Source: Caenorhabditis remanei
Taxonomy: Eukaryota; Nematoda; Chromadorea; Rhabditida; Rhabditidae
NCBI RefSeq assembly: GCF_010183535.1
Contig: NW_026526001.1
Span: 248,001 to 312,000 of the forward strand
Reading direction: 5' to 3'
Length of the DNA stretch: 64,000 nt
Below the pieces are notes generated by a model. It was not told where the DNA came from, made no database searches, and saw nothing but the letters and a program-made list of their open reading frames with translations. This document shows positions 1 through 64,000 of the stretch, piece after piece. How positions within the stretch are numbered: position 1 is the stretch's first letter; every line of letters starts with the position of its first letter. Both the position numbers and the translations under genes were made by a program.

Positions 1-292
1 ATTGGCTGGCGGTTCTCCGGATTGGTCTATTGAGCGTTTGTACCCACATTTCGGTACCTTGCTCGTTTTTCCAAGTTTCGCCTTCTACGTGAATCTTCCC
101 AGTGATCATAGGACGCTTGCACTCTACTGAGCCTGAATCGGCTACTAAATCATCAGTACCCTCTAGTAAGAACCAAATTTTCCCTTCGACCAACATTGGG
201 ACTAGATCACTAGTGGTGGTGGGTGCTTGAGTCGTGGTGGTAGTAGGTGTGCCTTTTGTCGTTGCTGCTGGTGGTACCGTCCTTGGTTTCAT
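1..292 (-). CDS. Partial hypothetical protein with Thr-rich N-terminus
   Basis: An open frame of 97 codons starts at ATG 292-290 and runs off the left edge without a stop. The first 30 or so residues are rich in Thr, Pro and Ala (runs such as TPTTTTTQAPTTT), like a flexible or O-glycosylated linker. A more ordinary folded-looking segment with Trp, Gly and one Cys follows. Just upstream, positions 293-330 are a run of ACG/ACA codons in the same frame, but a stop lies before them and no upstream ATG is seen, so the ATG at 292 is the best start. The DNA at 341-565 upstream is (GA)-rich and looks like 5' UTR or promoter. I do not recognise the protein, and the rest lies outside the window. Confidence 0.5.
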   Translation of the reverse strand, partial: MKPRTVPPAATTKGTPTTTTTQAPTTTSDLVPMLVEGKIWFLLEGTDDLVADSGSVECKRPMITGKIHVEGETWKNEQGTEMWVQTLNRPIRRTASQ

Positions 293-2304
293 CGTTGTCG
301 TCGTCGTTGTCGTCGTTGTCGTAGACGGAACGTAGGATTATCACGATGAATTTGATGATGATGAGAGAGAAGGAGAGTTGAAGTTTTTCGACACTGATGG
401 ACCAACTAGGTAATGAAGAGAGAGAGAGAGAGATGTTGAGTGAGAGAGAGAGTAAATGAGAGAGTTGAGCAATGGGCTCACAATGATTGAGAGATTTTGA
501 TGTTTTTGATTTGGATTTGGATTGAGAAGTTTTCCTAAACTAATTCTAATTGTGACTAGCCCCAATAAATAATAGAAAAGAAACTAACTTTGACTTCGGG
601 ATTTCCGGTCCTTGAGGTGGCTGTCGGTCGGTTGGCTGAGTGAGCAGTGAGTTTCTGTGAGCTGGGTGTACGTGGGCGTTGATGGCAGGTCAGTGCCAAA
701 AGTTTTAATTCCAAGTTTTCTGGAAATTCATGGATTTGGGTGGTAAGGGTTTGGTAAAGGAGAGGGTGAAATGACCGTTTTCCATAGACTGGTCCCCTTT
801 TCTACTCCTTCCCTTCTACCGTAGTCCGTGGGCGTGGCTTTTAAAATTAAACAAATTTTAAATGCTTTGCCCCCCAGTGCCTCGTTGCTCCTCCAGTATA
901 CAGCAGCTGTCTGCCTGAATGCCAGATGTCGATGGCTGTCGCGTATACAATTGTATACAATTTTCGTATAGCGTCTGACAACTATAAATAAATTATAATC
1001 TGCGCCTCTCCGACCCGCCTGGTGTTTCTCTTCGCTTCCCCCCTTTTCCCGTCATCTGCTATTCACAAATGTTGCACACTCCGGGGAATTACACTCGAAT
1101 TCCTCCTAATTTCGTTTCGCGTCGTTTCGACGTCCTACTGTAGCTTTTGTTCGTGACGATGCATTATTTATGCCCCCGGGCTGCCCTTCTGATCTTTCTA
1201 CCGTAGTCCTTCTTCTTCTTCTAGTCAGCAACATGTCTCCGGGTTCGCAACGCAATTTCGTGCTTGTCTAACCTAGTAGATTCTGACTCTCACAGAACAT
1301 ACTCCTATCTAGAATCTATAATCAAACTGTTTTTATCATAGCTGTCGCGCTTGTGGCGAAAATAAGGGCAGATGAGGTCTGCTAATCATATAGTCTGCCT
1401 AGGATTCATGGATTTCCTTTCTTGGTCAGACCCTTCAAAGAACATGGAGAAAGTAACTATTTTATATTATTCTTCAATTTTTAACATCCATGTTACGTTA
1501 GTGAGCCTGACGGCCGTGACAGGTTATCACTACATGGTATGCGGATCCTTCTAACACTCTAGCGAAATGCTTTTCCTGCGAGTCTGAGTCAAGCCAGGTA
1601 GTAATTTCCTTCCAGGTCTTACAAATTAATGTTTCCGTCATCCCTGTCTAGAGGTCTCCGGGTGCTATCAAGGAGAGTATTATGGTACTTCGGTGAGCAA
1701 TAGCTTTATAAATTTCGAATACTTCGAGGACGGAAATGCATCTCTAACCTTCCCATAACAATTTACTTTATTTCCTTATATAGCATGATAGCACTGTTCT
1801 TTGGTCTAACAATTCTAAGATTCTAGATTTCTATGACCCTTTTGTCACGGTCTGGATTGGTTAAGGATATATTGACCTCACTTTCAGCCTGAGATGTATG
1901 CCATTTTTCCATTCTTAATGACTACTCTCAGTAGATTACAGTAACTCCGAGACTTGGTTAGTTCATTTCGTTTTAACCAACAACGTCTGATTCTTATCTT
2001 CTTACTATATCTAGACGTGTCTCGTGGTGTGAATTTTAACGTTAACGATTGCTATGTTCGATCGTCTCTGAACCGATGGAACTAAGCCCTCCAACAATAC
2101 ACTCCTGTACTGTGATGTTATGGTCTCAATGTTGTTTTCTGACTGGACTTTTCTTGGTAGATTTTGGAATTTTGGGTGGTTGTCTTAGTCACTAGTTAGG
2201 AACTTCTCAATCTTGGTAAAATATTTATTTTATCTACTTCCTAATACTCTTAAATTACCTAATGACCAGTTAACTATGTTAGTATAAGAAACGAGATTTT
2301 CTAT

Positions 2305-2385
2305 GACAGATTTTTAATAGAGAGGTTTAATAGAGAGATTTTAATAAAGAGATTTAATAGAGAGATTTTTACGAGAGATTTTAAA
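2305..2385. repeat. Short degenerate tandem repeat (TTTAATAGAGAGA-like)
   Basis: About five imperfect copies of a 13-16 bp unit resembling TTTAATAGAGAGATT lie head to tail. This is a simple minisatellite; no function can be read from it. Confidence 0.7.
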
Positions 2386-2892
2386 GAATGTATTCCAATA
2401 TACTTCTTTCCCAATATGGTATGATTTTCCAATAAATACACACATAATAACTATATTTCCTGATCTTAAACTGGAGCTACAGAAAGTACTCCTAAGCCAC
2501 TGTTTCAGGATTAAAAGGGAGTTGTGACGATTGATATCGTCCTCATCTAATTCGCATACCTGTGCCTCACCATAGCTGATGGACCTTTCTTGGAATATGT
2601 TTCGAACCATACTCCTAGAAAGTCGATGAGACCTACTTGAACATCCATTTGAACTCTGATAGCGACACGAGTTTCCAGTTGGTGTAGTAAAATATTAGTT
2701 CACAGTAGTATAGTATGAATATTAGTATCTCTTTCAAATCGGAAGAGTTAAGAAAAGATTGGTGGGACCTCTATGTGAAGGGGGATCGCTCCAGAACCCC
2801 TTCTGAATGCTCAACCTTTACCTGATTCCTCGGGCTTATAGAAAGTGGAGTAGTGTTGATTATATGTGTATGAATATATGGGTTTATGTGGA

Positions 2893-3012
2893 GATATATA
2901 AGCGAGTAATATAAGTGAGTAATAAGGAGTGAGTAATAATAAGAGTAATAATGAAGTGAGTAATAAAGAATATAAGTGAGTAATAAAGATGAATAAAGGG
3001 TGAGTAATATAT
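2893..3012. repeat. GTGAGTAATAA minisatellite
   Basis: Around nine imperfect copies of GTGAGTAATAA or GAGTAATAATA follow each other. On the minus strand this gives Tyr/Leu/Ile-rich chance reading frames, which I treat as spurious. Confidence 0.75.
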
Positions 3013-3366
3013 ATAGGGGCCTAAGGGTCCTAGTGAGACCCAGTCCTGCTGAGTTACAGTAGGAAGGGGACTCACCCCAAACTAGGTGACGTGCTTGGGC
3101 TAGGATCCAGCTAGACTGAATGAAGAGAGGCGACGCCCTTCCCTTGGTGAAAAGGGGCGGAGCCAGTCTTCTCCGACTCTTCCTTTTTGTGTTGAGACGC
3201 ATAGAAAAGAGAGGATAGAGAAAAGGGGGAAGACAGACATAGTCTGGGTTCTACCCTTTCACAATAACAAGAAAATATTTCAAAATAATAATAAATTGGC
3301 TCTAAAGGAGCATTCACAAGATAATTAATAAAAATGGCAAGAATAAGTTGGCAGAGAAGGCATTGG

Positions 3367-3418
3367 AATCATTCGTTTGCTACCGTGGGAACTTAGGTCC
3401 GGTAGCAAACGAATGATT
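3367..3418. repeat. Perfect 19-bp inverted repeat (hairpin)
   Basis: Positions 3367-3385 are the exact reverse complement of 3400-3418, with a 14-nt loop at 3386-3399. The stem contains TTCGTTTGCTACCG. The left arm and the DNA before it (about 3332-3374) are partly repeated at about 3472-3517, where GGAATCATTCG recurs without the matching right arm. It could be a small fold-back insertion or a structured transcript; the sequence does not decide which. Confidence 0.8.
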
Positions 3419-3650
3419 AAAATTATAACACAGAGCAAAATATTTTAAAAAAATAAAATAATGGTAAGAAAGGGCAAGAAGGAGTCGGCAGCAAGAAAAG
3501 GCAGTGGAATCATTCGATTATAGATGTTAATGAGGTCAGAAGACAAAAAGAGAAAACAAAAAAAGTATGAGATAAGGATAAGATTCAAAAAAAATGAAGA
3601 AGATGGATGTATAAAATATAGTAAAACAAGGGTGCAAACAATTTGCTTGT

Positions 3651-4242
3651 TTAGATGAGTTGACGCTCCCGCTGGTAGACATCATCTTGTGTCTCATGGC
3701 GATAGTCCCTGATGAGCTGACTGCCGAGAACCTAAAAATCCAAGTTTCAAATGAAAAACAAAAAAACATGTTTTGAAACTTACTTGATTAGCCGTCCATC
3801 TCTCTTCCGCATTTTTTCTGATGAGCATTTGTGTCAGAGCGCGGATACTCAGGTTCATCGTTACCGGTGGATTATATTTGCATTTCGAGACCATGTAGTC
3901 AGATACGTGTCCAGTCGGTAGCTGGAATGGCAGTTTCCCTTGAGTACATTGATGGATGACAATTCCAAGCGAATAACAATCGAGGGCTGTGGTCTGTTTC
4001 GAGCGAGTGATCACTTCTGGCGCCATGTATCCTTGCGTTCCGCAAAACGTTCCGTGCCTGAAAATCAAGAAAATTTCAAAAATCACATTGATGATTCCCT
4101 CACCTTTCGTCGGTAGCACTTCCGAAATCCGTCACTTTGTACACTCCTTCTAAGTTGTGTAAAATATTTTGGGGCTTGAGATCACGATGGATAATGCACC
4201 GTTTGTGGCAATAAAAGACCATCGTGTGTGAGAATTGCATTT
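3651..4242 (-). pseudogene. C-lobe fragment of a Ser/Thr protein kinase (IKK/TBK1-like?)
   Basis: Three exons can be joined on the minus strand: about 4242-4104, 4057-3784 and 3731-3651 (stop TAA 3653-3651), with introns of 46 and 52 bp. They encode the catalytic loop HRDLKPQN, the DFG motif (TDFGSA), an activation segment ending in APE (CGTQGYMAPE) and the helical lobe. This is the C-terminal half of a eukaryotic protein kinase. The N-lobe (glycine loop, VAIK lysine, alphaC glutamate) is missing: upstream DNA to 4408 has no such exon, and at 4409 an LTR begins. The spacing around HRDLKPQN and DFG recalls IKK-related kinases, but that assignment is weak. Either the retroelement cut the gene or the fragment was moved here; a far-upstream exon beyond the element is possible but I see none before 10 kb. 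Confidence 0.8.
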
Positions 4243-4408
4243 CCCGTTTTCATCGTTTGTTTTCTAAGTTATCTTATGTATCTTTTGTCAATTACTCTAA
4301 TAGTATTCTGTACTTCCCTACTACTTTGAGAGTACACAACTGAACACGGGGACTTTCGGCACAACAGTTTATTTTGACATAATAATTTTTAAAAAGTCTT
4401 TGTCCGCC

Positions 4409-4601
4409 TGTTGCAACCCACGTTGCATAATTATTACGTGAAAACCTCTCCTAGGTTTTCACCATCTTATTATTCTATTGCCCCACTGACCTTCCATGAA
4501 AGGTCAGATCTTATCAATGTGAGGCTCAACCCTCTGTCTTACTTCAGTTCGAGTTACTCTTCTTGTCGTGAATAAACAAGTTCGCTACTTCGTCTATTAC
4601 A
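4409..4601 (+). repeat. LTR of the Ty3/Gypsy element (193 bp), plus orientation
   Basis: The LTR starts TGTTGCAACC and ends TATTACA, the usual TG...CA borders. The leader and the gag ATG (4622) follow directly. An AATAAA occurs near its 3' end. The other copy at 5977-6169 has the same length and is almost identical in reverse complement, so both probably derive from one element. Confidence 0.85.
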
Positions 4602-4621
4602 CCCCACCCCCGAAGACAGCA

Positions 4622-5935
4622 ATGGCAGACAGCCCGACTCAACATGGCGATCAGGACACTCAAGCAGCAATTCTGAAACTCACGGAGCAGGTCATGAATC
4701 TAATGACGATCTTCACACAAAATCAAACCCCACCGGCCGCTGCCTCAAGCACGACAGTTGCTTCTACTTTCGATTCGAGCAAACTAATGGACACAATAAG
4801 TAGCAGAATTCCTATGTTCACGTATGTCCCTGAGGAAGAGAAGACGTTTGAAGTATGGTTCAGTAGATACGAAGAAATAGTCACTAAGGATGGAGCACAA
4901 CTTGCGGACGATACCAAAACCAGAGTCATTCTAGCTAAGTTAAGTCCAACCGATTATGCCCACTACACTAATCGTATTCTTCCAAAGGTACCCAATGAGC
5001 TGAGTTTTAATGAAACGATTGGTGTGCTAAAAACAACATTCAAATCGACGACGTCAGTGTTTCGGAAGAGACAAGAATTTCTGAGAAGTGAATACAGTGG
5101 TGGATCGCTTGAAGAATATACTGGAAGCATTCTACGTGGATATACTTCGTCTGAATTCAAAAAAATGTCCGATGATCAACTGTGCTGCTTGATCTGGATC
5201 AATGGAATGAAGGACAGCAGCTACCAAGACATCAGAACAAGAGCATTGCAAGTTTTAGAGCAAAAACCGAGAATCACATTGTTGGAGATGGAAGCGGAAG
5301 TGAAGAGAGTTTTGGATATTAGAGCAGATTCAAAAGCAGTGGCACCCAGCAACCAAAGCCCGGAAGTTCAAGCCGTCCAAAAGAAGCCACAAAATCAACA
5401 CAATCAAAACAAAACGGAGAAGCAACCGCCGTCTCCATGCTACCGATGTGGCGGAAATCACTGGTCAAAGGACTGTAAGTACCAAACGGCAACGTGCAGG
5501 ACCTGTAATAAAACCGGACACATAGCAAAGAGTTGTAGATCAAAACCGAGAGACCATCCAAAAGTTAATCATAAGGTGAAGACCGTTTTCGTTGGGGTGG
5601 CTGCTACTCATGGATCAACTCGCATATACAAATCGGTGACTATCAATGGCAAACCAATAAAAATGTTACTGGATACTGGTGCGGACGTTACTCTCGTGAA
5701 CTTGGCTGACTGGAAACGTCTCGGACGACCGAAGTTGGAACCACCGTCAATTCGAGTGCGAGCAGCCAACAATCAAGTCATCACCGTGAAAGGATCATTT
5801 AACTGCAACTTCGAGTTAAACGGAGTCAGAGCCACTGGTACCGCCCATGTCACCGAAACGAATACATTACTGGGAATAGATTGGGTTGCTCAAGACCAAA
5901 CGTTCTGGAAGTTATTACATGATGCACCAACAATG
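4622..5935 (+). CDS. gag-PR: Gag with two zinc knuckles, fused to aspartic protease; 3' end broken
   Basis: The start is ATG 4622, right after the LTR and leader; an upstream in-frame GTG at 4568 lies inside the LTR. The first 250 residues or so are a helical capsid-like region. Two CCHC knuckles follow at 5438-5476 (CYRCGGNHWSKDC) and 5495-5536 (CRTCNKTGHIAKSC), for RNA packaging. Then comes a retropepsin-like domain with the catalytic LLDTGADVTLV (Asp codon 5672-5674) and the second conserved motif LLGIDWV near 5869. At about 5935 the frame runs into an inverted copy of the leader and LTR, and the remaining 33 codons to the stop at 6034 are read from that inverted DNA. The RT that should follow is absent here and lies on the opposite strand. 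The gene is structurally truncated though otherwise open. Confidence 0.88.
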
Positions 5936-5976
5936 TTGAGTCGGGCTGTCTGCCATTGCTGTCTTCGGGGGTGGGG

Positions 5977-6169
5977 TGTAATAGACGAAGTAGCGAACTT
6001 GTTTATTCACGACAAGAAGAGTAACTCGAACTGAAGTAAGACAGAGGGTTGAGCCTCACATTGATAAGATCTGACCTTTCATGGAAGGTCAGTGGGGCAA
6101 TAGAATAATAAGATGGTGAAAACCTAGGAGAGGTTTTCACGTAATAATTATGCAACGTGGGTTGCAACA
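5977..6169 (-). repeat. LTR of the Ty3/Gypsy element (193 bp), minus orientation
   Basis: Read on the minus strand it starts TGTTGCAACC at 6169 and ends TATTACA at 5977. The purine-rich tract AAACAAAGGGAGA just before it (minus strand, 6182-6170) fits a polypurine tract, so this is the 3' LTR of the minus-strand pol block. It is also followed (5976-5936) by a leader and gag start, as if another element began there. Confidence 0.85.
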
Positions 6170-6222
6170 TCTCCCTTTGTTTAGAGAGATGAATAAGGTA
6201 AGAATGAGCACATAATGAAGTT

Positions 6223-8990
6223 CTATCTACGATATGACTTCTTCTTTGGATCCATGCATAGTCGTTTCGGCGGATGGACATTTCGACTGGATCTTCGTAG
6301 TGGTGGTGGACTCGGACTGGCTGGTTGACTTGGAACGATGGGATTGGTTGGTAACGGAGGTGTGGTTGACGATGGAGGCGTCACAGGTTCGGTTATTGGC
6401 TCTTGGGTGAATCGAATTGGCATTTCGAGAAGGTCAGCGGCTTCTTGACATGCAGTTGCGGAGCTTCGGGTTCGGAGTTGATTGGCATGTCGTCTCCACG
6501 TTTTGTCATCGGCACGAACATCATATATTGTTCCGCCCAGTTTCCGAATGATGATACCTGGAATCCAAGTAGCTTTCGGAGATCTATAGTCTTTGACGTA
6601 AACCTTTTGGTTGACGACAAAGTGACGAGGCCTGGCTCCGTGTTGGTTGTTGAACTGCTCTTCCATCTTACGGTTCCGATCACCAACATTCGGGTCCATA
6701 GGGAGCAGTAAATCGAGTTCTGTTCGGAGTTTGCGGTTGAGGAAGTTCTCGGCTGGTGACAATCCGTTTGGGCTGGCTGCACATGGAGTAGCTCGATAAG
6801 TCTGTAGAAATGTGGTCACGGCAGAGTCAGAGTTCCCTTCCCCTCTTAACTTTTGTAGTGCCCTTTTCAGGGTGTCAACGAATCGTTCCGCTTGCCCATT
6901 TGATTGCGGATGAAATGGCGGTGAGCGGACGTGGGTGATGCCATTAAGCTTGCAGAACTGTTCCAGCTGTTTCGAACTAAATTGGGAGCCATTGTCGGTT
7001 ACCAGAATCTCAGGATTGCCGAATTGAGCGAATACTTGTCGAAAGACGTGAATGGTTGCGCTTGTGGTGATTGACTTCGTGGCGTAGACCTCCGGCCATT
7101 TCGAGTAAGAATCTACAATCACGAGATAGTAGATACCTTGTAGTGGTCCACAGTAGTCGGCATGTACGCGATTCCACGGCTTGGTTGAACACGGCCACGA
7201 GTGTAGGACGTTCTTTACTGGATTCTTTGCAGCTCCGGCACAAGGGTCGCAGCATTTAACGAGATTCTCAATATCCTTATCCATCGCCGGCCAATAAACG
7301 TAACTTCTAGCCAGTTTCTTCATTCGGACGATTCCAGGGTGACCGCGATGTAACATGTGGAGAACTTTAGTTTTTAGAGAAGTTGGTAGCACTATTCTCT
7401 CACCTATCATAACACATTCTTGCACTATGGATAACTCAGTTTGACGCTGTTGGAACAACCATATTGGCGCGGCTTTGTCCAGTACCGGCCATTTTCCACT
7501 CCGGATGCATTCCATAACTTTCATGAGCAACTTGTCACGATGAGTTTCACTCCGAATGATATCCACAGTAACCGGCAATTGATCACAAACACGATCCAGA
7601 CTGCAAATTATGTCACCTTCTATGTGGGCAATAACAACCTCTTCAGTCTCTTCTCTTTGCTGCATCTGGTCAGATATCAATCGAGATAACGCGTCCACTT
7701 GTCCGAAGTCCTTAGTATTAATGTATTCAATTGAGAAATTATAATTCATCAGTATGGTAGCCCAGCGTTGAAGTCTATTTGCGGTGTAAATCGGCACTCC
7801 TTTCTTCTCCCCAAAGATCGATAATAGTGGTTTATGATCAGTTCTGAGAGTGAACCGACGGCCATGTACAAACTTGTGGAACTTGGTGACAGCGGTGACT
7901 AGGCCAAATGCCTCTTTTTCGATTTGGCTGTAATTACGTTGGGCTTTATTCAGTGCCTTACTCACGTGGTATATGGCTTTTTCTTTTCCATCTGGAAATC
8001 GGTGTGATATGGTGGCTCCGATTCCGTACTGCGAAGCATCGGCGGCCACAATGATTGGAAGTTTCGGATTGTAGTGGGTCAACAACAGATCTGATTGTAG
8101 CATTTCCTTGACCTGGTCGAACGCATGCTGACATTCCGTATCCCATTTGAATTCCACATCCTTATTGGTGAGCTTATCCAATGGTGGTCTGAGTCGGTGT
8201 AGGTCTCTTACGAAGGTGCCATAAAATTGTATCAGTCCGAGAAATGACCTGACTTCAATAGCATTCTTGGGAGCCGGCATTGCTTTGATGTCTGCAATTT
8301 TCTGTGGATCCGGCTTTCGTCCTTGTTCATTTATCACGAATCCGAGGAATTGTATCTCCGGCATGAGGAATGAACACTTCTCCAGTCGCATTCGGAATCC
8401 AAACGAGGCAATCCGTTCAATAACCTTCTTTACACGTTGATTGTGCTCTTCTATGGAGCAGCCAGTTACGATAATGTCATCCAAGTAGCAGGATACACCA
8501 TCTAATCCCGCAAGCATTGTATCCATCACTTGCTGAAATATCCCGGGAGCAGCTTTCACTCCGAATGGCAGTCTATTGTAGTGGAAGAGGCCTTTGTGCG
8601 TGTTGATAACGAGAAGTTTCTTAGAATCATCATCCACCTCAATCTGTAAATATGCATCGGCAAGATCAATCTGCGAAAAGAACTTCCCACCATTTAGTTT
8701 GGCAAATATGTCGTCCGCAGTCGGGAGAGGGTGTTGATGAGCTTCGATAGCGTCGTTGAGTCCTGTGGAGAAATCTGAGCATAAACGTATCGATCCATTC
8801 TTCTTAGTGACAGCTACAACTGGTGCTGCCCAATCCGAATGATCCAAAGATTTCAAAACTCCAGTTGCTTCAAGACGGTCAATTTCATTGGATAGTGCTT
8901 CAAGGGATGCATATGGCACCGGACGCGATTTCCGGAATACTGGTTGTGCATTGGGGTTTCCCCGCGTGAGTTCGAATCTCATCCTGATCG
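6223..8990 (-). CDS. pol: Pol: reverse transcriptase, RNase H and integrase of a Ty3/Gypsy element
   Basis: One uninterrupted minus-strand frame of about 920 codons. In order: RT with the LPFG region and the catalytic YLDD (8487-8476); RNase H with AADASQYGIGA, an EKEAFGLV glutamate and TDHKPL; integrase with an HHCC zinc finger (HRGHPG...CDPC), then D (HADYCGPL), D (TDNGSQF) and E (HPQSNGQAERF), followed by a basic tail ending near the stop at 6223. These domains copy the RNA into DNA and insert it. No stop or frameshift interrupts them. The 5' end is abnormal: at about 8990 RT is joined directly to the first dozen codons of gag, with capsid, knuckles and protease deleted. A further upstream frame to 9087 is read from a duplicated RT fragment. 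Confidence 0.93.
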
Positions 8991-9037
8991 CCATGTTGAG
9001 TCGGGCTGTCTGCCATTGCTGTCTTTCGGGGGTGGGG

Positions 9038-9217
9038 TGCTTTGATGTCTGCAATTTTCTGTGGATCCGGCTTTCGTCCTTGTTCATTTATCACGAATCC
9101 GAGGAATTGTATCTCCGGCATGAGGAATGAACACTTCTCCAGTCGCATTCGGAATCCAAACGAGGCAATCCGTTCAATAACCTTCTTTACACGTTGATTG
9201 TGCTCTTCTATGGAGCA
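9038..9217 (-). repeat. Duplicated 180-bp RT segment at the element border
   Basis: The segment 9038-9217 repeats 8281-8460 (offset 757 bp) with no difference I can see. It is joined to the leader at about 9038 through the shared bases TG, and stops at 9217 where unrelated gene sequence begins. It is part of the same rearrangement that inverted the retroelement. Confidence 0.85.
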
Positions 9218-9659
9218 ACTTTGTTTCTTTCACTTTCTGAAAATAAAAATAAAAATAAGATGTCTGTGAGTCATACTGTGTCAGTGTTTTACCTCTTGTC
9301 GTATCAGCTTCACTTCTCTTCATTCCAAATCGTCTCTCAACATTTTTCTTTGCATCCTTGTAAACTGCCGACTGTCCAGCATTCTTCATCGCGGCGAGGT
9401 ACAATCAGTGATACTCCCGAGTACCTGGCAGCAGTGAAGCGGGGATTTGAATTTTCCCAGCTGCCCTCATCCGCTTAGTTCGGTACTTCCGGAGCTCTCC
9501 TTCGCTCTGGTAGTCTGGCGTTGGCTCGATGATTGGAACTGTGTCAGGAATGTCAGATCCTCCTGACCAGTTCATCGAGTTGCTTGGATCCAGAGGAAAA
9601 ACTAAAAAGGATATTGGTATATTTTAAACGGGTTCATCCCACAACTAACCTGTCACCAT
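9218..9659 (-). pseudogene. Broken gene of unknown function, cut by the retroelement
   Basis: On the minus strand a start ATG (9659-9657) lies in a 10-nt first exon, joined across an intron (9649-9602) to an exon 9601-9293 and, after a second intron (9292-9237, T-rich), to 9236-9218. The frame is continuous and codon-like (for example AGQSAVYKDAKKNVERRF) except for one in-frame TGA at 9407-9405. Beyond 9218 the reading enters retroelement DNA. The predicted product is polar and Lys/Arg-rich near the break; I do not recognise it. A single CGA-to-TGA change plus 3' truncation would explain the state, so I call it a pseudogene, though a short 69-residue product ending at the TGA is possible. Confidence 0.5.
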
Positions 9660-9770
9660 AACAAAAAAAACAATTAAAACTCAAAAAAAATCATAGAATA
9701 TACATAATAGGGGCGAATCGCATACTGGCAGCGATTCTCAGAGACGTATGAATTGCCTCTCGGTCGTTTC

Positions 9771-9779
9771 CTTTTTATA
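9771..9779 (-). promoter_or_regulatory. TATA-box-like promoter for the 9659 gene
   Basis: On the minus strand the sequence CAGTATAAAAAGG lies about 115 bp upstream of the predicted ATG at 9659. Its position and orientation suit a core promoter for that broken gene. There is no other direct support. Confidence 0.4.
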
Positions 9780-10220
9780 CTGTTCCCAAGCTCCGCCCTC
9801 TTCTGTTCCCAAGTTCCTCCTCCTTCTACTGTTCTCTCGTTCTCTCTCGTCTATCTGCGTCTTCTTTCTCTACCATTGTCTCTAGTCTAGTTTACTTTCC
9901 AGGTGCACATCAGCCAAACAGATTTGTGTTAACAATTTCACTGTGACCTCATAACACTTCATGGCACTGTGTCACTGTGTACCCTTTATTCGACCTTCAT
10001 TATTATGTTTAAGTATTCACCGGGCTCTATCTCTGCACTCTCTCATTCTCTCTCTTTTATGAATGGCTCACTTTGTGATCAACAGCTAGAATACGTGTCC
10101 CTCTGCGACAAAGGACTTTTGTGAAATCACAAAAAGACGCATGACTCACAAATACATGGGCTTGGTCACATTCTATGAGAGCGCACAAGAAAAACATTGG
10201 TTTATTCATTACCAGTTTAA
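9780..10220. other. Unique spacer between broken gene and satellite
   Basis: Pyrimidine-rich, non-coding DNA with no repeat or gene I can support. It ends abruptly at the first satellite unit. Confidence 0.5.
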
Positions 10221-13200
10221 GGGATACTTCTAGATAAACTCTTATTTTAGTTCACTTTTATCCTCTTTTCATTCTTTTTTCCTATAAGTCGGGGGTTGAG
10301 ATTCGTCTCTTCTGCTGCAGGGATACTTCTAGATAAACTCTTATTTTAGTTCACTTTTATCCTCTTTTCATTCTTTTTTCCTATAAGTCGGGGGTTGAGA
10401 TTCGTCTCTTCTGCTGCAGGGATACTTCTAGATAAACTCTTATTTTAGTTCACTTTTATCCTCTTTTCATTCTTTTTTCCTATAAGTCGGGGGTTGAGAT
10501 TCGTCTCTTCTGCTGCAGGGATACTTCTAGATAAACTCTTATTTTAGTTCACTTTTATCCTCTTTTCATTCTTTTTTCCTATAAGTCGGGGGTTGAGATT
10601 CGTCTCTTCTGCTGCAGGGATACTTCTAGATAAAGTCTTATTTTAGTTCACTTTTATCCTCTTTTCATTCTTTTTTCCTATAAGTCGGGGGTTGAGATTC
10701 GTCTCTTCTGCTGCAGGGATACTTCTAGATAAAGTCTTATTTTAGTTCACTTTTATCCTCTTTTTATTCTTTTTTCCTATAAGTCGGGGGTTGAGATTCG
10801 TCTCTTCTGCTGCAGGGATACTTCTAGATAAACTCTTATTTTAGTTCACTTTTATCCTCTTTTCATTCTTTTTTCCTATAAGTCGGGGGTTGAGATTCGT
10901 CTCTTCTGCTGCAGGGATACTTCTAAATAAACTCTTATTTTAGTTCACTCTCATCCTCTTTTCATTCTTTTTTCCTATAAGTCGGGGGTTGAGATTCGTC
11001 TCTTCTGCTGCAGGGATACTTCTAGATAAAGTCTTATTTTAGTTCACTTTTATCCTCTTTTCATTCTTTTTTCCTATAAGTCGGGGGTTGAGATTCGTCT
11101 CTTCTGCTGCAGGGATACTTCTAAATAAACTCTTATTTTAGTTCACTCTCATCCTCTTTTCATTCTTTTTTCCTATAAGTCGGGGGTTGAGACTTGTCTC
11201 TTCTGCTGCAGGGATACTTCTAGATAAACTCTTATTTTAGTTCACTCTCATCCTCTTTTCATTCTTTTTTCCTATAAGTCGGGGGTTGAGACTTGTCTCT
11301 TCTGCTGCAGGGATACTTCTAGATAAAGTCTTATTTTAGTTCACTTTTATCCTCTTTTCATTCTTTTTCCTATAAGTCGGGGGTTGAGATTCGTCTCTTC
11401 TGCTGCAGGGATACTTCTAGATAAAGTCTTATTTTAGTTCACTTTTATCCTCTTTTCATTCTTTTTTCCTATAAGTCGGGGGTTGAGATTCGTCTCTTCT
11501 GCTGCAGGGATACTTCTAGATAAAGTCTTATTTTAGTTCACTTTTATCCTCTTTTTATTCTTTTTTCCTATAAGTCGGGGGTTGAGATTCGTCTCTTCTG
11601 CTGCAGGGATACTTCTAAATAAACTCTTATTTTAGTTCACTCTCATCCTCTTTTCATTCTTTTTTCCTATAAGTCGGGGGTTGAGATTCGTCTCTTCTGC
11701 TGCAGGGATACTTCTAGATAAACTCTTATTTTAGTTCACTCTCATCCTCTTTTCATTCTTTGTTCCTATAAGTCGGGGGTTGAGATTCGTCTCTTCTGCT
11801 GCAGGGATGCTTCTAGATAAACTCTTATTTTAGTTCACTTTTATCCTCTTTTTATTCTTTTTTCCTATAAGTCGGGGGTTGAGATTCGTCTCTTCTGCTG
11901 CAGGGATACTTCTAGATAAACTCTTATTTTAGTTCACTTTTATCCTCTTTTCATTCTTTTTTCCTATAAGTCGGGGGTTGAGATTCGTCTCTTCTGCTGC
12001 AGGGATACTTCTAGATAAACTCTTATTTTAGTTCACTTTATCCTCTTTTCATTCTTTTTTCCTATAAGTCGGGGGTTGAGATTCGTCTCTTCTGCTGCAG
12101 GGATACTTCTAGATAAACTCTTATTTTAGTTCACTCTCATCCTCTTTTCATTCTTTTTTCCTATAAGTCGGGGGTTGAGATTCGTCTCTTCTGCTGCAGG
12201 GATGCTTCTAGATAAACTCTTATTTTAGTTCACTTTTATCCTCTTTTTATTCTTTTTTCCTATAAGTCGGGGGTTGAGATTCGTCTCTTCTGCTGCAGGG
12301 ATACTTCTAGATAAACTCTTATTTTAGTTCACTTTTATCCTCTTTTCATTCTTTTTTCCTATAAGTCGGGGGTTGAGATTCGTCTCTTCTGCTGCAGGGA
12401 TACTTCTAGATAAACTCTTATTTTAGTTCACTTTTATCCTCTTTTCATTCTTTTTTCCTATAAGTCGGGGGTTGAGATTCGTCTCTTCTGCTGCAGGGAT
12501 ACTTCTAGATAAACTCTTATTTTAGTTCACTCTCATCCTCTTTTCATTCTTTTTTCCTATAAGTCGGGGGTTGAGATTCGTCTCTTCTGCTGCAGAGATA
12601 CTTCTAGATAAACTCTTTTCTTAGTTCACTCTCATCCTCTTTTCATTCTTTTTTCCTATAAGTCGGGGGTTGAGATTCTTCTCTTCTGCTGCAGGGATAC
12701 TTCTAGATAAACTCTTATTTTAGTTCACTCTCATCCTCTTTTCATTCTTTTTTCCTATAAGTCGGGGGTTGAGATTCTTCTCTTCTGCTGCAGGGATACT
12801 TCTAGATAAACTCTTATTTTAGTTCACTCTCATCCTCTTTTCATTCTTTTTTCCTATAAGTCGGGGGTTGAGATTCTTCTCTTCTGCTGCAGGGATACTT
12901 CTAGATAAACTCTTATTTTAGTTCACTTTTATCCTCTTTTCATTCTTTTTTCCTATAAGTCGGGGGTTGAGATTCGTCTCTTCTGCTGCAGGGATACTTC
13001 TAGATAAACTCTTATTTTAGTTCACTTTTATCCTCTTTTCATTCTTTTTTCCTATAAGTCGGGGGTTGAGATTCGTCTCTTCTGCTGCAGGGATACTTCT
13101 AGATAAACTCTTATTTTAGTTCACTTTTATCCTCTTTTTATTCTTTTTTCCTATAAGTCGGGGGTTGAGATTCGTCTCTTCTGCTGCAGGGATACTTCTA

Positions 13201-16200
13201 GATAAACTCTTATTTTAGTTCACTCTCATCCTCTTTTCATTCTTTTTTCCTATAAGTCGGGGGTTGAGATTCGTCTCTTCTGCTGCAGGGATACTTCTAG
13301 ATAAACTCTTTTCTTAGTTCACTTTTATCCTCTTTTTATTCTTTTTTCCTATAAGTCGGGGGTTGAGACTTGTCTCTTCTGCTGCAGGGATACTTCTAGA
13401 TAAACTCTTATTTTAGTTCACTCTTCATCCTCTTTTCATTCTTTTTTCCTATAAGTCGGGGGTTGAGATTCGTCTCTTCTGCTGCAGGGATACTTCTAGA
13501 TAAACTCTTATTTTAGTTCACTTTTATCCTCTTTTCATTCTTTTTTCCTATAAGTCGGGGGTTGAGATTCTTCTCTTCTGCTGCAGGGATACTTCTAGAT
13601 AAACTCTTATTTTAGTTCACTTTTATCCTCTTTTTATTCTTTTTTCCTATAAGTCGGGGGTTGAGATTCGTCTCTTCTGCTGCAGGGATACTTCTAGATA
13701 AACTCTTATTTTAGTTCACTTTTATCCTCTTTTCATTCTTTTTTCCTATAAGTCGGGGGTTGAGATTCGTCTCTTCTGCTGCAGGGATACTTCTAGATAA
13801 ACTCTTATTTTAGTTCACTTTTATCCTCTTTTCATTCTTTTTTCCTATAAGTCGGGGGTTGAGATTCTTCTCTTCTGCTGCAGGGATACTTCTAGATAAA
13901 CTCTTATTTTAGTTCACTTTTATCCTCTTTTTATTCTTTTTTCCTATAAGTCGGGGGTTGAGATTCGTCTCTTCTGCTGCAGGGATACTTCTAGATAAAC
14001 TCTTATTTTAGTTCACTCTCATCCTCTTTTCATTCTTTTTTCCTATAAGTCGGGGGTTGAGATTCTTCTCTTCTGCTGCAGGGATACTTCTAGATAAACT
14101 CTTATTTTAGTTCACTTTATCCTCTTTTCATTCTTTTTTCCTATAAGTCGGGGGTTGAGATTCGTCTCTTCTGCTGCAGGGATACTTCTAGATAAACTCT
14201 TATTTTAGTTCACTTTTATCCTCTTTTCATTCTTTTTTCCTATAAGTCGGGGGTTGAGATTCGTCTCTTCTGCTGCAGGGATACTTCTAGATAAACTCTT
14301 ATTTTAGTTCACTCTCATCCTCTTTTCATTCTTTTTTCCTATAAGTCGGGGGTTGAGATTCGTCTCTTCTGCTGCAGAGATACTTCTAGATAAACTCTTA
14401 TTCTTAGTTCACTCTCATCCTCTTTTCATTCTTTTTTCCTATAAGTCGGGGGTTGAGATTCGTCTCTTCTGCTGCAGGGATACTTCTAGATAAACTCTTA
14501 TTTTAGTTCACTCTCATCCTCTTTTCATTCTTTTTTCCTATAAGTCGGGGGTTGAGATTCTTCTCTTCTGCTGCAGGGATACTTCTAGATAAACTCTTAT
14601 TTTAGTTCACTCTCATCCTCTTTTCATTCTTTTTTCCTATAAGTCGGGGGTTGAGATTCTTCTCTTCTGCTGCAGGGATACTTCTAGATAAACTCTTATT
14701 TTAGTTCACTTTTATCCTCTTTTCATTCTTTTTTCCTATAAGTCGGGGGTTGAGATTCGTCTCTTCTGCTGCAGGGATACTTCTAGATAAACTCTTATTT
14801 TAGTTCACTTTTATCCTCTTTTCATTCTTTTTTCCTATAAGTCGGGGGTTGAGATTCGTCTCTTCTGCTGCAGGGATACTTCTAGATAAACTCTTATTTT
14901 AGTTCACTTTTATCCTCTTTTTATTCTTTTTTCCTATAAGTCGGGGGTTGAGATTCGTCTCTTCTGCTGCAGGGATACTTCTAGATAAACTCTTATTTTA
15001 GTTCACTTTTATCCTCTTTTCATTCTTTTTTCCTATAAGTCGGGGGTTGAGATTCTTCTCTTCTGCTGCAGGGATACTTCTAGATAAACTCTTATTTTAG
15101 TTCACTTTTATCCTCTTTTCATTCTTTTTTCCTATAAGTCGGGGGTTGAGATTCTTCTCTTCTGCTGCAGGGATACTTCTAGATAAACTCTTATTTTAGT
15201 TCACTCTCATCCTCTTTTCATTCTTTTTTCCTATAAGTCGGGGGTTGAGATTCTTCTCTTCTGCTGCAGGGATACTTCTAGATAAACTCTTATTTTAGTT
15301 CACTTTTATCCTCTTTTTATTCTTTTTTCCTATAAGTCGGGGGTTGAGATTCGTCTCTTCTGCTGCAGGGATACTTCTAGATAAACTCTTATTTTAGTTC
15401 ACTTTTATCCTCTTTTCATTCTTTTTTCCTATAAGTCGGGGGTTGAGATTCGTCTCTTCTGCTGCAGGGATACTTCTAGATAAACTCTTATTTTAGTTCA
15501 CTCTCATCCTCTTTTCATTCTTTTTTCCTATAAGTCGGGGGTTGAGATTCGTCTCTTCTGCTGCAGGGATACTTCTAGATAAACTCTTATTTTAGTTCAC
15601 TTTTATCCTCTTTTCATTCTTTTTTCCTATAAGTCGGGGGTTGAGATTCGTCTCTTCTGCTGCAGGGATACTTCTAGATAAACTCTTATTTTAGTTCACT
15701 TTTATCCTCTTTTCATTCTTTTTTCCTATAAGTCGGGGGTTGAGACTTCGTCTCTTCTGCTGCAGGGATACTTCTAGATAAACTCTTATTTTAGTTCACT
15801 CTCATCCTCTTTTCATTCTTTTTTCCTATAAGTCGGGGGTTGAGACTTCGTCTCTTCTGCTGCAGGGATACTTCTAGATAAACTCTTATTCTTAGTTCAC
15901 TCTTCATCCTCTTTTCATTCTTTTTTCCTATAAGTCGGGGGTTGAGATTCGTCTCTTCTGCTGCAGGGATACTTCTAGATAAACTCTTATTTTAGTTCAC
16001 TTTTATCCTCTTTTCATTCTTTTTTCCTATAAGTCGGGGGTTGAGATTCGTCTCTTCTGCTGCAGGGATACTTCTAGATAAACTCTTATTTTAGTTCACT
16101 TCTATCCTCTTTTCATTCTTTTTTCCTATAAGTCGGGGGTTGAGATTCGTCTCTTCTGCTGCAGGGATACTTCTAGATAAACTCTTATTTTAGTTCACTT

Positions 16201-19200
16201 TTATCCTCTTTTCATTCTTTTTTCCTATAAGTCGGGGGTTGAGATTCGTCTCTTCTGCTGCAGGGATACTTCTAGATAAACTCTTATTTTAGTTCACTTT
16301 TATCCTCTTTTCATTCTTTTTTCCTATAAGTCGGGGGTTGAGATTCGTCTCTTCTGCTGCAGGGATACTTCTAGATAAACTCTTATTTTAGTTCACTCTC
16401 ATCCTCTTTTCATTCTTTTTTCCTATAAGTCGGGGGTTGAGACTTCGTCTCTTCTGCTGCAGGGATACTTCTAGATAAACTCTTATTCTTAGTTCACTTT
16501 TATCCTCTTTTTATTCTTTTTTCCTATAAGTCGGGGGGTTGAGACTTGTCTCTTCTGCTGCAGGGATACTTCTAGATAAACTCTTATTTTAGTTCACTCT
16601 CATCCTCTTTTCATTCTTTTTTCCTATAAGTCGGGGGTTGAGATTCGTCTCTTCTGCTGCAGGGATACTTCTAGATAAACTCTTATTTTAGTTCACTCTT
16701 CATCCTCTTTTCATTCTTTTTTCCTATAAGTCGGGGGTTGAGACTTCGTCTCTTCTGCTGCAGGGATACTTCTAGATAAACTCTTATTTTAGTTCACTCT
16801 TCATCCTCTTTTCATTCTTTTTTCCTATAAGTCGGGGGTTGAGATTCGTCTCTTCTGCTGCAGGGATACTTCTAGATAAACTCTTATTTTAGTTCACTCT
16901 TCATCCTCTTTTCATTCTTTTTTCCTATAAGTCGGGGGTTGAGACTTGTCTCTTCTGCTGCAGGGATACTTCTAGATAAACTCTTATTTTAGTTCACTTT
17001 TATCCTCTTTTCATTCTTTTTTCCTATAAGTCGGGGGTTGAGACTTGTCTCTTCTGCTGCAGGGATACTTCTAGATAAACTCTTATTTTAGTTCACTTTT
17101 ATCCTCTTTTCATTCTTTTTCCTATAAGTCGGGGGTTGAGACTTGTCTCTTCTGCTGCAGGGATACTTCTAGATAAACTCTTATTTTAGTTCACTTTTAT
17201 CCTCTTTTCATTCTTTTTTCCTATAAGTCGGGGGTTGAGACTTCGTCTCTTCTGCTGCAGGGATACTTCTAGATAAACTCTTATTTTAGTTCACTTTTAT
17301 CCTCTTTTATTCTTTTTTCCTATAAGTCGGGGGTTGAGACTTCGTCTCTTCTGCTGCAGGGATACTTCTAGATAAACTCTTATTTTAGTTCACTTTTATC
17401 CTCTTTTCATTCTTTTTTCCTATAAGTCGGGGGTTGAGACTTCGTCTCTTCTGCTGCAGGGATACTTCTAGATAAACTCTTATTTTAGTTCACTTTTATC
17501 CTCTTTTCATTCTTTTTTCCTATAAGTCGGGGGTTGAGACTTGTCTCTTCTGCTGCAGGGATACTTCTAGATAAACTCTTATTTTAGTTCACTTTTATCC
17601 TCTTTTATTCTTTTTTCCTATAAGTCGGGGGTTGAGACTTCGTCTCTTCTGCTGCAGGGATACTTCTAGATAAACTCTTATTTTAGTTCACTTTTATCCT
17701 CTTTTCATTCTTTTTTCCTATAAGTCGGGGGTTGAGATTCGTCTCTTCTGCTGCAGGGATACTTCTAGATAAACTCTTATTTTAGTTCACTTTTATCCTC
17801 TTTTCATTCTTTTTTCCTATAAGTCGGGGGTTGAGATTCGTCTCTTCTGCTGCAGGGATACTTCTAGATAAACTCTTTTCTTAGTTCACTCTCATCCTCT
17901 TTTCATTCTTTTTTCCTATAAGTCGGGGGTTGAGACTTGTCTCTTCTGCTGCAGGGATACTTCTAGATAAACTCTTTTCTTAGTTCACTTTTATCCTCTT
18001 TTATTCTTTTTTCCTATAAGTCGGGGGTTGAGACTTGTCTCTTCTGCTGCAGGGATACTTCTAGATAAACTCTTATTTTAGTTCACTTTTATCCTCTTTT
18101 CATTCTTTTTTCCTATAAGTCGGGGGTTGAGATTCGTCTCTTCTGCTGCAGGGATACTTCTAGATAAACTCTTATTTTAGTTCACTCTCATCCTCTTTTC
18201 ATTCTTTTTTCCTATAAGTCGGGGGTTGAGATTCGTCTCTTCTGCTGCAGGGATACTTCTAGATAAACTCTTATTTTAGTTCACTCTCATCCTCTTTTCA
18301 TTCTTTTTTCCTATAAGTCGGGGGTTGAGACTTCGTCTCTTCTGCTGCAGGGATACTTCTAGATAAACTCTTTTCTTAGTTCACTCTCATCCTCTTTTCA
18401 TTCTTTTTTCCTATAAGTCGGGGGTTGAGACTTGTCTCTTCTGCTGCAGGGATACTTCTAGATAAACTCTTATTCTTAGTTCACTTTATCCTCTTTTCAT
18501 TCTTTTTTCCTATAAGTCGGGGGTTGAGACTTCGTCTCTTCTGCTGCAGGGATACTTCTAGATAAACTCTTTTCTTAGTTCACTCTCATCCTCTTTTCAT
18601 TCTTTTTTCCTATAAGTCGGGGGTTGAGACTTGTCTCTTCTGCTGCAGGGATACTTCTAGATAAACTCTTATTTTAGTTCACTTTTATCCTCTTTTTATT
18701 CTTTTTTCCTATAAGTCGGGGGTTGAGACTTGTCTCTTCTGCTGCAGGGATACTTCTAGATAAACTCTTATTTTAGTTCACTTTTATCCTCTTTTATTCT
18801 TTTTTCCTATAAGTCGGGGGTTGAGACTTCGTCTCTTCTGCTGCAGGGATACTTCTAGATAAACTCTTATTCTTAGTTCACTCTCATCCTCTTTTCATTC
18901 TTTTTCCTATAAGTCGGGGGTTGAGACTTGTCTCTTCTGCTGCAGGGATACTTCTAGATAAACTCTTATTTTAGTTCACTTTTATCCTCTTTTCATTCTT
19001 TTTTCCTATAAGTCGGGGGTTGAGACTTCGTCTCTTCTGCTGCAGGGATACTTCTAGATAAACTCTTATTTTAGTTCACTCTCATCCTCTTTTCATTCTT
19101 TTTTCCTATAAGTCGGGGGTTGAGACTTGTCTCTTCTGCTGCAGGGATACTTCTAGATAAACTCTTATTTTAGTTCACTTTTATCCTCTTTTTATTCTTT

Positions 19201-22200
19201 TTTCCTATAAGTCGGGGGTTGAGACTTGTCTCTTCTGCTGCAGGGATACTTCTAGATAAACTCTTATTTTAGTTCACTTTTATCCTCTTTTTATTCTTTT
19301 TTCCTATAAGTCGGGGGTTGAGACTTCGTCTCTTCTGCTGCAGGGATACTTCTAGATAAACTCTTATTTTAGTTCACTCTTATCCTCTTTTTATTCTTTT
19401 TTCCTATAAGTCGGGGGTTGAGACTTGTCTCTTCTGCTGCAGGGATACTTCTAGATAAACTCTTATTTTAGTTCACTTTTATCCTCTTTTCATTCTTTTT
19501 TCCTATAAGTCGGGGGTTGAGATTCGTCTCTTCTGCTGCAGGGATACTTCTAGATAAACTCTTTTCTTAGTTCACTTCTATCCTCTTTTCATTCTTTTTT
19601 CCTATAAGTCGGGGGTTGAGACTTGTCTCTTCTGCTGCAGGGATACTTCTAGATAAACTCTTATTTTAGTTCACTTTTATCCTCTTTTATTCTTTTTTCC
19701 TATAAGTCGGGGGTTGAGACTTGTCTCTTCTGCTGCAGGGATACTTCTAGATAACTCTTATTTTAGTTCACTTTTATCCTCTTTTCATTCTTTTTTCCTA
19801 TAAGTCGGGGGTTGAGATTCGTCTCTTCTGCTGCAGGGATACTTCTAGATAAACTCTTTTCTTAGTTCACTCTCATCCTCTTTTCATTCTTTTTTCCTAT
19901 AAGTCGGGGGTTGAGACTTGTCTCTTCTGCTGCAGGGATACTTCTAGATAAACTCTTTCTTAGTTAACTTTTATCCTCTTTTCATTCTTTTTTCCTATAA
20001 GTCGGGGGTACTTCTAGATAAACTCTTTTCTTAGTTCACTCTCATCCTCTTTTCATTCTTTTTTCCTATAAGTCGGGGGTTGAGACTTGTCTCTTCTGCT
20101 GCAGGAGATACTTCTAGATAAACTCTTTTCTTAGTTAACTTTTATCCTCTTTTCAATTCTTTTTTCCTATAAGTCAGGGGGTTGAGACTTGTCTCTTCTG
20201 CTGCAGGGATACTTCTAGATAAACTCTATTTTAGTTCACTTTATCCTCTTTTCATTCTTTTTTCCTATAAGTCGGGGGTTGAGACTTGTCTCTTCTGCTG
20301 CAGGGATACTTCTAGATAAACTCTTATTTTAGTTCACTTTATCCTCTTTTCATTCTTTTTTCCTATAAGTCGGGGGTTGAGACTTGTCTCTTCTGCTGCA
20401 GGGATACTTCTAGATAAACTCTTATTTTAGTTCACTTTTATCCTCTTTTCATTCTTTTTTCCTATAAGTCGGGGGTTGAGACTTCGTCTCTTCTGCTGCA
20501 GGGATACTTCTAGATAAACTCTTATTTTAGTTCACTTTATCCTCTTTTCATTCTTTTTTCCTATAAGTCGGGGGTTGAGATTCGTCTCTTCTGCTGCAGG
20601 GATACTTCTAGATAAACTCTTATTTTAGTTCACTTCTATCCTCTTTTCATTCTTTTTTCCTATAAGTCGGGGGTTGAGACTTGTCTCTTCTGCTGCAGGG
20701 ATACTTCTAGATAAACTCTTATTTTAGTTCACTTTTATCCTCTTTTCATTCTTTTTTCCTATAAGTCGGGGGTTGAGACTTGTCTCTTCTGCTGCAGGGA
20801 TACTTCTAGATAAACTCTTATTTTAGTTCACTTTTATCCTCTTTTCATTCTTTTTTCCTATAAGTCGGGGGTTGAGACTTGTCTCTTCTGCTGCAGGGAT
20901 ACTTCTAGATAAACTCTTATTTTAGTTCACTTTATCCTCTTTTATTCTTTTTTCCTATAAGTCGGGGGTTGAGACTTGTCTCTTCTGCTGCAGGGATACT
21001 TCTAGATAAACTCTTATTCTTAGTTCACTTTTATCCTCTTTTCATTCTTTTTTCCTATAAGTCGGGGGTTGAGACTTGTCTCTTCTGCTGCAGGGATACT
21101 TCTAGATAAACTCTTATTTTAGTTCACTTTTATCCTCTTTTCATTCTTTTTTCCTATAAGTCGGGGGTTGAGACTTGTCTCTTCTGCTGCAGGGATACTT
21201 CTAGATAAACTCTTATTTTAGTTCACTTTTATCCTCTTTTCATTCTTTTTTCCTATAAGTCGGGGGTTGAGACTTGTCTCTTCTGCTGCAGGGATACTTC
21301 TAGATAAACTCTTATTTTAGTTCACTTTTATCCTCTTTTCATTCTTTTTTCCTATAAGTCGGGGGTTGAGACTTGTCTCTTCTGCTGCAGGGATACTTCT
21401 AGATAAACTCTTATTTTAGTTCACTTTTATCCTCTTTTCATTCTTTTTTCCTATAAGTCGGGGGTTGAGACTTGTCTCTTCTGCTGCAGGGATACTTCTA
21501 GATAAACTCTTATTTTAGTTCACTTTTATCCTCTTTTCATTCTTTTTTCCTATAAGTCGGGGGTTGAGACTTGTCTCTTCTGCTGCAGGGATACTTCTAG
21601 ATAAACTCTTTTCTTAGTTCACTTTTATCCTCTTTTCATTCTTTTTTCCTATAAGTCGGGGGTTGAGACTTGTCTCTTCTGCTGCAGGGATACTTCTAGA
21701 TAAACTCTTATTTTAGTTCACTTTTATCCTCTTTTCATTCTTTTTTCCTATAAGTCGGGGGTTGAGACTTGTCTCTTCTGCTGCAGGGATACTTCTAGAT
21801 AAACTCTTTTCTTAGTTCACTTTATCCTCTTTTCATTCTTTTTTCCTATAAGTCGGGGGTTGAGACTTGTCTCTTCTGCTGCAGGGATACTTCTAGATAA
21901 ACTCTTTCTTAGTTCACTTTTATCCTCTTTTATTCTTTTTTCCTATAAGTCGGGGGTTGAGACTTCGTCTCTTCTGCTGCAGGGATACTTCTAGATAAAC
22001 TCTTATTTTAGTTCACTCTCATCCTCTTTTCATTCTTTTTTCCTATAAGTCGGGGGTTGAGACTTCGTCTCTTCTGCTGCAGGGATACTTCTAGATAAAC
22101 TCTTATTTTAGTTCACTCTCATCCTCTTTTCATTCTTTTTTCCTATAAGTCGGGGGTTGAGATTCGTCTCTTCTGCTGCAGGGATACTTCTAGATAAACT

Positions 22201-25200
22201 CTTTTCTTAGTTCACTTTTATCCTCTTTTTATTCTTTTTTCCTATAAGTCGGGGGTTGAGACTTGTCTCTTCTGCTGCAGGGATACTTCTAGATAAACTC
22301 TTATTTTAGTTCACTTTATCCTCTTTTCATTCTTTTTTCCTATAAGTCGGGGGTTGAGACTTGTCTCTTCTGCTGCAGGGATACTTCTAGATAAACTCTT
22401 ATTTTAGTTCACTTTTATCCTCTTTTTATTCTTTTTTCCTATAAGTCGGGGGTTGAGATTCGTCTCTTCTGCTGCAGGGATACTTCTAGATAAACTCTTA
22501 TTTTAGTTCACTTTTATCCTCTTTTCATTCTTTTTTCCTATAAGTCGGGGGTTGAGACTTCGTCTCTTCTGCTGCAGGGATACTTCTAGATAAACTCTTA
22601 TTTTAGTTCACTTCTATCCTCTTTTCATTCTTTTTTCCTATAAGTCGGGGGTTGAGATTCGTCTCTTCTGCTGCAGGGATACTTCTAGATAAACTCTTAT
22701 TTTAGTTCACTTTTATCCTCTTTTTATTCTTTTTTCCTATAAGTCGGGGGTTGAGACTTGTCTCTTCTGCTGCAGGGATACTTCTAGATAAACTCTTATT
22801 TTAGTTCACTTTATCCTCTTTTTCATTCTTTTTTCCTATAAGTCGGGGGTTGAGACTTGTCTCTTCTGCTGCAGGGATACTTCTAGATAAACTCTTTTCT
22901 TAGTTCACTCTCATCCTCTTTTCATTCTTTTTTCCTATAAGTCGGGGGTTGAGACTTCGTCTCTTCTGCTGCAGGGATACTTCTAGATAAACTCTTATTT
23001 TAGTTCACTCTTATCCTCTTTTTATTCTTTTTTCCTATAAGTCGGGGGTTGAGACTTGTCTCTTCTGCTGCAGGGATACTTCTAGATAAACTCTTATTTT
23101 AGTTCACTCTCATCCTCTTTTCATTCTTTTTTCCTATAAGTCGGGGGTTGAGACTTCGTCTCTTCTGCTGCAGGGATACTTCTAGATAAACTCTTATTTT
23201 AGTTCACTCTCATCCTCTTTTCATTCTTTTTTCCTATAAGTCGGGGGTTGAGATTCGTCTCTTCTGCTGCAGGGATACTTCTAGATAAACTCTTATTTTA
23301 GTTCACTCTCATCCTCTTTTCATTCTTTTTTCCTATAAGTCGGGGGTTGAGACTTCGTCTCTTCTGCTGCAGGGATACTTCTAGATAAACTCTTATTTTA
23401 GTTCACTCTCATCCTCTTTTTATTCTTTTTTCCTATAAGTCGGGGGTTGAGACTTGTCTCTTCTGCTGCAGGGATACTTCTAGATAAACTCTTATTTTAG
23501 TTCACTTTTATCCTCTTTTTATTCTTTTTTCCTATAAGTCGGGGGTTGAGACTTGTCTCTTCTGCTGCAGGGATACTTCTAGATAAACTCTTATTTTAGT
23601 TCACTCTCATCCTCTTTTTATTCTTTTTTCCTATAAGTCGGGGGTTGAGATTCGTCTCTTCTGCTGCAGGGATACTTCTAGATAAACTCTTATTTTAGTT
23701 CACTTTATCCTCTTTTATTCTTTTTTCCTATAAGTCGGGGGTTGAGACTTGTCTCTTCTGCTGCAGGGATACTTCTAGATAAACTCTTATTTTAGTTCAC
23801 TCTTCATCCTCTTTTCATTCTTTTTTCCTATAAGTCGGGGGTGAGATTCGTCTCTTCTGCTGCAGGATGCTTCTAGATAAACTCTTATTTAGTTCACTCT
23901 CATCCTCTTTTCATCTTTTTTCCTATAAGTCGGGGGTTGAGATTCGTCTCTTCTGCTGCAGGGATACTTCTAGATAAACTCTTTTCTTAGTTCTCTCCTC
24001 TTTTCATTCTTTTTCCTATAAGTCGGGGGTTGAGACTTGTCTCTTCTGCTGCAGGGATACTTCTAGATAAACTCTTTTCTTAGTTCACTTTTATCCTCTT
24101 TCATTCTTTTTTCCTATAAGTCGGGGGTTGAGACTTGTCTCTTCTGCTGCAGGGATACTTCTAGATAAACTCTTTTCTTAGTTCACTCTCATCCTCTTTT
24201 CATTCTTTTTTCCTATAAGTCGGGGGTTGAGATTCGTCTCTTCTGCTGCAGGGATACTTCTAGATAAACTCTTATTTAGTTCACTCTCATCCTCTTTTTA
24301 TTTCTTTTTTCCATAGTCGGGGGTTGAGACTTGTCTCTTCTGCTGCAGGGATACTTCTAGATAAACTCTTTCTTAGTTCACTTTTATCCTCTTTTCATTC
24401 TTTTTTCCTATAAGTCGGGGGTTGAGACTTGTCTCTTCTGCTGCAGGGATACTTCTAGATAAACTCTTTTCTTAGTTCACTCTCATCCTCTTTTCATTCT
24501 TTTTTCCTATAAGTCGGGGGTTGAGATTCGTCTCTTCTGCTGCAGGGATACTTCTAGATAAACTCTTATTTTAGTTCACTTTTATCCTCTTTTCATTCTT
24601 TTTTCCTATAAGTCGGGGGTTGAGATTCGTCTCTTCTGCTGCAGGGATACTTCTAGATAAACTCTTATTTTAGTTCACTTTTATCCTCTTTTCATTCTTT
24701 TTTCCTATAAGTCGGGGGTTGAGATTCGTCTCTTCTGCTGCAGGGATACTTCTAGATAAACTCTTATTTTAGTTCACTTTTATCCTCTTTTCATTCTTTT
24801 TTCCTATAAGTCGGGGGTTGAGATTCGTCTCTTCTGCTGCAGGGATACTTCTAGATAAACTCTTATTTTAGTTCACTCTCATCCTCTTTTCATTCTTTTT
24901 TCCTATAAGTCGGGGGTTGAGATTCGTCTCTTCTGCTGCAGGGATACTTCTAGATAAACTCTTTTCTTAGTTCACTTTTATCCTCTTTTTATTCTTTTTT
25001 CCTATAAGTCGGGGGTTGAGACTTGTCTCTTCTGCTGCAGGGATACTTCTAGATAAACTCTTTTCTTAGTTCACTTTTATCCTCTTTTCATTCTTTTTTC
25101 CTATAAGTCGGGGGTTGAGATTCGTCTCTTCTGCTGCAGGGATACTTCTAGATAAACTCTTTTCTTAGTTCACTCTCATCCTCTTTTCATTCTTTTTTCC

Positions 25201-25433
25201 TATAAGTCGGGGGTTGAGATTCGTCTCTTCTGCTGCAGGGATACTTCTAGATAAACTCTTTTCTTAGTTCACTTTTATTCTCTTTTTATTCTTTTTTCCT
25301 ATAAGTCGGGGGTTGAGATTCGTCTCTTCTGCTGCAGGGATACTTCTAGATAAACTCTTATTTTAGTTCACTCTCATCCTCTTTTCATTCTTTTTTCCTA
25401 TAAGTCGGGGGTTGAGATTCGTCTCTTCTGCAG
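10221..25433. repeat. 99-bp satellite array, about 154 copies
   Basis: A unit beginning GGGATACTTCTAGATAAACT and ending TCTTCTGCTGCA repeats every 99 bp for 15.2 kb, with a few units of 97-101 bp. Units differ at a handful of diagnostic sites: CTTTTATCC or CTCTCATCC, TTATTTTAG or TTTTCTTAG, and GAGATTCGTCTC, GAGACTTGTCTC or GAGACTTCGTCTC. The ATTCG form dominates roughly the first 55 units and the last 10; the ACTTG/ACTTCG forms dominate the middle. Rare variants recur at regular distances (AGAGATACTTC at about 12595 and 14377, 18 units apart), which suggests higher-order copying. Each unit contains a PstI site (CTGCAG) and no long reading frame. The array is fused directly to a polymerase pseudogene at 25434. 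Confidence 0.97.
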
Positions 25434-28396
25434 AATCACATCAAAAAAGGTAGGTACATGGTTGTAGGAACGCTCCAGCTCAACATCATTTCATTCAGGT
25501 CCACAGAATGGCAAAAGTCGATGTGAGTACACGAAAGTGTGTAGGAAATGCGAAGGCATCTACTACACGAACAAAGGCAATGCGCACAAGTGCGGGGAGT
25601 TCTTAAGAATTTGATTGCCAGCAACAAAGCTTCACCAAAGCTTGTCATGGATGGAACGATCTTCATGGAGTACAATGGAGTAAAGCTTCTCGATTCAATC
25701 CGATACCTGTCCATGAGTCTGAGTTCACTTGGAAAGACGTTCAACGTGGATTCCGTCAAGGGGTAAGATGGCGCGAGAGCGAAGTGAATGATGACCATCA
25801 CTACGCGATGGATAACAAATCGTCGGGTGTCAAAGAGCAACTTTCAACATTCCTGAGTGCTCAACGAGCTGAAGGCAAAATTTTCAACTTTGTCGAAGAG
25901 ATTTTCAAGTATTGCTACAACGACGTATACATTCTGGCAACATCGATGGGACTCTTCGAGAGGGAATTTGAAAAAATCACCAACGTCTGCCTTCTGGAGG
26001 TAAGTTTCAGTGAAGTTTTCACAGACACACACACACACACACACGACCACGTTCAGGAGTCTACAACGGCTGCGTCAGCAGCTGCTCTCGTGTTTCGTCG
26101 AAACCACTTGGATTCAGAAAAGCCAATCGTCTTGGATGTGAAACCGTCGATATCAATGAATGCATCAGAAATCAGTCAAAAATATTTGGCGTGGTTCACT
26201 TCCAAAGAGGGTGTACAGCTGAACATGTCAACCACGTATGGCGAAGAAAAAGTAAGTGGAGTCTACAATCTCACAGCAGATCATGCAAAATTTTCAGATT
26301 GACAGGTACAGGGTGGACGGTTTTGTCCAAAATATCCTCAAGGGCTCATCATTGAATTTTTCGTAAGTGAACAAAGCTACGGGATTCTCAAATGATCACG
26401 ATTGCAGGGTTGCTACTGGCATGCACACGATTGCACCTATTCAGAAGAATCCATGATTGGTTGTGAAAGTGCCAAAGAAATTCGCTTGAAAGATGAGGAA
26501 CGTTTGAGTGCACTACGTGAATTTCACCCTGTCAAAGTTGTTTGGGAATGTGAAGTGAAGAAGAAGCTTCAGAGAAATCCTGAGATGGCCGCATTTTTTC
26601 AAGACTATGAAGCTGTGGTAAGATTTCGATGCATATACCATCTGTTCATAAACGAATTTAGGGACTCCTACACTGTGAGAGGGCACTGACGGGTGGGAGA
26701 ACCGAAGTTTTTCGACTATACGCCAACAATGAGGGCAAAACACTACGATACGCAGACGTTGTCAGGTGATTTTCTGCTTTACTTTCATCAAAAACTATAG
26801 ACTTTTCAGTCTCTATCCTACGGTGATGAAACACGATCCATTTCCTATTGGTGCACCTGAAAATGTTCCTAGAAACTCCATGGAAGTACCAATGAGGAAA
26901 CCAACCGATTTGACATTTCGAGGGTTTTTGAGCTGCAAAGTCTTACCACCACGACATCTGAAGTTACCAGTGTTACCAATCAAGGACAACGGAAAGCTCC
27001 TGTTTGGTCTTTGTAAAAGTTTGTCACGGCAAAAGTCTATATAGAAGCCTCATCAGTTTTTCAGAATGCTGCAGAATGCTGCAGAGACTCAAATCAACAT
27101 GATTGTGAACACTCGGACAATGATCGTTCGTTCAGTGGAACGTTTACTACTGTGGAACTGCAGAAAGCACTGAGCGTAGGCTACGAAATTACAGAAGTGT
27201 TCCATGTGAAGACAGGTATTTGATGGATTCATATAATTTTATTTTTGCAGGGTGTCAAGTATGAAAACTGGGTGCAAAACGATGAAAGTGGTCGTGGAGG
27301 ACTTTTCACCTCGTACATCAACCAAATGATGGAGGAAAAAATTGTGAGTGAGACTATGCTGGGTGCCTAATTTTTTCAGCCGTTTTCAGTATAGCACAGG
27401 ATGGCCAGCAAATGTCATCACAGATGCTCAAAAAGACGCGTACTGCAAAGCATACTTTGACAAGGAACAAATTCATCTCACGGACTACTCACGGTTTTCA
27501 AAAAATCCAGGGAAGAGAGCTGTTGCCAAGTTGATGTTGAATTCACTGGTATGGTTTTCAATGTTCTCACTGTAGATAAACCAATTTTTTCAGTGGGGCA
27601 AATTTGCACAGCGAGTGGATCGAGAAACGACTTGCATAGTGACAGACCCAACGGTTTTCTGGAACATTTTCTATGACACAACAATCGTCATTTCGGATGT
27701 ACTATGCGTGAATGATGCTCTGATCATCAAATACAGGAAACAGGCAGAAACTCTTGAAAGTTTCAAAACCAGTGAAATGCAACTTGCTGCACTCACTACG
27801 TCTTATGCTCGTCTTCGACTCTACCGCTTCATGGAGATGGTTGGTGCGGAAAACATCATGTACACAGGTATTTTCCAGTCAGCGGTCAATTTTTCGCACT
27901 CAAAACTTACAGATACGGACTCAATCATTTATGCTGTACCCGAAGGATCAAATGACCCATTGCGAGGAGAAATCGGACCTTATCTTGGACAACTTACTGA
28001 CGAATTGGATGGAGCAATGACAGAATTTGTAACCCTAGGTCCCAAAACGTATTGCTACAAGGAGGTGTCAGCCGATGAATCCCTGAAGGTGAGTGGTATA
28101 AACAAGTTTAATGCGATAGATTACCAAATTTTCAGGTCGTTCGAAAAGCAAAGGGCATCACAGTCAATTCCGTCGTCAAAAACCTAATGTCTTTTGATCT
28201 GATGAAAAACATGGTGGATGAAGTTCTGCAGGATGTATATCAACGAACCCGAGTTCAATTCCCACAACACGTCATGTATCGCGATGCATATCACCACGTC
28301 TACAGCAAAAAAATTTTCAAAAAATTCCAGTTCACGTTCAACAAGAGACGCATCGTTTCCGATGGATCTACACTCCCATATGGATTTTGTGCCTGA
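25434..28396 (+). pseudogene. A-type protein-primed DNA polymerase B, left copy (damaged)
   Basis: Starts inside the Cys-rich exon and ends with the polymerase C-terminus (stop 28394-28396). Recognisable parts: ExoIII YCYNDVYIL near 25910, the nuclease-like insert (GCYWHAHDC near 26408, then VVWECE), GGRT near 26695, motif A split by an intron (DVVS and LYPTVM, about 26757-26826), motif B (NSLWGK, about 27540-27605), motif C (DTDS, 27867 plus 27913-27923) and KRRIVSDGSTLPYGF at the end. Introns are 40-60 bp; one holds a (CA)n tract at 26022-26044. Compared with the other copies it lacks everything 5' of the zinc region. It also has an internal deletion near 25600 that removes ExoI and ExoII and causes a stop, a deletion near 25765 and a 10-bp deletion near 26325. 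The gene is not functional. Confidence 0.9.
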
Positions 28397-28403
28397 ACTT
28401 ATG

Positions 28404-28490
28404 AAATTGTCGTTGCCCACATATAAATAATTGTCGTTGCTCACCTATAAATAATTGTCGATGCTGACCTATAACCTATAAATAATTGTG
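28404..28490. repeat. Tandem TATAAATAATTGTCG repeat after the polymerase stop
   Basis: About four copies of a 20-28 bp unit containing ACCTATAAATAATTGTCG lie directly behind the left A polymerase stop codon. The mirror copy is at about 30440-30526 in the other arm. Confidence 0.75.
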
Positions 28491-28609
28491 AACCATGTGC
28501 TTCTACAAGTTTTCAGACAGAATTTGCTGTGACCAAGTTTTGAGCGTGAAGTATATCTGTAGCCAAGTTATGAGTCTGAAGTAGTTTTGATATGGGGAAA
28601 TTTCATAAA

Positions 28610-28990
28610 CGGAGTGTATTTGCGGGTGAAATTTCAAAATTACATCATTCTGTGAAATATTTGGAGACTGGAGTGCTTTTGATATGACTAAATTTCCAAA
28701 TTTACATCATTCTGCACCAAATTTGGAGATTGGAGTGCTCTTGCAATGACCAAGTTTTCAAATTTACATTATCCTGTGCCATATTTGGAGAGTGGAGCGC
28801 TTTTGATATGACCAAATTTCCAAATTTACATCAATCTGCACCAAATTTGGAGATTGGAGTGCTTTTGATATGACCAAATTTTCAAATTTACATCATTCTG
28901 TGTCACATTTGGAAAGTGGAGTGCTTTTGCTATGGGCAAATCTTCATTCTTCAGTGCCTACATTTGAAGAGTGAAGTGCTTTTGCTATGA
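28610..28990. repeat. 62-bp minisatellite in left arm of palindrome A
   Basis: About six imperfect units of roughly 62 bp, each with GATATGACCAAATTT, AAATTTACATCATTCTG and TTTGGAGATTGGAGTGC, follow the polymerase gene. The mirror array is at about 30005-30320. One unit-sized indel (55 bp) near 28930-28990 distinguishes the arms. Its place between gene end and palindrome centre matches the 11-bp array of element B. Confidence 0.85.
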
Positions 28991-29356
28991 AAATTTTTAG
29001 ATTCATACCCTTGTGACCAAATGTTCTGACTGAAGGTCTTCTGAAATTTTGTTTTCTGTGGCTAAAATTCAGACTCTAGTGTTACAATTTCGAGAATGCA
29101 TATTTCCAACCATTGCAAATATCCACATCACGTAAATCTATGGCGTAACAACTGAAAAGCAACTCGTGACAGGTAAAATTCAGTTAGGACACATAATTTT
29201 TCCAGCTCATTCTCGAAGAAAGTCGTCGTATCAATCCTTGGAAATCCATGCTTAGGGGTTTCGACGAATCCTGTAAATGCAAAACCATAACCCATTTTGA
29301 GCCACTATAAAGCCCACGAGAGGGAAATTGAGGGGTTTTAAGGACGCGAGAGAAGT

Positions 29357-29628
29357 ATGGGGGAATATAAGGCGAACGAATTTTTGTAGTCGATGCGTCT
29401 CTCGCTTGGAAGGGGTGGGGCTAATTCTCTGCGTCTCTCCCTCGCACACACTCTCTCACTATGTAGCCTATCCTTCACGCCTATCATTGATGAGGTGCCT
29501 ATGCTAAGTGCTTATCCTTAGTGAGGTGCCTATCATTAATGAGGTACACCCTCAGTGACGTGCGTACCATTAACGAGGTTCTTGCTTATCCCTTTACATA
29601 TCCCACATTGCACTTTTTGGACTTTTGC
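29357..29628. other. Unique spacer at the centre of palindrome A
   Basis: This 272-bp sequence is not shared between arms. It holds pyrimidine-rich CGTCTCTC-type runs and short repeats of GAGGTGCCTATCATT. No gene is seen. Confidence 0.75.
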
Positions 29629-30004
29629 ACTTCTCTCGCGTCCTTAAAACCCCTCAATTTCCCTCTCGTGGGCTTTATAGTGGCTCAAAATGGGTTATGG
29701 TTTTGCATTTACAGGATTCGTCGAAACCCCTAAGCATGGATTTCCAAGGATTGATACGACGACTTTCTTCGAGAATGAGCTGGAAAAATTATGTGTCCTA
29801 ACTGAATTTTACCTGTCACGAGTTGCTTTTCAGTTGTTACGCCATAGATTTACGTGATGTGGATATTTGCAATGGTTGGAAATATGCATTCTCGAAATTG
29901 TAACACTAGAGTCTGAATTTTAGCCACAGAAAACAAAATTTCAGAAGACCTTCAGTCAGAACATTTGGTCACAAGGGTATGAATCTAAAAATTTTCATAG
30001 CAAA

Positions 30005-30320
30005 AGCACTTCACTCTTCAAATGTGACGCAGAATGATGTAAATTTGAAAATTTGGTCATATCAAAAGCACTCCAATCTCCAAATTTGGTGCAGATTGAT
30101 GTAAATTTGGAAATTTGGTCATATCAAAAGCGCTCCACTCTCCAAATATGGCACAGGATAATGTAAATTTGAAAACTTGGTCATTGCAAGAGCACTCCAA
30201 TCTCCAAATTTGGTGCAGAATGATGTAAATTTGGAAATTTAGTCATATCAAAAGCACTCCAGTCTCCAAATATTTCACAGAATGATGTAATTTTGAAATT
30301 TCACCCGCAAATACACTCCG
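30005..30320. repeat. 62-bp minisatellite in right arm of palindrome A
   Basis: Reverse-complement counterpart of the array at 28610-28990, shorter by about one unit. It lies 3' of the right polymerase copy. Confidence 0.85.
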
Positions 30321-30533
30321 TTTATGAAATTTCCCCATATCAAAACTACTTCAGACTCATAACTTGGCTACAGATATACTTCACGCTCAAAACTTGGTCA
30401 CAGCAAATTCTGTCTGAAAACTTGTAGAAGCACATGGTTCACAATTATTTATAGGTTATAGGTCAGCATCGACAATTATTTATAGGTGAGCAACGACAAT
30501 TATTTATATGTGGGCAACGACAATTTCATAAGT

Positions 30534-33500
30534 TCAGGCACAAAATCCATATGGGAGTGTAGATCCATCGGAAACGATGCGTCTCTTGTTGAACGTGAAC
30601 TGGAATTTTTTGAAAATCTTTTTGCTGTAGACGTGGTGATATGCATCGCGATACATGACGTGTTGTGGGAATTGAACTCGGGTTCGTTGATATACATCCT
30701 GCAGAACTTCATCCACCATGTTTTTCATCAGATCAAAAGACATTAGGTTTTTGACGACGGAATTGACTGTGATGCCCTTTGCTTTTCGAACGACCTGAAA
30801 ATTTGGTAATCTATCGCATTAAACTTGTTTATACCACTCACCTTCAGGGATTCATCGGCTGACACCTCCTTGTAGCAATACGTTTTGGGACCTAGGGTTA
30901 CAAATTCTGTCATTGCTCCATCCAATTCGTCAGTAAGTTGTCCAAGATAAGGTCCGATTTCTCCTCGCAATGGGTCATTTGATCCTTCGGGTACAGCATA
31001 AATGATTGAGTCCGTATCTGTAAGTTTTGAGTGCGAAAAATTGACCGCTGACTGGAAAATACCTGTGTACATGATGTTTTCCGCACCAACCATCTCCATG
31101 AAGCGGTAGAGTCGAAGACGAGCATAAGACGTAGTGAGTGCAGCAAGTTGCATTTCACTGGTTTTGAAACTTTCAAGAGTTTCTGCCTGTTTCCTGTATT
31201 TGATGATCAGAGCATCATTCACGCATAGTACATCCGAAATGACGATTGTTGTGTCATAGAAAATGTTCCAGAAAACCGTTGGGTCTGTCACTATGCAAGT
31301 CGTTTCTCGATCCACTCGCTGTGCAAATTTGCCCCACTGAAAAAATTGGTTTATCTACAGTGAGAACATTGAAAACCATACCAGTGAATTCAACATCAAC
31401 TTGGCAACAGCTCTCTTCCCTGGATTTTCTGAAAACCGTGAGTAGTCCGTGAGATGAATTTGTTCCTTGTCAAAGTATGCTTTGCAGTACGCGTCTTTTT
31501 GAGCATCTGTGATAACATTTGCTGGCCATCCTGTGCTATACTGAAAACGGCTGAATAAATTAGGCACCCAGCACAGTCTCACTCACAATTTTTTCCTCCA
31601 TCATTTGGTTGATGTACGAGGTGAAAAGTCCTCCACGACCACTTTCATCGTTTTGCACCCAGTTTTCATACTTGACACCCTGCAAAAATAAAATTATATG
31701 AATCCATCAAATACCTGTCTTCACATGGAACACTTCTGTAATTTCGTAGCCTACGCTCAGTGCTTTCTGCAGTTCCACAGTAGTAAACGTTCCGCTGAAC
31801 GAACGATCATTGTCCGAGTGTTCACAATCATGTTGATTTGAGTCTCTGCAGCATTCTGCAGCATTCTGAAAAACTGATGAGGCTTCTATATAGACTTTTT
31901 CCGTGACAAACTTTTACAAAGACCAAACAGGAGTTTTCCGTTGTCCTTGATTGGTAACACTGGTAGCTTCAGATGTCGTGGTGGTAAGACTTTGCAGCTC
32001 AAAAACCCTCGAAATGTCAAATCGGTTGGTTTCCTCATTGGTACTTCCATGGAGTTTCTAGGAACATTTTCAGGTGCACCAATAGGAAATGGATCGTGTT
32101 TCATCACCGTAGGATAGAGACTGAAAAGTCTATAGTTTTTGATGAAAGTAAAGCAGAAAATCACCTGACAACGTCTGCGTATCGAAGTGTTTTACCCTCA
32201 TTGTTGGCGTATAGTCGGAAAACTTCGGTTCTGCCACCTGTCAGTGCCCTGTCGCAGTGTAGAAGTCCCTAAATTCGTTTATGTGCAGATGGTATATGCA
32301 TTGAAATTTTACCACAGCTTCATAGTCTCGAAAAAATGTGGTCATCTCAGGATTTCTCAAAAGCTGCTTCTTCACTTCACATTCCCATACAACTTTGACT
32401 GGGTGAAATTCACGAAGTGCATTCAAACGTTCCTCGTCTTTCAGGCGAATTTCTTTGGCACTTTCACAACCGATCATGGATTCTTCTGAATAAGTGCACT
32501 CGTGTGCATGCCAGTAGCAGCCCTGCAATTGTGATTATTTAGGAATCTCGTAGCTGTGTTCACTTACGAAAAACTCAACGATGAGTCCTTGAGGATATTT
32601 TGGACATGGATGTACAAAACCATCCACTCGGTACCTCCCAATCTGAAAATTTTGCATTATCGTCTGAGAGCCTGTGTGCTTCACTCACCTTTTCTTCACC
32701 ATACGTGGTTGACATGTTCAGCTGCACATCCTCTTTCGAAGCGAACCACGCCAAATATTTTTGACTGACTTCTGATGCATTCATTGATACTGACGGTTTC
32801 ACATCCAAGACAATCGGCTTTTCTGAATCCAAATGATTTCGACGAAACACAAGAGCAGCTGCTGATGCCGCAGTCGTAGACTCCTGAAAGTGTTTGCGTG
32901 GTACAATTTTTACAAAAACTTACCTCCAGAAGACAAACGTTGGTGATTTTTTCAAATTCCGTCTCGAAGAGTCCCATTGAAGTTGCCAGAATGTATACGT
33001 CGTTGTAGCAATACTTGAAAATCTCTTCGACAAAGTTGAAAATTTTGCCTTCATCCCTTTGTGCACTCAAAAATGTTGAAAGTTGCTCTTTGACCGCAGA
33101 CGATTTGTTGTCCATCGCGTAGTGACAATCATCAGGAAGCGGTCCCACGTAAGTGTAGTTTTCGGGTTTGATGAACAACACCGGAAAATCCCTGTAAATT
33201 TCAAGAATAACTTCACTCTGGTCTCACACTGTCATACCCCTTGACGGAATCCACGTTGAACGTCTTTCCAAGTGAGCTCAGACTCATTGACAGGTATCGA
33301 ATTGAGTCAAGAAGTTTTACTCCATTGTGCTCCATGAAAATCAGTTTGGTTCCATCCATGACAAGTTTGGGTGAAGCTTTGTTGCTGGCAATCAAATTCT
33401 CAAGAATGAATTGACCATCGTACCTGAAATATACCACATCTTTGTAATTATAACCAACATCAAGATTTACCCAGATGCATTATGTGCCACGACAACCGCT

Positions 33501-33596
33501 CCTCGGTGGTGATCAGCAAACAGCCACTTTGTCATCTCACTTCCAACATCCACGTTTTGATTCTCGATGGTGATACATTCAATGACCTTCAATCGA
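30534..33596 (-). CDS. A-type protein-primed DNA polymerase B, right copy (5' truncated)
   Basis: Minus-strand exons run from 33596 (inside the exon before ExoII) to the stop at 30534. Exons modelled in the first half: 33596-33471, 33423-33238, 33191-32924, 32883-32689, 32642-32568, 32522-32313 and 32268-32165. The rest mirror the left copy. ExoII (AHNASG then YDGQ), ExoIII (YCYNDVYIL), the GCYWHAHEC...VVWECE insert, GGRT, motif A (DVVSLYP), motif B (NSLWGK), motif C (DTDS, about 31007-31017 plus 31063) and the LPYGF tail are all present in open exons. Unlike the left copy I see no internal frameshift. The N-terminal domain, zinc region and ExoI are missing because element B begins at 33597, so a full enzyme cannot be made from this locus. 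pPolBs replicate linear DNA using a terminal protein as primer. Confidence 0.88.
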
Positions 33597-33617
33597 CACA
33601 ACCAGGCAAGGGTTGTG
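33597..33617. other. Terminal hairpin, left end of element B
   Basis: CACAACC and GGTTGTG form a perfect 7-bp stem around the 7-nt loop AGGCAAG, exactly at the outer limit of the palindrome. The same 21 nt end the other side (49860-49880). Short terminal palindromes are found at ends of some linear replicons and could act as an origin or as a resolved hairpin end (inference). Confidence 0.75.
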
Positions 33618-33821
33618 CGAGTTGAGGGCAAAGGTAATGGTGGTCATTGTCTTAGGCAGTTTTCGTCATTTTTATGGCGCATATATTGTGTAGAGAGCCA
33701 CAAGCACATGCGATTTCAATAAAATTTTATTTGTTTTTCATTAATTATCAACATTTTTGCTGTTTTATTCTTTAAAAAAACCAAATTATAGGAGAAGGAA
33801 ACGGACAGACAATAGCAGTAT

Positions 33822-34326
33822 TTAGTTTTGAAGGGTATCATCATTTGGTTGAGGAGAGATTGGCGATGTCGACTGTGGCAGGTTTTTACATGAAGAGCTC
33901 GATGAGCTGAAAGATTTGAACAAATATTAACAAAGATAATGATTGTTACCTCGGAACTCTGGCAATAAACAGTTCAGAAATTGGATAGAAGCGGCCATAC
34001 TTATCCTTCACAACAAATTGTTCATCAGTAATTTTATCCCTGCTCTGGCCGTTGGTATAGTCAAGCAAGTTAACACCGTCTTGAACAGAGGGAACTTCGC
34101 TTGGATACTTGGGAATCACATCAGGCCATTCAATAATTCGACCGTCTTTTTTATAGAAAATGGCTTCATCTCTTGCCATTAGATCCATTGTGAATCGTAC
34201 ATGAGCAGTATGCTGCATGAGATTTGAGGGCACACACAAAGGACGATATCTTATTTCTCTGTAAGCACGAGCTAGTAGACGACGACTTGTATACTGTTTG
34301 TCTCGAATGTCCTGAAGAGGGTCCAT
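33822..34326 (-). CDS. Gene S, left copy: element-borne small protein of unknown function
   Basis: Two exons, 34326-33950 and 33906-33822 (stop TAA 33824-33822), with a 43-bp intron ending TTTCAG, give 153 residues. A further upstream exon in the 5' UTR is suggested by an acceptor near 34388. The first in-frame ATG (34326) is used; an out-of-frame ATG in a CCATGG context lies a little upstream. The product is polar, with a conserved middle (YRPLC, then AIFYKKDGR) and a PISELFIARVPR segment before a Ser/Pro-rich tail. A diverged paralogue lies in the loop (41998-42596), so conservation is at protein level. I find no known domain, signal peptide or membrane segment. It is divergent from the polymerase and always travels with it here. 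Roles such as terminal protein or DNA-binding protein are only guesses. Confidence 0.75.
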
Positions 34327-34747
34327 GCAATTGCAGTTGTTACCATGGTTACCGGATTGTTTCAATTCTTGGGAAATTGTTGAAAATCTGTAAAAACAAT
34401 TATAGAAAAGGAAGAGCCCAGAATAAGGTCACATACCACTATGCCGTAATAAATCACGAATGGCACGATTGTTTCACGTGACGGTTGAAAATATTGAAAT
34501 ATAGAACGAGAGAGTACATAGAGAAGAGACGAAGAGAACAAAGAGTGGTTAGAGAAATGATGACGTCATCATCCAAAAAGTAACAGCTGACTTTCGTTGA
34601 GGGGGATTCGAGAAATTCATAATTTGGGGCTCATTTTCACATTTTTACCGGATGGTAAGTGGTGACCTATTTCTGAGCTCTCTTGTTTTTTCTCTTTCAT
34701 TTCTTTACTTCATTTTGTTCTATTCTTCAGCTTTTTTTTTTTCAGTT
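34327..34747. promoter_or_regulatory. Bidirectional promoter region between S and pPolB, left arm
   Basis: The two genes are divergent with 421 bp between their ATGs. On the + side an intron in the 5' UTR (GT at 34655, acceptor TTTTTCAG at about 34745) lies just before the polymerase ATG; on the - side a UTR intron precedes S. A TGATGACGTCATCA palindrome at about 34558-34571 is a perfect CRE/ATF-type site (TGACGTCA) midway between the genes. Confidence 0.55.
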
Positions 34748-37700
34748 ATGAAACGCAAAGCGCTCAACACTCACAATTCCCTAGGAGGACCACATCCACC
34801 AAGCAGACTTGAACCGAAGGCGAAAATGACAAAGAAAAAACCAGAAAGTCGATTAGTTGGAAAAGAAGAAATCAAAGATCGCACAAGTACGGAAAGAATC
34901 GACCAGAGAAAAGATCAAAATCAACCATCAACCAGTTCACCTCAGAATCAAGGAGAATTTTCAGAAGAAAAGGAAAGACCTTCAAATGCTAAACAAGCCA
35001 GAATAGTTTCGAAGCAGAGACTGAAGCGTAAGTCATAATGTGGATATAAATAATTTTAATTATTCATTTCAGATGGCAGGGGATCACGACGAAAAACACG
35101 ATTCCGAGAATATGAAAGAAGCGAGACGTTTCCAACAGCCGAGGAAGAAGAGTTCTTCACAGAAAATGTGATAACTTCTAATGAACCACACTTTCGCAGA
35201 CACAATAACCAGTTTCTTATTTCGGATACGGTTAGGATGAAATTCACCAATCTTGATGAAGTTAAAGACAACAAGATGCTTCATGTTCATGTGGCTAAAC
35301 TTTTAGACATTTTTATCCGCAGAATGCTCAAAAAAGCTGGAGGAAATTTGAAAACAACCAAATATTGGCTTCAGTAAGTTTTTATAAGTTCCAATTTTTG
35401 CTGATGAGTAATTTTACAGATTGAACCATGATGGCTACACCGATAACGATGGCTTCTTCGTAACTCACAAAACATATGCCGTGGCGGATGGAGGGGCTAT
35501 CATGAATACAATAGCAAAACAAATGCAATCAAATAAAGAGCTACGTTTAGATGAAAGCTTTACTGTTGCTATGAACGTTTTCAAGGATAAACAAGCACGA
35601 CTACGAGGCCGGGGAACACATAATACTCGAAAAACTGATAAAATCGATAAAATCAGAAAAGAAATATTGGTAAGGCATATTATCTTTTGTCAAATTATAA
35701 TACTTTTCATAACAGAAACAACATTTTGGCGTTAGCCTCTGCAGGATTACGGGAATGAGTCATTGTCTACCAAAGGCACTTGCACTAGGAAAACTGGAAA
35801 GTGATATACAAACCACGACCAACGGAGACCAAAAACAGAAAATGGAAAAGTTTTATCGAAGTCTCGTAAGACCAGAGGTACTCTTGACATTTGATTGTTT
35901 GTAATATGTGTTTTTACAGATAACGTTTACATTCAAAAGCGAAGTTCAAGGAAAACTTGCCAGACAGCTTTTGGCCGATGCAGGGATGGATGTGAACAAG
36001 GAGGAGCATGACCGAAAAGATCTTCAAGAGCTTGCAAAATATCTTTCAAACTATCAAATAATATTATGGACAGCAAACAATCAACATGCCGTCCCAACTG
36101 AAGAAAAGCGATACAACCAGGATGGAGAAGGGTTCATTGGATTATTTTATTATGAAGGTCATTATGAACACGTCACCCACACCAAAGGAAAACATGCATC
36201 AAGGTAAGCTACCATCTTATCGCCAAAGAAGATGTTTTTCAGATTTTGTTTCCAATGCTCTACTTTCGACGACGACCAGCACTACCGAAAATGTAAAGCC
36301 AAATGCAAGAGATGTGGCAGCACAGGATGCAAACACGAAGATGAGAACATTTATTGCAAAATTTGTAAAATTTACTTTCGAAGTAAAAATTGTTTTAATG
36401 CCCATCTCACTGCACAATCAAAGAAGGGAATACCGCATTGCAAGAAATATAGCAGGTGACTAATCAATTTGACCAACATTACTAAAGGCTTACAGATGCG
36501 AAAATTGTAATATAATTGATAGAGCAGAGAGGATTCGTGGAGAAACACACGTCTGTAAAGCAAAGGACTTCTGTTCTATATGCAGGGAGAAAGCATTGAA
36601 AGGACATACTTGTGCCCACCACGTCCCTGACGAGAAGGAAAAGTTGAAGAAGCGAGAAAACCAAACGCAATGGGTCATTATCGTCTATGATATGGAATGT
36701 ATTGTGTCGGAGTCAGGAGAATTCAATGGTAAGGGACATCAACATTCAACGTTTAAATTCATCTTTCAGGACATGTTGAAAGAGGGCCTAAGCACAAACC
36801 CAACTTTATTTGCGTAAGAATGATCTGCAGTGATTGTCGAGGAGAAGCAGGATGTCAATTATGTTTCCAACCATGGACCTACAGCTACAAGGATTTTCCG
36901 CCTTTCAAAAATAACAAACACGATTCTCCATTAGCTAGTTTTGCAGATTTCCTGCTACATAATCCGCGGGCAGCGGGTGCTTACATTATAGCACACAATG
37001 GTGGAAGGTATGTTTCAGTAATAAACTTTTTCAATTTTCAGGAAATTTCCAGATATGACCATGTTATGTTGCTAGCAGAGCTCGATAGACAAGGAGGCAC
37101 AAAGGCAAAAGAACCAAAAATTTTACTGAATGGAATGACAATCATTACGGCAGAGTTTGAATATGAAAAAAGAAAGCTGCATTTTCGTGATTCGTTTCAA
37201 TACTTGCAAATGGGACTAGCCAAAATGCCTGGAGCTTTTGGCCTAGAGGGCGAGGCAAAGGGCTTTTTTCCTCATCTATACAACCATCCAGACAATTACA
37301 ATAGGGAATTGAAGACTTTGCCATCGAAAGAATACTATAGTCCACAATTCATGACACCATCCACAAGAAAGGAATTTGATGAGTGGTATGCCAAGTGCTA
37401 TCATGATGGGTTCAAGCTACATGATGAGCTGCTAAAGTATTGCCAATCTGATGTACGTATTCTCACTTTAACGTTGATGGCTTTCATACAGGTAAGTAGA
37501 CAAGGTTTTTATGAAATACTTTCTTTTTTTACAGATGTGTGAATCAACTTTCAATGGCTGGAACCCAATTGTGAATGGATGTACGATAGCGTCCTATGTC
37601 ATGTTCGTATTGAAGCACGAATACATCAAAAAGGGAGATGTCGGATATATTCCTGAGAACGGTTATGGAGGAGGAAACAATTCAATGTTAGCGTTAAAGT

Positions 37701-39764
37701 ATCTCCAATGGCTGGAGAAAATTGATCCAGCGTTACATTTAAAGTACAAATTACGTGGAGGAGAAGTCAAAATTGAAGCAGATGGGCACTCTTACTATGC
37801 AGACGCTTTCAATGAGGCCACAAATGAAGTTTTTGAGGTATTTTTTTGTATACGAACCACTACCCGCACACACACACACACTGACCCCAAGGAAAACTGA
37901 ACCTCACAACAAGTGAGGCGAAGGAAGCCTTTTTTCTCTATATTGCTCCGAATAATAACAATTTTCATGTAATTTTTCAGATTTATGGATGTGTATGGCA
38001 CGGGTGCCCAAAGTGTTATCCGGATCGTGACAAGAAATGTCCAATGAAACCCAACAAGACAATGGAAGATTTGTATAAGGAAACCATAATGAGAAAAGAA
38101 GCTATTCAGAATGAGGGATTCAATATCAGTGCTGTTTGGGAATGTGAAATATACGAACAGATGGAGAAAGATAGAGAGATGCAAAAATTCTTTGAACTGG
38201 TAAGTTGAAATCAATAATTAAAATGAATGAGTCGTTTTTTAGAATAAGTACGACCAAAGGCTTAAGCCTCGTGAAGCATTATATGGAGGAAGAACGCAAG
38301 CATTTCGTTCAATGGCAGCAGCATTCGACGATACGCTTCTGAGTTATTTTGATTTCAATAGCTTATACCCATATCTTAATGCGGGAGGCACAGCTTACCC
38401 GCGAGGAAACCCTACTGTGGAGTTTGAAAACTTTCCCAGACTAGATGAACCGTTGGAACTGAAAGGTATGTCAACTTTTTTACCTTTTTACTAATAATTT
38501 CATTTTTTAGGAATTGTGTTTTGTGATGTTCTGCCCCCACAAGATGCAGCCATGGGATATTTACCTCAGAAAATAATGAAGAAGCTCATGTTTGTTCTAT
38601 GTAGAACGTGTGCGAATGATCAGAATATTGAAGGAAAGTGTACACATACCAAGGTCTCTGAACGATTTTTGACCGGAGTATGGTGCACAGATGAACTGAA
38701 TAAGGCCATTTCCAAAGGGTACAAGGTGCTCAAGTACCACGAAATCTGGCATTGGCCAGAAGAGGCATGGGTCAAAGGAGGATTCTTTGCTGATTACATC
38801 AAGCCATTATTGAAACTGAAGCATGAAAGCAGTGGATGGCCAAAGGAAAATATGACAGACGTAGAAAAGAAAGCTTACATCGCAAGAATATGGGAGATGG
38901 ATGGAGTCAAACTGGATCCCTCGAAAATTAAAAAGAACAAAACATTGCGGAGCCTTTGCAAAATATTCCTTAACTCTGCCTGGGGTAAGTAGATATTTGT
39001 TATTTTCTAATGTTTTTACTTTTCTTTTTTCAGGAAAGTTCGCACAAAATCCAATGAAGACCGAGACAAGACTCGTCTACAACACTGATGGCCTTACAAT
39101 GGCCAATTTTTTCAATGACCCCAATTTTGAACCGACAGGAATGCTTCCTTATGGAGAGCACAAGTATTTCATATCAAGAAGGCCCAAGAAAGATTTTCTC
39201 AAGGCATCACCATTTACAAATCTTGCTATCGCGGCAATCACAACATGTGCGGCCAGATTAAGACTTACTGAAGCTATAGAGAGAGTTGGAATAGAGAATA
39301 TGATTTATTGTGGTAAGTGAATAAATGCTAGAAAGAATATAATTATCACGTTTTCAGATACCGACTCTGTGATTTTCAAACAGAAGAAAGACAGCGACCC
39401 TCTGGGGGACCTCAAAGGAGACAATTTAGGCTACTTAACTAATGAAATTCCACCAGGGAATGAACTGGTTGAAGCCGTAGCGATGGCTCCAAAAGTTTAT
39501 GCATTGAAGATAAGACACAAGGATGGCAGCTACAACTATACAGTCAAAGCAAAAGGAATGTGTTTGAACAGTGGAAACACAGGAAGTATCAACTTTGACA
39601 CTATGAAAGAGAGTGTGAGTATCAGATGCGTATTATTTTGGCAAACTTATTCTTTTCAGATGAATACATTTATTCGAGATGGTATAGTAGCACCCATGGA
39701 GGGTGAGATGCTGACGTTCAAGAGAGGGATAACGCGCTGGATGGTCTTTGGACATGCGCAATGA
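34748..39764 (+). CDS. B-type protein-primed DNA polymerase B, left copy (intact, 16 exons)
   Basis: Exons: 34748-35027, 35073-35373, 35420-35669, 35716-35877, 35920-36203, 36243-36455, 36496-36728, 36770-37007, 37053-37491, 37535-37837, 37981-38199, 38243-38465, 38511-38984, 39034-39312, 39358-39614, 39660-39764. Phases close perfectly to 1,419 residues. In order: a Lys/Ser-rich tail; an N-terminal domain with QSN; an OTU-like pattern (HCLPKAL, later GHYEHV); a Cys-rich zinc region (36250-36640); ExoI YDME (36686-36697), ExoII AHNGGR/YD (36991-37058), ExoIII YCQSDV (37438-37455); a Vsr-like insert (YGCVWHGCPKC, VWECE); GGRT (38285-38296); motif A DFNSLYP (38351-38371), motif B NSAWGK, motif C DTDS (39312, 39358-39368). 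All exonuclease and polymerase metal ligands are present. The frame ends at TGA 39762-39764, and C-terminal homology seems to continue one frame over (see findings). Confidence 0.92.
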
Positions 39765-39936
39765 AGAAGCAACTCAACCCAAGGATGGATAAGGGACACT
39801 ATGTGGATGGCGTTGTAGCACCATTTGGGCAACTCCCAGGAAACATACAATTGATCAATGATTATCCTTTCTGACATTGTAAATAAATATTGAATATAAT
39901 TTTTCGTGAATATAGGAATATTTGTCAGCAATTTGT

Positions 39937-40044
39937 GCACAATTCAAACACAATTCAAACACAATTTGCACAATCTTTGCACAATCTTTGCACAATCTTT
40001 GCACAATCTTTGCACAATTCAAACACAATTCAAACACAATCTTT
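39937..40044. repeat. 11-bp iteron-like tandem array, left arm of B
   Basis: About ten consecutive 11-bp units of two kinds, CACAATCTTTG and CACAATTCAAA, lie about 170 bp behind the polymerase stop. The unit length is close to one DNA turn, so bound proteins would line up on one face. The mirror array is at 43434-43541. Confidence 0.9.
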
Positions 40045-40910
40045 ACATGAAAAATTATACAGAAATCATTAACTTTTCAGTTAAAACGTGAAAAAATATT
40101 GAAATTTTACCTGTAAACACACTAATATTCAAGTTTTTGATGGCCCGAGGCCTGAATTTTAGAGGATCTGCAATATTTTATAGGTATGGATAGATATTTC
40201 TGAAGGGGGCACACATTTTCAGCGATAGATGCAGATTTCTGAAGGCAAGAGGTGGCATTTTTGAAGGCCTAGTATACTTTTTAAGCACTGGGACACAGGT
40301 TATTGAGTCAGAAAGCTTACTTTTCATGTGTATTTACACTTTTTGAGAGCATATATGGTCACTTTGGAAGGATTACTATACATTTTAAGCGCTGGCATGC
40401 ACATTTTCGCCAATGATTATGTACATTTTCAAAGTTCGCGCCTATGTAAACATCATTTTCAATGGTAGACAATGTTGGTTGTGAGGGGGCCTAACGAAAA
40501 AACGCTGATTTCTAGTAGAAAAATAGAAAAAATTACTGACATGATCACTTTTTTCGAATTCATACTATTAATGTGATGGCGAAACATAGGTATTTATGAG
40601 ACCTTGAAATGTGAAATTCACTATGTTGTGAAGAAGCAGGCACATGTTTGAAGAATGAGCACATATATTCCAAAGCTGTCAACCCGTGTACATGCACATA
40701 AATCGCGCACAGACACATGTTCTGGGGGCGCGTAAGAACATTATTTATGATGATTAGTCACATTTTGAGAGAAAATGGACAAATTTTTGGCATTATTGTG
40801 TAAAGAATAGAACAATAACACAATTTTATTGACGAATTTGATAAAATCAGAAGAATAAGGAAAAAATATGTCACAACACAATTATTCATTCATTGATCTG
40901 ACAATTGGTA
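40045..40910. other. Non-coding inner part of left arm B
   Basis: AT-rich DNA with loosely repeated phrases such as ACATTTTC and AAGCGCTGG and no usable open frame. The last 29 bases (40882-40910) are the reverse complement of the 3' end of the S paralogue found in the loop. Confidence 0.6.
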
Positions 40911-41324
40911 TATCTTAATGCGGGAGGCACAGCTTACCCGCGAGGAAACCCTACTGTGGAGTTTGAAAACTTTCCCAGACTAGATGAACCGTTGGAACTG
41001 AAAGGTATGTCAACTTTTTTACCTTTTTACTAATAATTTCATTTTTTAGGAATTGTGTTTTGTGATGTTCTGCCCCCACAAGATGCAGCCATGGGATATT
41101 TACCTCAGAAAATAATGAAGAAGCTCATGTTTGTTCTATGTAGAACGTGTGCGAATGATCAGAATATTGAAGGAAAGTGTACACATACCAAGGTCTCTGA
41201 ACGATTTTTGACCGGAGTATGGTGCACAGATGAACTGAATAAGGCCATTTCCAAAGGGTACAAGGTGCTCAAGTACCACGAAATCTGGCATTGGCCAGAA
41301 GAGGCATGGGTCAAAGGAGGATTC
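40911..41324 (+). pseudogene. Copied 414-bp fragment of the B polymerase (motif A-B region) in the loop
   Basis: Bases 40911-41324 copy 38372-38785 of the left-arm polymerase (offset 2539) without a visible difference, intron included. The fragment starts just after motif A and stops inside exon 13. It sits precisely where palindrome symmetry ends. It encodes no complete domain. Confidence 0.93.
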
Positions 41325-41358
41325 CAACTGTCGTACGCAAACCAACTGTCGTACGCAA
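41323..41358. repeat. Tandem 18-bp duplication CCAACTGTCGTACGCAAA
   Basis: Two adjacent exact copies (41323-41340, 41341-41358) lie at the junction of the copied polymerase fragment with unique loop sequence. The 8-mer GCGTACGT just downstream (around 41388) resembles the GTCGTACGC core. Confidence 0.8.
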
Positions 41359-41997
41359 ATTTTGCGGGCGGGTCATTTTTCTGCGAGGGCGTACGTTAAA
41401 TTCGGGTCTCTTATCCCAATCTACTCGCGGTTATGTGTCAGTTGGTGAACAATTTCGATGTGTTGAATAAAATGGGGGAAGTATGATATTTTCCGGAAAA
41501 TTTTCAAAATAAAAAATTAATTTTTTTTAATTCTTTAAAAGTACATGAAAGAATGGATAATGTGAAAAAGAGTAATTTGGAGATATGATTTAAATTTTCT
41601 AAATCAAGAATTGCCTTATAGGATTTACATGTTGCTATGATGTAGGTATGTCTCCCACAACATGACCGGGTGAATGAACACGTGTGCGAAATAAAAGTAG
41701 TGGGATTTTGATTATATTTTAACTATTTTAGCAATTTTTGATTTATGTACATGGTTTTCTCTGCGTCTCTCACTCTTTCACCTACAGTTCTTCATTTTTT
41801 GACTTAATTCATTCTTAAATTTTGACGCCATCTAGAGAGGTTATCTATATTCGTGGCTCTCGTGAGATTTTATTGTGACTTTATGGATTCGGATTCGTGC
41901 GAAGGTTTCGATAAATGCGAAGATTTGAGAGATGTGACATCCAAACTGGACAGCAATGCTTCCGACTCAAAGACGCTGAACCATTAAGTATGCGAGA
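41359..41997. other. Unique loop DNA
   Basis: AT-rich DNA with no gene, found once in the window. It includes pyrimidine-rich CTGCGTCTCTC similar to the centre of palindrome A. Confidence 0.6.
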
Positions 41998-42596
41998 ATC
42001 GTTTTCGTGAATTCAAACAATCCACTTACAAGGAAATTCACAAGATGTATTGCGCTTTGAAGAAAATTGGATACCTTCCTCTTTGTCCTGATGTTAATCG
42101 CCGAACAGATTTGGAATACATTCGTGGTTGTTTGGACCAACTGACTGCTGATCAAGCCGTGTTTTACAGCCGAGCTGGGGAGGTCTTGGTTGGTTGTTAT
42201 GTAACTCCACTTCGGCCAACAGAAGTTCAATGTGGATAGGGAAACCTCAACCTTTTCCAATACTTTGTGGCTAAATGGTGCTATAAGATTGATGACAATT
42301 AATATGTCGTGATCAATGGATGTGGTGCTGCTTACCCTGTTTCGGAGTTGTTCATTGTCAGAGTTCCAAGGTAACCCCAACATTCTCTTCACCTCCAATA
42401 CATAATATGTTACAGACCAGCGGCTATGCAAAGCGATAGAGAAGTTCGTGCTCAGAAGAAACGAGACAGCTGCATGAGATGGTTTACGCCTTCGTCTGAT
42501 GCCTCAATTCCTCGTAGCGCTCACTGTCCTCGTGACATGTTGCGCCGGAACGAAATGAACAATATGCTACCAATTGTCAGATCAATGAATGAATAA
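41998..42596 (+). pseudogene. S paralogue in the loop, broken by stop codons
   Basis: Exon 1 (about 41998-42371) and exon 2 (42417-42596) are joined by a 45-bp intron at exactly the place and phase of the intron in gene S. The product matches S in the YLPLC, QAVFYSRAGE and PVSELFIVRVPR segments but is well diverged and has a longer C-terminus. Two in-frame stops (TAG 42237-42239 and a TAA near 42300) break exon 1. The last 29 bases lie in the right arm, and their mirror ends the left arm. Palindrome symmetry therefore begins inside this gene. Confidence 0.8.
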
Positions 42597-43433
42597 TTGT
42601 GTTGTGACATATTTTTTCCTTATTCTTCTGATTTTATCAAATTCGTCAATAAAATTGTGTTATTGTTCTATTCTTTACACAATAATGCCAAAAATTTGTC
42701 CATTTTCTCTCAAAATGTGACTAGTCATCATAAATAATGTTCTTACGCGCCCCCAGAACATGTGTCTGTGCGCGATTTATGTGCATGTACACGGGTTGAC
42801 AGCTTTGGAATATATGTGCTCATTCTTCAAACATGTGCCTGCTTCTTCACAACATAGTGAATTTCACATTTCAAGGTCTCATAAATACCTATGTTTCGCC
42901 ATCACATTAATAGTATGAATTCGAAAAAAGTGATCATGTCAGTAATTTTTTCTATTTTTCTACTAGAAATCAGCGTTTTTTCGTTAGGCCCCCTCACAAC
43001 CAACATTGTCTACCATTGAAAATGATGTTTACATAGGCGCGAACTTTGAAAATGTACATAATCATTGGCGAAAATGTGCATGCCAGCGCTTAAAATGTAT
43101 AGTAATCCTTCGAAAGTGACCATATATGCTCTCAAAAAGTGTAAATACACATGAAAAGTAAGCTTTCTGACTCAATAACCTGTGTCCCAGTGCTTAAAAA
43201 GTATACTAGGCCTTCAAAAATGCCACCTCTTGCCTTCAGAAATCTGCATCTATCGCTGAAAATGTGTGCCCCCTTCAGAAATATCTATCCATACCTATAA
43301 AATATTGCAGATCCTCTAAAATTCAGGCCTCGGGCCATCAAAAACTTGAATATTAGTGTGTTTACAGGTAAAATTTCAATATTTTTTCACGTTTTAACTG
43401 AAAAGTTAATGATTTCTGTATAATTTTTCATGT

Positions 43434-43541
43434 AAAGATTGTGTTTGAATTGTGTTTGAATTGTGCAAAGATTGTGCAAAGATTGTGCAAAGATTGTGCA
43501 AAGATTGTGCAAATTGTGTTTGAATTGTGTTTGAATTGTGC
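43434..43541. repeat. 11-bp iteron-like tandem array, right arm of B
   Basis: Mirror of the array at 39937-40044: repeated ATTGTGCAAAG and TTTGAATTGTG units, about ten in all. Confidence 0.9.
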
Positions 43542-43713
43542 ACAAATTGCTGACAAATATTCCTATATTCACGAAAAATTATATTCAATATTTATTTACA
43601 ATGTCAGAAAGGATAATCATTGATCAATTGTATGTTTCCTGGGAGTTGCCCAAATGGTGCTACAACGCCATCCACATAGTGTCCCTTATCCATCCTTGGG
43701 TTGAGTTGCTTCT

Positions 43714-46700
43714 TCATTGCGCATGTCCAAAGACCATCCAGCGCGTTATCCCTCTCTTGAACGTCAGCATCTCACCCTCCATGGGTGCTACTATACCATC
43801 TCGAATAAATGTATTCATCTGAAAAGAATAAGTTTGCCAAAATAATACGCATCTGATACTCACACTCTCTTTCATAGTGTCAAAGTTGATACTTCCTGTG
43901 TTTCCACTGTTCAAACACATTCCTTTTGCTTTGACTGTATAGTTGTAGCTGCCATCCTTGTGTCTTATCTTCAATGCATAAACTTTTGGAGCCATCGCTA
44001 CGGCTTCAACCAGTTCATTCCCTGGTGGAATTTCATTAGTTAAGTAGCCTAAATTGTCTCCTTTGAGGTCCCCCAGAGGGTCGCTGTCTTTCTTCTGTTT
44101 GAAAATCACAGAGTCGGTATCTGAAAACGTGATAATTATATTCTTTCTAGCATTTATTCACTTACCACAATAAATCATATTCTCTATTCCAACTCTCTCT
44201 ATAGCTTCAGTAAGTCTTAATCTGGCCGCACATGTTGTGATTGCCGCGATAGCAAGATTTGTAAATGGTGATGCCTTGAGAAAATCTTTCTTGGGCCTTC
44301 TTGATATGAAATACTTGTGCTCTCCATAAGGAAGCATTCCTGTCGGTTCAAAATTGGGGTCATTGAAAAAATTGGCCATTGTAAGGCCATCAGTGTTGTA
44401 GACGAGTCTTGTCTCGGTCTTCATTGGATTTTGTGCGAACTTTCCTGAAAAAAGAAAAGTAAAAACATTAGAAAATAACAAATATCTACTTACCCCAGGC
44501 AGAGTTAAGGAATATTTTGTAAGGGTTCCGCAATGTTTTGTTCTTTTTAATTTTCGAGGGATCCAGTTTGACTCCATCCATCTCCCATATTCTTGCGATG
44601 TAAGCTTTCTTTTCTACGTCTGTCATATTTTCCTTTGGCCATCCACTGCTTTCATGCTTCAGTTTCAATAATGGCTTGATGTAATCAGCAAAGAATCCTC
44701 CTTTGACCCATGCCTCTTCTGGCCAATGCCAGATTTCGTGGTACTTGAGCACCTTGTACCCTTTGGAAATGGCCTTATTCAGTTCATCTGTGCACCATAC
44801 TCCGGTCAAAAATCGTTCAGAGACCTTGGTATGTGTACACTTTCCTTCAATATTCTGATCATTCGCACACGTTCTACATAGAACAAACATGAGCTTCTTC
44901 ATTATTTTCTGAGGTAAATATCCCATGGCTGCATCTTGTGGGGGCAGAACATCACAAAACACAATTCCTAAAAAATGAAATTATTAGTAAAAAGGTAAAA
45001 AAGTTGACATACCTTTCAGTTCCAACGGTTCATCTAGTCTGGGAAAGTTTTCAAACTCCACAGTAGGGTTTCCTCGCGGGTAAGCTGTGCCTCCCGCATT
45101 AAGATATGGGTATAAGCTATTGAAATCAAAATAACTCAGAAGCGTATCGTCGAATGCTGCTGCCATTGAACGAAATGCTTGCGTTCTTCCTCCATATAAT
45201 GCTTCACGAGGCTTAAGCCTTTGGTCGTACTTATTCTAAAAAACGACTCATTCATTTTAATTATTGATTTCAACTTACCAGTTCAAAGAATTTTTGCATC
45301 TCTCTATCTTTCTCCATCTGTTCGTATATTTCACATTCCCAAACAGCACTGATATTGAATCCCTCATTCTGAATAGCTTCTTCTCTCATTATGGTTTCCT
45401 TATACAAATCTTCCATTGTCTTGTTGGGTTTCATTGGACATTTCTTGTCACGATCCGGATAACACTTTGGGCACCCGTGCCATACACATCCATAAATCTG
45501 AAAAATTACATGAAAATTGTTATTATTCGGAGCAATATAGAGAAAAAAGGCTTCCTTCGCCTCACTTGTTGTGAGGTTCAGTTTTCCTTGGGGTCAGTGT
45601 GTGTGTGTGTGCGGGTAGTGATTCGTATACAAAAAAATACCTCAAAAACTTCATTTGTGGCCTCATTGAAAGCGTCTGCATAGTAAGAGTGCCCATCTGC
45701 TTCAATTTTGACTTCTCCTCCACGTAATTTGTACTTTAAATGTAACGCTGGATCAATTTTCTCCAGCCATTGGAGATACTTTAACGCTAACATTGAATTG
45801 TTTCCTCCTCCATAACCGTTCTCAGGAATATATCCGACATCTCCCTTTTTGATGTATTCGTGCTTCAATACGAACATGACATAGGACGCTATCGTACATC
45901 CATTCACAATTGGGTTCCAGCCATTGAAAGTTGATTCACACATCTGTAAAAAAAGAAAGTATTTCATAAAAACCTTGTCTACTTACCTGTATGAAAGCCA
46001 TCAACGTTAAAGTGAGAATACGTACATCAGATTGGCAATACTTTAGCAGCTCATCATGTAGCTTGAACCCATCATGATAGCACTTGGCATACCACTCATC
46101 AAATTCCTTTCTTGTGGATGGTGTCATGAATTGTGGACTATAGTATTCTTTCGATGGCAAAGTCTTCAATTCCCTATTGTAATTGTCTGGATGGTTGTAT
46201 AGATGAGGAAAAAAGCCCTTTGCCTCGCCCTCTAGGCCAAAAGCTCCAGGCATTTTGGCTAGTCCCATTTGCAAGTATTGAAACGAATCACGAAAATGCA
46301 GCTTTCTTTTTTCATATTCAAACTCTGCCGTAATGATTGTCATTCCATTCAGTAAAATTTTTGGTTCTTTTGCCTTTGTGCCTCCTTGTCTATCGAGCTC
46401 TGCAAGCAACATAACATGGTCATATCTGGAAATTTCCTGAAAATTGAAAAAGTTTATTACTGAAACATACCTTCCACCATTGTGTGCTATAATGTAAGCA
46501 CCCGCTGCCCGCGGATTATGTAGCAGGAAATCTGCAAAACTAGCTAATGGAGAATCGTGTTTGTTATTTTTGAAAGGCGGAAAATCCTTGTAGCTGTAGG
46601 TCCATGGTTGGAAACATAATTGACATCCTGCTTCTCCTCGACAATCACTGCAGATCATTCTTACGCAAATAAAGTTGGGTTTGTGCTTAGGCCCTCTTTC

Positions 46701-48730
46701 AACATGTCCTGAAAGATGAATTCAAACGTTGAATGTTGATGTCCCTTACCATTGAATTCTCCTGACTCCGACACAATACATTCCATATCATAGACGATAA
46801 TGGCCCATTGCGTTTGGTTTTCTCGCTTCTTCAACTTTTCCTTCTCGTCAGGGACGTGGTGGGCACAAGTATGTCCTTTCAATGCTTTCTCCCTGCATAT
46901 AGAACAGAAGTCCTTTGCTTTACAGACGTGTGTTTCTCCACGAATCCTCTCTGCTCTATCAATTATATTACAATTTTCGCATCTGTAAGCCTTTAGTAAT
47001 GTTGGTCAAATTGATTAGTCACCTGCTATATTTCTTGCAATGCGGTATTCCCTTCTTTGATTGTGCAGTGAGATGGGCATTAAAACAATTTTTACTTCGA
47101 AAGTAAATTTTACAAATTTTGCAATAAATGTTCTCATCTTCGTGTTTGCATCCTGTGCTGCCACATCTCTTGCATTTGGCTTTACATTTTCGGTAGTGCT
47201 GGTCGTCGTCGAAAGTAGAGCATTGGAAACAAAATCTGAAAAACATCTTCTTTGGCGATAAGATGGTAGCTTACCTTGATGCATGTTTTCCTTTGGTGTG
47301 GGTGACGTGTTCATAATGACCTTCATAATAAAATAATCCAATGAACCCTTCTCCATCCTGGTTGTATCGCTTTTCTTCAGTTGGGACGGCATGTTGATTG
47401 TTTGCTGTCCATAATATTATTTGATAGTTTGAAAGATATTTTGCAAGCTCTTGAAGATCTTTTCGGTCATGCTCCTCCTTGTTCACATCCATCCCTGCAT
47501 CGGCCAAAAGCTGTCTGGCAAGTTTTCCTTGAACTTCGCTTTTGAATGTAAACGTTATCTGTAAAAACACATATTACAAACAATCAAATGTCAAGAGTAC
47601 CTCTGGTCTTACGAGACTTCGATAAAACTTTTCCATTTTCTGTTTTTGGTCTCCGTTGGTCGTGGTTTGTATATCACTTTCCAGTTTTCCTAGTGCAAGT
47701 GCCTTTGGTAGACAATGACTCATTCCCGTAATCCTGCAGAGGCTAACGCCAAAATGTTGTTTCTGTTATGAAAAGTATTATAATTTGACAAAAGATAATA
47801 TGCCTTACCAATATTTCTTTTCTGATTTTATCGATTTTATCAGTTTTTCGAGTATTATGTGTTCCCCGGCCTCGTAGTCGTGCTTGTTTATCCTTGAAAA
47901 CGTTCATAGCAACAGTAAAGCTTTCATCTAAACGTAGCTCTTTATTTGATTGCATTTGTTTTGCTATTGTATTCATGATAGCCCCTCCATCCGCCACGGC
48001 ATATGTTTTGTGAGTTACGAAGAAGCCATCGTTATCGGTGTAGCCATCATGGTTCAATCTGTAAAATTACTCATCAGCAAAAATTGGAACTTATAAAAAC
48101 TTACTGAAGCCAATATTTGGTTGTTTTCAAATTTCCTCCAGCTTTTTTGAGCATTCTGCGGATAAAAATGTCTAAAAGTTTAGCCACATGAACATGAAGC
48201 ATCTTGTTGTCTTTAACTTCATCAAGATTGGTGAATTTCATCCTAACCGTATCCGAAATAAGAAACTGGTTATTGTGTCTGCGAAAGTGTGGTTCATTAG
48301 AAGTTATCACATTTTCTGTGAAGAACTCTTCTTCCTCGGCTGTTGGAAACGTCTCGCTTCTTTCATATTCTCGGAATCGTGTTTTTCGTCGTGATCCCCT
48401 GCCATCTGAAATGAATAATTAAAATTATTTATATCCACATTATGACTTACGCTTCAGTCTCTGCTTCGAAACTATTCTGGCTTGTTTAGCATTTGAAGGT
48501 CTTTCCTTTTCTTCTGAAAATTCTCCTTGATTCTGAGGTGAACTGGTTGATGGTTGATTTTGATCTTTTCTCTGGTCGATTCTTTCCGTACTTGTGCGAT
48601 CTTTGATTTCTTCTTTTCCAACTAATCGACTTTCTGGTTTTTTCTTTGTCATTTTCGCCTTCGGTTCAAGTCTGCTTGGTGGATGTGGTCCTCCTAGGGA
48701 ATTGTGAGTGTTGAGCGCTTTGCGTTTCAT
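43714..48730 (-). CDS. B-type protein-primed DNA polymerase B, right copy (intact, 16 exons)
   Basis: Mirror of the left copy: the first exon starts at 48730, the last ends with the stop at 43716-43714, and every exon boundary is found at 83478 minus the left coordinate. All motifs are kept: ExoI, ExoII, ExoIII, the Vsr-like insert, GGRT, DFNSLYP (45127-45107), NSAWGK and DTDS. A small cluster of changes just before motif B (44516-44527) replaces four residues compared with the left copy; a few other silent or conservative changes occur. The early stop in the last exon is shared with the left copy, so it predates the duplication or was spread by gene conversion. Two open copies in one element suggest selection or recent duplication. 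Confidence 0.92.
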
Positions 48731-49150
48731 AACTGAAAAAAAAAAGCTGAAGAATAGAACAAAATGAAGTAAAGAAATGAAAAAGAAAAAACAAGAGAGC
48801 TCAGAAATAGGTCACCACTTACCATCCGGTAAAAATGTGAAAATGAGCCGCAAATTATGAATTTCTCGAATCCCCCTCAACGAAAGTCAGCTGTTACTTT
48901 TTGGATGATGACGTCATCATTTCTCTAACCACTCTTTGTTCTCTTCGTCTCTTCTCTATGTACTCTCTCGTTCTATATTTCAATATTTTCAACCGTCACG
49001 TGAAACAATCGTGCCATTCGTGATTTATTACGGCATAGTGGTATGTGACCTTATTCTGGGCTCTTCCTTTTCTATAATTGTTTTTACAGATTTTCAACAA
49101 TTTCCCAAGAATTGAAACAATCCGGTAACCATGGTAACAACTGCAATTGC
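48731..49150. promoter_or_regulatory. Bidirectional promoter region between pPolB and S, right arm
   Basis: Mirror of the left-arm promoter, including the palindrome TGATGACGTCATCA at about 48906-48919 and both 5' UTR introns. Confidence 0.55.
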
Positions 49151-49655
49151 ATGGACCCACTTCAGGACATTCGAGACAAACAGTATACAAGTCGTCGTCT
49201 ACTAGCTCGTGCTTACAGAGAAATAAGATATCGTCCTTTGTGTGTGCCCTCAAATCTCATGCAGCATACTGCTCATGTACGATTCACAATGGATCTAATG
49301 GCAAGAGATGAAGCCATTTTCTATAAAAAAGACGGTCGAATTATTGAATGGCCTGATGTGATTCCCAAGTACCCAAGCGAAGTTCCCTCTGTTCAAGACG
49401 GTGTTAACTTGCTTGACTATACCAACGGCCAGAGCAGGGATAAAATTACTGATGAACAATTTGTTGTGAAGGATAAGTATGGCCGCTTCTATCCAATTTC
49501 TGAACTGTTTATTGCCAGAGTTCCGAGGTAACAATCATTATCTTTGTTAATATTTGTTCAAATCTTTCAGCTCATCGAGCTCTTCATGTAAAAACCTGCC
49601 ACAGTCGACATCGCCAATCTCTCCTCAACCAAATGATGATACCCTACAAAACTAA
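49151..49655 (+). CDS. Gene S, right copy
   Basis: Exons 49151-49527 and 49571-49655 encode the same 153 residues as the left copy, with stop TAA 49653-49655. It is transcribed outward, toward the terminal hairpin, 205 bp from its stop. See the left copy for the description of the protein. Confidence 0.75.
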
Positions 49656-49859
49656 ATACTGCTATTGTCTGTCCGTTTCCTTTTCCTATAATTTGGTTTT
49701 TTTAAAGAATAAAACAGCAAAAATGTTGATAATTAATGAAAAACAAATGAAATTTTATTGAAATCGCATGTGCTTGTGGCTCTCTACACAATATATGCGC
49801 CATAAAAATGACGAAAATTGCCTAAGACAATGACCACCATTACCTTTGCCCTCAACTCG

Positions 49860-49880
49860 CACAACCCTTGCCTGGTTGTG
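49860..49880. other. Terminal hairpin, right end of element B
   Basis: CACAACC, loop CTTGCCT, GGTTGTG: the reverse complement of the left terminus. The following bases, TGAGGCGTGG, do not match the left flank, so no duplicated target is visible. Confidence 0.75.
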
Positions 49881-50059
49881 TGAGGCGTGGGTCTCTCCAA
49901 TTCTTAACAGCTCAGAGAGACAATACAAAAGAAAAATTTTGAATTTGGTTTTTGATTGTGCAATTATCACCCCATAGACCCGCTATGTATGAAAACTATC
50001 ACCAGAAAAACAGGCGAACTCACCTTGATGGGCTTTAGGTCTTGGTCAAATCTGAAACT

Positions 50060-51020
50060 ACCACTACTGAAAGACGGTTCTTAACTTACCTGCTGGCGCT
50101 CATAAGACGCTATATCTTGTGGTGAAATTCGGCCATAAGACGTGCTCTGGTCAGGTTTCGATCCTGGAGCTCTTGTCATGTTTCAATCTCATGGTAGAAT
50201 TATCACCACAAAACCGGTGATTCAGATGTCGGTAATTTACCCATATGGCTCGCCTTCGACGCGTTTTTTTAGCTCTGTGAGTGACTTCGCTCTGGTTAGT
50301 TTTTGAACCCCTGAGAACCTGATGGTGCCTTAAAGCTGGTTGTCAGTGGCTAGTCTTTCAGCACCTCATGGCAAAATTACCTTCACCCGATGTTAGGCTG
50401 AATGTCGTCAATTTGCCCAGATGACCCTATAGGTCAGGCCTGCTGGCACGCCTTCGGCACATTTTTGGCTTCTTTTTGCTCTCCCTCTGACCTCGGGTCT
50501 GGCTAACCTTTGATATGGGTGCCTATGGATGGCCACCTTGCATCTCATGGCGAAATTCATAGCTTAGTGAAGGCTAGATACCGTGAACTTCACCATGTTG
50601 ATTTATTTATTTTATTTATTTATTTACTTCAAGGGATAGGAGACTATAAGATACAAAGAAGACTTGAAACATATCCCTCACGAGATAGTCTCAAGTAAAG
50701 AAAAAAAAATAGGACTAATAAGGTGCATGTCATAAAAAGAGTAACGGGGGGAAGGCAACAAATGAAATGACTGCAACGGGTTCGAACTGAGATATGGAAT
50801 TGAGATCAAGGGGAATTAAAGGAACTAGGCAATTAAAGGGGAACTAGGCAATTAAATGTGACCCTACAGGTCCAATCATCTGGCGCACCTTCAGCGTATT
50901 TTTCGGCTCTGTTTTGCTCTCACTCTGGCCAGGTCTCAGGCTAGCTTTCGGTCTCAAGCCAAGCGCGAATGCCGTCATTCACAAAATCTCATGGTAAATT
51001 TCACGACATCATGGTAAATT
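50060..51020. repeat. Degenerate dispersed or tandem repeat block
   Basis: Phrases such as CTCATGG(C/T)(A/G)AAATT, GGC(T/A)CGCCTTC(G/A)GCGCA and TTTTGCTCTC(A/C)CTCTGG recur roughly every 170-220 bp (around 50200, 50370, 50450, 50540 and 50880-51000) in diverged form. This looks like an old tandem array or an internally repetitive transposon. No gene is present. Confidence 0.55.
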
Positions 51021-51824
51021 TCACCTACCATACTACTTCTGTTGTCTGTGGCGACAGACCTGCAGTTAAAAGTGCATATCCTTAGATCGGTTTTTCTGGT
51101 TTTTGGCCGGGTTAACTTTGTCCTTTTTGAATGGTAGACATTCATAACTCCGAGATTAGATCGCCTCTCTCGACGTGCTACTGCATCTACCGTAACAGTT
51201 GCAGAGGCCGAGTGCGGAGGACTGAGGCAGGTTTTGGTGCTGTTTTGAGCGGGTTGGGTGTCTCTGGTTACTTTACTATGGTCTGCTAAACCAATGCTAA
51301 AGCCGCCCGGTCACAGAGAGTATTCGACGCTACCTCTGACCTGCGTGAGACGTTGTACTTCTTGGCCAGATGTTTCACTACCGGTGTGACGAATTCGCCG
51401 GGTTTGTAGAAGTGTAACATCTGTTGATCTTCTTCGCCGCGAAAAGGCTCAGTACAGAAGAACTCTTCCCTTCATCAATCAGGGAGGGCCCTCAATCGAA
51501 ATCGAAAACGAAACCTGCCTCCTCCGTATTTTTTGACTCGAAACAGCGACCAGAAGGATGAATATTTTTTGAAAAAAGTAAGACGTCATTTTCCAATTTA
51601 AAAAGCCATCCTCTCTAGCCATCTCATCCATCACACCATCTGCCTGTTGAATATACGAAACCTCCTTCTTTTTTGATTTCTAACTCGAATGAAGAATATT
51701 TATTCTTATTTTAAAAGGGGAGAAACAAAAACCATGTAAAGGGAAAACCTCAGCAAAAGAGGTGAACTAACAAAACAACTATGAAGAACTCGAAAAAATG
51801 TTTCTATCATGGCTAAACTTGACA
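51021..51824. other. Spacer without a gene
   Basis: Mixed-composition DNA with no open frame or repeat I can support. Confidence 0.45.
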
Positions 51825-53979
51825 AATCGTATTCTCAGTTAGAAAGATGTAAAATATGTTGAAACTCCTCTCAAATCCGACCGTAGGCTGTAGCATTGGA
51901 TCATTAGATAATAGTGTGGTATCAAAAGACACTAAAAATGTTCTGAACAGCACCATAAACGACTTTATGGAAATGAAAGATGAACATAATTGACAAGACA
52001 TGCAACATCTCACCAGAGGTTTTTGTTAAACACTTTATGCACATTTTCAATCACTAATTTTCTGAAAAACCACGGTTACCGGTTGCATTTTTCCTCTGTA
52101 TCAGCATTCTCATACGATATAATCACTGAAAAACGAAAAAAAGAAAAAAGTAGCAGTACCCCATTTTCAGAAGGTTAACATTCGAGTTCTCAAATTTACT
52201 ACTGGGCCATTATGCGCCACTCTGTCGTTTTTATCAATTCGCTGTCAATGATGAATATGAAACAATGATGTGAAGTCCATTGTGAGTTTCAATAAACGAA
52301 CAGTCAATACTGTTCTCGTTCCTATGATTAAAAATGTAATCTACTTTCCAATAAAGAACACTTTAGATAGTTCCATTACTTTACTTCATTCCCGAATAAT
52401 ACCAAAGGTTTTTGTAATAACAGCTTTTGAAGAACCAAATGTTGTCGTTCAGTCAATGAAAGAGCTCTTATACGTGGCAAGTGTTTTCTCCCGTCAGGTG
52501 AGTACTGCCGTTTTGCCCAAACATGTCTACGCATCTCAGACTGCGCGTGACAGGCCGTCACGGTTGGCCTTGTGGAGAACAACTGTGGCTGGGGTGCGAA
52601 CGACCGGGGGTTCAACACCCGCCCTCCAGCGAGGCGCCCTACCTTAAGCGGAAGTTTGAGAGGGCCGTGGCGGCTTTAGTTTTTTTAATCAAATTCGAAA
52701 TGTTTTGATTATTTAATGAAAGTTTTTTTGATTAAAACTTCATTCTAATTTTTGTTATTTTTTTCCGTAATAGTGATACTTCAATACAAAATTACTCTTT
52801 TCAATTACACATGAGAATGACCCGCGCGAGAAGGTTATTTGGTACAACACTATATTAAACGTAACTCAAAAAAATTCAAAGCATAGCAGCCCTCTGACTG
52901 AAATCGCTGAAAAATTTAGGATCACTGTTTCTCCGAAAACATTGTTCACTTCGAATCATCATAAATTTTTTTCATTTTTATATTACTTTTTAATTCTCAC
53001 AAGATTTTTTTTTGATCGGTAACAACATTTTATTATTTCTACATCTGTTAATATTTTACTACTTATACGGAAAGAGATAATCGAGGAAATGCGGGAATCC
53101 TGAAATTGTACAGAAAATGCCAATTTTTGAAAAACAACGAGAAGCTGTGTTTGAAGCTGTGCTCCTTCAAGTTTTTTTTTGACTATTGATTCGAATATTC
53201 ACAAACGAATATAGATCCACTAAGTTACGAGACTTTTTTCCAAAATTTTTACTACCTTCATGTATACGCTATAATCACTAAAGATTCCCAATTTTGTTTT
53301 GAGTCGAATTCAACATAACCCAAGGAATCATTTCAAACAAAAAAGAGTAGTTTGAGCAACAATTCAAAACAAAATGTTTCCAATCCAATAATTTGCCATG
53401 GTTTTTTTGCCAATCGCTATTAAGGAATAAAAACAACAAAAATTAGAACGAAGTTTTAATCAAAAAACCTTCCATTAAATAATCAAAACATTTCGAATTC
53501 AACAAAAAATTGAAGCCGCCACGGCCATCTCAAACTTCCGTTTAAGGTAGGGCCCTCGTTGGAGGGCGGGCGATGAACTCCCGGTCGTTCGCACCCCAGC
53601 CACAGTTGTTCTCCACAAGGCCAAATTTGAGAACTCGAATATTAAACATCTAAAAATGGGTTACTGCTACTTTTTTCTTTCCGTTTTTCAGTGATTATAT
53701 CGTATGAGAATGCTGATACAGAGGAAAAAAACAATCGGTAACCGTGGCTTTCAGAATATTAGTGATTGAAAATGCGCGTAAAATGTTTAACAAAAACCCC
53801 GGATGAGATGTTGCATGTCTTGTCAATTATGTTCATCTTTCATTTCTATAAAGTTGTTTATGGTGCTGTTCAGAACATTTTTAGTGTCTTTTGATACCAC
53901 ATATAATGATCCAATGCTAAAGCCCATGATTGAGAGGAGTTTTAAATTATTTTACATCTTTCTTACTGAGAATACGATT
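51825..53979. mobile_element. Fold-back (long inverted repeat) non-autonomous transposon
   Basis: Left parts 51828-52190 and 52558-52760 are imperfect reverse complements of 53640-53976 and 53440-53632. The ends read CGTATTCTCAG and CTGAGAATACG. Arms are about 85-90% similar by eye, so the element is old. A GC-rich block with CTCCAGCGAGGCGCCCTACC lies in both arms. The left arm has an extra insert of about 360 bp (52196-52557). The middle (52761-53440) is AT-rich and non-coding. No transposase is encoded. Confidence 0.75.
52261..52497 (+). pseudogene. Exon-like open frame inside the fold-back element
   Basis: A 79-codon open stretch with natural-looking composition (for example ITAFEEPNVVVQSMKELLY) ends at a good donor (CAG/GTGAGT at 52498). 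It lies within the insert present only in the left arm of the fold-back element. I do not recognise it. It may be a captured host exon or the remnant of another element. Confidence 0.35.
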
Positions 53980-53987
53980 TTCTGAAA

Positions 53988-54094
53988 CTTGAAAAAAATT
54001 TTTTTTCGAAAACAACTCAAAACAAATTTATAAACAAAAATAAATGCTAAAAACCGTTAATTCGGGTTGTTTTCGAAAAAAATTTTTTTTCAAG
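53988..54094. repeat. Perfect 29-bp inverted repeat
   Basis: 53988-54016 is the exact reverse complement of 54066-54094, with a 49-bp loop. Each arm contains AAAAAAATTTTTTTTCG followed by AAAACAAC or its complement. It starts right after the fold-back element. Confidence 0.85.
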
Positions 54095-54713
54095 TGTCTG
54101 AAAAAATTTCATGTGGTCCCCCCTTATCAAAAATCGAAAAAAATAATTTTTCTAAAAACAGCCCAATTATGATTTTTGAAAAGCAATAGTTATTTTTGGG
54201 TTGTACTGAGCTTTTGAACAAATTTGCTGTCGTTTTAAAGGAGTTATGAGCAATAGAATTTCCAAAACATGAGAAAACTTGCAATATTTGAACGAGTGTT
54301 ATGACAAGACAAGTCAACAGGGATGTACTTTCTTTTTTGAAAATGGTTTAACATAATCTGAAAATTGTTGTTTTTTTTCAATTTGAATAGGAGCTTGGAC
54401 AATATTTGAAATTCGAACTCATTTCCGACATGTCACATTTTTTTCGAAAAATGAAAATTTTCAGAGCAATTTTTTTCTTAATTTTCAACTGGAAGCGACT
54501 ATAGTGCTATATAAAAAAATGATCCACATAAGTTGTGCTCTCTTACCACATGTATGTCACCTCTGCCAACCTCGAAAAAAACAATTTTTTTTGGAGGGTG
54601 TCACATTTTTACCTTTTTAGGGATCAAACAATTATTTTTTCATAAGTTTCATGTTCAAAAACGAGTTCACGTCACAGGAAAACCCTTTATGGGTCATTTT
54701 GTCTTGGGAAAAC
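54095..54713. other. AT-rich spacer
   Basis: Rich in TTTTTTTCGAAAAA-type runs. No gene seen. Confidence 0.5.
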
Positions 54714-55012
54714 TTATCGAATGAGCAAAAAAATCGGTACTTTAGGGGTAGCAGTCAAAATACATTCCATGTTAGTGTATGATTTGCATAATTTTCTGTT
54801 GATAACGGGGCCGGTTCTATTTCTATGGTTTCGTTGAAATCTGTATAGATTTGGGTGGAGCTTGTTGTAGTTTCCATCATTCTGGTGGTATAAAAGGGTG
54901 ATATTCGTGGTGAGTTTATCGCCATAATCATGGTTATACCTCTCACGCACTGGCTGGATTGTAAAGTCCCACACTGGCAGGGACAAACTTCCCGGAATAT
55001 TAATTTGCGTTT
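54714..55012 (-). pseudogene. Possible coding exon of unknown function
   Basis: A minus-strand open stretch of about 99 codons begins after an acceptor-like GACACAG (near 55025) and ends at a stop near 54714. It has no ATG near its start. Composition is protein-like (LPVWDFTIQPVRERYNHDYG, several Asn and His), but no domain is recognised and no partner exon was found upstream. It may be a gene remnant. Confidence 0.3.
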
Positions 55013-55025
55013 TTAATACCTTGGT

Positions 55026-55870
55026 GCTGTGTCAATTCGTTTTGAACACCGGCGAGGCCGGGTCGAGTGTTCCCTCAAAGTCCATTTCATAAGGTAAGGG
55101 TTTTTATTTACTTATTTTTAAATAATCGGCTTTTTCAGACACGCGGACTGTTATTTTTATGTGCAAGCGAGGGATGATTGGATCAGTGTAATGGAGTATT
55201 TTTACTCCAGATACGGGAGACCCCTCATCGATCGTCCCTTTCTCATCTCCTTGGCCGGCATAGAGGAAATGGGGCTTTTCCCTCTGGACGTGATTCTAGT
55301 GGAAGAGTGATTTGCGCCGTGAATCCTTCAGGAATGTCAAGAATATTTTCTTTGTTGAATAAAAAATGTATGTTAACAAATATGTTTTTATTCTTTGTGA
55401 ATATTTCAGGAATGATAATATACGGGGGTAATGGGGGTTTTCTGAGAATCTGAGGATATTCATCATAGGTGGGGTTTAACAGGGATAGAGTTTTCTAAGA
55501 GTGATAGTTTCTGTCGCGCATCATTGGGTCGCTTGGATTTCATCGTCCTGGTGATCTTTCATGAGTTGATCGTGTCCTAGGTCCTCTTCTTCGTGTGGAG
55601 GGGCTTTGATCTCAAAGGTTTGGTGTTAATTTTTTACTCTTTCTGGCAGATTTCCTCCTGGCACAAATGGTCTGTGCGTTTCAGTCCATAGCATGCGGCT
55701 GGGTGGTGTCTTGCCTGTCCTAGGCAAATTATGCACATCTTTCTTTTGAGGGCAATTGACAATTTCTTTTCTTGTGGGACGATGTTGCATGCGTATGTCT
55801 CGTGTGTTTTGTGGTGAAACGCAGGGTTGTCCGTAGGTCTGCTCGCTCAAAACTAAGATCCTCAAGACCA
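55026..55870. other. Spacer with splice-like signals but no coherent gene
   Basis: A GTAAGG...TTTTTCAG pair at about 55093-55138 on + resembles an intron, but no frame continues across it. The rest is non-coding to my reading. Confidence 0.4.
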
Positions 55871-55875
55871 AGGCA

Positions 55876-55932
55876 AGCCTGGGGCTCAATAGTGGCAAGA
55901 ACCGGCTTCGCCGGACCACCAGTTGCTCGGGA
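55876..55932. repeat. Direct repeat, copy 1
   Basis: A GC-rich segment of about 57 bp (AGCCTGGGGCTCAATAGTGG ... ACCACCAGTTGCT) with an inner ACCGGCTTCGCCGG hairpin. A diverged copy lies about 705 bp downstream. Confidence 0.7.
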
Positions 55933-56580
55933 GTTCAATGCGAGGGGCCATTATCACAGAAAACTCATAAAATTTGCGAGTCAAGCAGTGGGAGCGCTCA
56001 ACTGCACTATATCCACCCGCATATCACGCTGGTTTGGCGTCTGCAAGACAGTGGAGTGCAGGACAATCTCATACCAAGCTGCCAGCCCTGACTATAGGGG
56101 AGGGAAACACAAAGGACATCCTCAACCCAACGCAAAATTTTTCCCAGGGTTCCTCAGAAGCCAGAGCCGTCGGATCCGAAGATCACTAGCATCTGGCAGA
56201 GTTACCCGCCTTTTAGCCTCACGGCCTTCCCAATCCGTCCTCGACTTCCGGAAGCTTGATAATCACCACTTCAAAAACGTCTCAAGAGAGGGGCTGCTGT
56301 ATAAAACTCCTCGACAAGACGTCCTTCCACCCATAGCTTGGTTTTAAGCTATATAAGCGAGAAGTTCACCCTGTTTATGGAATTACAGAGAAGAACAGCA
56401 TATGGTATTACCGGCTACCAATGGGCCTTAAAATTTGGAGAACAAAGGTCTCAAATCTGAAAACCTAGAAAATGGGATGGTTTTGCCCCTTTCTAGGCCT
56501 CCAAAATTTGAGTTTTGATCATCCTACAGTTTGATCTACCATATAGGCAGAAAAAACCGGGGATAAAACTACCCAGAGAA

Positions 56581-56644
56581 TGGCGAGCCTGGGGCGCAAT
56601 AGTGGTAATTACCGGCTTTGGCCGGGCCACCAGTTGCTGGGGAG
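56581..56644. repeat. Direct repeat, copy 2
   Basis: About 85% similar by eye to 55876-55932, in the same orientation; the inner hairpin is less perfect. It lies just 3' of the 237-residue minus-strand gene. Confidence 0.7.
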
Positions 56645-56656
56645 CTTATTTTTTTT

Positions 56657-57370
56657 TTACTTCTGGGTCATCTGGATCATGAAGAGATCGGGACGGTCAT
56701 TGGCTACGACTTCTTTGTGAAGAGGTATCATGTGGGTCCCGTTTCCTGCAGACTTAAGGAGGGCATAGAGAACTCCATTTGGATTTGGTGTATTGACGGT
56801 TTTGAGAACATCTTTTGGGGCTCCATTTGTTCCTTTAGTTTTCTCGGTTGGGACCAGCATCTGACGAAGTGTTTCCTCTCGGAACTTCTGAATTCCGGCA
56901 AGAGATTCTGAAGCTGCAATCTTTTTGGCTGGTTTCTGGGGAAGTTCTTCGTTTCTCTCTTCGTAGTTGCCGGTGAACGGATGTTCGGCTTGTGGGGTTA
57001 GCCCGATGGGAATAGGCTCTGCGATGGTGTCGTCTTCGTCTATTTCCATACTCTCTTGTTCGACTTCCGGCACCACGGAATTGTGGGAGCGTTGCACGAG
57101 TACAGTTGGTCCATATTTGACAGAACTAGGTTCTTCTGGAATGATCGGATCAATGAAATCTATGTAATCATCTTTGTTGGAAACTGTACTTTGGGAACTG
57201 ATATTCTCGAGATTTTCCAAGATCGAATCTTCTTCAACGGGACATGGTCCTGAGAAGTTGACTATTTTAGCATGGTAGTCTTGTCCGTGTTCCATGGGCT
57301 CAGGACTTGGTGCGGGAAACAGAATTTCTTCTGATGGAGAACGCATTCGCTTATTAGGCGGTTCTTCCAT
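56657..57370 (-). CDS. Hypothetical acidic, disordered protein (237 aa)
   Basis: One uninterrupted frame from ATG 57370 to TAA 56657-56659. An acceptor-like ATTTTTCAG about 50 bp upstream would suit a trans-splice or 5' UTR intron site, which supports this start. The protein begins with a short basic stretch next to Pro (PPNKRMRSP, NLS-like). It then has a long Glu/Asp/Pro/Ser-rich region that is probably disordered, and a C-terminal part with more ordinary composition (residues about 160-237, ending in DLFMIQMTQK). No enzyme motif, signal peptide or membrane segment is seen. It could be a nuclear regulatory protein or an accessory ORF of a decayed element, since repeats flank it. Absence of introns over 714 bp is unusual beside the other genes here. 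Confidence 0.55.
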   Translation of the reverse strand: MEEPPNKRMRSPSEEILFPAPSPEPMEHGQDYHAKIVNFSGPCPVEEDSILENLENISSQSTVSNKDDYIDFIDPIIPEEPSSVKYGPTVLVQRSHNSVVPEVEQESMEIDEDDTIAEPIPIGLTPQAEHPFTGNYEERNEELPQKPAKKIAASESLAGIQKFREETLRQMLVPTEKTKGTNGAPKDVLKTVNTPNPNGVLYALLKSAGNGTHMIPLHKEVVANDRPDLFMIQMTQK

Positions 57371-57424
57371 TTGTCACAACCAAGTTGTCTTTGGTTGGCT
57401 CGTTGCGAATACTTAACTGAAAAA

Positions 57425-58211
57425 TAGTTTCTCGTTTATAACATGGTGGGAGAGGACGCGGAGATTTGAACGGAAATTACGGAACGATTTGCAAACGTCA
57501 AGAGAAGGGCGAGGGAGAGGAAGAGAGAGAAAAGGATGGTAAAGGGAGAGGTGTTGGGTCAAATACTACTTGCAAAACCTTAAAATTTTCAAAATGTAAG
57601 AAAGTTTATACACAATTGTCCCTCATATACTTTTTAATAGGAAAATGAACGATGACTTCTTTCAGAAAAATAATTGGATTTCTTCAAGCTTTTTTCGACT
57701 GCAATATAATGAAATAATGTATACAGGAACGCACGAAGTCACACTACAGATTGGGACATGACCTGCTAATAATGCAACCGTACTTGCCTTTTATGTTCAA
57801 AACATTTTGCAAATCATTACAGTTATTAGTTACCAGCACTTACACTGTAATCGAAGCACCTGTGTTCCTACTTATTATGTAGAAGAGTTTTGCATACTTG
57901 TCAAGGACGGTGCTAACGATGATGAAAGTTAATTTAATTTGATGAAGTTTAGTACCGCCGAAAACGTGAAAACACAAGATTATCAATTTAGTCAGAAGTT
58001 TTAAATTGGTGCACATTCGGTCTGCTATTTAAAACGATGCTGTTTTGGGCCTCTAGCGAATTGTCTACTTTGGAAAGTTTTTTGATTCTCAGAAAATGAG
58101 TTTTTCGTTTTTAATACAAGAAAGTTATGATCAGACGATATATTGCCACAAGAAATCATTGCTGGGTTCAACCAGATCACAAAAAAATTGAAAAAGCATT
58201 TTCATCTAACT
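57425..58211. other. AT-rich spacer without a gene
   Basis: No open frame longer than chance and no repeat recognised. Confidence 0.5.
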
Positions 58212-58860
58212 GTTTGTATTAAGTTAAGTCATACGCTTTTTTTTGAGGTTGAACTTTGACTCACGGTTTGTACTCGATGTACTTTGTACATCTCCCACTT
58301 TCTTTCCCCCCGCTCCCATCGGATATGATTCATAGGCTTTTAGTCTTGAATCATTCTTTCTATCTGTTTTAATTGAATTCTTCCACCCACAGATTTTCTG
58401 TCTGGCTCCGCCTCTGCCCAGTATAAAAGCAGAGGCGAGAGCTTATCTTTTATCTTTTAATAAATCTTTAACAAATCTTTCAATAAAGTTTTTGTTGAAG
58501 TTTTATTCCCACGGTCAGTGAAGGATAGTGCATCAATCTGGCTGTGGGATCGTCAAGTCTGTATTCCAAAGATGTCGGAAGAAGGACTTGTCGAAGGAAG
58601 ATCACCTGAGGCTGTGTTCACAAGGGACAAAACAGTCAGAAGGAAGATGTAGCCAACAAACTCATCTTCAAACTTCACCTCTCGCCATCATGCTACTGGG
58701 ACACGGACAGATCCTCAAGCATTTTGGACACTCATCGACGATCCGTTCAATCAAGGACAATTGGACAAAGAAAGGAAGTCATCCGAAAAACGAAAACAAC
58801 ATTTCGTAACCCGAAGGACAGAGTGGAGTTGGGTCCAAACTCAGCTGTTTCTTCACTAGA
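58212..58860 (+). mobile_element. LTR-like promoter followed by decayed gag-like sequence
   Basis: CCCAGTATAAAAGCAGAGGC (TATA box at about 58421-58427) is followed within 90 bp by two AATAAA signals, the compact R-region arrangement of many LTRs. A region with codon-like composition follows from about 58573 but contains a TAG near 58648 and has no long frame. I could not find a second LTR, so this may be a solo LTR plus fragment, or a plain promoter. Confidence 0.35.
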
Positions 58861-59246
58861 GAGGTAAGACCGGGGGTTAAAGGACACACGCATGGAAGGG
58901 GAGTCGCAGACCACCAGTGTAGGAGGGGAGGAGCATGGGGATACCAGTGTAAGGGCATCTAAACCATGGTAATGGATGGTGCGACGTGGTCGTTCACGAC
59001 TTTGCAATGGGTTACCAATTATGGGTAAACAAAAATTTGTTGTAGAAAACAAAAGTCTACGTAGATTTGTCTTTAAAATACACGATCCTCTGATTAGCGT
59101 TATCACCGGGTGTAAACTTTTGTGAATACATGCCCGCCAGTTTTACATTTCAAGCATATCACTTTATAGACAAAGTTTTAAGTTATGGGTGCGGAAATTC
59201 AGGTTTCTGAAAATTCTGAAACGATGCACAACTATCCTTTTGCGTT

Positions 59247-59341
59247 TATGCTCTTGCGAAGTTATGTTTCGTATGCTCTTGCGAAGTTATGTTTCGTATG
59301 CTCTTGCGAAGTCATGTTTCATATGCTCTTGCGAAGTCATG
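59247..59341. repeat. 25-bp tandem repeat, almost four copies
   Basis: TATGCTCTTGCGAAGT(T/C)ATGTTTC(G/A) repeats at 59247, 59272, 59297 and 59322, the last copy incomplete. Simple minisatellite. Confidence 0.9.
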
Positions 59342-59725
59342 TGAACTTCATTTCATTTCATATTCATTACGTCATTGTTCCCAGAAAATTTCTCAACTTC
59401 CGTTCAACTTCAATTGGTTCAGGTTAGAGACTATCACCCTGTATGCAGCTACAAAAACTGGACGACGATCATTGTAGTTAACCCCCAAATAGAGACCAAC
59501 GAGACAACTTACTCAGATGTACGCAAAATTGGCTACACAGTTCTACAGTTCCAGAAATATATAGAGTAGTGATGAGGATGCTACACCAACAATGCAACAC
59601 TTTCAAACAGTCCCACTTTTCATTACTCATTATTTACGCAAGACACAAACCTACACCTTCGTTCAAAAAAAAAAGAGGTGTGCACACAAGAAGTATATAT
59701 AGACCAAGAACGAAAATTATCAAAT

Positions 59726-60276
59726 TCACAGATTGTGTTCCTTCTTGAGTGATGGGCAATCGTGCTGGAAGAACTTCATGTTTTTCTGGGCAATGAGATG
59801 AGAACGACACACGGTGCATAGAGCGAGAGCTGAAATTTGGAAATTGAAACTTTTGAAGTTTTGATACAAGTAAACTCACGAATCTGGATCATTCCATCTT
59901 CAACCTTGACAGTTTCGCGGGTCGAATTGAACTTTTTGCATGGGACACACATATAGACGATGAGGGGGTCCAATCCTTTGAAAAGACGTTCCGGCATAAC
60001 ATTGGCTTGATCCTCAGTAGGAATAATTGACTCGGCAGCCTTCTCATATAACCACTATAAACAGAATCATACAGATTTTTCTACGAATTAAGGTCAACTC
60101 ACATGCTTAGCACCAGATTTTTCACTTTCATGGGCAACGAGCTTCTTTTTTGGAATCTTCTTCTTCGCCGGTGCATGGTTAGTCTCTTCGTCATCTTCAA
60201 AATACGGACGCTTCTCACGTTGACCATTCATCTTGGGCTTAGTAGGAGTACCATAATCGGATAGAACACCAGACAT
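59726..60276 (-). CDS. Small Cys-rich (zinc-binding?) protein, 3 exons
   Basis: Exons 60276-60103, 60054-59880 and 59829-59726 (stop TGA 59728-59726) join in frame to 150 residues; both introns are about 48-50 bp. An acceptor ATTTTCAG lies two bases before the ATG, the usual place of a trans-splice site in Caenorhabditis. The first 58 residues are basic and polar, with a KKKIPKKK patch that could be nuclear targeting. The second half has CVPCKKF, then CTVCRSH and a later H and C, a pattern that could bind zinc (Cys-x2-Cys pairs). The family is not recognised. It is the last of three minus-strand small genes lying divergent to the A-type polymerase at 62035, so it might belong to that element (inference). 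Confidence 0.65.
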
Positions 60277-60550
60277 TTCTGAAAATCACACTAAATTTGG
60301 AGGGAAACATTTATCAAGACCAGAAAGCACTACAGTAGAAGCATATGAAAGTCGGAAAAGTGAAGATGCAAATGAGAAAGTGATAAGTACATCACGCCTA
60401 AATACGTGTCTGAAAACATGAGTCATCCACAAAAAGGGGAGGGTCAACTTGAAAAATTCAATTAAGCAAGGTCCAGGTGAAGCATGAATCATCAACAGCA
60501 GGAGAAATTTTTGCACAAAGTGGACGACTGAAGAACAATGAGCAAACAAA

Positions 60551-61043
60551 CTAGGATTTTGCTTGAATGTGGATGGTAGGCATGGAACCCTTGGCAAAGT
60601 TGAAAACGTAGGCTTCAGATTTCTTTTCAGGCTTTTCAGGCTTTTGAGTTGATGAGGATGTATAAAAGTACTGATCCAGACCATTTGAAGAAACCTGAAC
60701 GATTTCGGGGTTTTTCAACTGTCAAGTGTTTGTAATCCTTACCACTCCAACTTGATCTTGGGTACTAGGTTGATATACATACCCTGAGCCCACTTCATTA
60801 CTAACGGCTGGTTTTTGAATACCCATTGTGTTTTTGAATGAGCAGCTGCGATAAAACGCGATCACCACACTTGTCAGAGAGATGGTCAATGAAATCGTGG
60901 AGCAGAAGGAAATGAGAAGGAATGAAGATCTGGAAGCGGGTTCGAAATCATACAGTTTTCCAATGTGGTCCAAGGAGCTAATTCACGAAGGAGTGTGTAC
61001 GACAGTTCTCAAAAATGGGTCACCAGTGCTTGACCGTACTCAT
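60551..61043 (-). CDS. Small single-pass membrane protein, 3 exons
   Basis: Exons 61043-61024, 60977-60743 and 60694-60551 (stop TAG 60553-60551) keep the frame to 132 residues, with introns of 46 and 48 bp. Residues about 20-46 are hydrophobic (FLLISFCSTISLTISLTSVV) and end in basic and Cys residues, suiting one membrane helix. The C-terminal part is polar, with Lys/Pro/Glu repeats (QKPEKPEKKSE). The short first exon is the least certain part; an alternative start would be a TTG at 60973. Function unknown. It lies between the Cys-rich gene and another small membrane gene on the same strand, spacing 274 and 149 bp, possibly one operon. Confidence 0.5.
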
Positions 61044-61192
61044 GCATTAGACAGACATTTTGCCTATCGAAATAACGTTTGCTGAATTGCAAAAGTAACT
61101 AACGTGGTTGGAAACAGTGATGTCCTGAAAAATGCATTATAAATTCAAGAATTGTAGAGTTCACGGAATTCTTTTCTGTATCTGAACGAGCG

Positions 61193-61454
61193 CTAAACGA
61201 ACTGAACGAAAAATAGAAATATTGTGCAGAGCAATGCATCCTGTGTGATCACGAAGAGAACCTTCACAAATTTGGAAATGTGAATAATTCTGGGGTTGCC
61301 TTAACAAGGGTAGAAAACCCCGGAAACATGAAAACCTGAAGCATTCTCTCCAAGAACAGAAAATCAGACTCATGCACATGAAAACTGTGAGAAACGATGA
61401 AATGACACCAAACTCAACAATCGTAACGCAGAACAATTGGTTTTGATGACTCAT
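61193..61454 (-). CDS. Very small membrane protein, 2 exons
   Basis: Exons 61454-61336 and 61289-61193 (stop TAG 61195-61193) with a 46-bp intron give 71 residues. Two hydrophobic stretches are visible (FGVISSFLTVFMCMSLIFC and ALLCTIFLFFVQFV). The ATG is embedded in a TGACTCAT motif that belongs to a cluster just upstream. Without the intron the frame would continue to 61161 with poorer composition. Unknown function; small membrane proteins of this size are also easily produced by chance in AT-rich DNA. Confidence 0.4.
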
Positions 61455-61650
61455 CAGAATTGAAAGTTTGAAAACCTGAAAGTGACCTCTCGCGATGACT
61501 CATCAAGGATGACTCATCAAGGTTGACTCATCAATGATGACTCACTGTTTCGAGATTTAGCATATATTGGGATTTGCCGACAGAGCAAGGAATTCTACAT
61601 ACTCTGTGGAAACCATCCATGTTTCACTGAGAAACGATGGGAATGAGTCA
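61447..61650. promoter_or_regulatory. Cluster of six AP-1-type TGACTCA/TGAGTCA sites
   Basis: TGACTCA occurs at 61447, 61496, 61510, 61524 and 61538, and TGAGTCA at 61644. Four of them are exactly 14 bp apart. The motif is the classical bZIP (Jun/Fos-type) site. It lies between the minus-strand small genes and the A-type polymerase, so it could drive either side. Confidence 0.6.
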
Positions 61651-61721
61651 CCACACCGGGACACAAACTTCACATTTTCACCTAGTCTCCGATGGGTAAA
61701 TGAAATAAGGAGAAATTTGAG

Positions 61722-61841
61722 CTATAACGACTGATTATGTGGCAAACCGACAAATCCTGGAGGGTAATTGAACACAACAGATGAGAATGCAGGGGTATAT
61801 AAGGAAATCAGCACAACTCCAAAAACCATAACAAACTTCAT
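61722..61841 (-). CDS. Possible secreted micropeptide (39 aa)
   Basis: From ATG 61841 the frame encodes a hydrophobic leader (MKFVMVFGVVLISLYTPAFS) and a short tail rich in Pro, Gly and Asn. It is signal-peptide-like, but the length is within chance, and the surrounding minus-strand frame is driven by an ATC/GAT microsatellite. Confidence 0.25.
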   Translation of the reverse strand: MKFVMVFGVVLISLYTPAFSSVVFNYPPGFVGLPHNQSL

Positions 61842-61879
61842 TCCGAAGTGAACGTCACTGATTTTCTTGAAGCGACTTA

Positions 61880-61986
61880 CCTTTATCTTCATCATCATCA
61901 TCATCGTCAATTCCACCATTGTCTTGATTCTCATCCTCATCAACCCAACCTTGTCTTGATTTCCATCAACATCATCATCATCATCA
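61880..61986. repeat. Imperfect ATC microsatellite
   Basis: Runs of CATCAT separated by CTTGATTC-like spacers. Reads as poly-His or poly-Asp in different frames; not considered coding. Confidence 0.8.
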
Positions 61987-62034
61987 ACCACATCAATACA
62001 GTCCTTGTCTTAATTTTCAAGAAGATCTACAACC

Positions 62035-64000
62035 ATGATGGTTGAAAATTTTGAAGAGGTAAGTGTAGAAGTTTTTGAAGTCGTCACTAACGTCAACTTT
62101 TATCAGGAACAAATTGGTGGAGCAAAGATCCGTATTTTGGACGTCCACGAAAAGACACCCAAGGGTCATTTTGAAGGTCGAATCATTTCACGCACCCTAG
62201 GCTTGGAACTTCCGGATTCTATGACTACTCATCCTCGAGGTCCTGAAATGTTTGCTGAAACTTTGATAGAGCTCGCTCATCGCTATGACCCATTCAAAAA
62301 CCCCCGTGTAAAAGTGGGAATTGTATTTGAATCAAGCGAGATTCCTGAAAGCGTCGGCTTGTGCTATCAACCGATTGATCGGATCAAGGCTGAACACATT
62401 GTTCAAAGTCTTGCTCTTCAGTCACAATCAAACAAGTCTGTCTTGGAACTTGAAACTCCAAAAATCAATGCCAGATTTACATACATCAATCCACCAGTTG
62501 GTAGTGGTAAACGTCGCTTTGACACTGGCAAAATCCTGGAACTCACTGTATTTGAAAAACGACAAAAATCGAGTGAATTGGAGCTTGTGTTGAACGAGGA
62601 CTTACCCAAAGTCAAGCAACGCAGATCCAACATCATGCCGAACGAAGGTAACATTTTATGAACTTCGTTGTTGAACTTCGTATGGACATTTTTCAGTAAT
62701 CGAAGATTGTCTGGTTCATGCATTGTACCAGACCCTGATGTACTACAATTGGAAGCTCTGTAGAACACAGGAAAGTCAGAACAAGTACCGCAATGCACTG
62801 AGAAAGACTTTCAAACGACCACACATTTGCCAAGAAGTTTACGAAGCAGTGAAAGCTATGAAGGAGGTAAGATTCAGGGTAAACTCAGCAACTAAATTTC
62901 AGAAAACTTGCAGGAAGCTGGTGTTTCGAAATTGTCAAACTTCTGCAGGATGGACGTTGAGCGCTTTCAGAACACAGTTTTTGCTGGAACACATCAGCTT
63001 ATTGTATTTGTGAAGAACTCCACCATACCATTCTACTCAGGACCATACGTTGGCGACAAAAAACAGCTGGCCCTATACTTGGACGATGGACACTATAGAG
63101 GTGTCAGAAGTATTTGTGCACTACTCCGGACTGATTACTATTGTGCACTCTGCAATAGAGGTTATTGCAATACTGTAAAGCACTATAAATGTCCACTGGT
63201 TCACCGTTTATGTGGTCAACGTCATTGCCCTGTTACAGAGAGTGATCAACCAACTCGATGCAAGACATGCACCGTGTTATTCAAATCGCAAATCTGCTAT
63301 AAAAATCACATCAAAAAGGTAGCACTTGATTGTAGGAACGCTCCAGCTCAACATCACTTCTTTCAGGTCCAAAAAATGGCAAAAGTCGATGTGAGTATAC
63401 GACAGTGTGTAGGAAATGCGACGACATCTTCTACACGAACAAAGGCAATCCACACAAGTGTGGACAAAAATGGTGCTATCGCTGCAACTGCCAGAGAACT
63501 ATACCACACAGTTGCCTCATGCCCATTTCAAAGAAAAATGAGAAAAAGCTGACACGACATCGTGTATATTTCGATATTGAGGTTTGCATATCACTAATAT
63601 TGAGCTCACACTCTCAAAATTACAGAGCAGAGCCGATGAATCAACTGGACAGCAACACCCCGTCTTGTTCGTGGCTCTTCGTTGTTGCCCAGGCTGCGCA
63701 ATCTTCATACCAAATGACATTGAACAAGCAAGAAACATGGTGTGCTCGAAATGTGCACCTGATGGTCGATTGAAGGTCATTGAATGTATCACCATCGAGA
63801 ATCAAAACGTGGATGTTGGAAGTGAGATGACAAAGTGGTTGTTTGCTGATCACCACCAAGGAGCTGTTGTTGTGGCACACAATGCATCTGGGTAAATCTT
63901 GATGTTGGTTATAATTACAAAGATGTGGTATATTTCAGGTACGATGGTCAATTCATTCTTGAGAATTTGATTGCCAGCAACAAAGCTTCACCCAAACTTG
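62035..64000 (+). CDS. A-type protein-primed DNA polymerase B, third copy (5' part, runs off window)
   Basis: Exons: 62035-62058, 62107-62647, 62697-62866, 62914-63318, 63367-63581, 63626-63891 and 63939 onward. The N-terminal domain contains QSN and ends in PPVGSGKRR. Then come an OTU-like pattern (EDCLVHAL, later DDGHY), a Cys-rich zinc region (CALCNRGYC to CRKCDDIFY, about 63150-63500), ExoI (YFDIE, about 63567-63581) and ExoII (AHNASG/YDGQ, 63876-63950). This is the only A copy with an N-terminus. One problem: before the donor at 63319 this copy has five A where the left copy of palindrome A has six. As written, the exon starting at 63367 is read in the wrong frame, so this is a possible one-base frameshift or sequencing error. 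The 3' half with the polymerase motifs lies beyond the window. Confidence 0.85.

What the first reader, a model, noticed from the sequence alone, without database searches (positions are those of the whole stretch)
33597..49880. A 16-kb palindromic element with two intact pPolB genes and a private small gene S, but no integrase or capsid
Seen: 7.3-kb arms in inverted orientation, each with an open 16-exon protein-primed PolB (about 1,419 codons, all exonuclease and polymerase motifs kept) and gene S. Known: pPolB occurs in Polintons/Mavericks, adenoviruses, linear plasmids and related elements; Polintons normally add an RVE integrase, ATPase, protease and capsid genes. None of these is found here. 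Inference: a distinct class of self-replicating element whose unit may be a linear DNA fixed as an inverted dimer. Small arm differences argue against a simple assembly duplicate.
Basis: partly seen in the sequence, partly recalled or inferred. Interest (0 to 1): 0.92.

Follow-up and report, generated by a model that had tools for sequence, protein, structure and literature searches.

The report
Palindromic fold-back Mavericks in a nematode
The 16-kb palindrome is a damaged member of a group of mirror-image transposons, roughly 19-22 kb long, that probably arose several times in this roundworm when virus-like Maverick elements lost their integrase side and doubled the side carrying the DNA-copying enzyme.

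Summary
The palindrome is real and one of many. Contig lengths identify the assembly as Caenorhabditis remanei. There, 131 polymerase (PF03175) matches merge into 76 gene copies; 38 form 19 close pairs, all tail-to-tail. All eight pairs fetched are palindromes, arms 99.7-100% identical. Of 12 palindromes with both ends read, 10 have 6-bp target-site duplications; ends start 5'-AGTAG. An integrase-bearing Maverick in the same genome shares that start, has a 6-bp duplication and is 22.2 kb long. Maverick-type integrase lies within 7 kb of 0 of 38 paired and 23 of 38 unpaired polymerases. In a polymerase tree, palindromic and integrase-bearing copies interleave; well-supported branches force at least five label changes. 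One palindrome keeps the integrase's last 41 residues in both arms. Best reading: integrase-less fold-back (copy-back) derivatives of Mavericks, of several origins, that insert as units, probably using Maverick integrase in trans. The window copy is damaged: left end lost, right end at 51037, not 49880. 'Distinct class' is not supported; 'inverted dimer' is.

The parts
33596..51037 (.). damaged palindromic Maverick derivative (called P2 here); left terminus lost, right terminus at 51037
33596..40910 (+). left arm (outer ~1.2 kb and inner S' part missing)
42568..49881 (-). right arm, part shared with the left arm (99.75%)
49882..51037 (-). outer part of right arm up to the true terminus; matches both ends of the relatives at C1:15.15M and C4:1.87M at 98-99%
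50599..50855 (.). ~257-bp stretch absent from the relatives at C1:15.15M and C4:1.87M
34748..39871 (+). pPolB gene, left copy, many exons; last ~48 codons in another frame
43607..48730 (-). pPolB gene, right copy, same frame change
33828..34386 (-). gene S, left copy (main exon 33952-34386, 3' exon 33828-33890)
49091..49649 (+). gene S, right copy
41988..42593 (+). S', decayed paralogue of S with in-frame stops; by orientation belongs to the right half
40910..41324 (+). 415-bp exact copy of polymerase sequence 38371-38785 placed between left arm and centre
41325..41409 (.). remains of the palindrome centre, by comparison with the C1:15.157M centre
33213..33597 (-). broken polymerase gene of another Maverick family, cut at the left edge of P2

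Best explanation
P2 is a damaged copy of a palindromic, integrase-less derivative of a Maverick (Polinton). Shown: the genome holds canonical Mavericks (one polymerase plus a convergent integrase) and, in several polymerase lineages, palindromes that carry the polymerase side twice in mirror image; in the two cases compared with an integrase-bearing sibling (N and O) the shared sequence stops inside the 3' end of the integrase gene. Ten palindromes inserted as units with 6-bp target duplications. Inferred: during protein-primed, strand-displacement replication a displaced or broken single strand folded back on a short inverted repeat and primed a copy of its own arm. That gave a linear duplex with the same protein-primed origin at both ends, which can be copied by its own polymerase and inserted by a canonical Maverick's integrase supplied in trans. 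New rounds through a fold-back intermediate, or gene conversion between arms, keep the arms alike. The window's lineage, with accessory genes S and S', became a propagating satellite family.
For: All 19 close polymerase pairs are tail-to-tail. Eight of 8 fetched pairs are near-perfect palindromes with spacers of 0-353 bp. Six-bp duplications at 10 of 12 palindromes with both ends read, with flanks that are not mirror images. Same AGTAG start, a 6-bp duplication and 22.2 kb length in the canonical Maverick C6:16519263-16541467. Maverick-type integrase within 7 kb of 0 of 38 paired and 23 of 38 unpaired copies. Polymerase tree: starred branches force at least 5 label changes; N beside C4:1.95M and O beside C5:18.92M/C6:16.53M are nearly identical in the piece used. 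O carries the last 41 integrase residues in both arms; N's match ends about 34 bp inside the integrase frame. Arms 99.7-100% alike within elements, 86-98% between. Centres of F and N, two lineages, are framed by AGTAG-type inverted repeats with unlike spacers. In M's left arm the class AGTAG[AT]3GG occurs only at the two arm ends. PolB dN/dS 0.085-0.091.
Against: No extrachromosomal or hairpin form was seen; everything is from one assembly. The AGTAG centre motif is clear in 4 of 9 centres read (M, I, F, N); A, C, S and T lack it and O has it on one side only. I and K lack target duplications; I's left flank equals L's, and K's right end is cut beside Ns, so some joins in the assembly may be wrong. 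The window's sister copy on C108 has inverted flanks, so this locus gives no insertion proof of its own. Integration in trans is inferred from end type and duplication length only. Forced label changes need not all be gains of the palindromic state, label shuffles reach the same number of changes in 135 of 500 cases, and ten inner forks are open. B and R, two of the lineages, are palindromes by their paired polymerases only. Family A has no close integrase-bearing sibling in the tree. One paired copy (C4:24.92M) has an rve match within 7 kb, but it lies outside that element.
Confidence: 0.75

Rival explanations
1. Assembly or library artefact: palindromic reads or misjoined inverted copies.
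For: Arms are up to 100% identical. The C108 copy has inverted flanks, and I and K show odd joins.
Against: An artefact would mirror the flanks too; 10 of 12 palindromes have non-mirrored flanks with 6-bp direct duplications. Among 121 rve matches that I classed as retroelement-type only 5 opposite-strand pairs lie within 25 kb, and among 29 classed as Maverick-type none. P2 arms differ at 18 sites. The centre of N shows no similarity to those of M, I and F.
Confidence: 0.07
2. A distinct, autonomous class of palindromic pPolB element unrelated to present Mavericks.
For: The S-bearing lineage has its own genes S and S' and 11 palindromic copies besides the window locus.
Against: Polymerases interleave with integrase-bearing Mavericks; shared terminus type and duplication length; integrase remnants in two palindromes.
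Confidence: 0.08
3. Palindromes form in the chromosome after insertion, by break repair or fold-back inversion of one arm, not during the element's own replication.
For: Fold-back inversions through single-strand hairpins are reported for yeast chromosomes (PMC7467729, abstract start seen in the listing only).
Against: Six-bp duplications enclose whole palindromes, and palindromes with related centres recur at different sites (M, I and C centres 85-91% alike). So the palindrome itself moves.
Confidence: 0.1
4. Arm identity is kept only by gene conversion between arms inside the chromosome.
For: Would also give high identity within and lower identity between elements.
Against: Does not explain how palindromes arose in several lineages; not separable here from homogenisation at replication.
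Confidence: 0.25

Closest known systems
Polinton/Maverick elements (e.g. C6:16519263-16541467 in this genome)
   Same: pPolB of the same lineages, 5'-AGTAG ends, 6-bp target duplication, about 19-22 kb
   Different: palindromes carry the polymerase side twice, lack an integrase gene, and showed no recognised capsid, ATPase or protease gene
Copy-back or snap-back defective virus genomes, and symmetric end recombinants of adenovirus (recalled, not read)
   Same: one origin-bearing end duplicated in mirror image; helper functions in trans
   Different: here in germline chromosomes, transposing, with selected polymerase genes
Parvovirus/AAV rolling-hairpin dimers (PMC11575299, listing only; dimers recalled)
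   Same: self-primed fold-back synthesis gives inverted dimers
   Different: protein-primed polymerase and integration; hairpin step only inferred here
Cytoplasmic linear plasmids with pPolB (PMC11071308, abstract and passages)
   Same: capsid-less descendants of polintons carrying pPolB
   Different: plasmids, not chromosomal palindromes with target duplications

Membership tests
[quoted passage not shown]
   PF03175 and motifs; homologues in Caenorhabditis and other animals
Polinton/Maverick | retroviral-like (rve) integrase gene | tested here: not met
   no rve match inside the extents of 19 palindromes (for B and R only the stretch between the polymerases, for O, S and T only the fetched stretch); Maverick-type integrase near 0 of 38 paired polymerases; 3' remnants only, in O and S
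Polinton/Maverick | 6-bp target-site duplication | tested here: met
   10 of 12 palindromes with both ends read; canonical control; 6 bp for Polinton stated in PMC10045372 (passages). Not testable at the window copy, whose left end is lost
Polinton/Maverick | 5'-AG termini with inverted repeats | tested here: met
   AGTAG at the termini of the 12 palindromes read, except K's cut right end, and in the canonical copy; AG as the family rule is recalled
Polinton/Maverick | packaging ATPase | tested here: not met
   Pox_A32 only at C6:17.84M and C122:226725, outside palindromes; none in 135 arm ORFs. The same search also found none near the integrase-bearing polymerase copies of the tree, so the profile may be insensitive
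Polinton/Maverick | jelly-roll capsid proteins and cysteine protease | tested here: inconclusive
   no Pfam match in 135 arm ORFs of 6 palindromes; no Polinton-specific capsid profile was run and capsids of the canonical copies were not examined
Copy-back defective genome | progenitor type with a single copy of the duplicated side and the missing genes | tested here: met
   integrase-bearing siblings of N, O, B, T/R and the S lineage in the tree; colinear pieces for N and O. B and R are palindromes by pairing only
Copy-back defective genome | propagated by a helper in trans | not testable with these tools
   needs a transposition or packaging assay

The most novel reading that the evidence does not exclude
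Mavericks in C. remanei repeatedly throw off palindromic copy-back genomes that act as heritable defective-interfering or satellite elements. They are copied by their own polymerase through a fold-back intermediate, inserted and perhaps packaged by intact Mavericks in trans, and kept near full Maverick length (about 19-22 kb) by a packaging limit. One lineage gained genes S and S' and now outnumbers its closest integrase-bearing relatives.
Probability: 0.35. Interest if true: 0.92.

Novelty: new variant of a known kind. Interest (0 to 1): 0.82.

Why it matters
It would show that protein-primed virus-like transposons generate mirror-image derivatives able to multiply as transposons. That gives a natural record of fold-back replication products in an animal germ line, a possible built-in parasite of Mavericks, and a genetic system in a laboratory worm relative to test how protein-primed elements replicate and whether they package DNA.

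Tried and rejected
Considered and dropped. (a) A larger S-PolB-S' tandem array: dropped once relatives showed S' inside each half. (b) A clean insertion of P2 into the neighbouring polymerase gene: the other half of that gene is not at the right flank. (c) The 99-bp satellite as part of the palindromes: no match in the loci held. (d) Fold of S: model too poor to search (mean pLDDT 48). (e) Viral contigs: 316 pattern matches, none confirmed as a relative. (f) The centre AGTAG motif as a universal mark: clear in 4 of 9 centres. (g) An end swap between the two S lineages (outer and centre motifs exchanged): seen, but not explained by gene order.

Literature: no report of palindromic Mavericks appeared in the listings (open PMC library, listings with abstract starts). 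Subscription papers on Caenorhabditis Mavericks were not seen.

Limits: the genome tool scores only the best candidates (91 of 322 for the polymerase family, 150 of 232 for rve, 113 of 233 for the integrase), so counts are lower bounds. The 76 copies come from merging same-strand matches less than 3.5 kb apart. In one search I used 31 of the 150 rve matches, chosen by frame length and place; the split into 121 retroelement-type and 29 Maverick-type is also mine. At least C79 and C153 'singles' look like palindromes cut by contig ends, and C2:14.88M and C4:20.27M like right halves. In the tree no row was dropped for length.
Full report
WHAT IS IN THE WINDOW. Self-comparison gives two adjacent palindromes. 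P1 is 25600-33406, arms about 92% alike. P2 is 33596-40910 / 42568-49881, 99.75% alike: 18 substitutions and one 1-nt gap. P2 is the finding. Each P2 arm carries a protein-primed family-B polymerase and gene S. The polymerase shows readable Exo and Pol motifs (YDMEC, HNGGRYD, YCQSD, DFNSLYP, NSAWGK, YCDTDS; motif names recalled). Its upstream part has a Cys and a His in contexts (SHCLPKAL, EGHYEH) that look like the vOTU protease part described for polinton polymerases in PMC11071308 (abstract and passages); this is my reading, not a test. The last ~48 codons lie in another frame from about 39,728 in both arms; the relative at C2:1.16M is open there.

WHERE IT IS. Contig lengths of the window's assembly (17,247,545; 25,790,997; 22,502,457) equal those listed for C. 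remanei proteins GCK72_003249, GCK72_015987 and GCK72_020502. The window is C122:248001-312000 of a 130.5-Mb, 186-contig assembly.

THE PATTERN IS GENOME-WIDE. PF03175 gives 131 matches (91 of 322 candidates scored), which I merged into 76 gene copies. Of these, 38 sit in 19 pairs less than 20 kb apart, and all 19 pairs are tail-to-tail. As a control, of 150 rve matches I classed 121 as retroelement-type, which give 5 opposite-strand pairs within 25 kb, and 29 as Maverick-type, which give none. I fetched eight pairs (A, C, I, M, N, O, S, T): all eight are palindromes with arms 99.7-100% alike over about 8 to 11 kb and spacers of 0-353 bp; four of them (N, O, S, T) ran past the fetched edge.

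THEY ARE INSERTIONS. Reading both ends of 12 palindromes (A, C, D, E, F, H, I, J, K, L, M, Q), 10 have direct 6-bp duplications: AACAAT (M), TACATC (A), GATGAC (C), CTCCAT (J), TGAGAT (L), ATCGGA (E), GTCATT (H), AACCAA (Q), AATATA (F), TGAATG (D). I and K do not; I shares L's left flank and K's right end is cut beside Ns. Termini start AGTAG, K's right end excepted. Total lengths of the ten are 18.7-22.3 kb. For seven of the 19 (B, N, O, R, S, T and the window) both ends were not established.

WINDOW COPY CORRECTED. The ends of the closest relatives F (C1:15.15M) and D (C4:1.87M) match the window at 50856-51037 and about 49450-50598, so P2's right terminus is 51037. The left arm stops at 33596 against a broken polymerase gene of another family (33213-33597; 33362-33597 is the reverse complement of 63765-64000 at 98%). 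F's centre region maps to window 41343-42648; the left half of P2 has lost its inner part and holds a 415-bp copy of polymerase sequence instead. Contig C108 has a second copy of this locus, 98.7-99% alike, whose two flanks are inverted copies of each other. The window locus is therefore not itself proof of insertion.

GENE CONTENT. In the S-bearing lineage the half is S, polymerase, S'. In the protein set S has one hit and S' two, all C. remanei. A Pfam scan of 135 ORFs (134 of at least 76 aa that match neither polymerase nor S, from A, I, N, O, S and T, plus one S) found no integrase, capsid, ATPase or protease; six stray families matched one ORF each, best E 0.00023. The control piece from a canonical Maverick gave rve (9.8e-11) and Chromo (1.8e-5). 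M and C were left out of that scan as relatives of I; the other palindromes were not fetched whole.

RELATION TO MAVERICKS. Maverick-type integrase lies within 7 kb of 0 of 38 paired copies and 23 of 38 unpaired copies (from the 114 matches). With rve matches instead, it was 1 of 38 and 16 of 38; that one lies outside its element. The canonical copy at C6 spans 16519263-16541467 (22,205 bp), holds a polymerase and an integrase, begins AGTAGTGTTAGG and has a 6-bp duplication AGAATC. 6 bp is the stated length for Polintons (PMC10045372, passages). A tree of 41 polymerase pieces puts palindromic N beside integrase-bearing C4:1.95M, O with C6:16.53M, C5:18.92M and C159, B with C1:13.17M and C4:24.30M, T and R with C2:19.73M and C4:5.73M, and the window lineage beside C40/C112. 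Starred branches force at least five changes of label. Against this: pieces are short, ten inner forks are open, changes need not all be gains, label shuffles reach the same count in 135 of 500 cases, and B and R are palindromes by pairing only. Homology between O and its canonical sibling ends inside the integrase gene, and O keeps the last 41 residues in both arms. N's match ends about 34 bp inside the integrase frame. The palindrome called S keeps a decayed integrase tail. No integrase remnant was found in the held pieces of A, C, I, M, T or in P2. O's outer 700 bp matches the terminal repeats of canonical copies at 77-82%; N's outer 700 bp is identical to the polymerase side of C4:1.95M.

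HOW IT MOST LIKELY WORKS. Shown for N, and consistent for O: the arms start with a Maverick end and the polymerase and lack the rest. Shown: arms of one element are 99.7-100% alike while different S-lineage elements are 86-98% alike, so arms are homogenised after families split. Shown: polymerase under purifying selection between the window copy and I, M and C (dN/dS 0.091, 0.085 and 0.088 over 1172-1173 codons) while S evolves fast (0.63-0.82 over 144 codons). Inferred: fold-back priming. In M, I, F and N the palindrome centre is framed by an AGTAG-type inverted repeat like the element ends. In M's left arm the motif class occurs only at the arm's two ends, and in F the mirror symmetry stops exactly at the 10-mer. 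A 3' end of this kind could snap back and prime copying of the whole arm. A, C, S and T do not show it and O has it on one side only, so another seed or decay must be allowed. A nested mini element with Maverick-type ends at the centre is another reading of the same motif. I's centre folds as a strong hairpin (z -24), but that follows partly from its own inverted repeats. Inferred: insertion by a Maverick integrase in trans. The length match to canonical elements suggests a packaging limit; this rests on one canonical length and is speculative.

VERDICT. Palindromic, integrase-less fold-back derivatives of Mavericks, probably of several origins, of which the window holds a damaged copy. New variant of a known kind.

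Noticed in passing
window 10220-25431: 15-kb array of a 99-bp satellite directly abutting palindrome P1; no match in the loci held.
   Followed up: partly
window 25600-33597: P1: an older palindrome (arms ~92%) of a different Maverick polymerase family, related to the near-perfect palindrome at C2:19.21M (73-78%).
   Followed up: partly
window 62014-64000: Start of a third polymerase gene, of the P1 family, on the + strand, running off the window.
   Followed up: no
window 4523-9087: Gypsy-like retroelement: gag-like frame on + and pol frame with rve on -, in opposite orientation, so probably a rearranged copy.
   Followed up: no
window 51790-54009: Foldback element with ~400-bp inverted ends (86.5%); a related sequence (like window 53977-54776) interrupts the left arm of the sister copy on C108.
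   Followed up: partly
G000:C122:219934-227312 (left of the window): Maverick-type integrase and Pox_A32-type ATPase matches 20-28 kb left of the window.
   Followed up: no
G000:C5:21371717-21383927 and C3:13394916-13407124: Mirror-symmetric matches around two further centres without a PF03175 match in the list nearby: possibly palindromic elements without polymerase.
   Followed up: no
G000:C3:3564195-3564513: 319-bp stretch with both terminal sequences of the S-lineage palindromes facing each other: a mini element made of ends only.
   Followed up: no
G000:C40:56276-145542: Two integrase-bearing Maverick copies in inverted orientation about 85 kb apart with integrases identical at protein level.
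   Followed up: no
centres of F versus M and I: Outer and centre motifs are exchanged between the two S lineages (AGTAGTATGG versus AGTAGATTGG) and S' is inverted relative to the polymerase; unexplained.
   Followed up: partly
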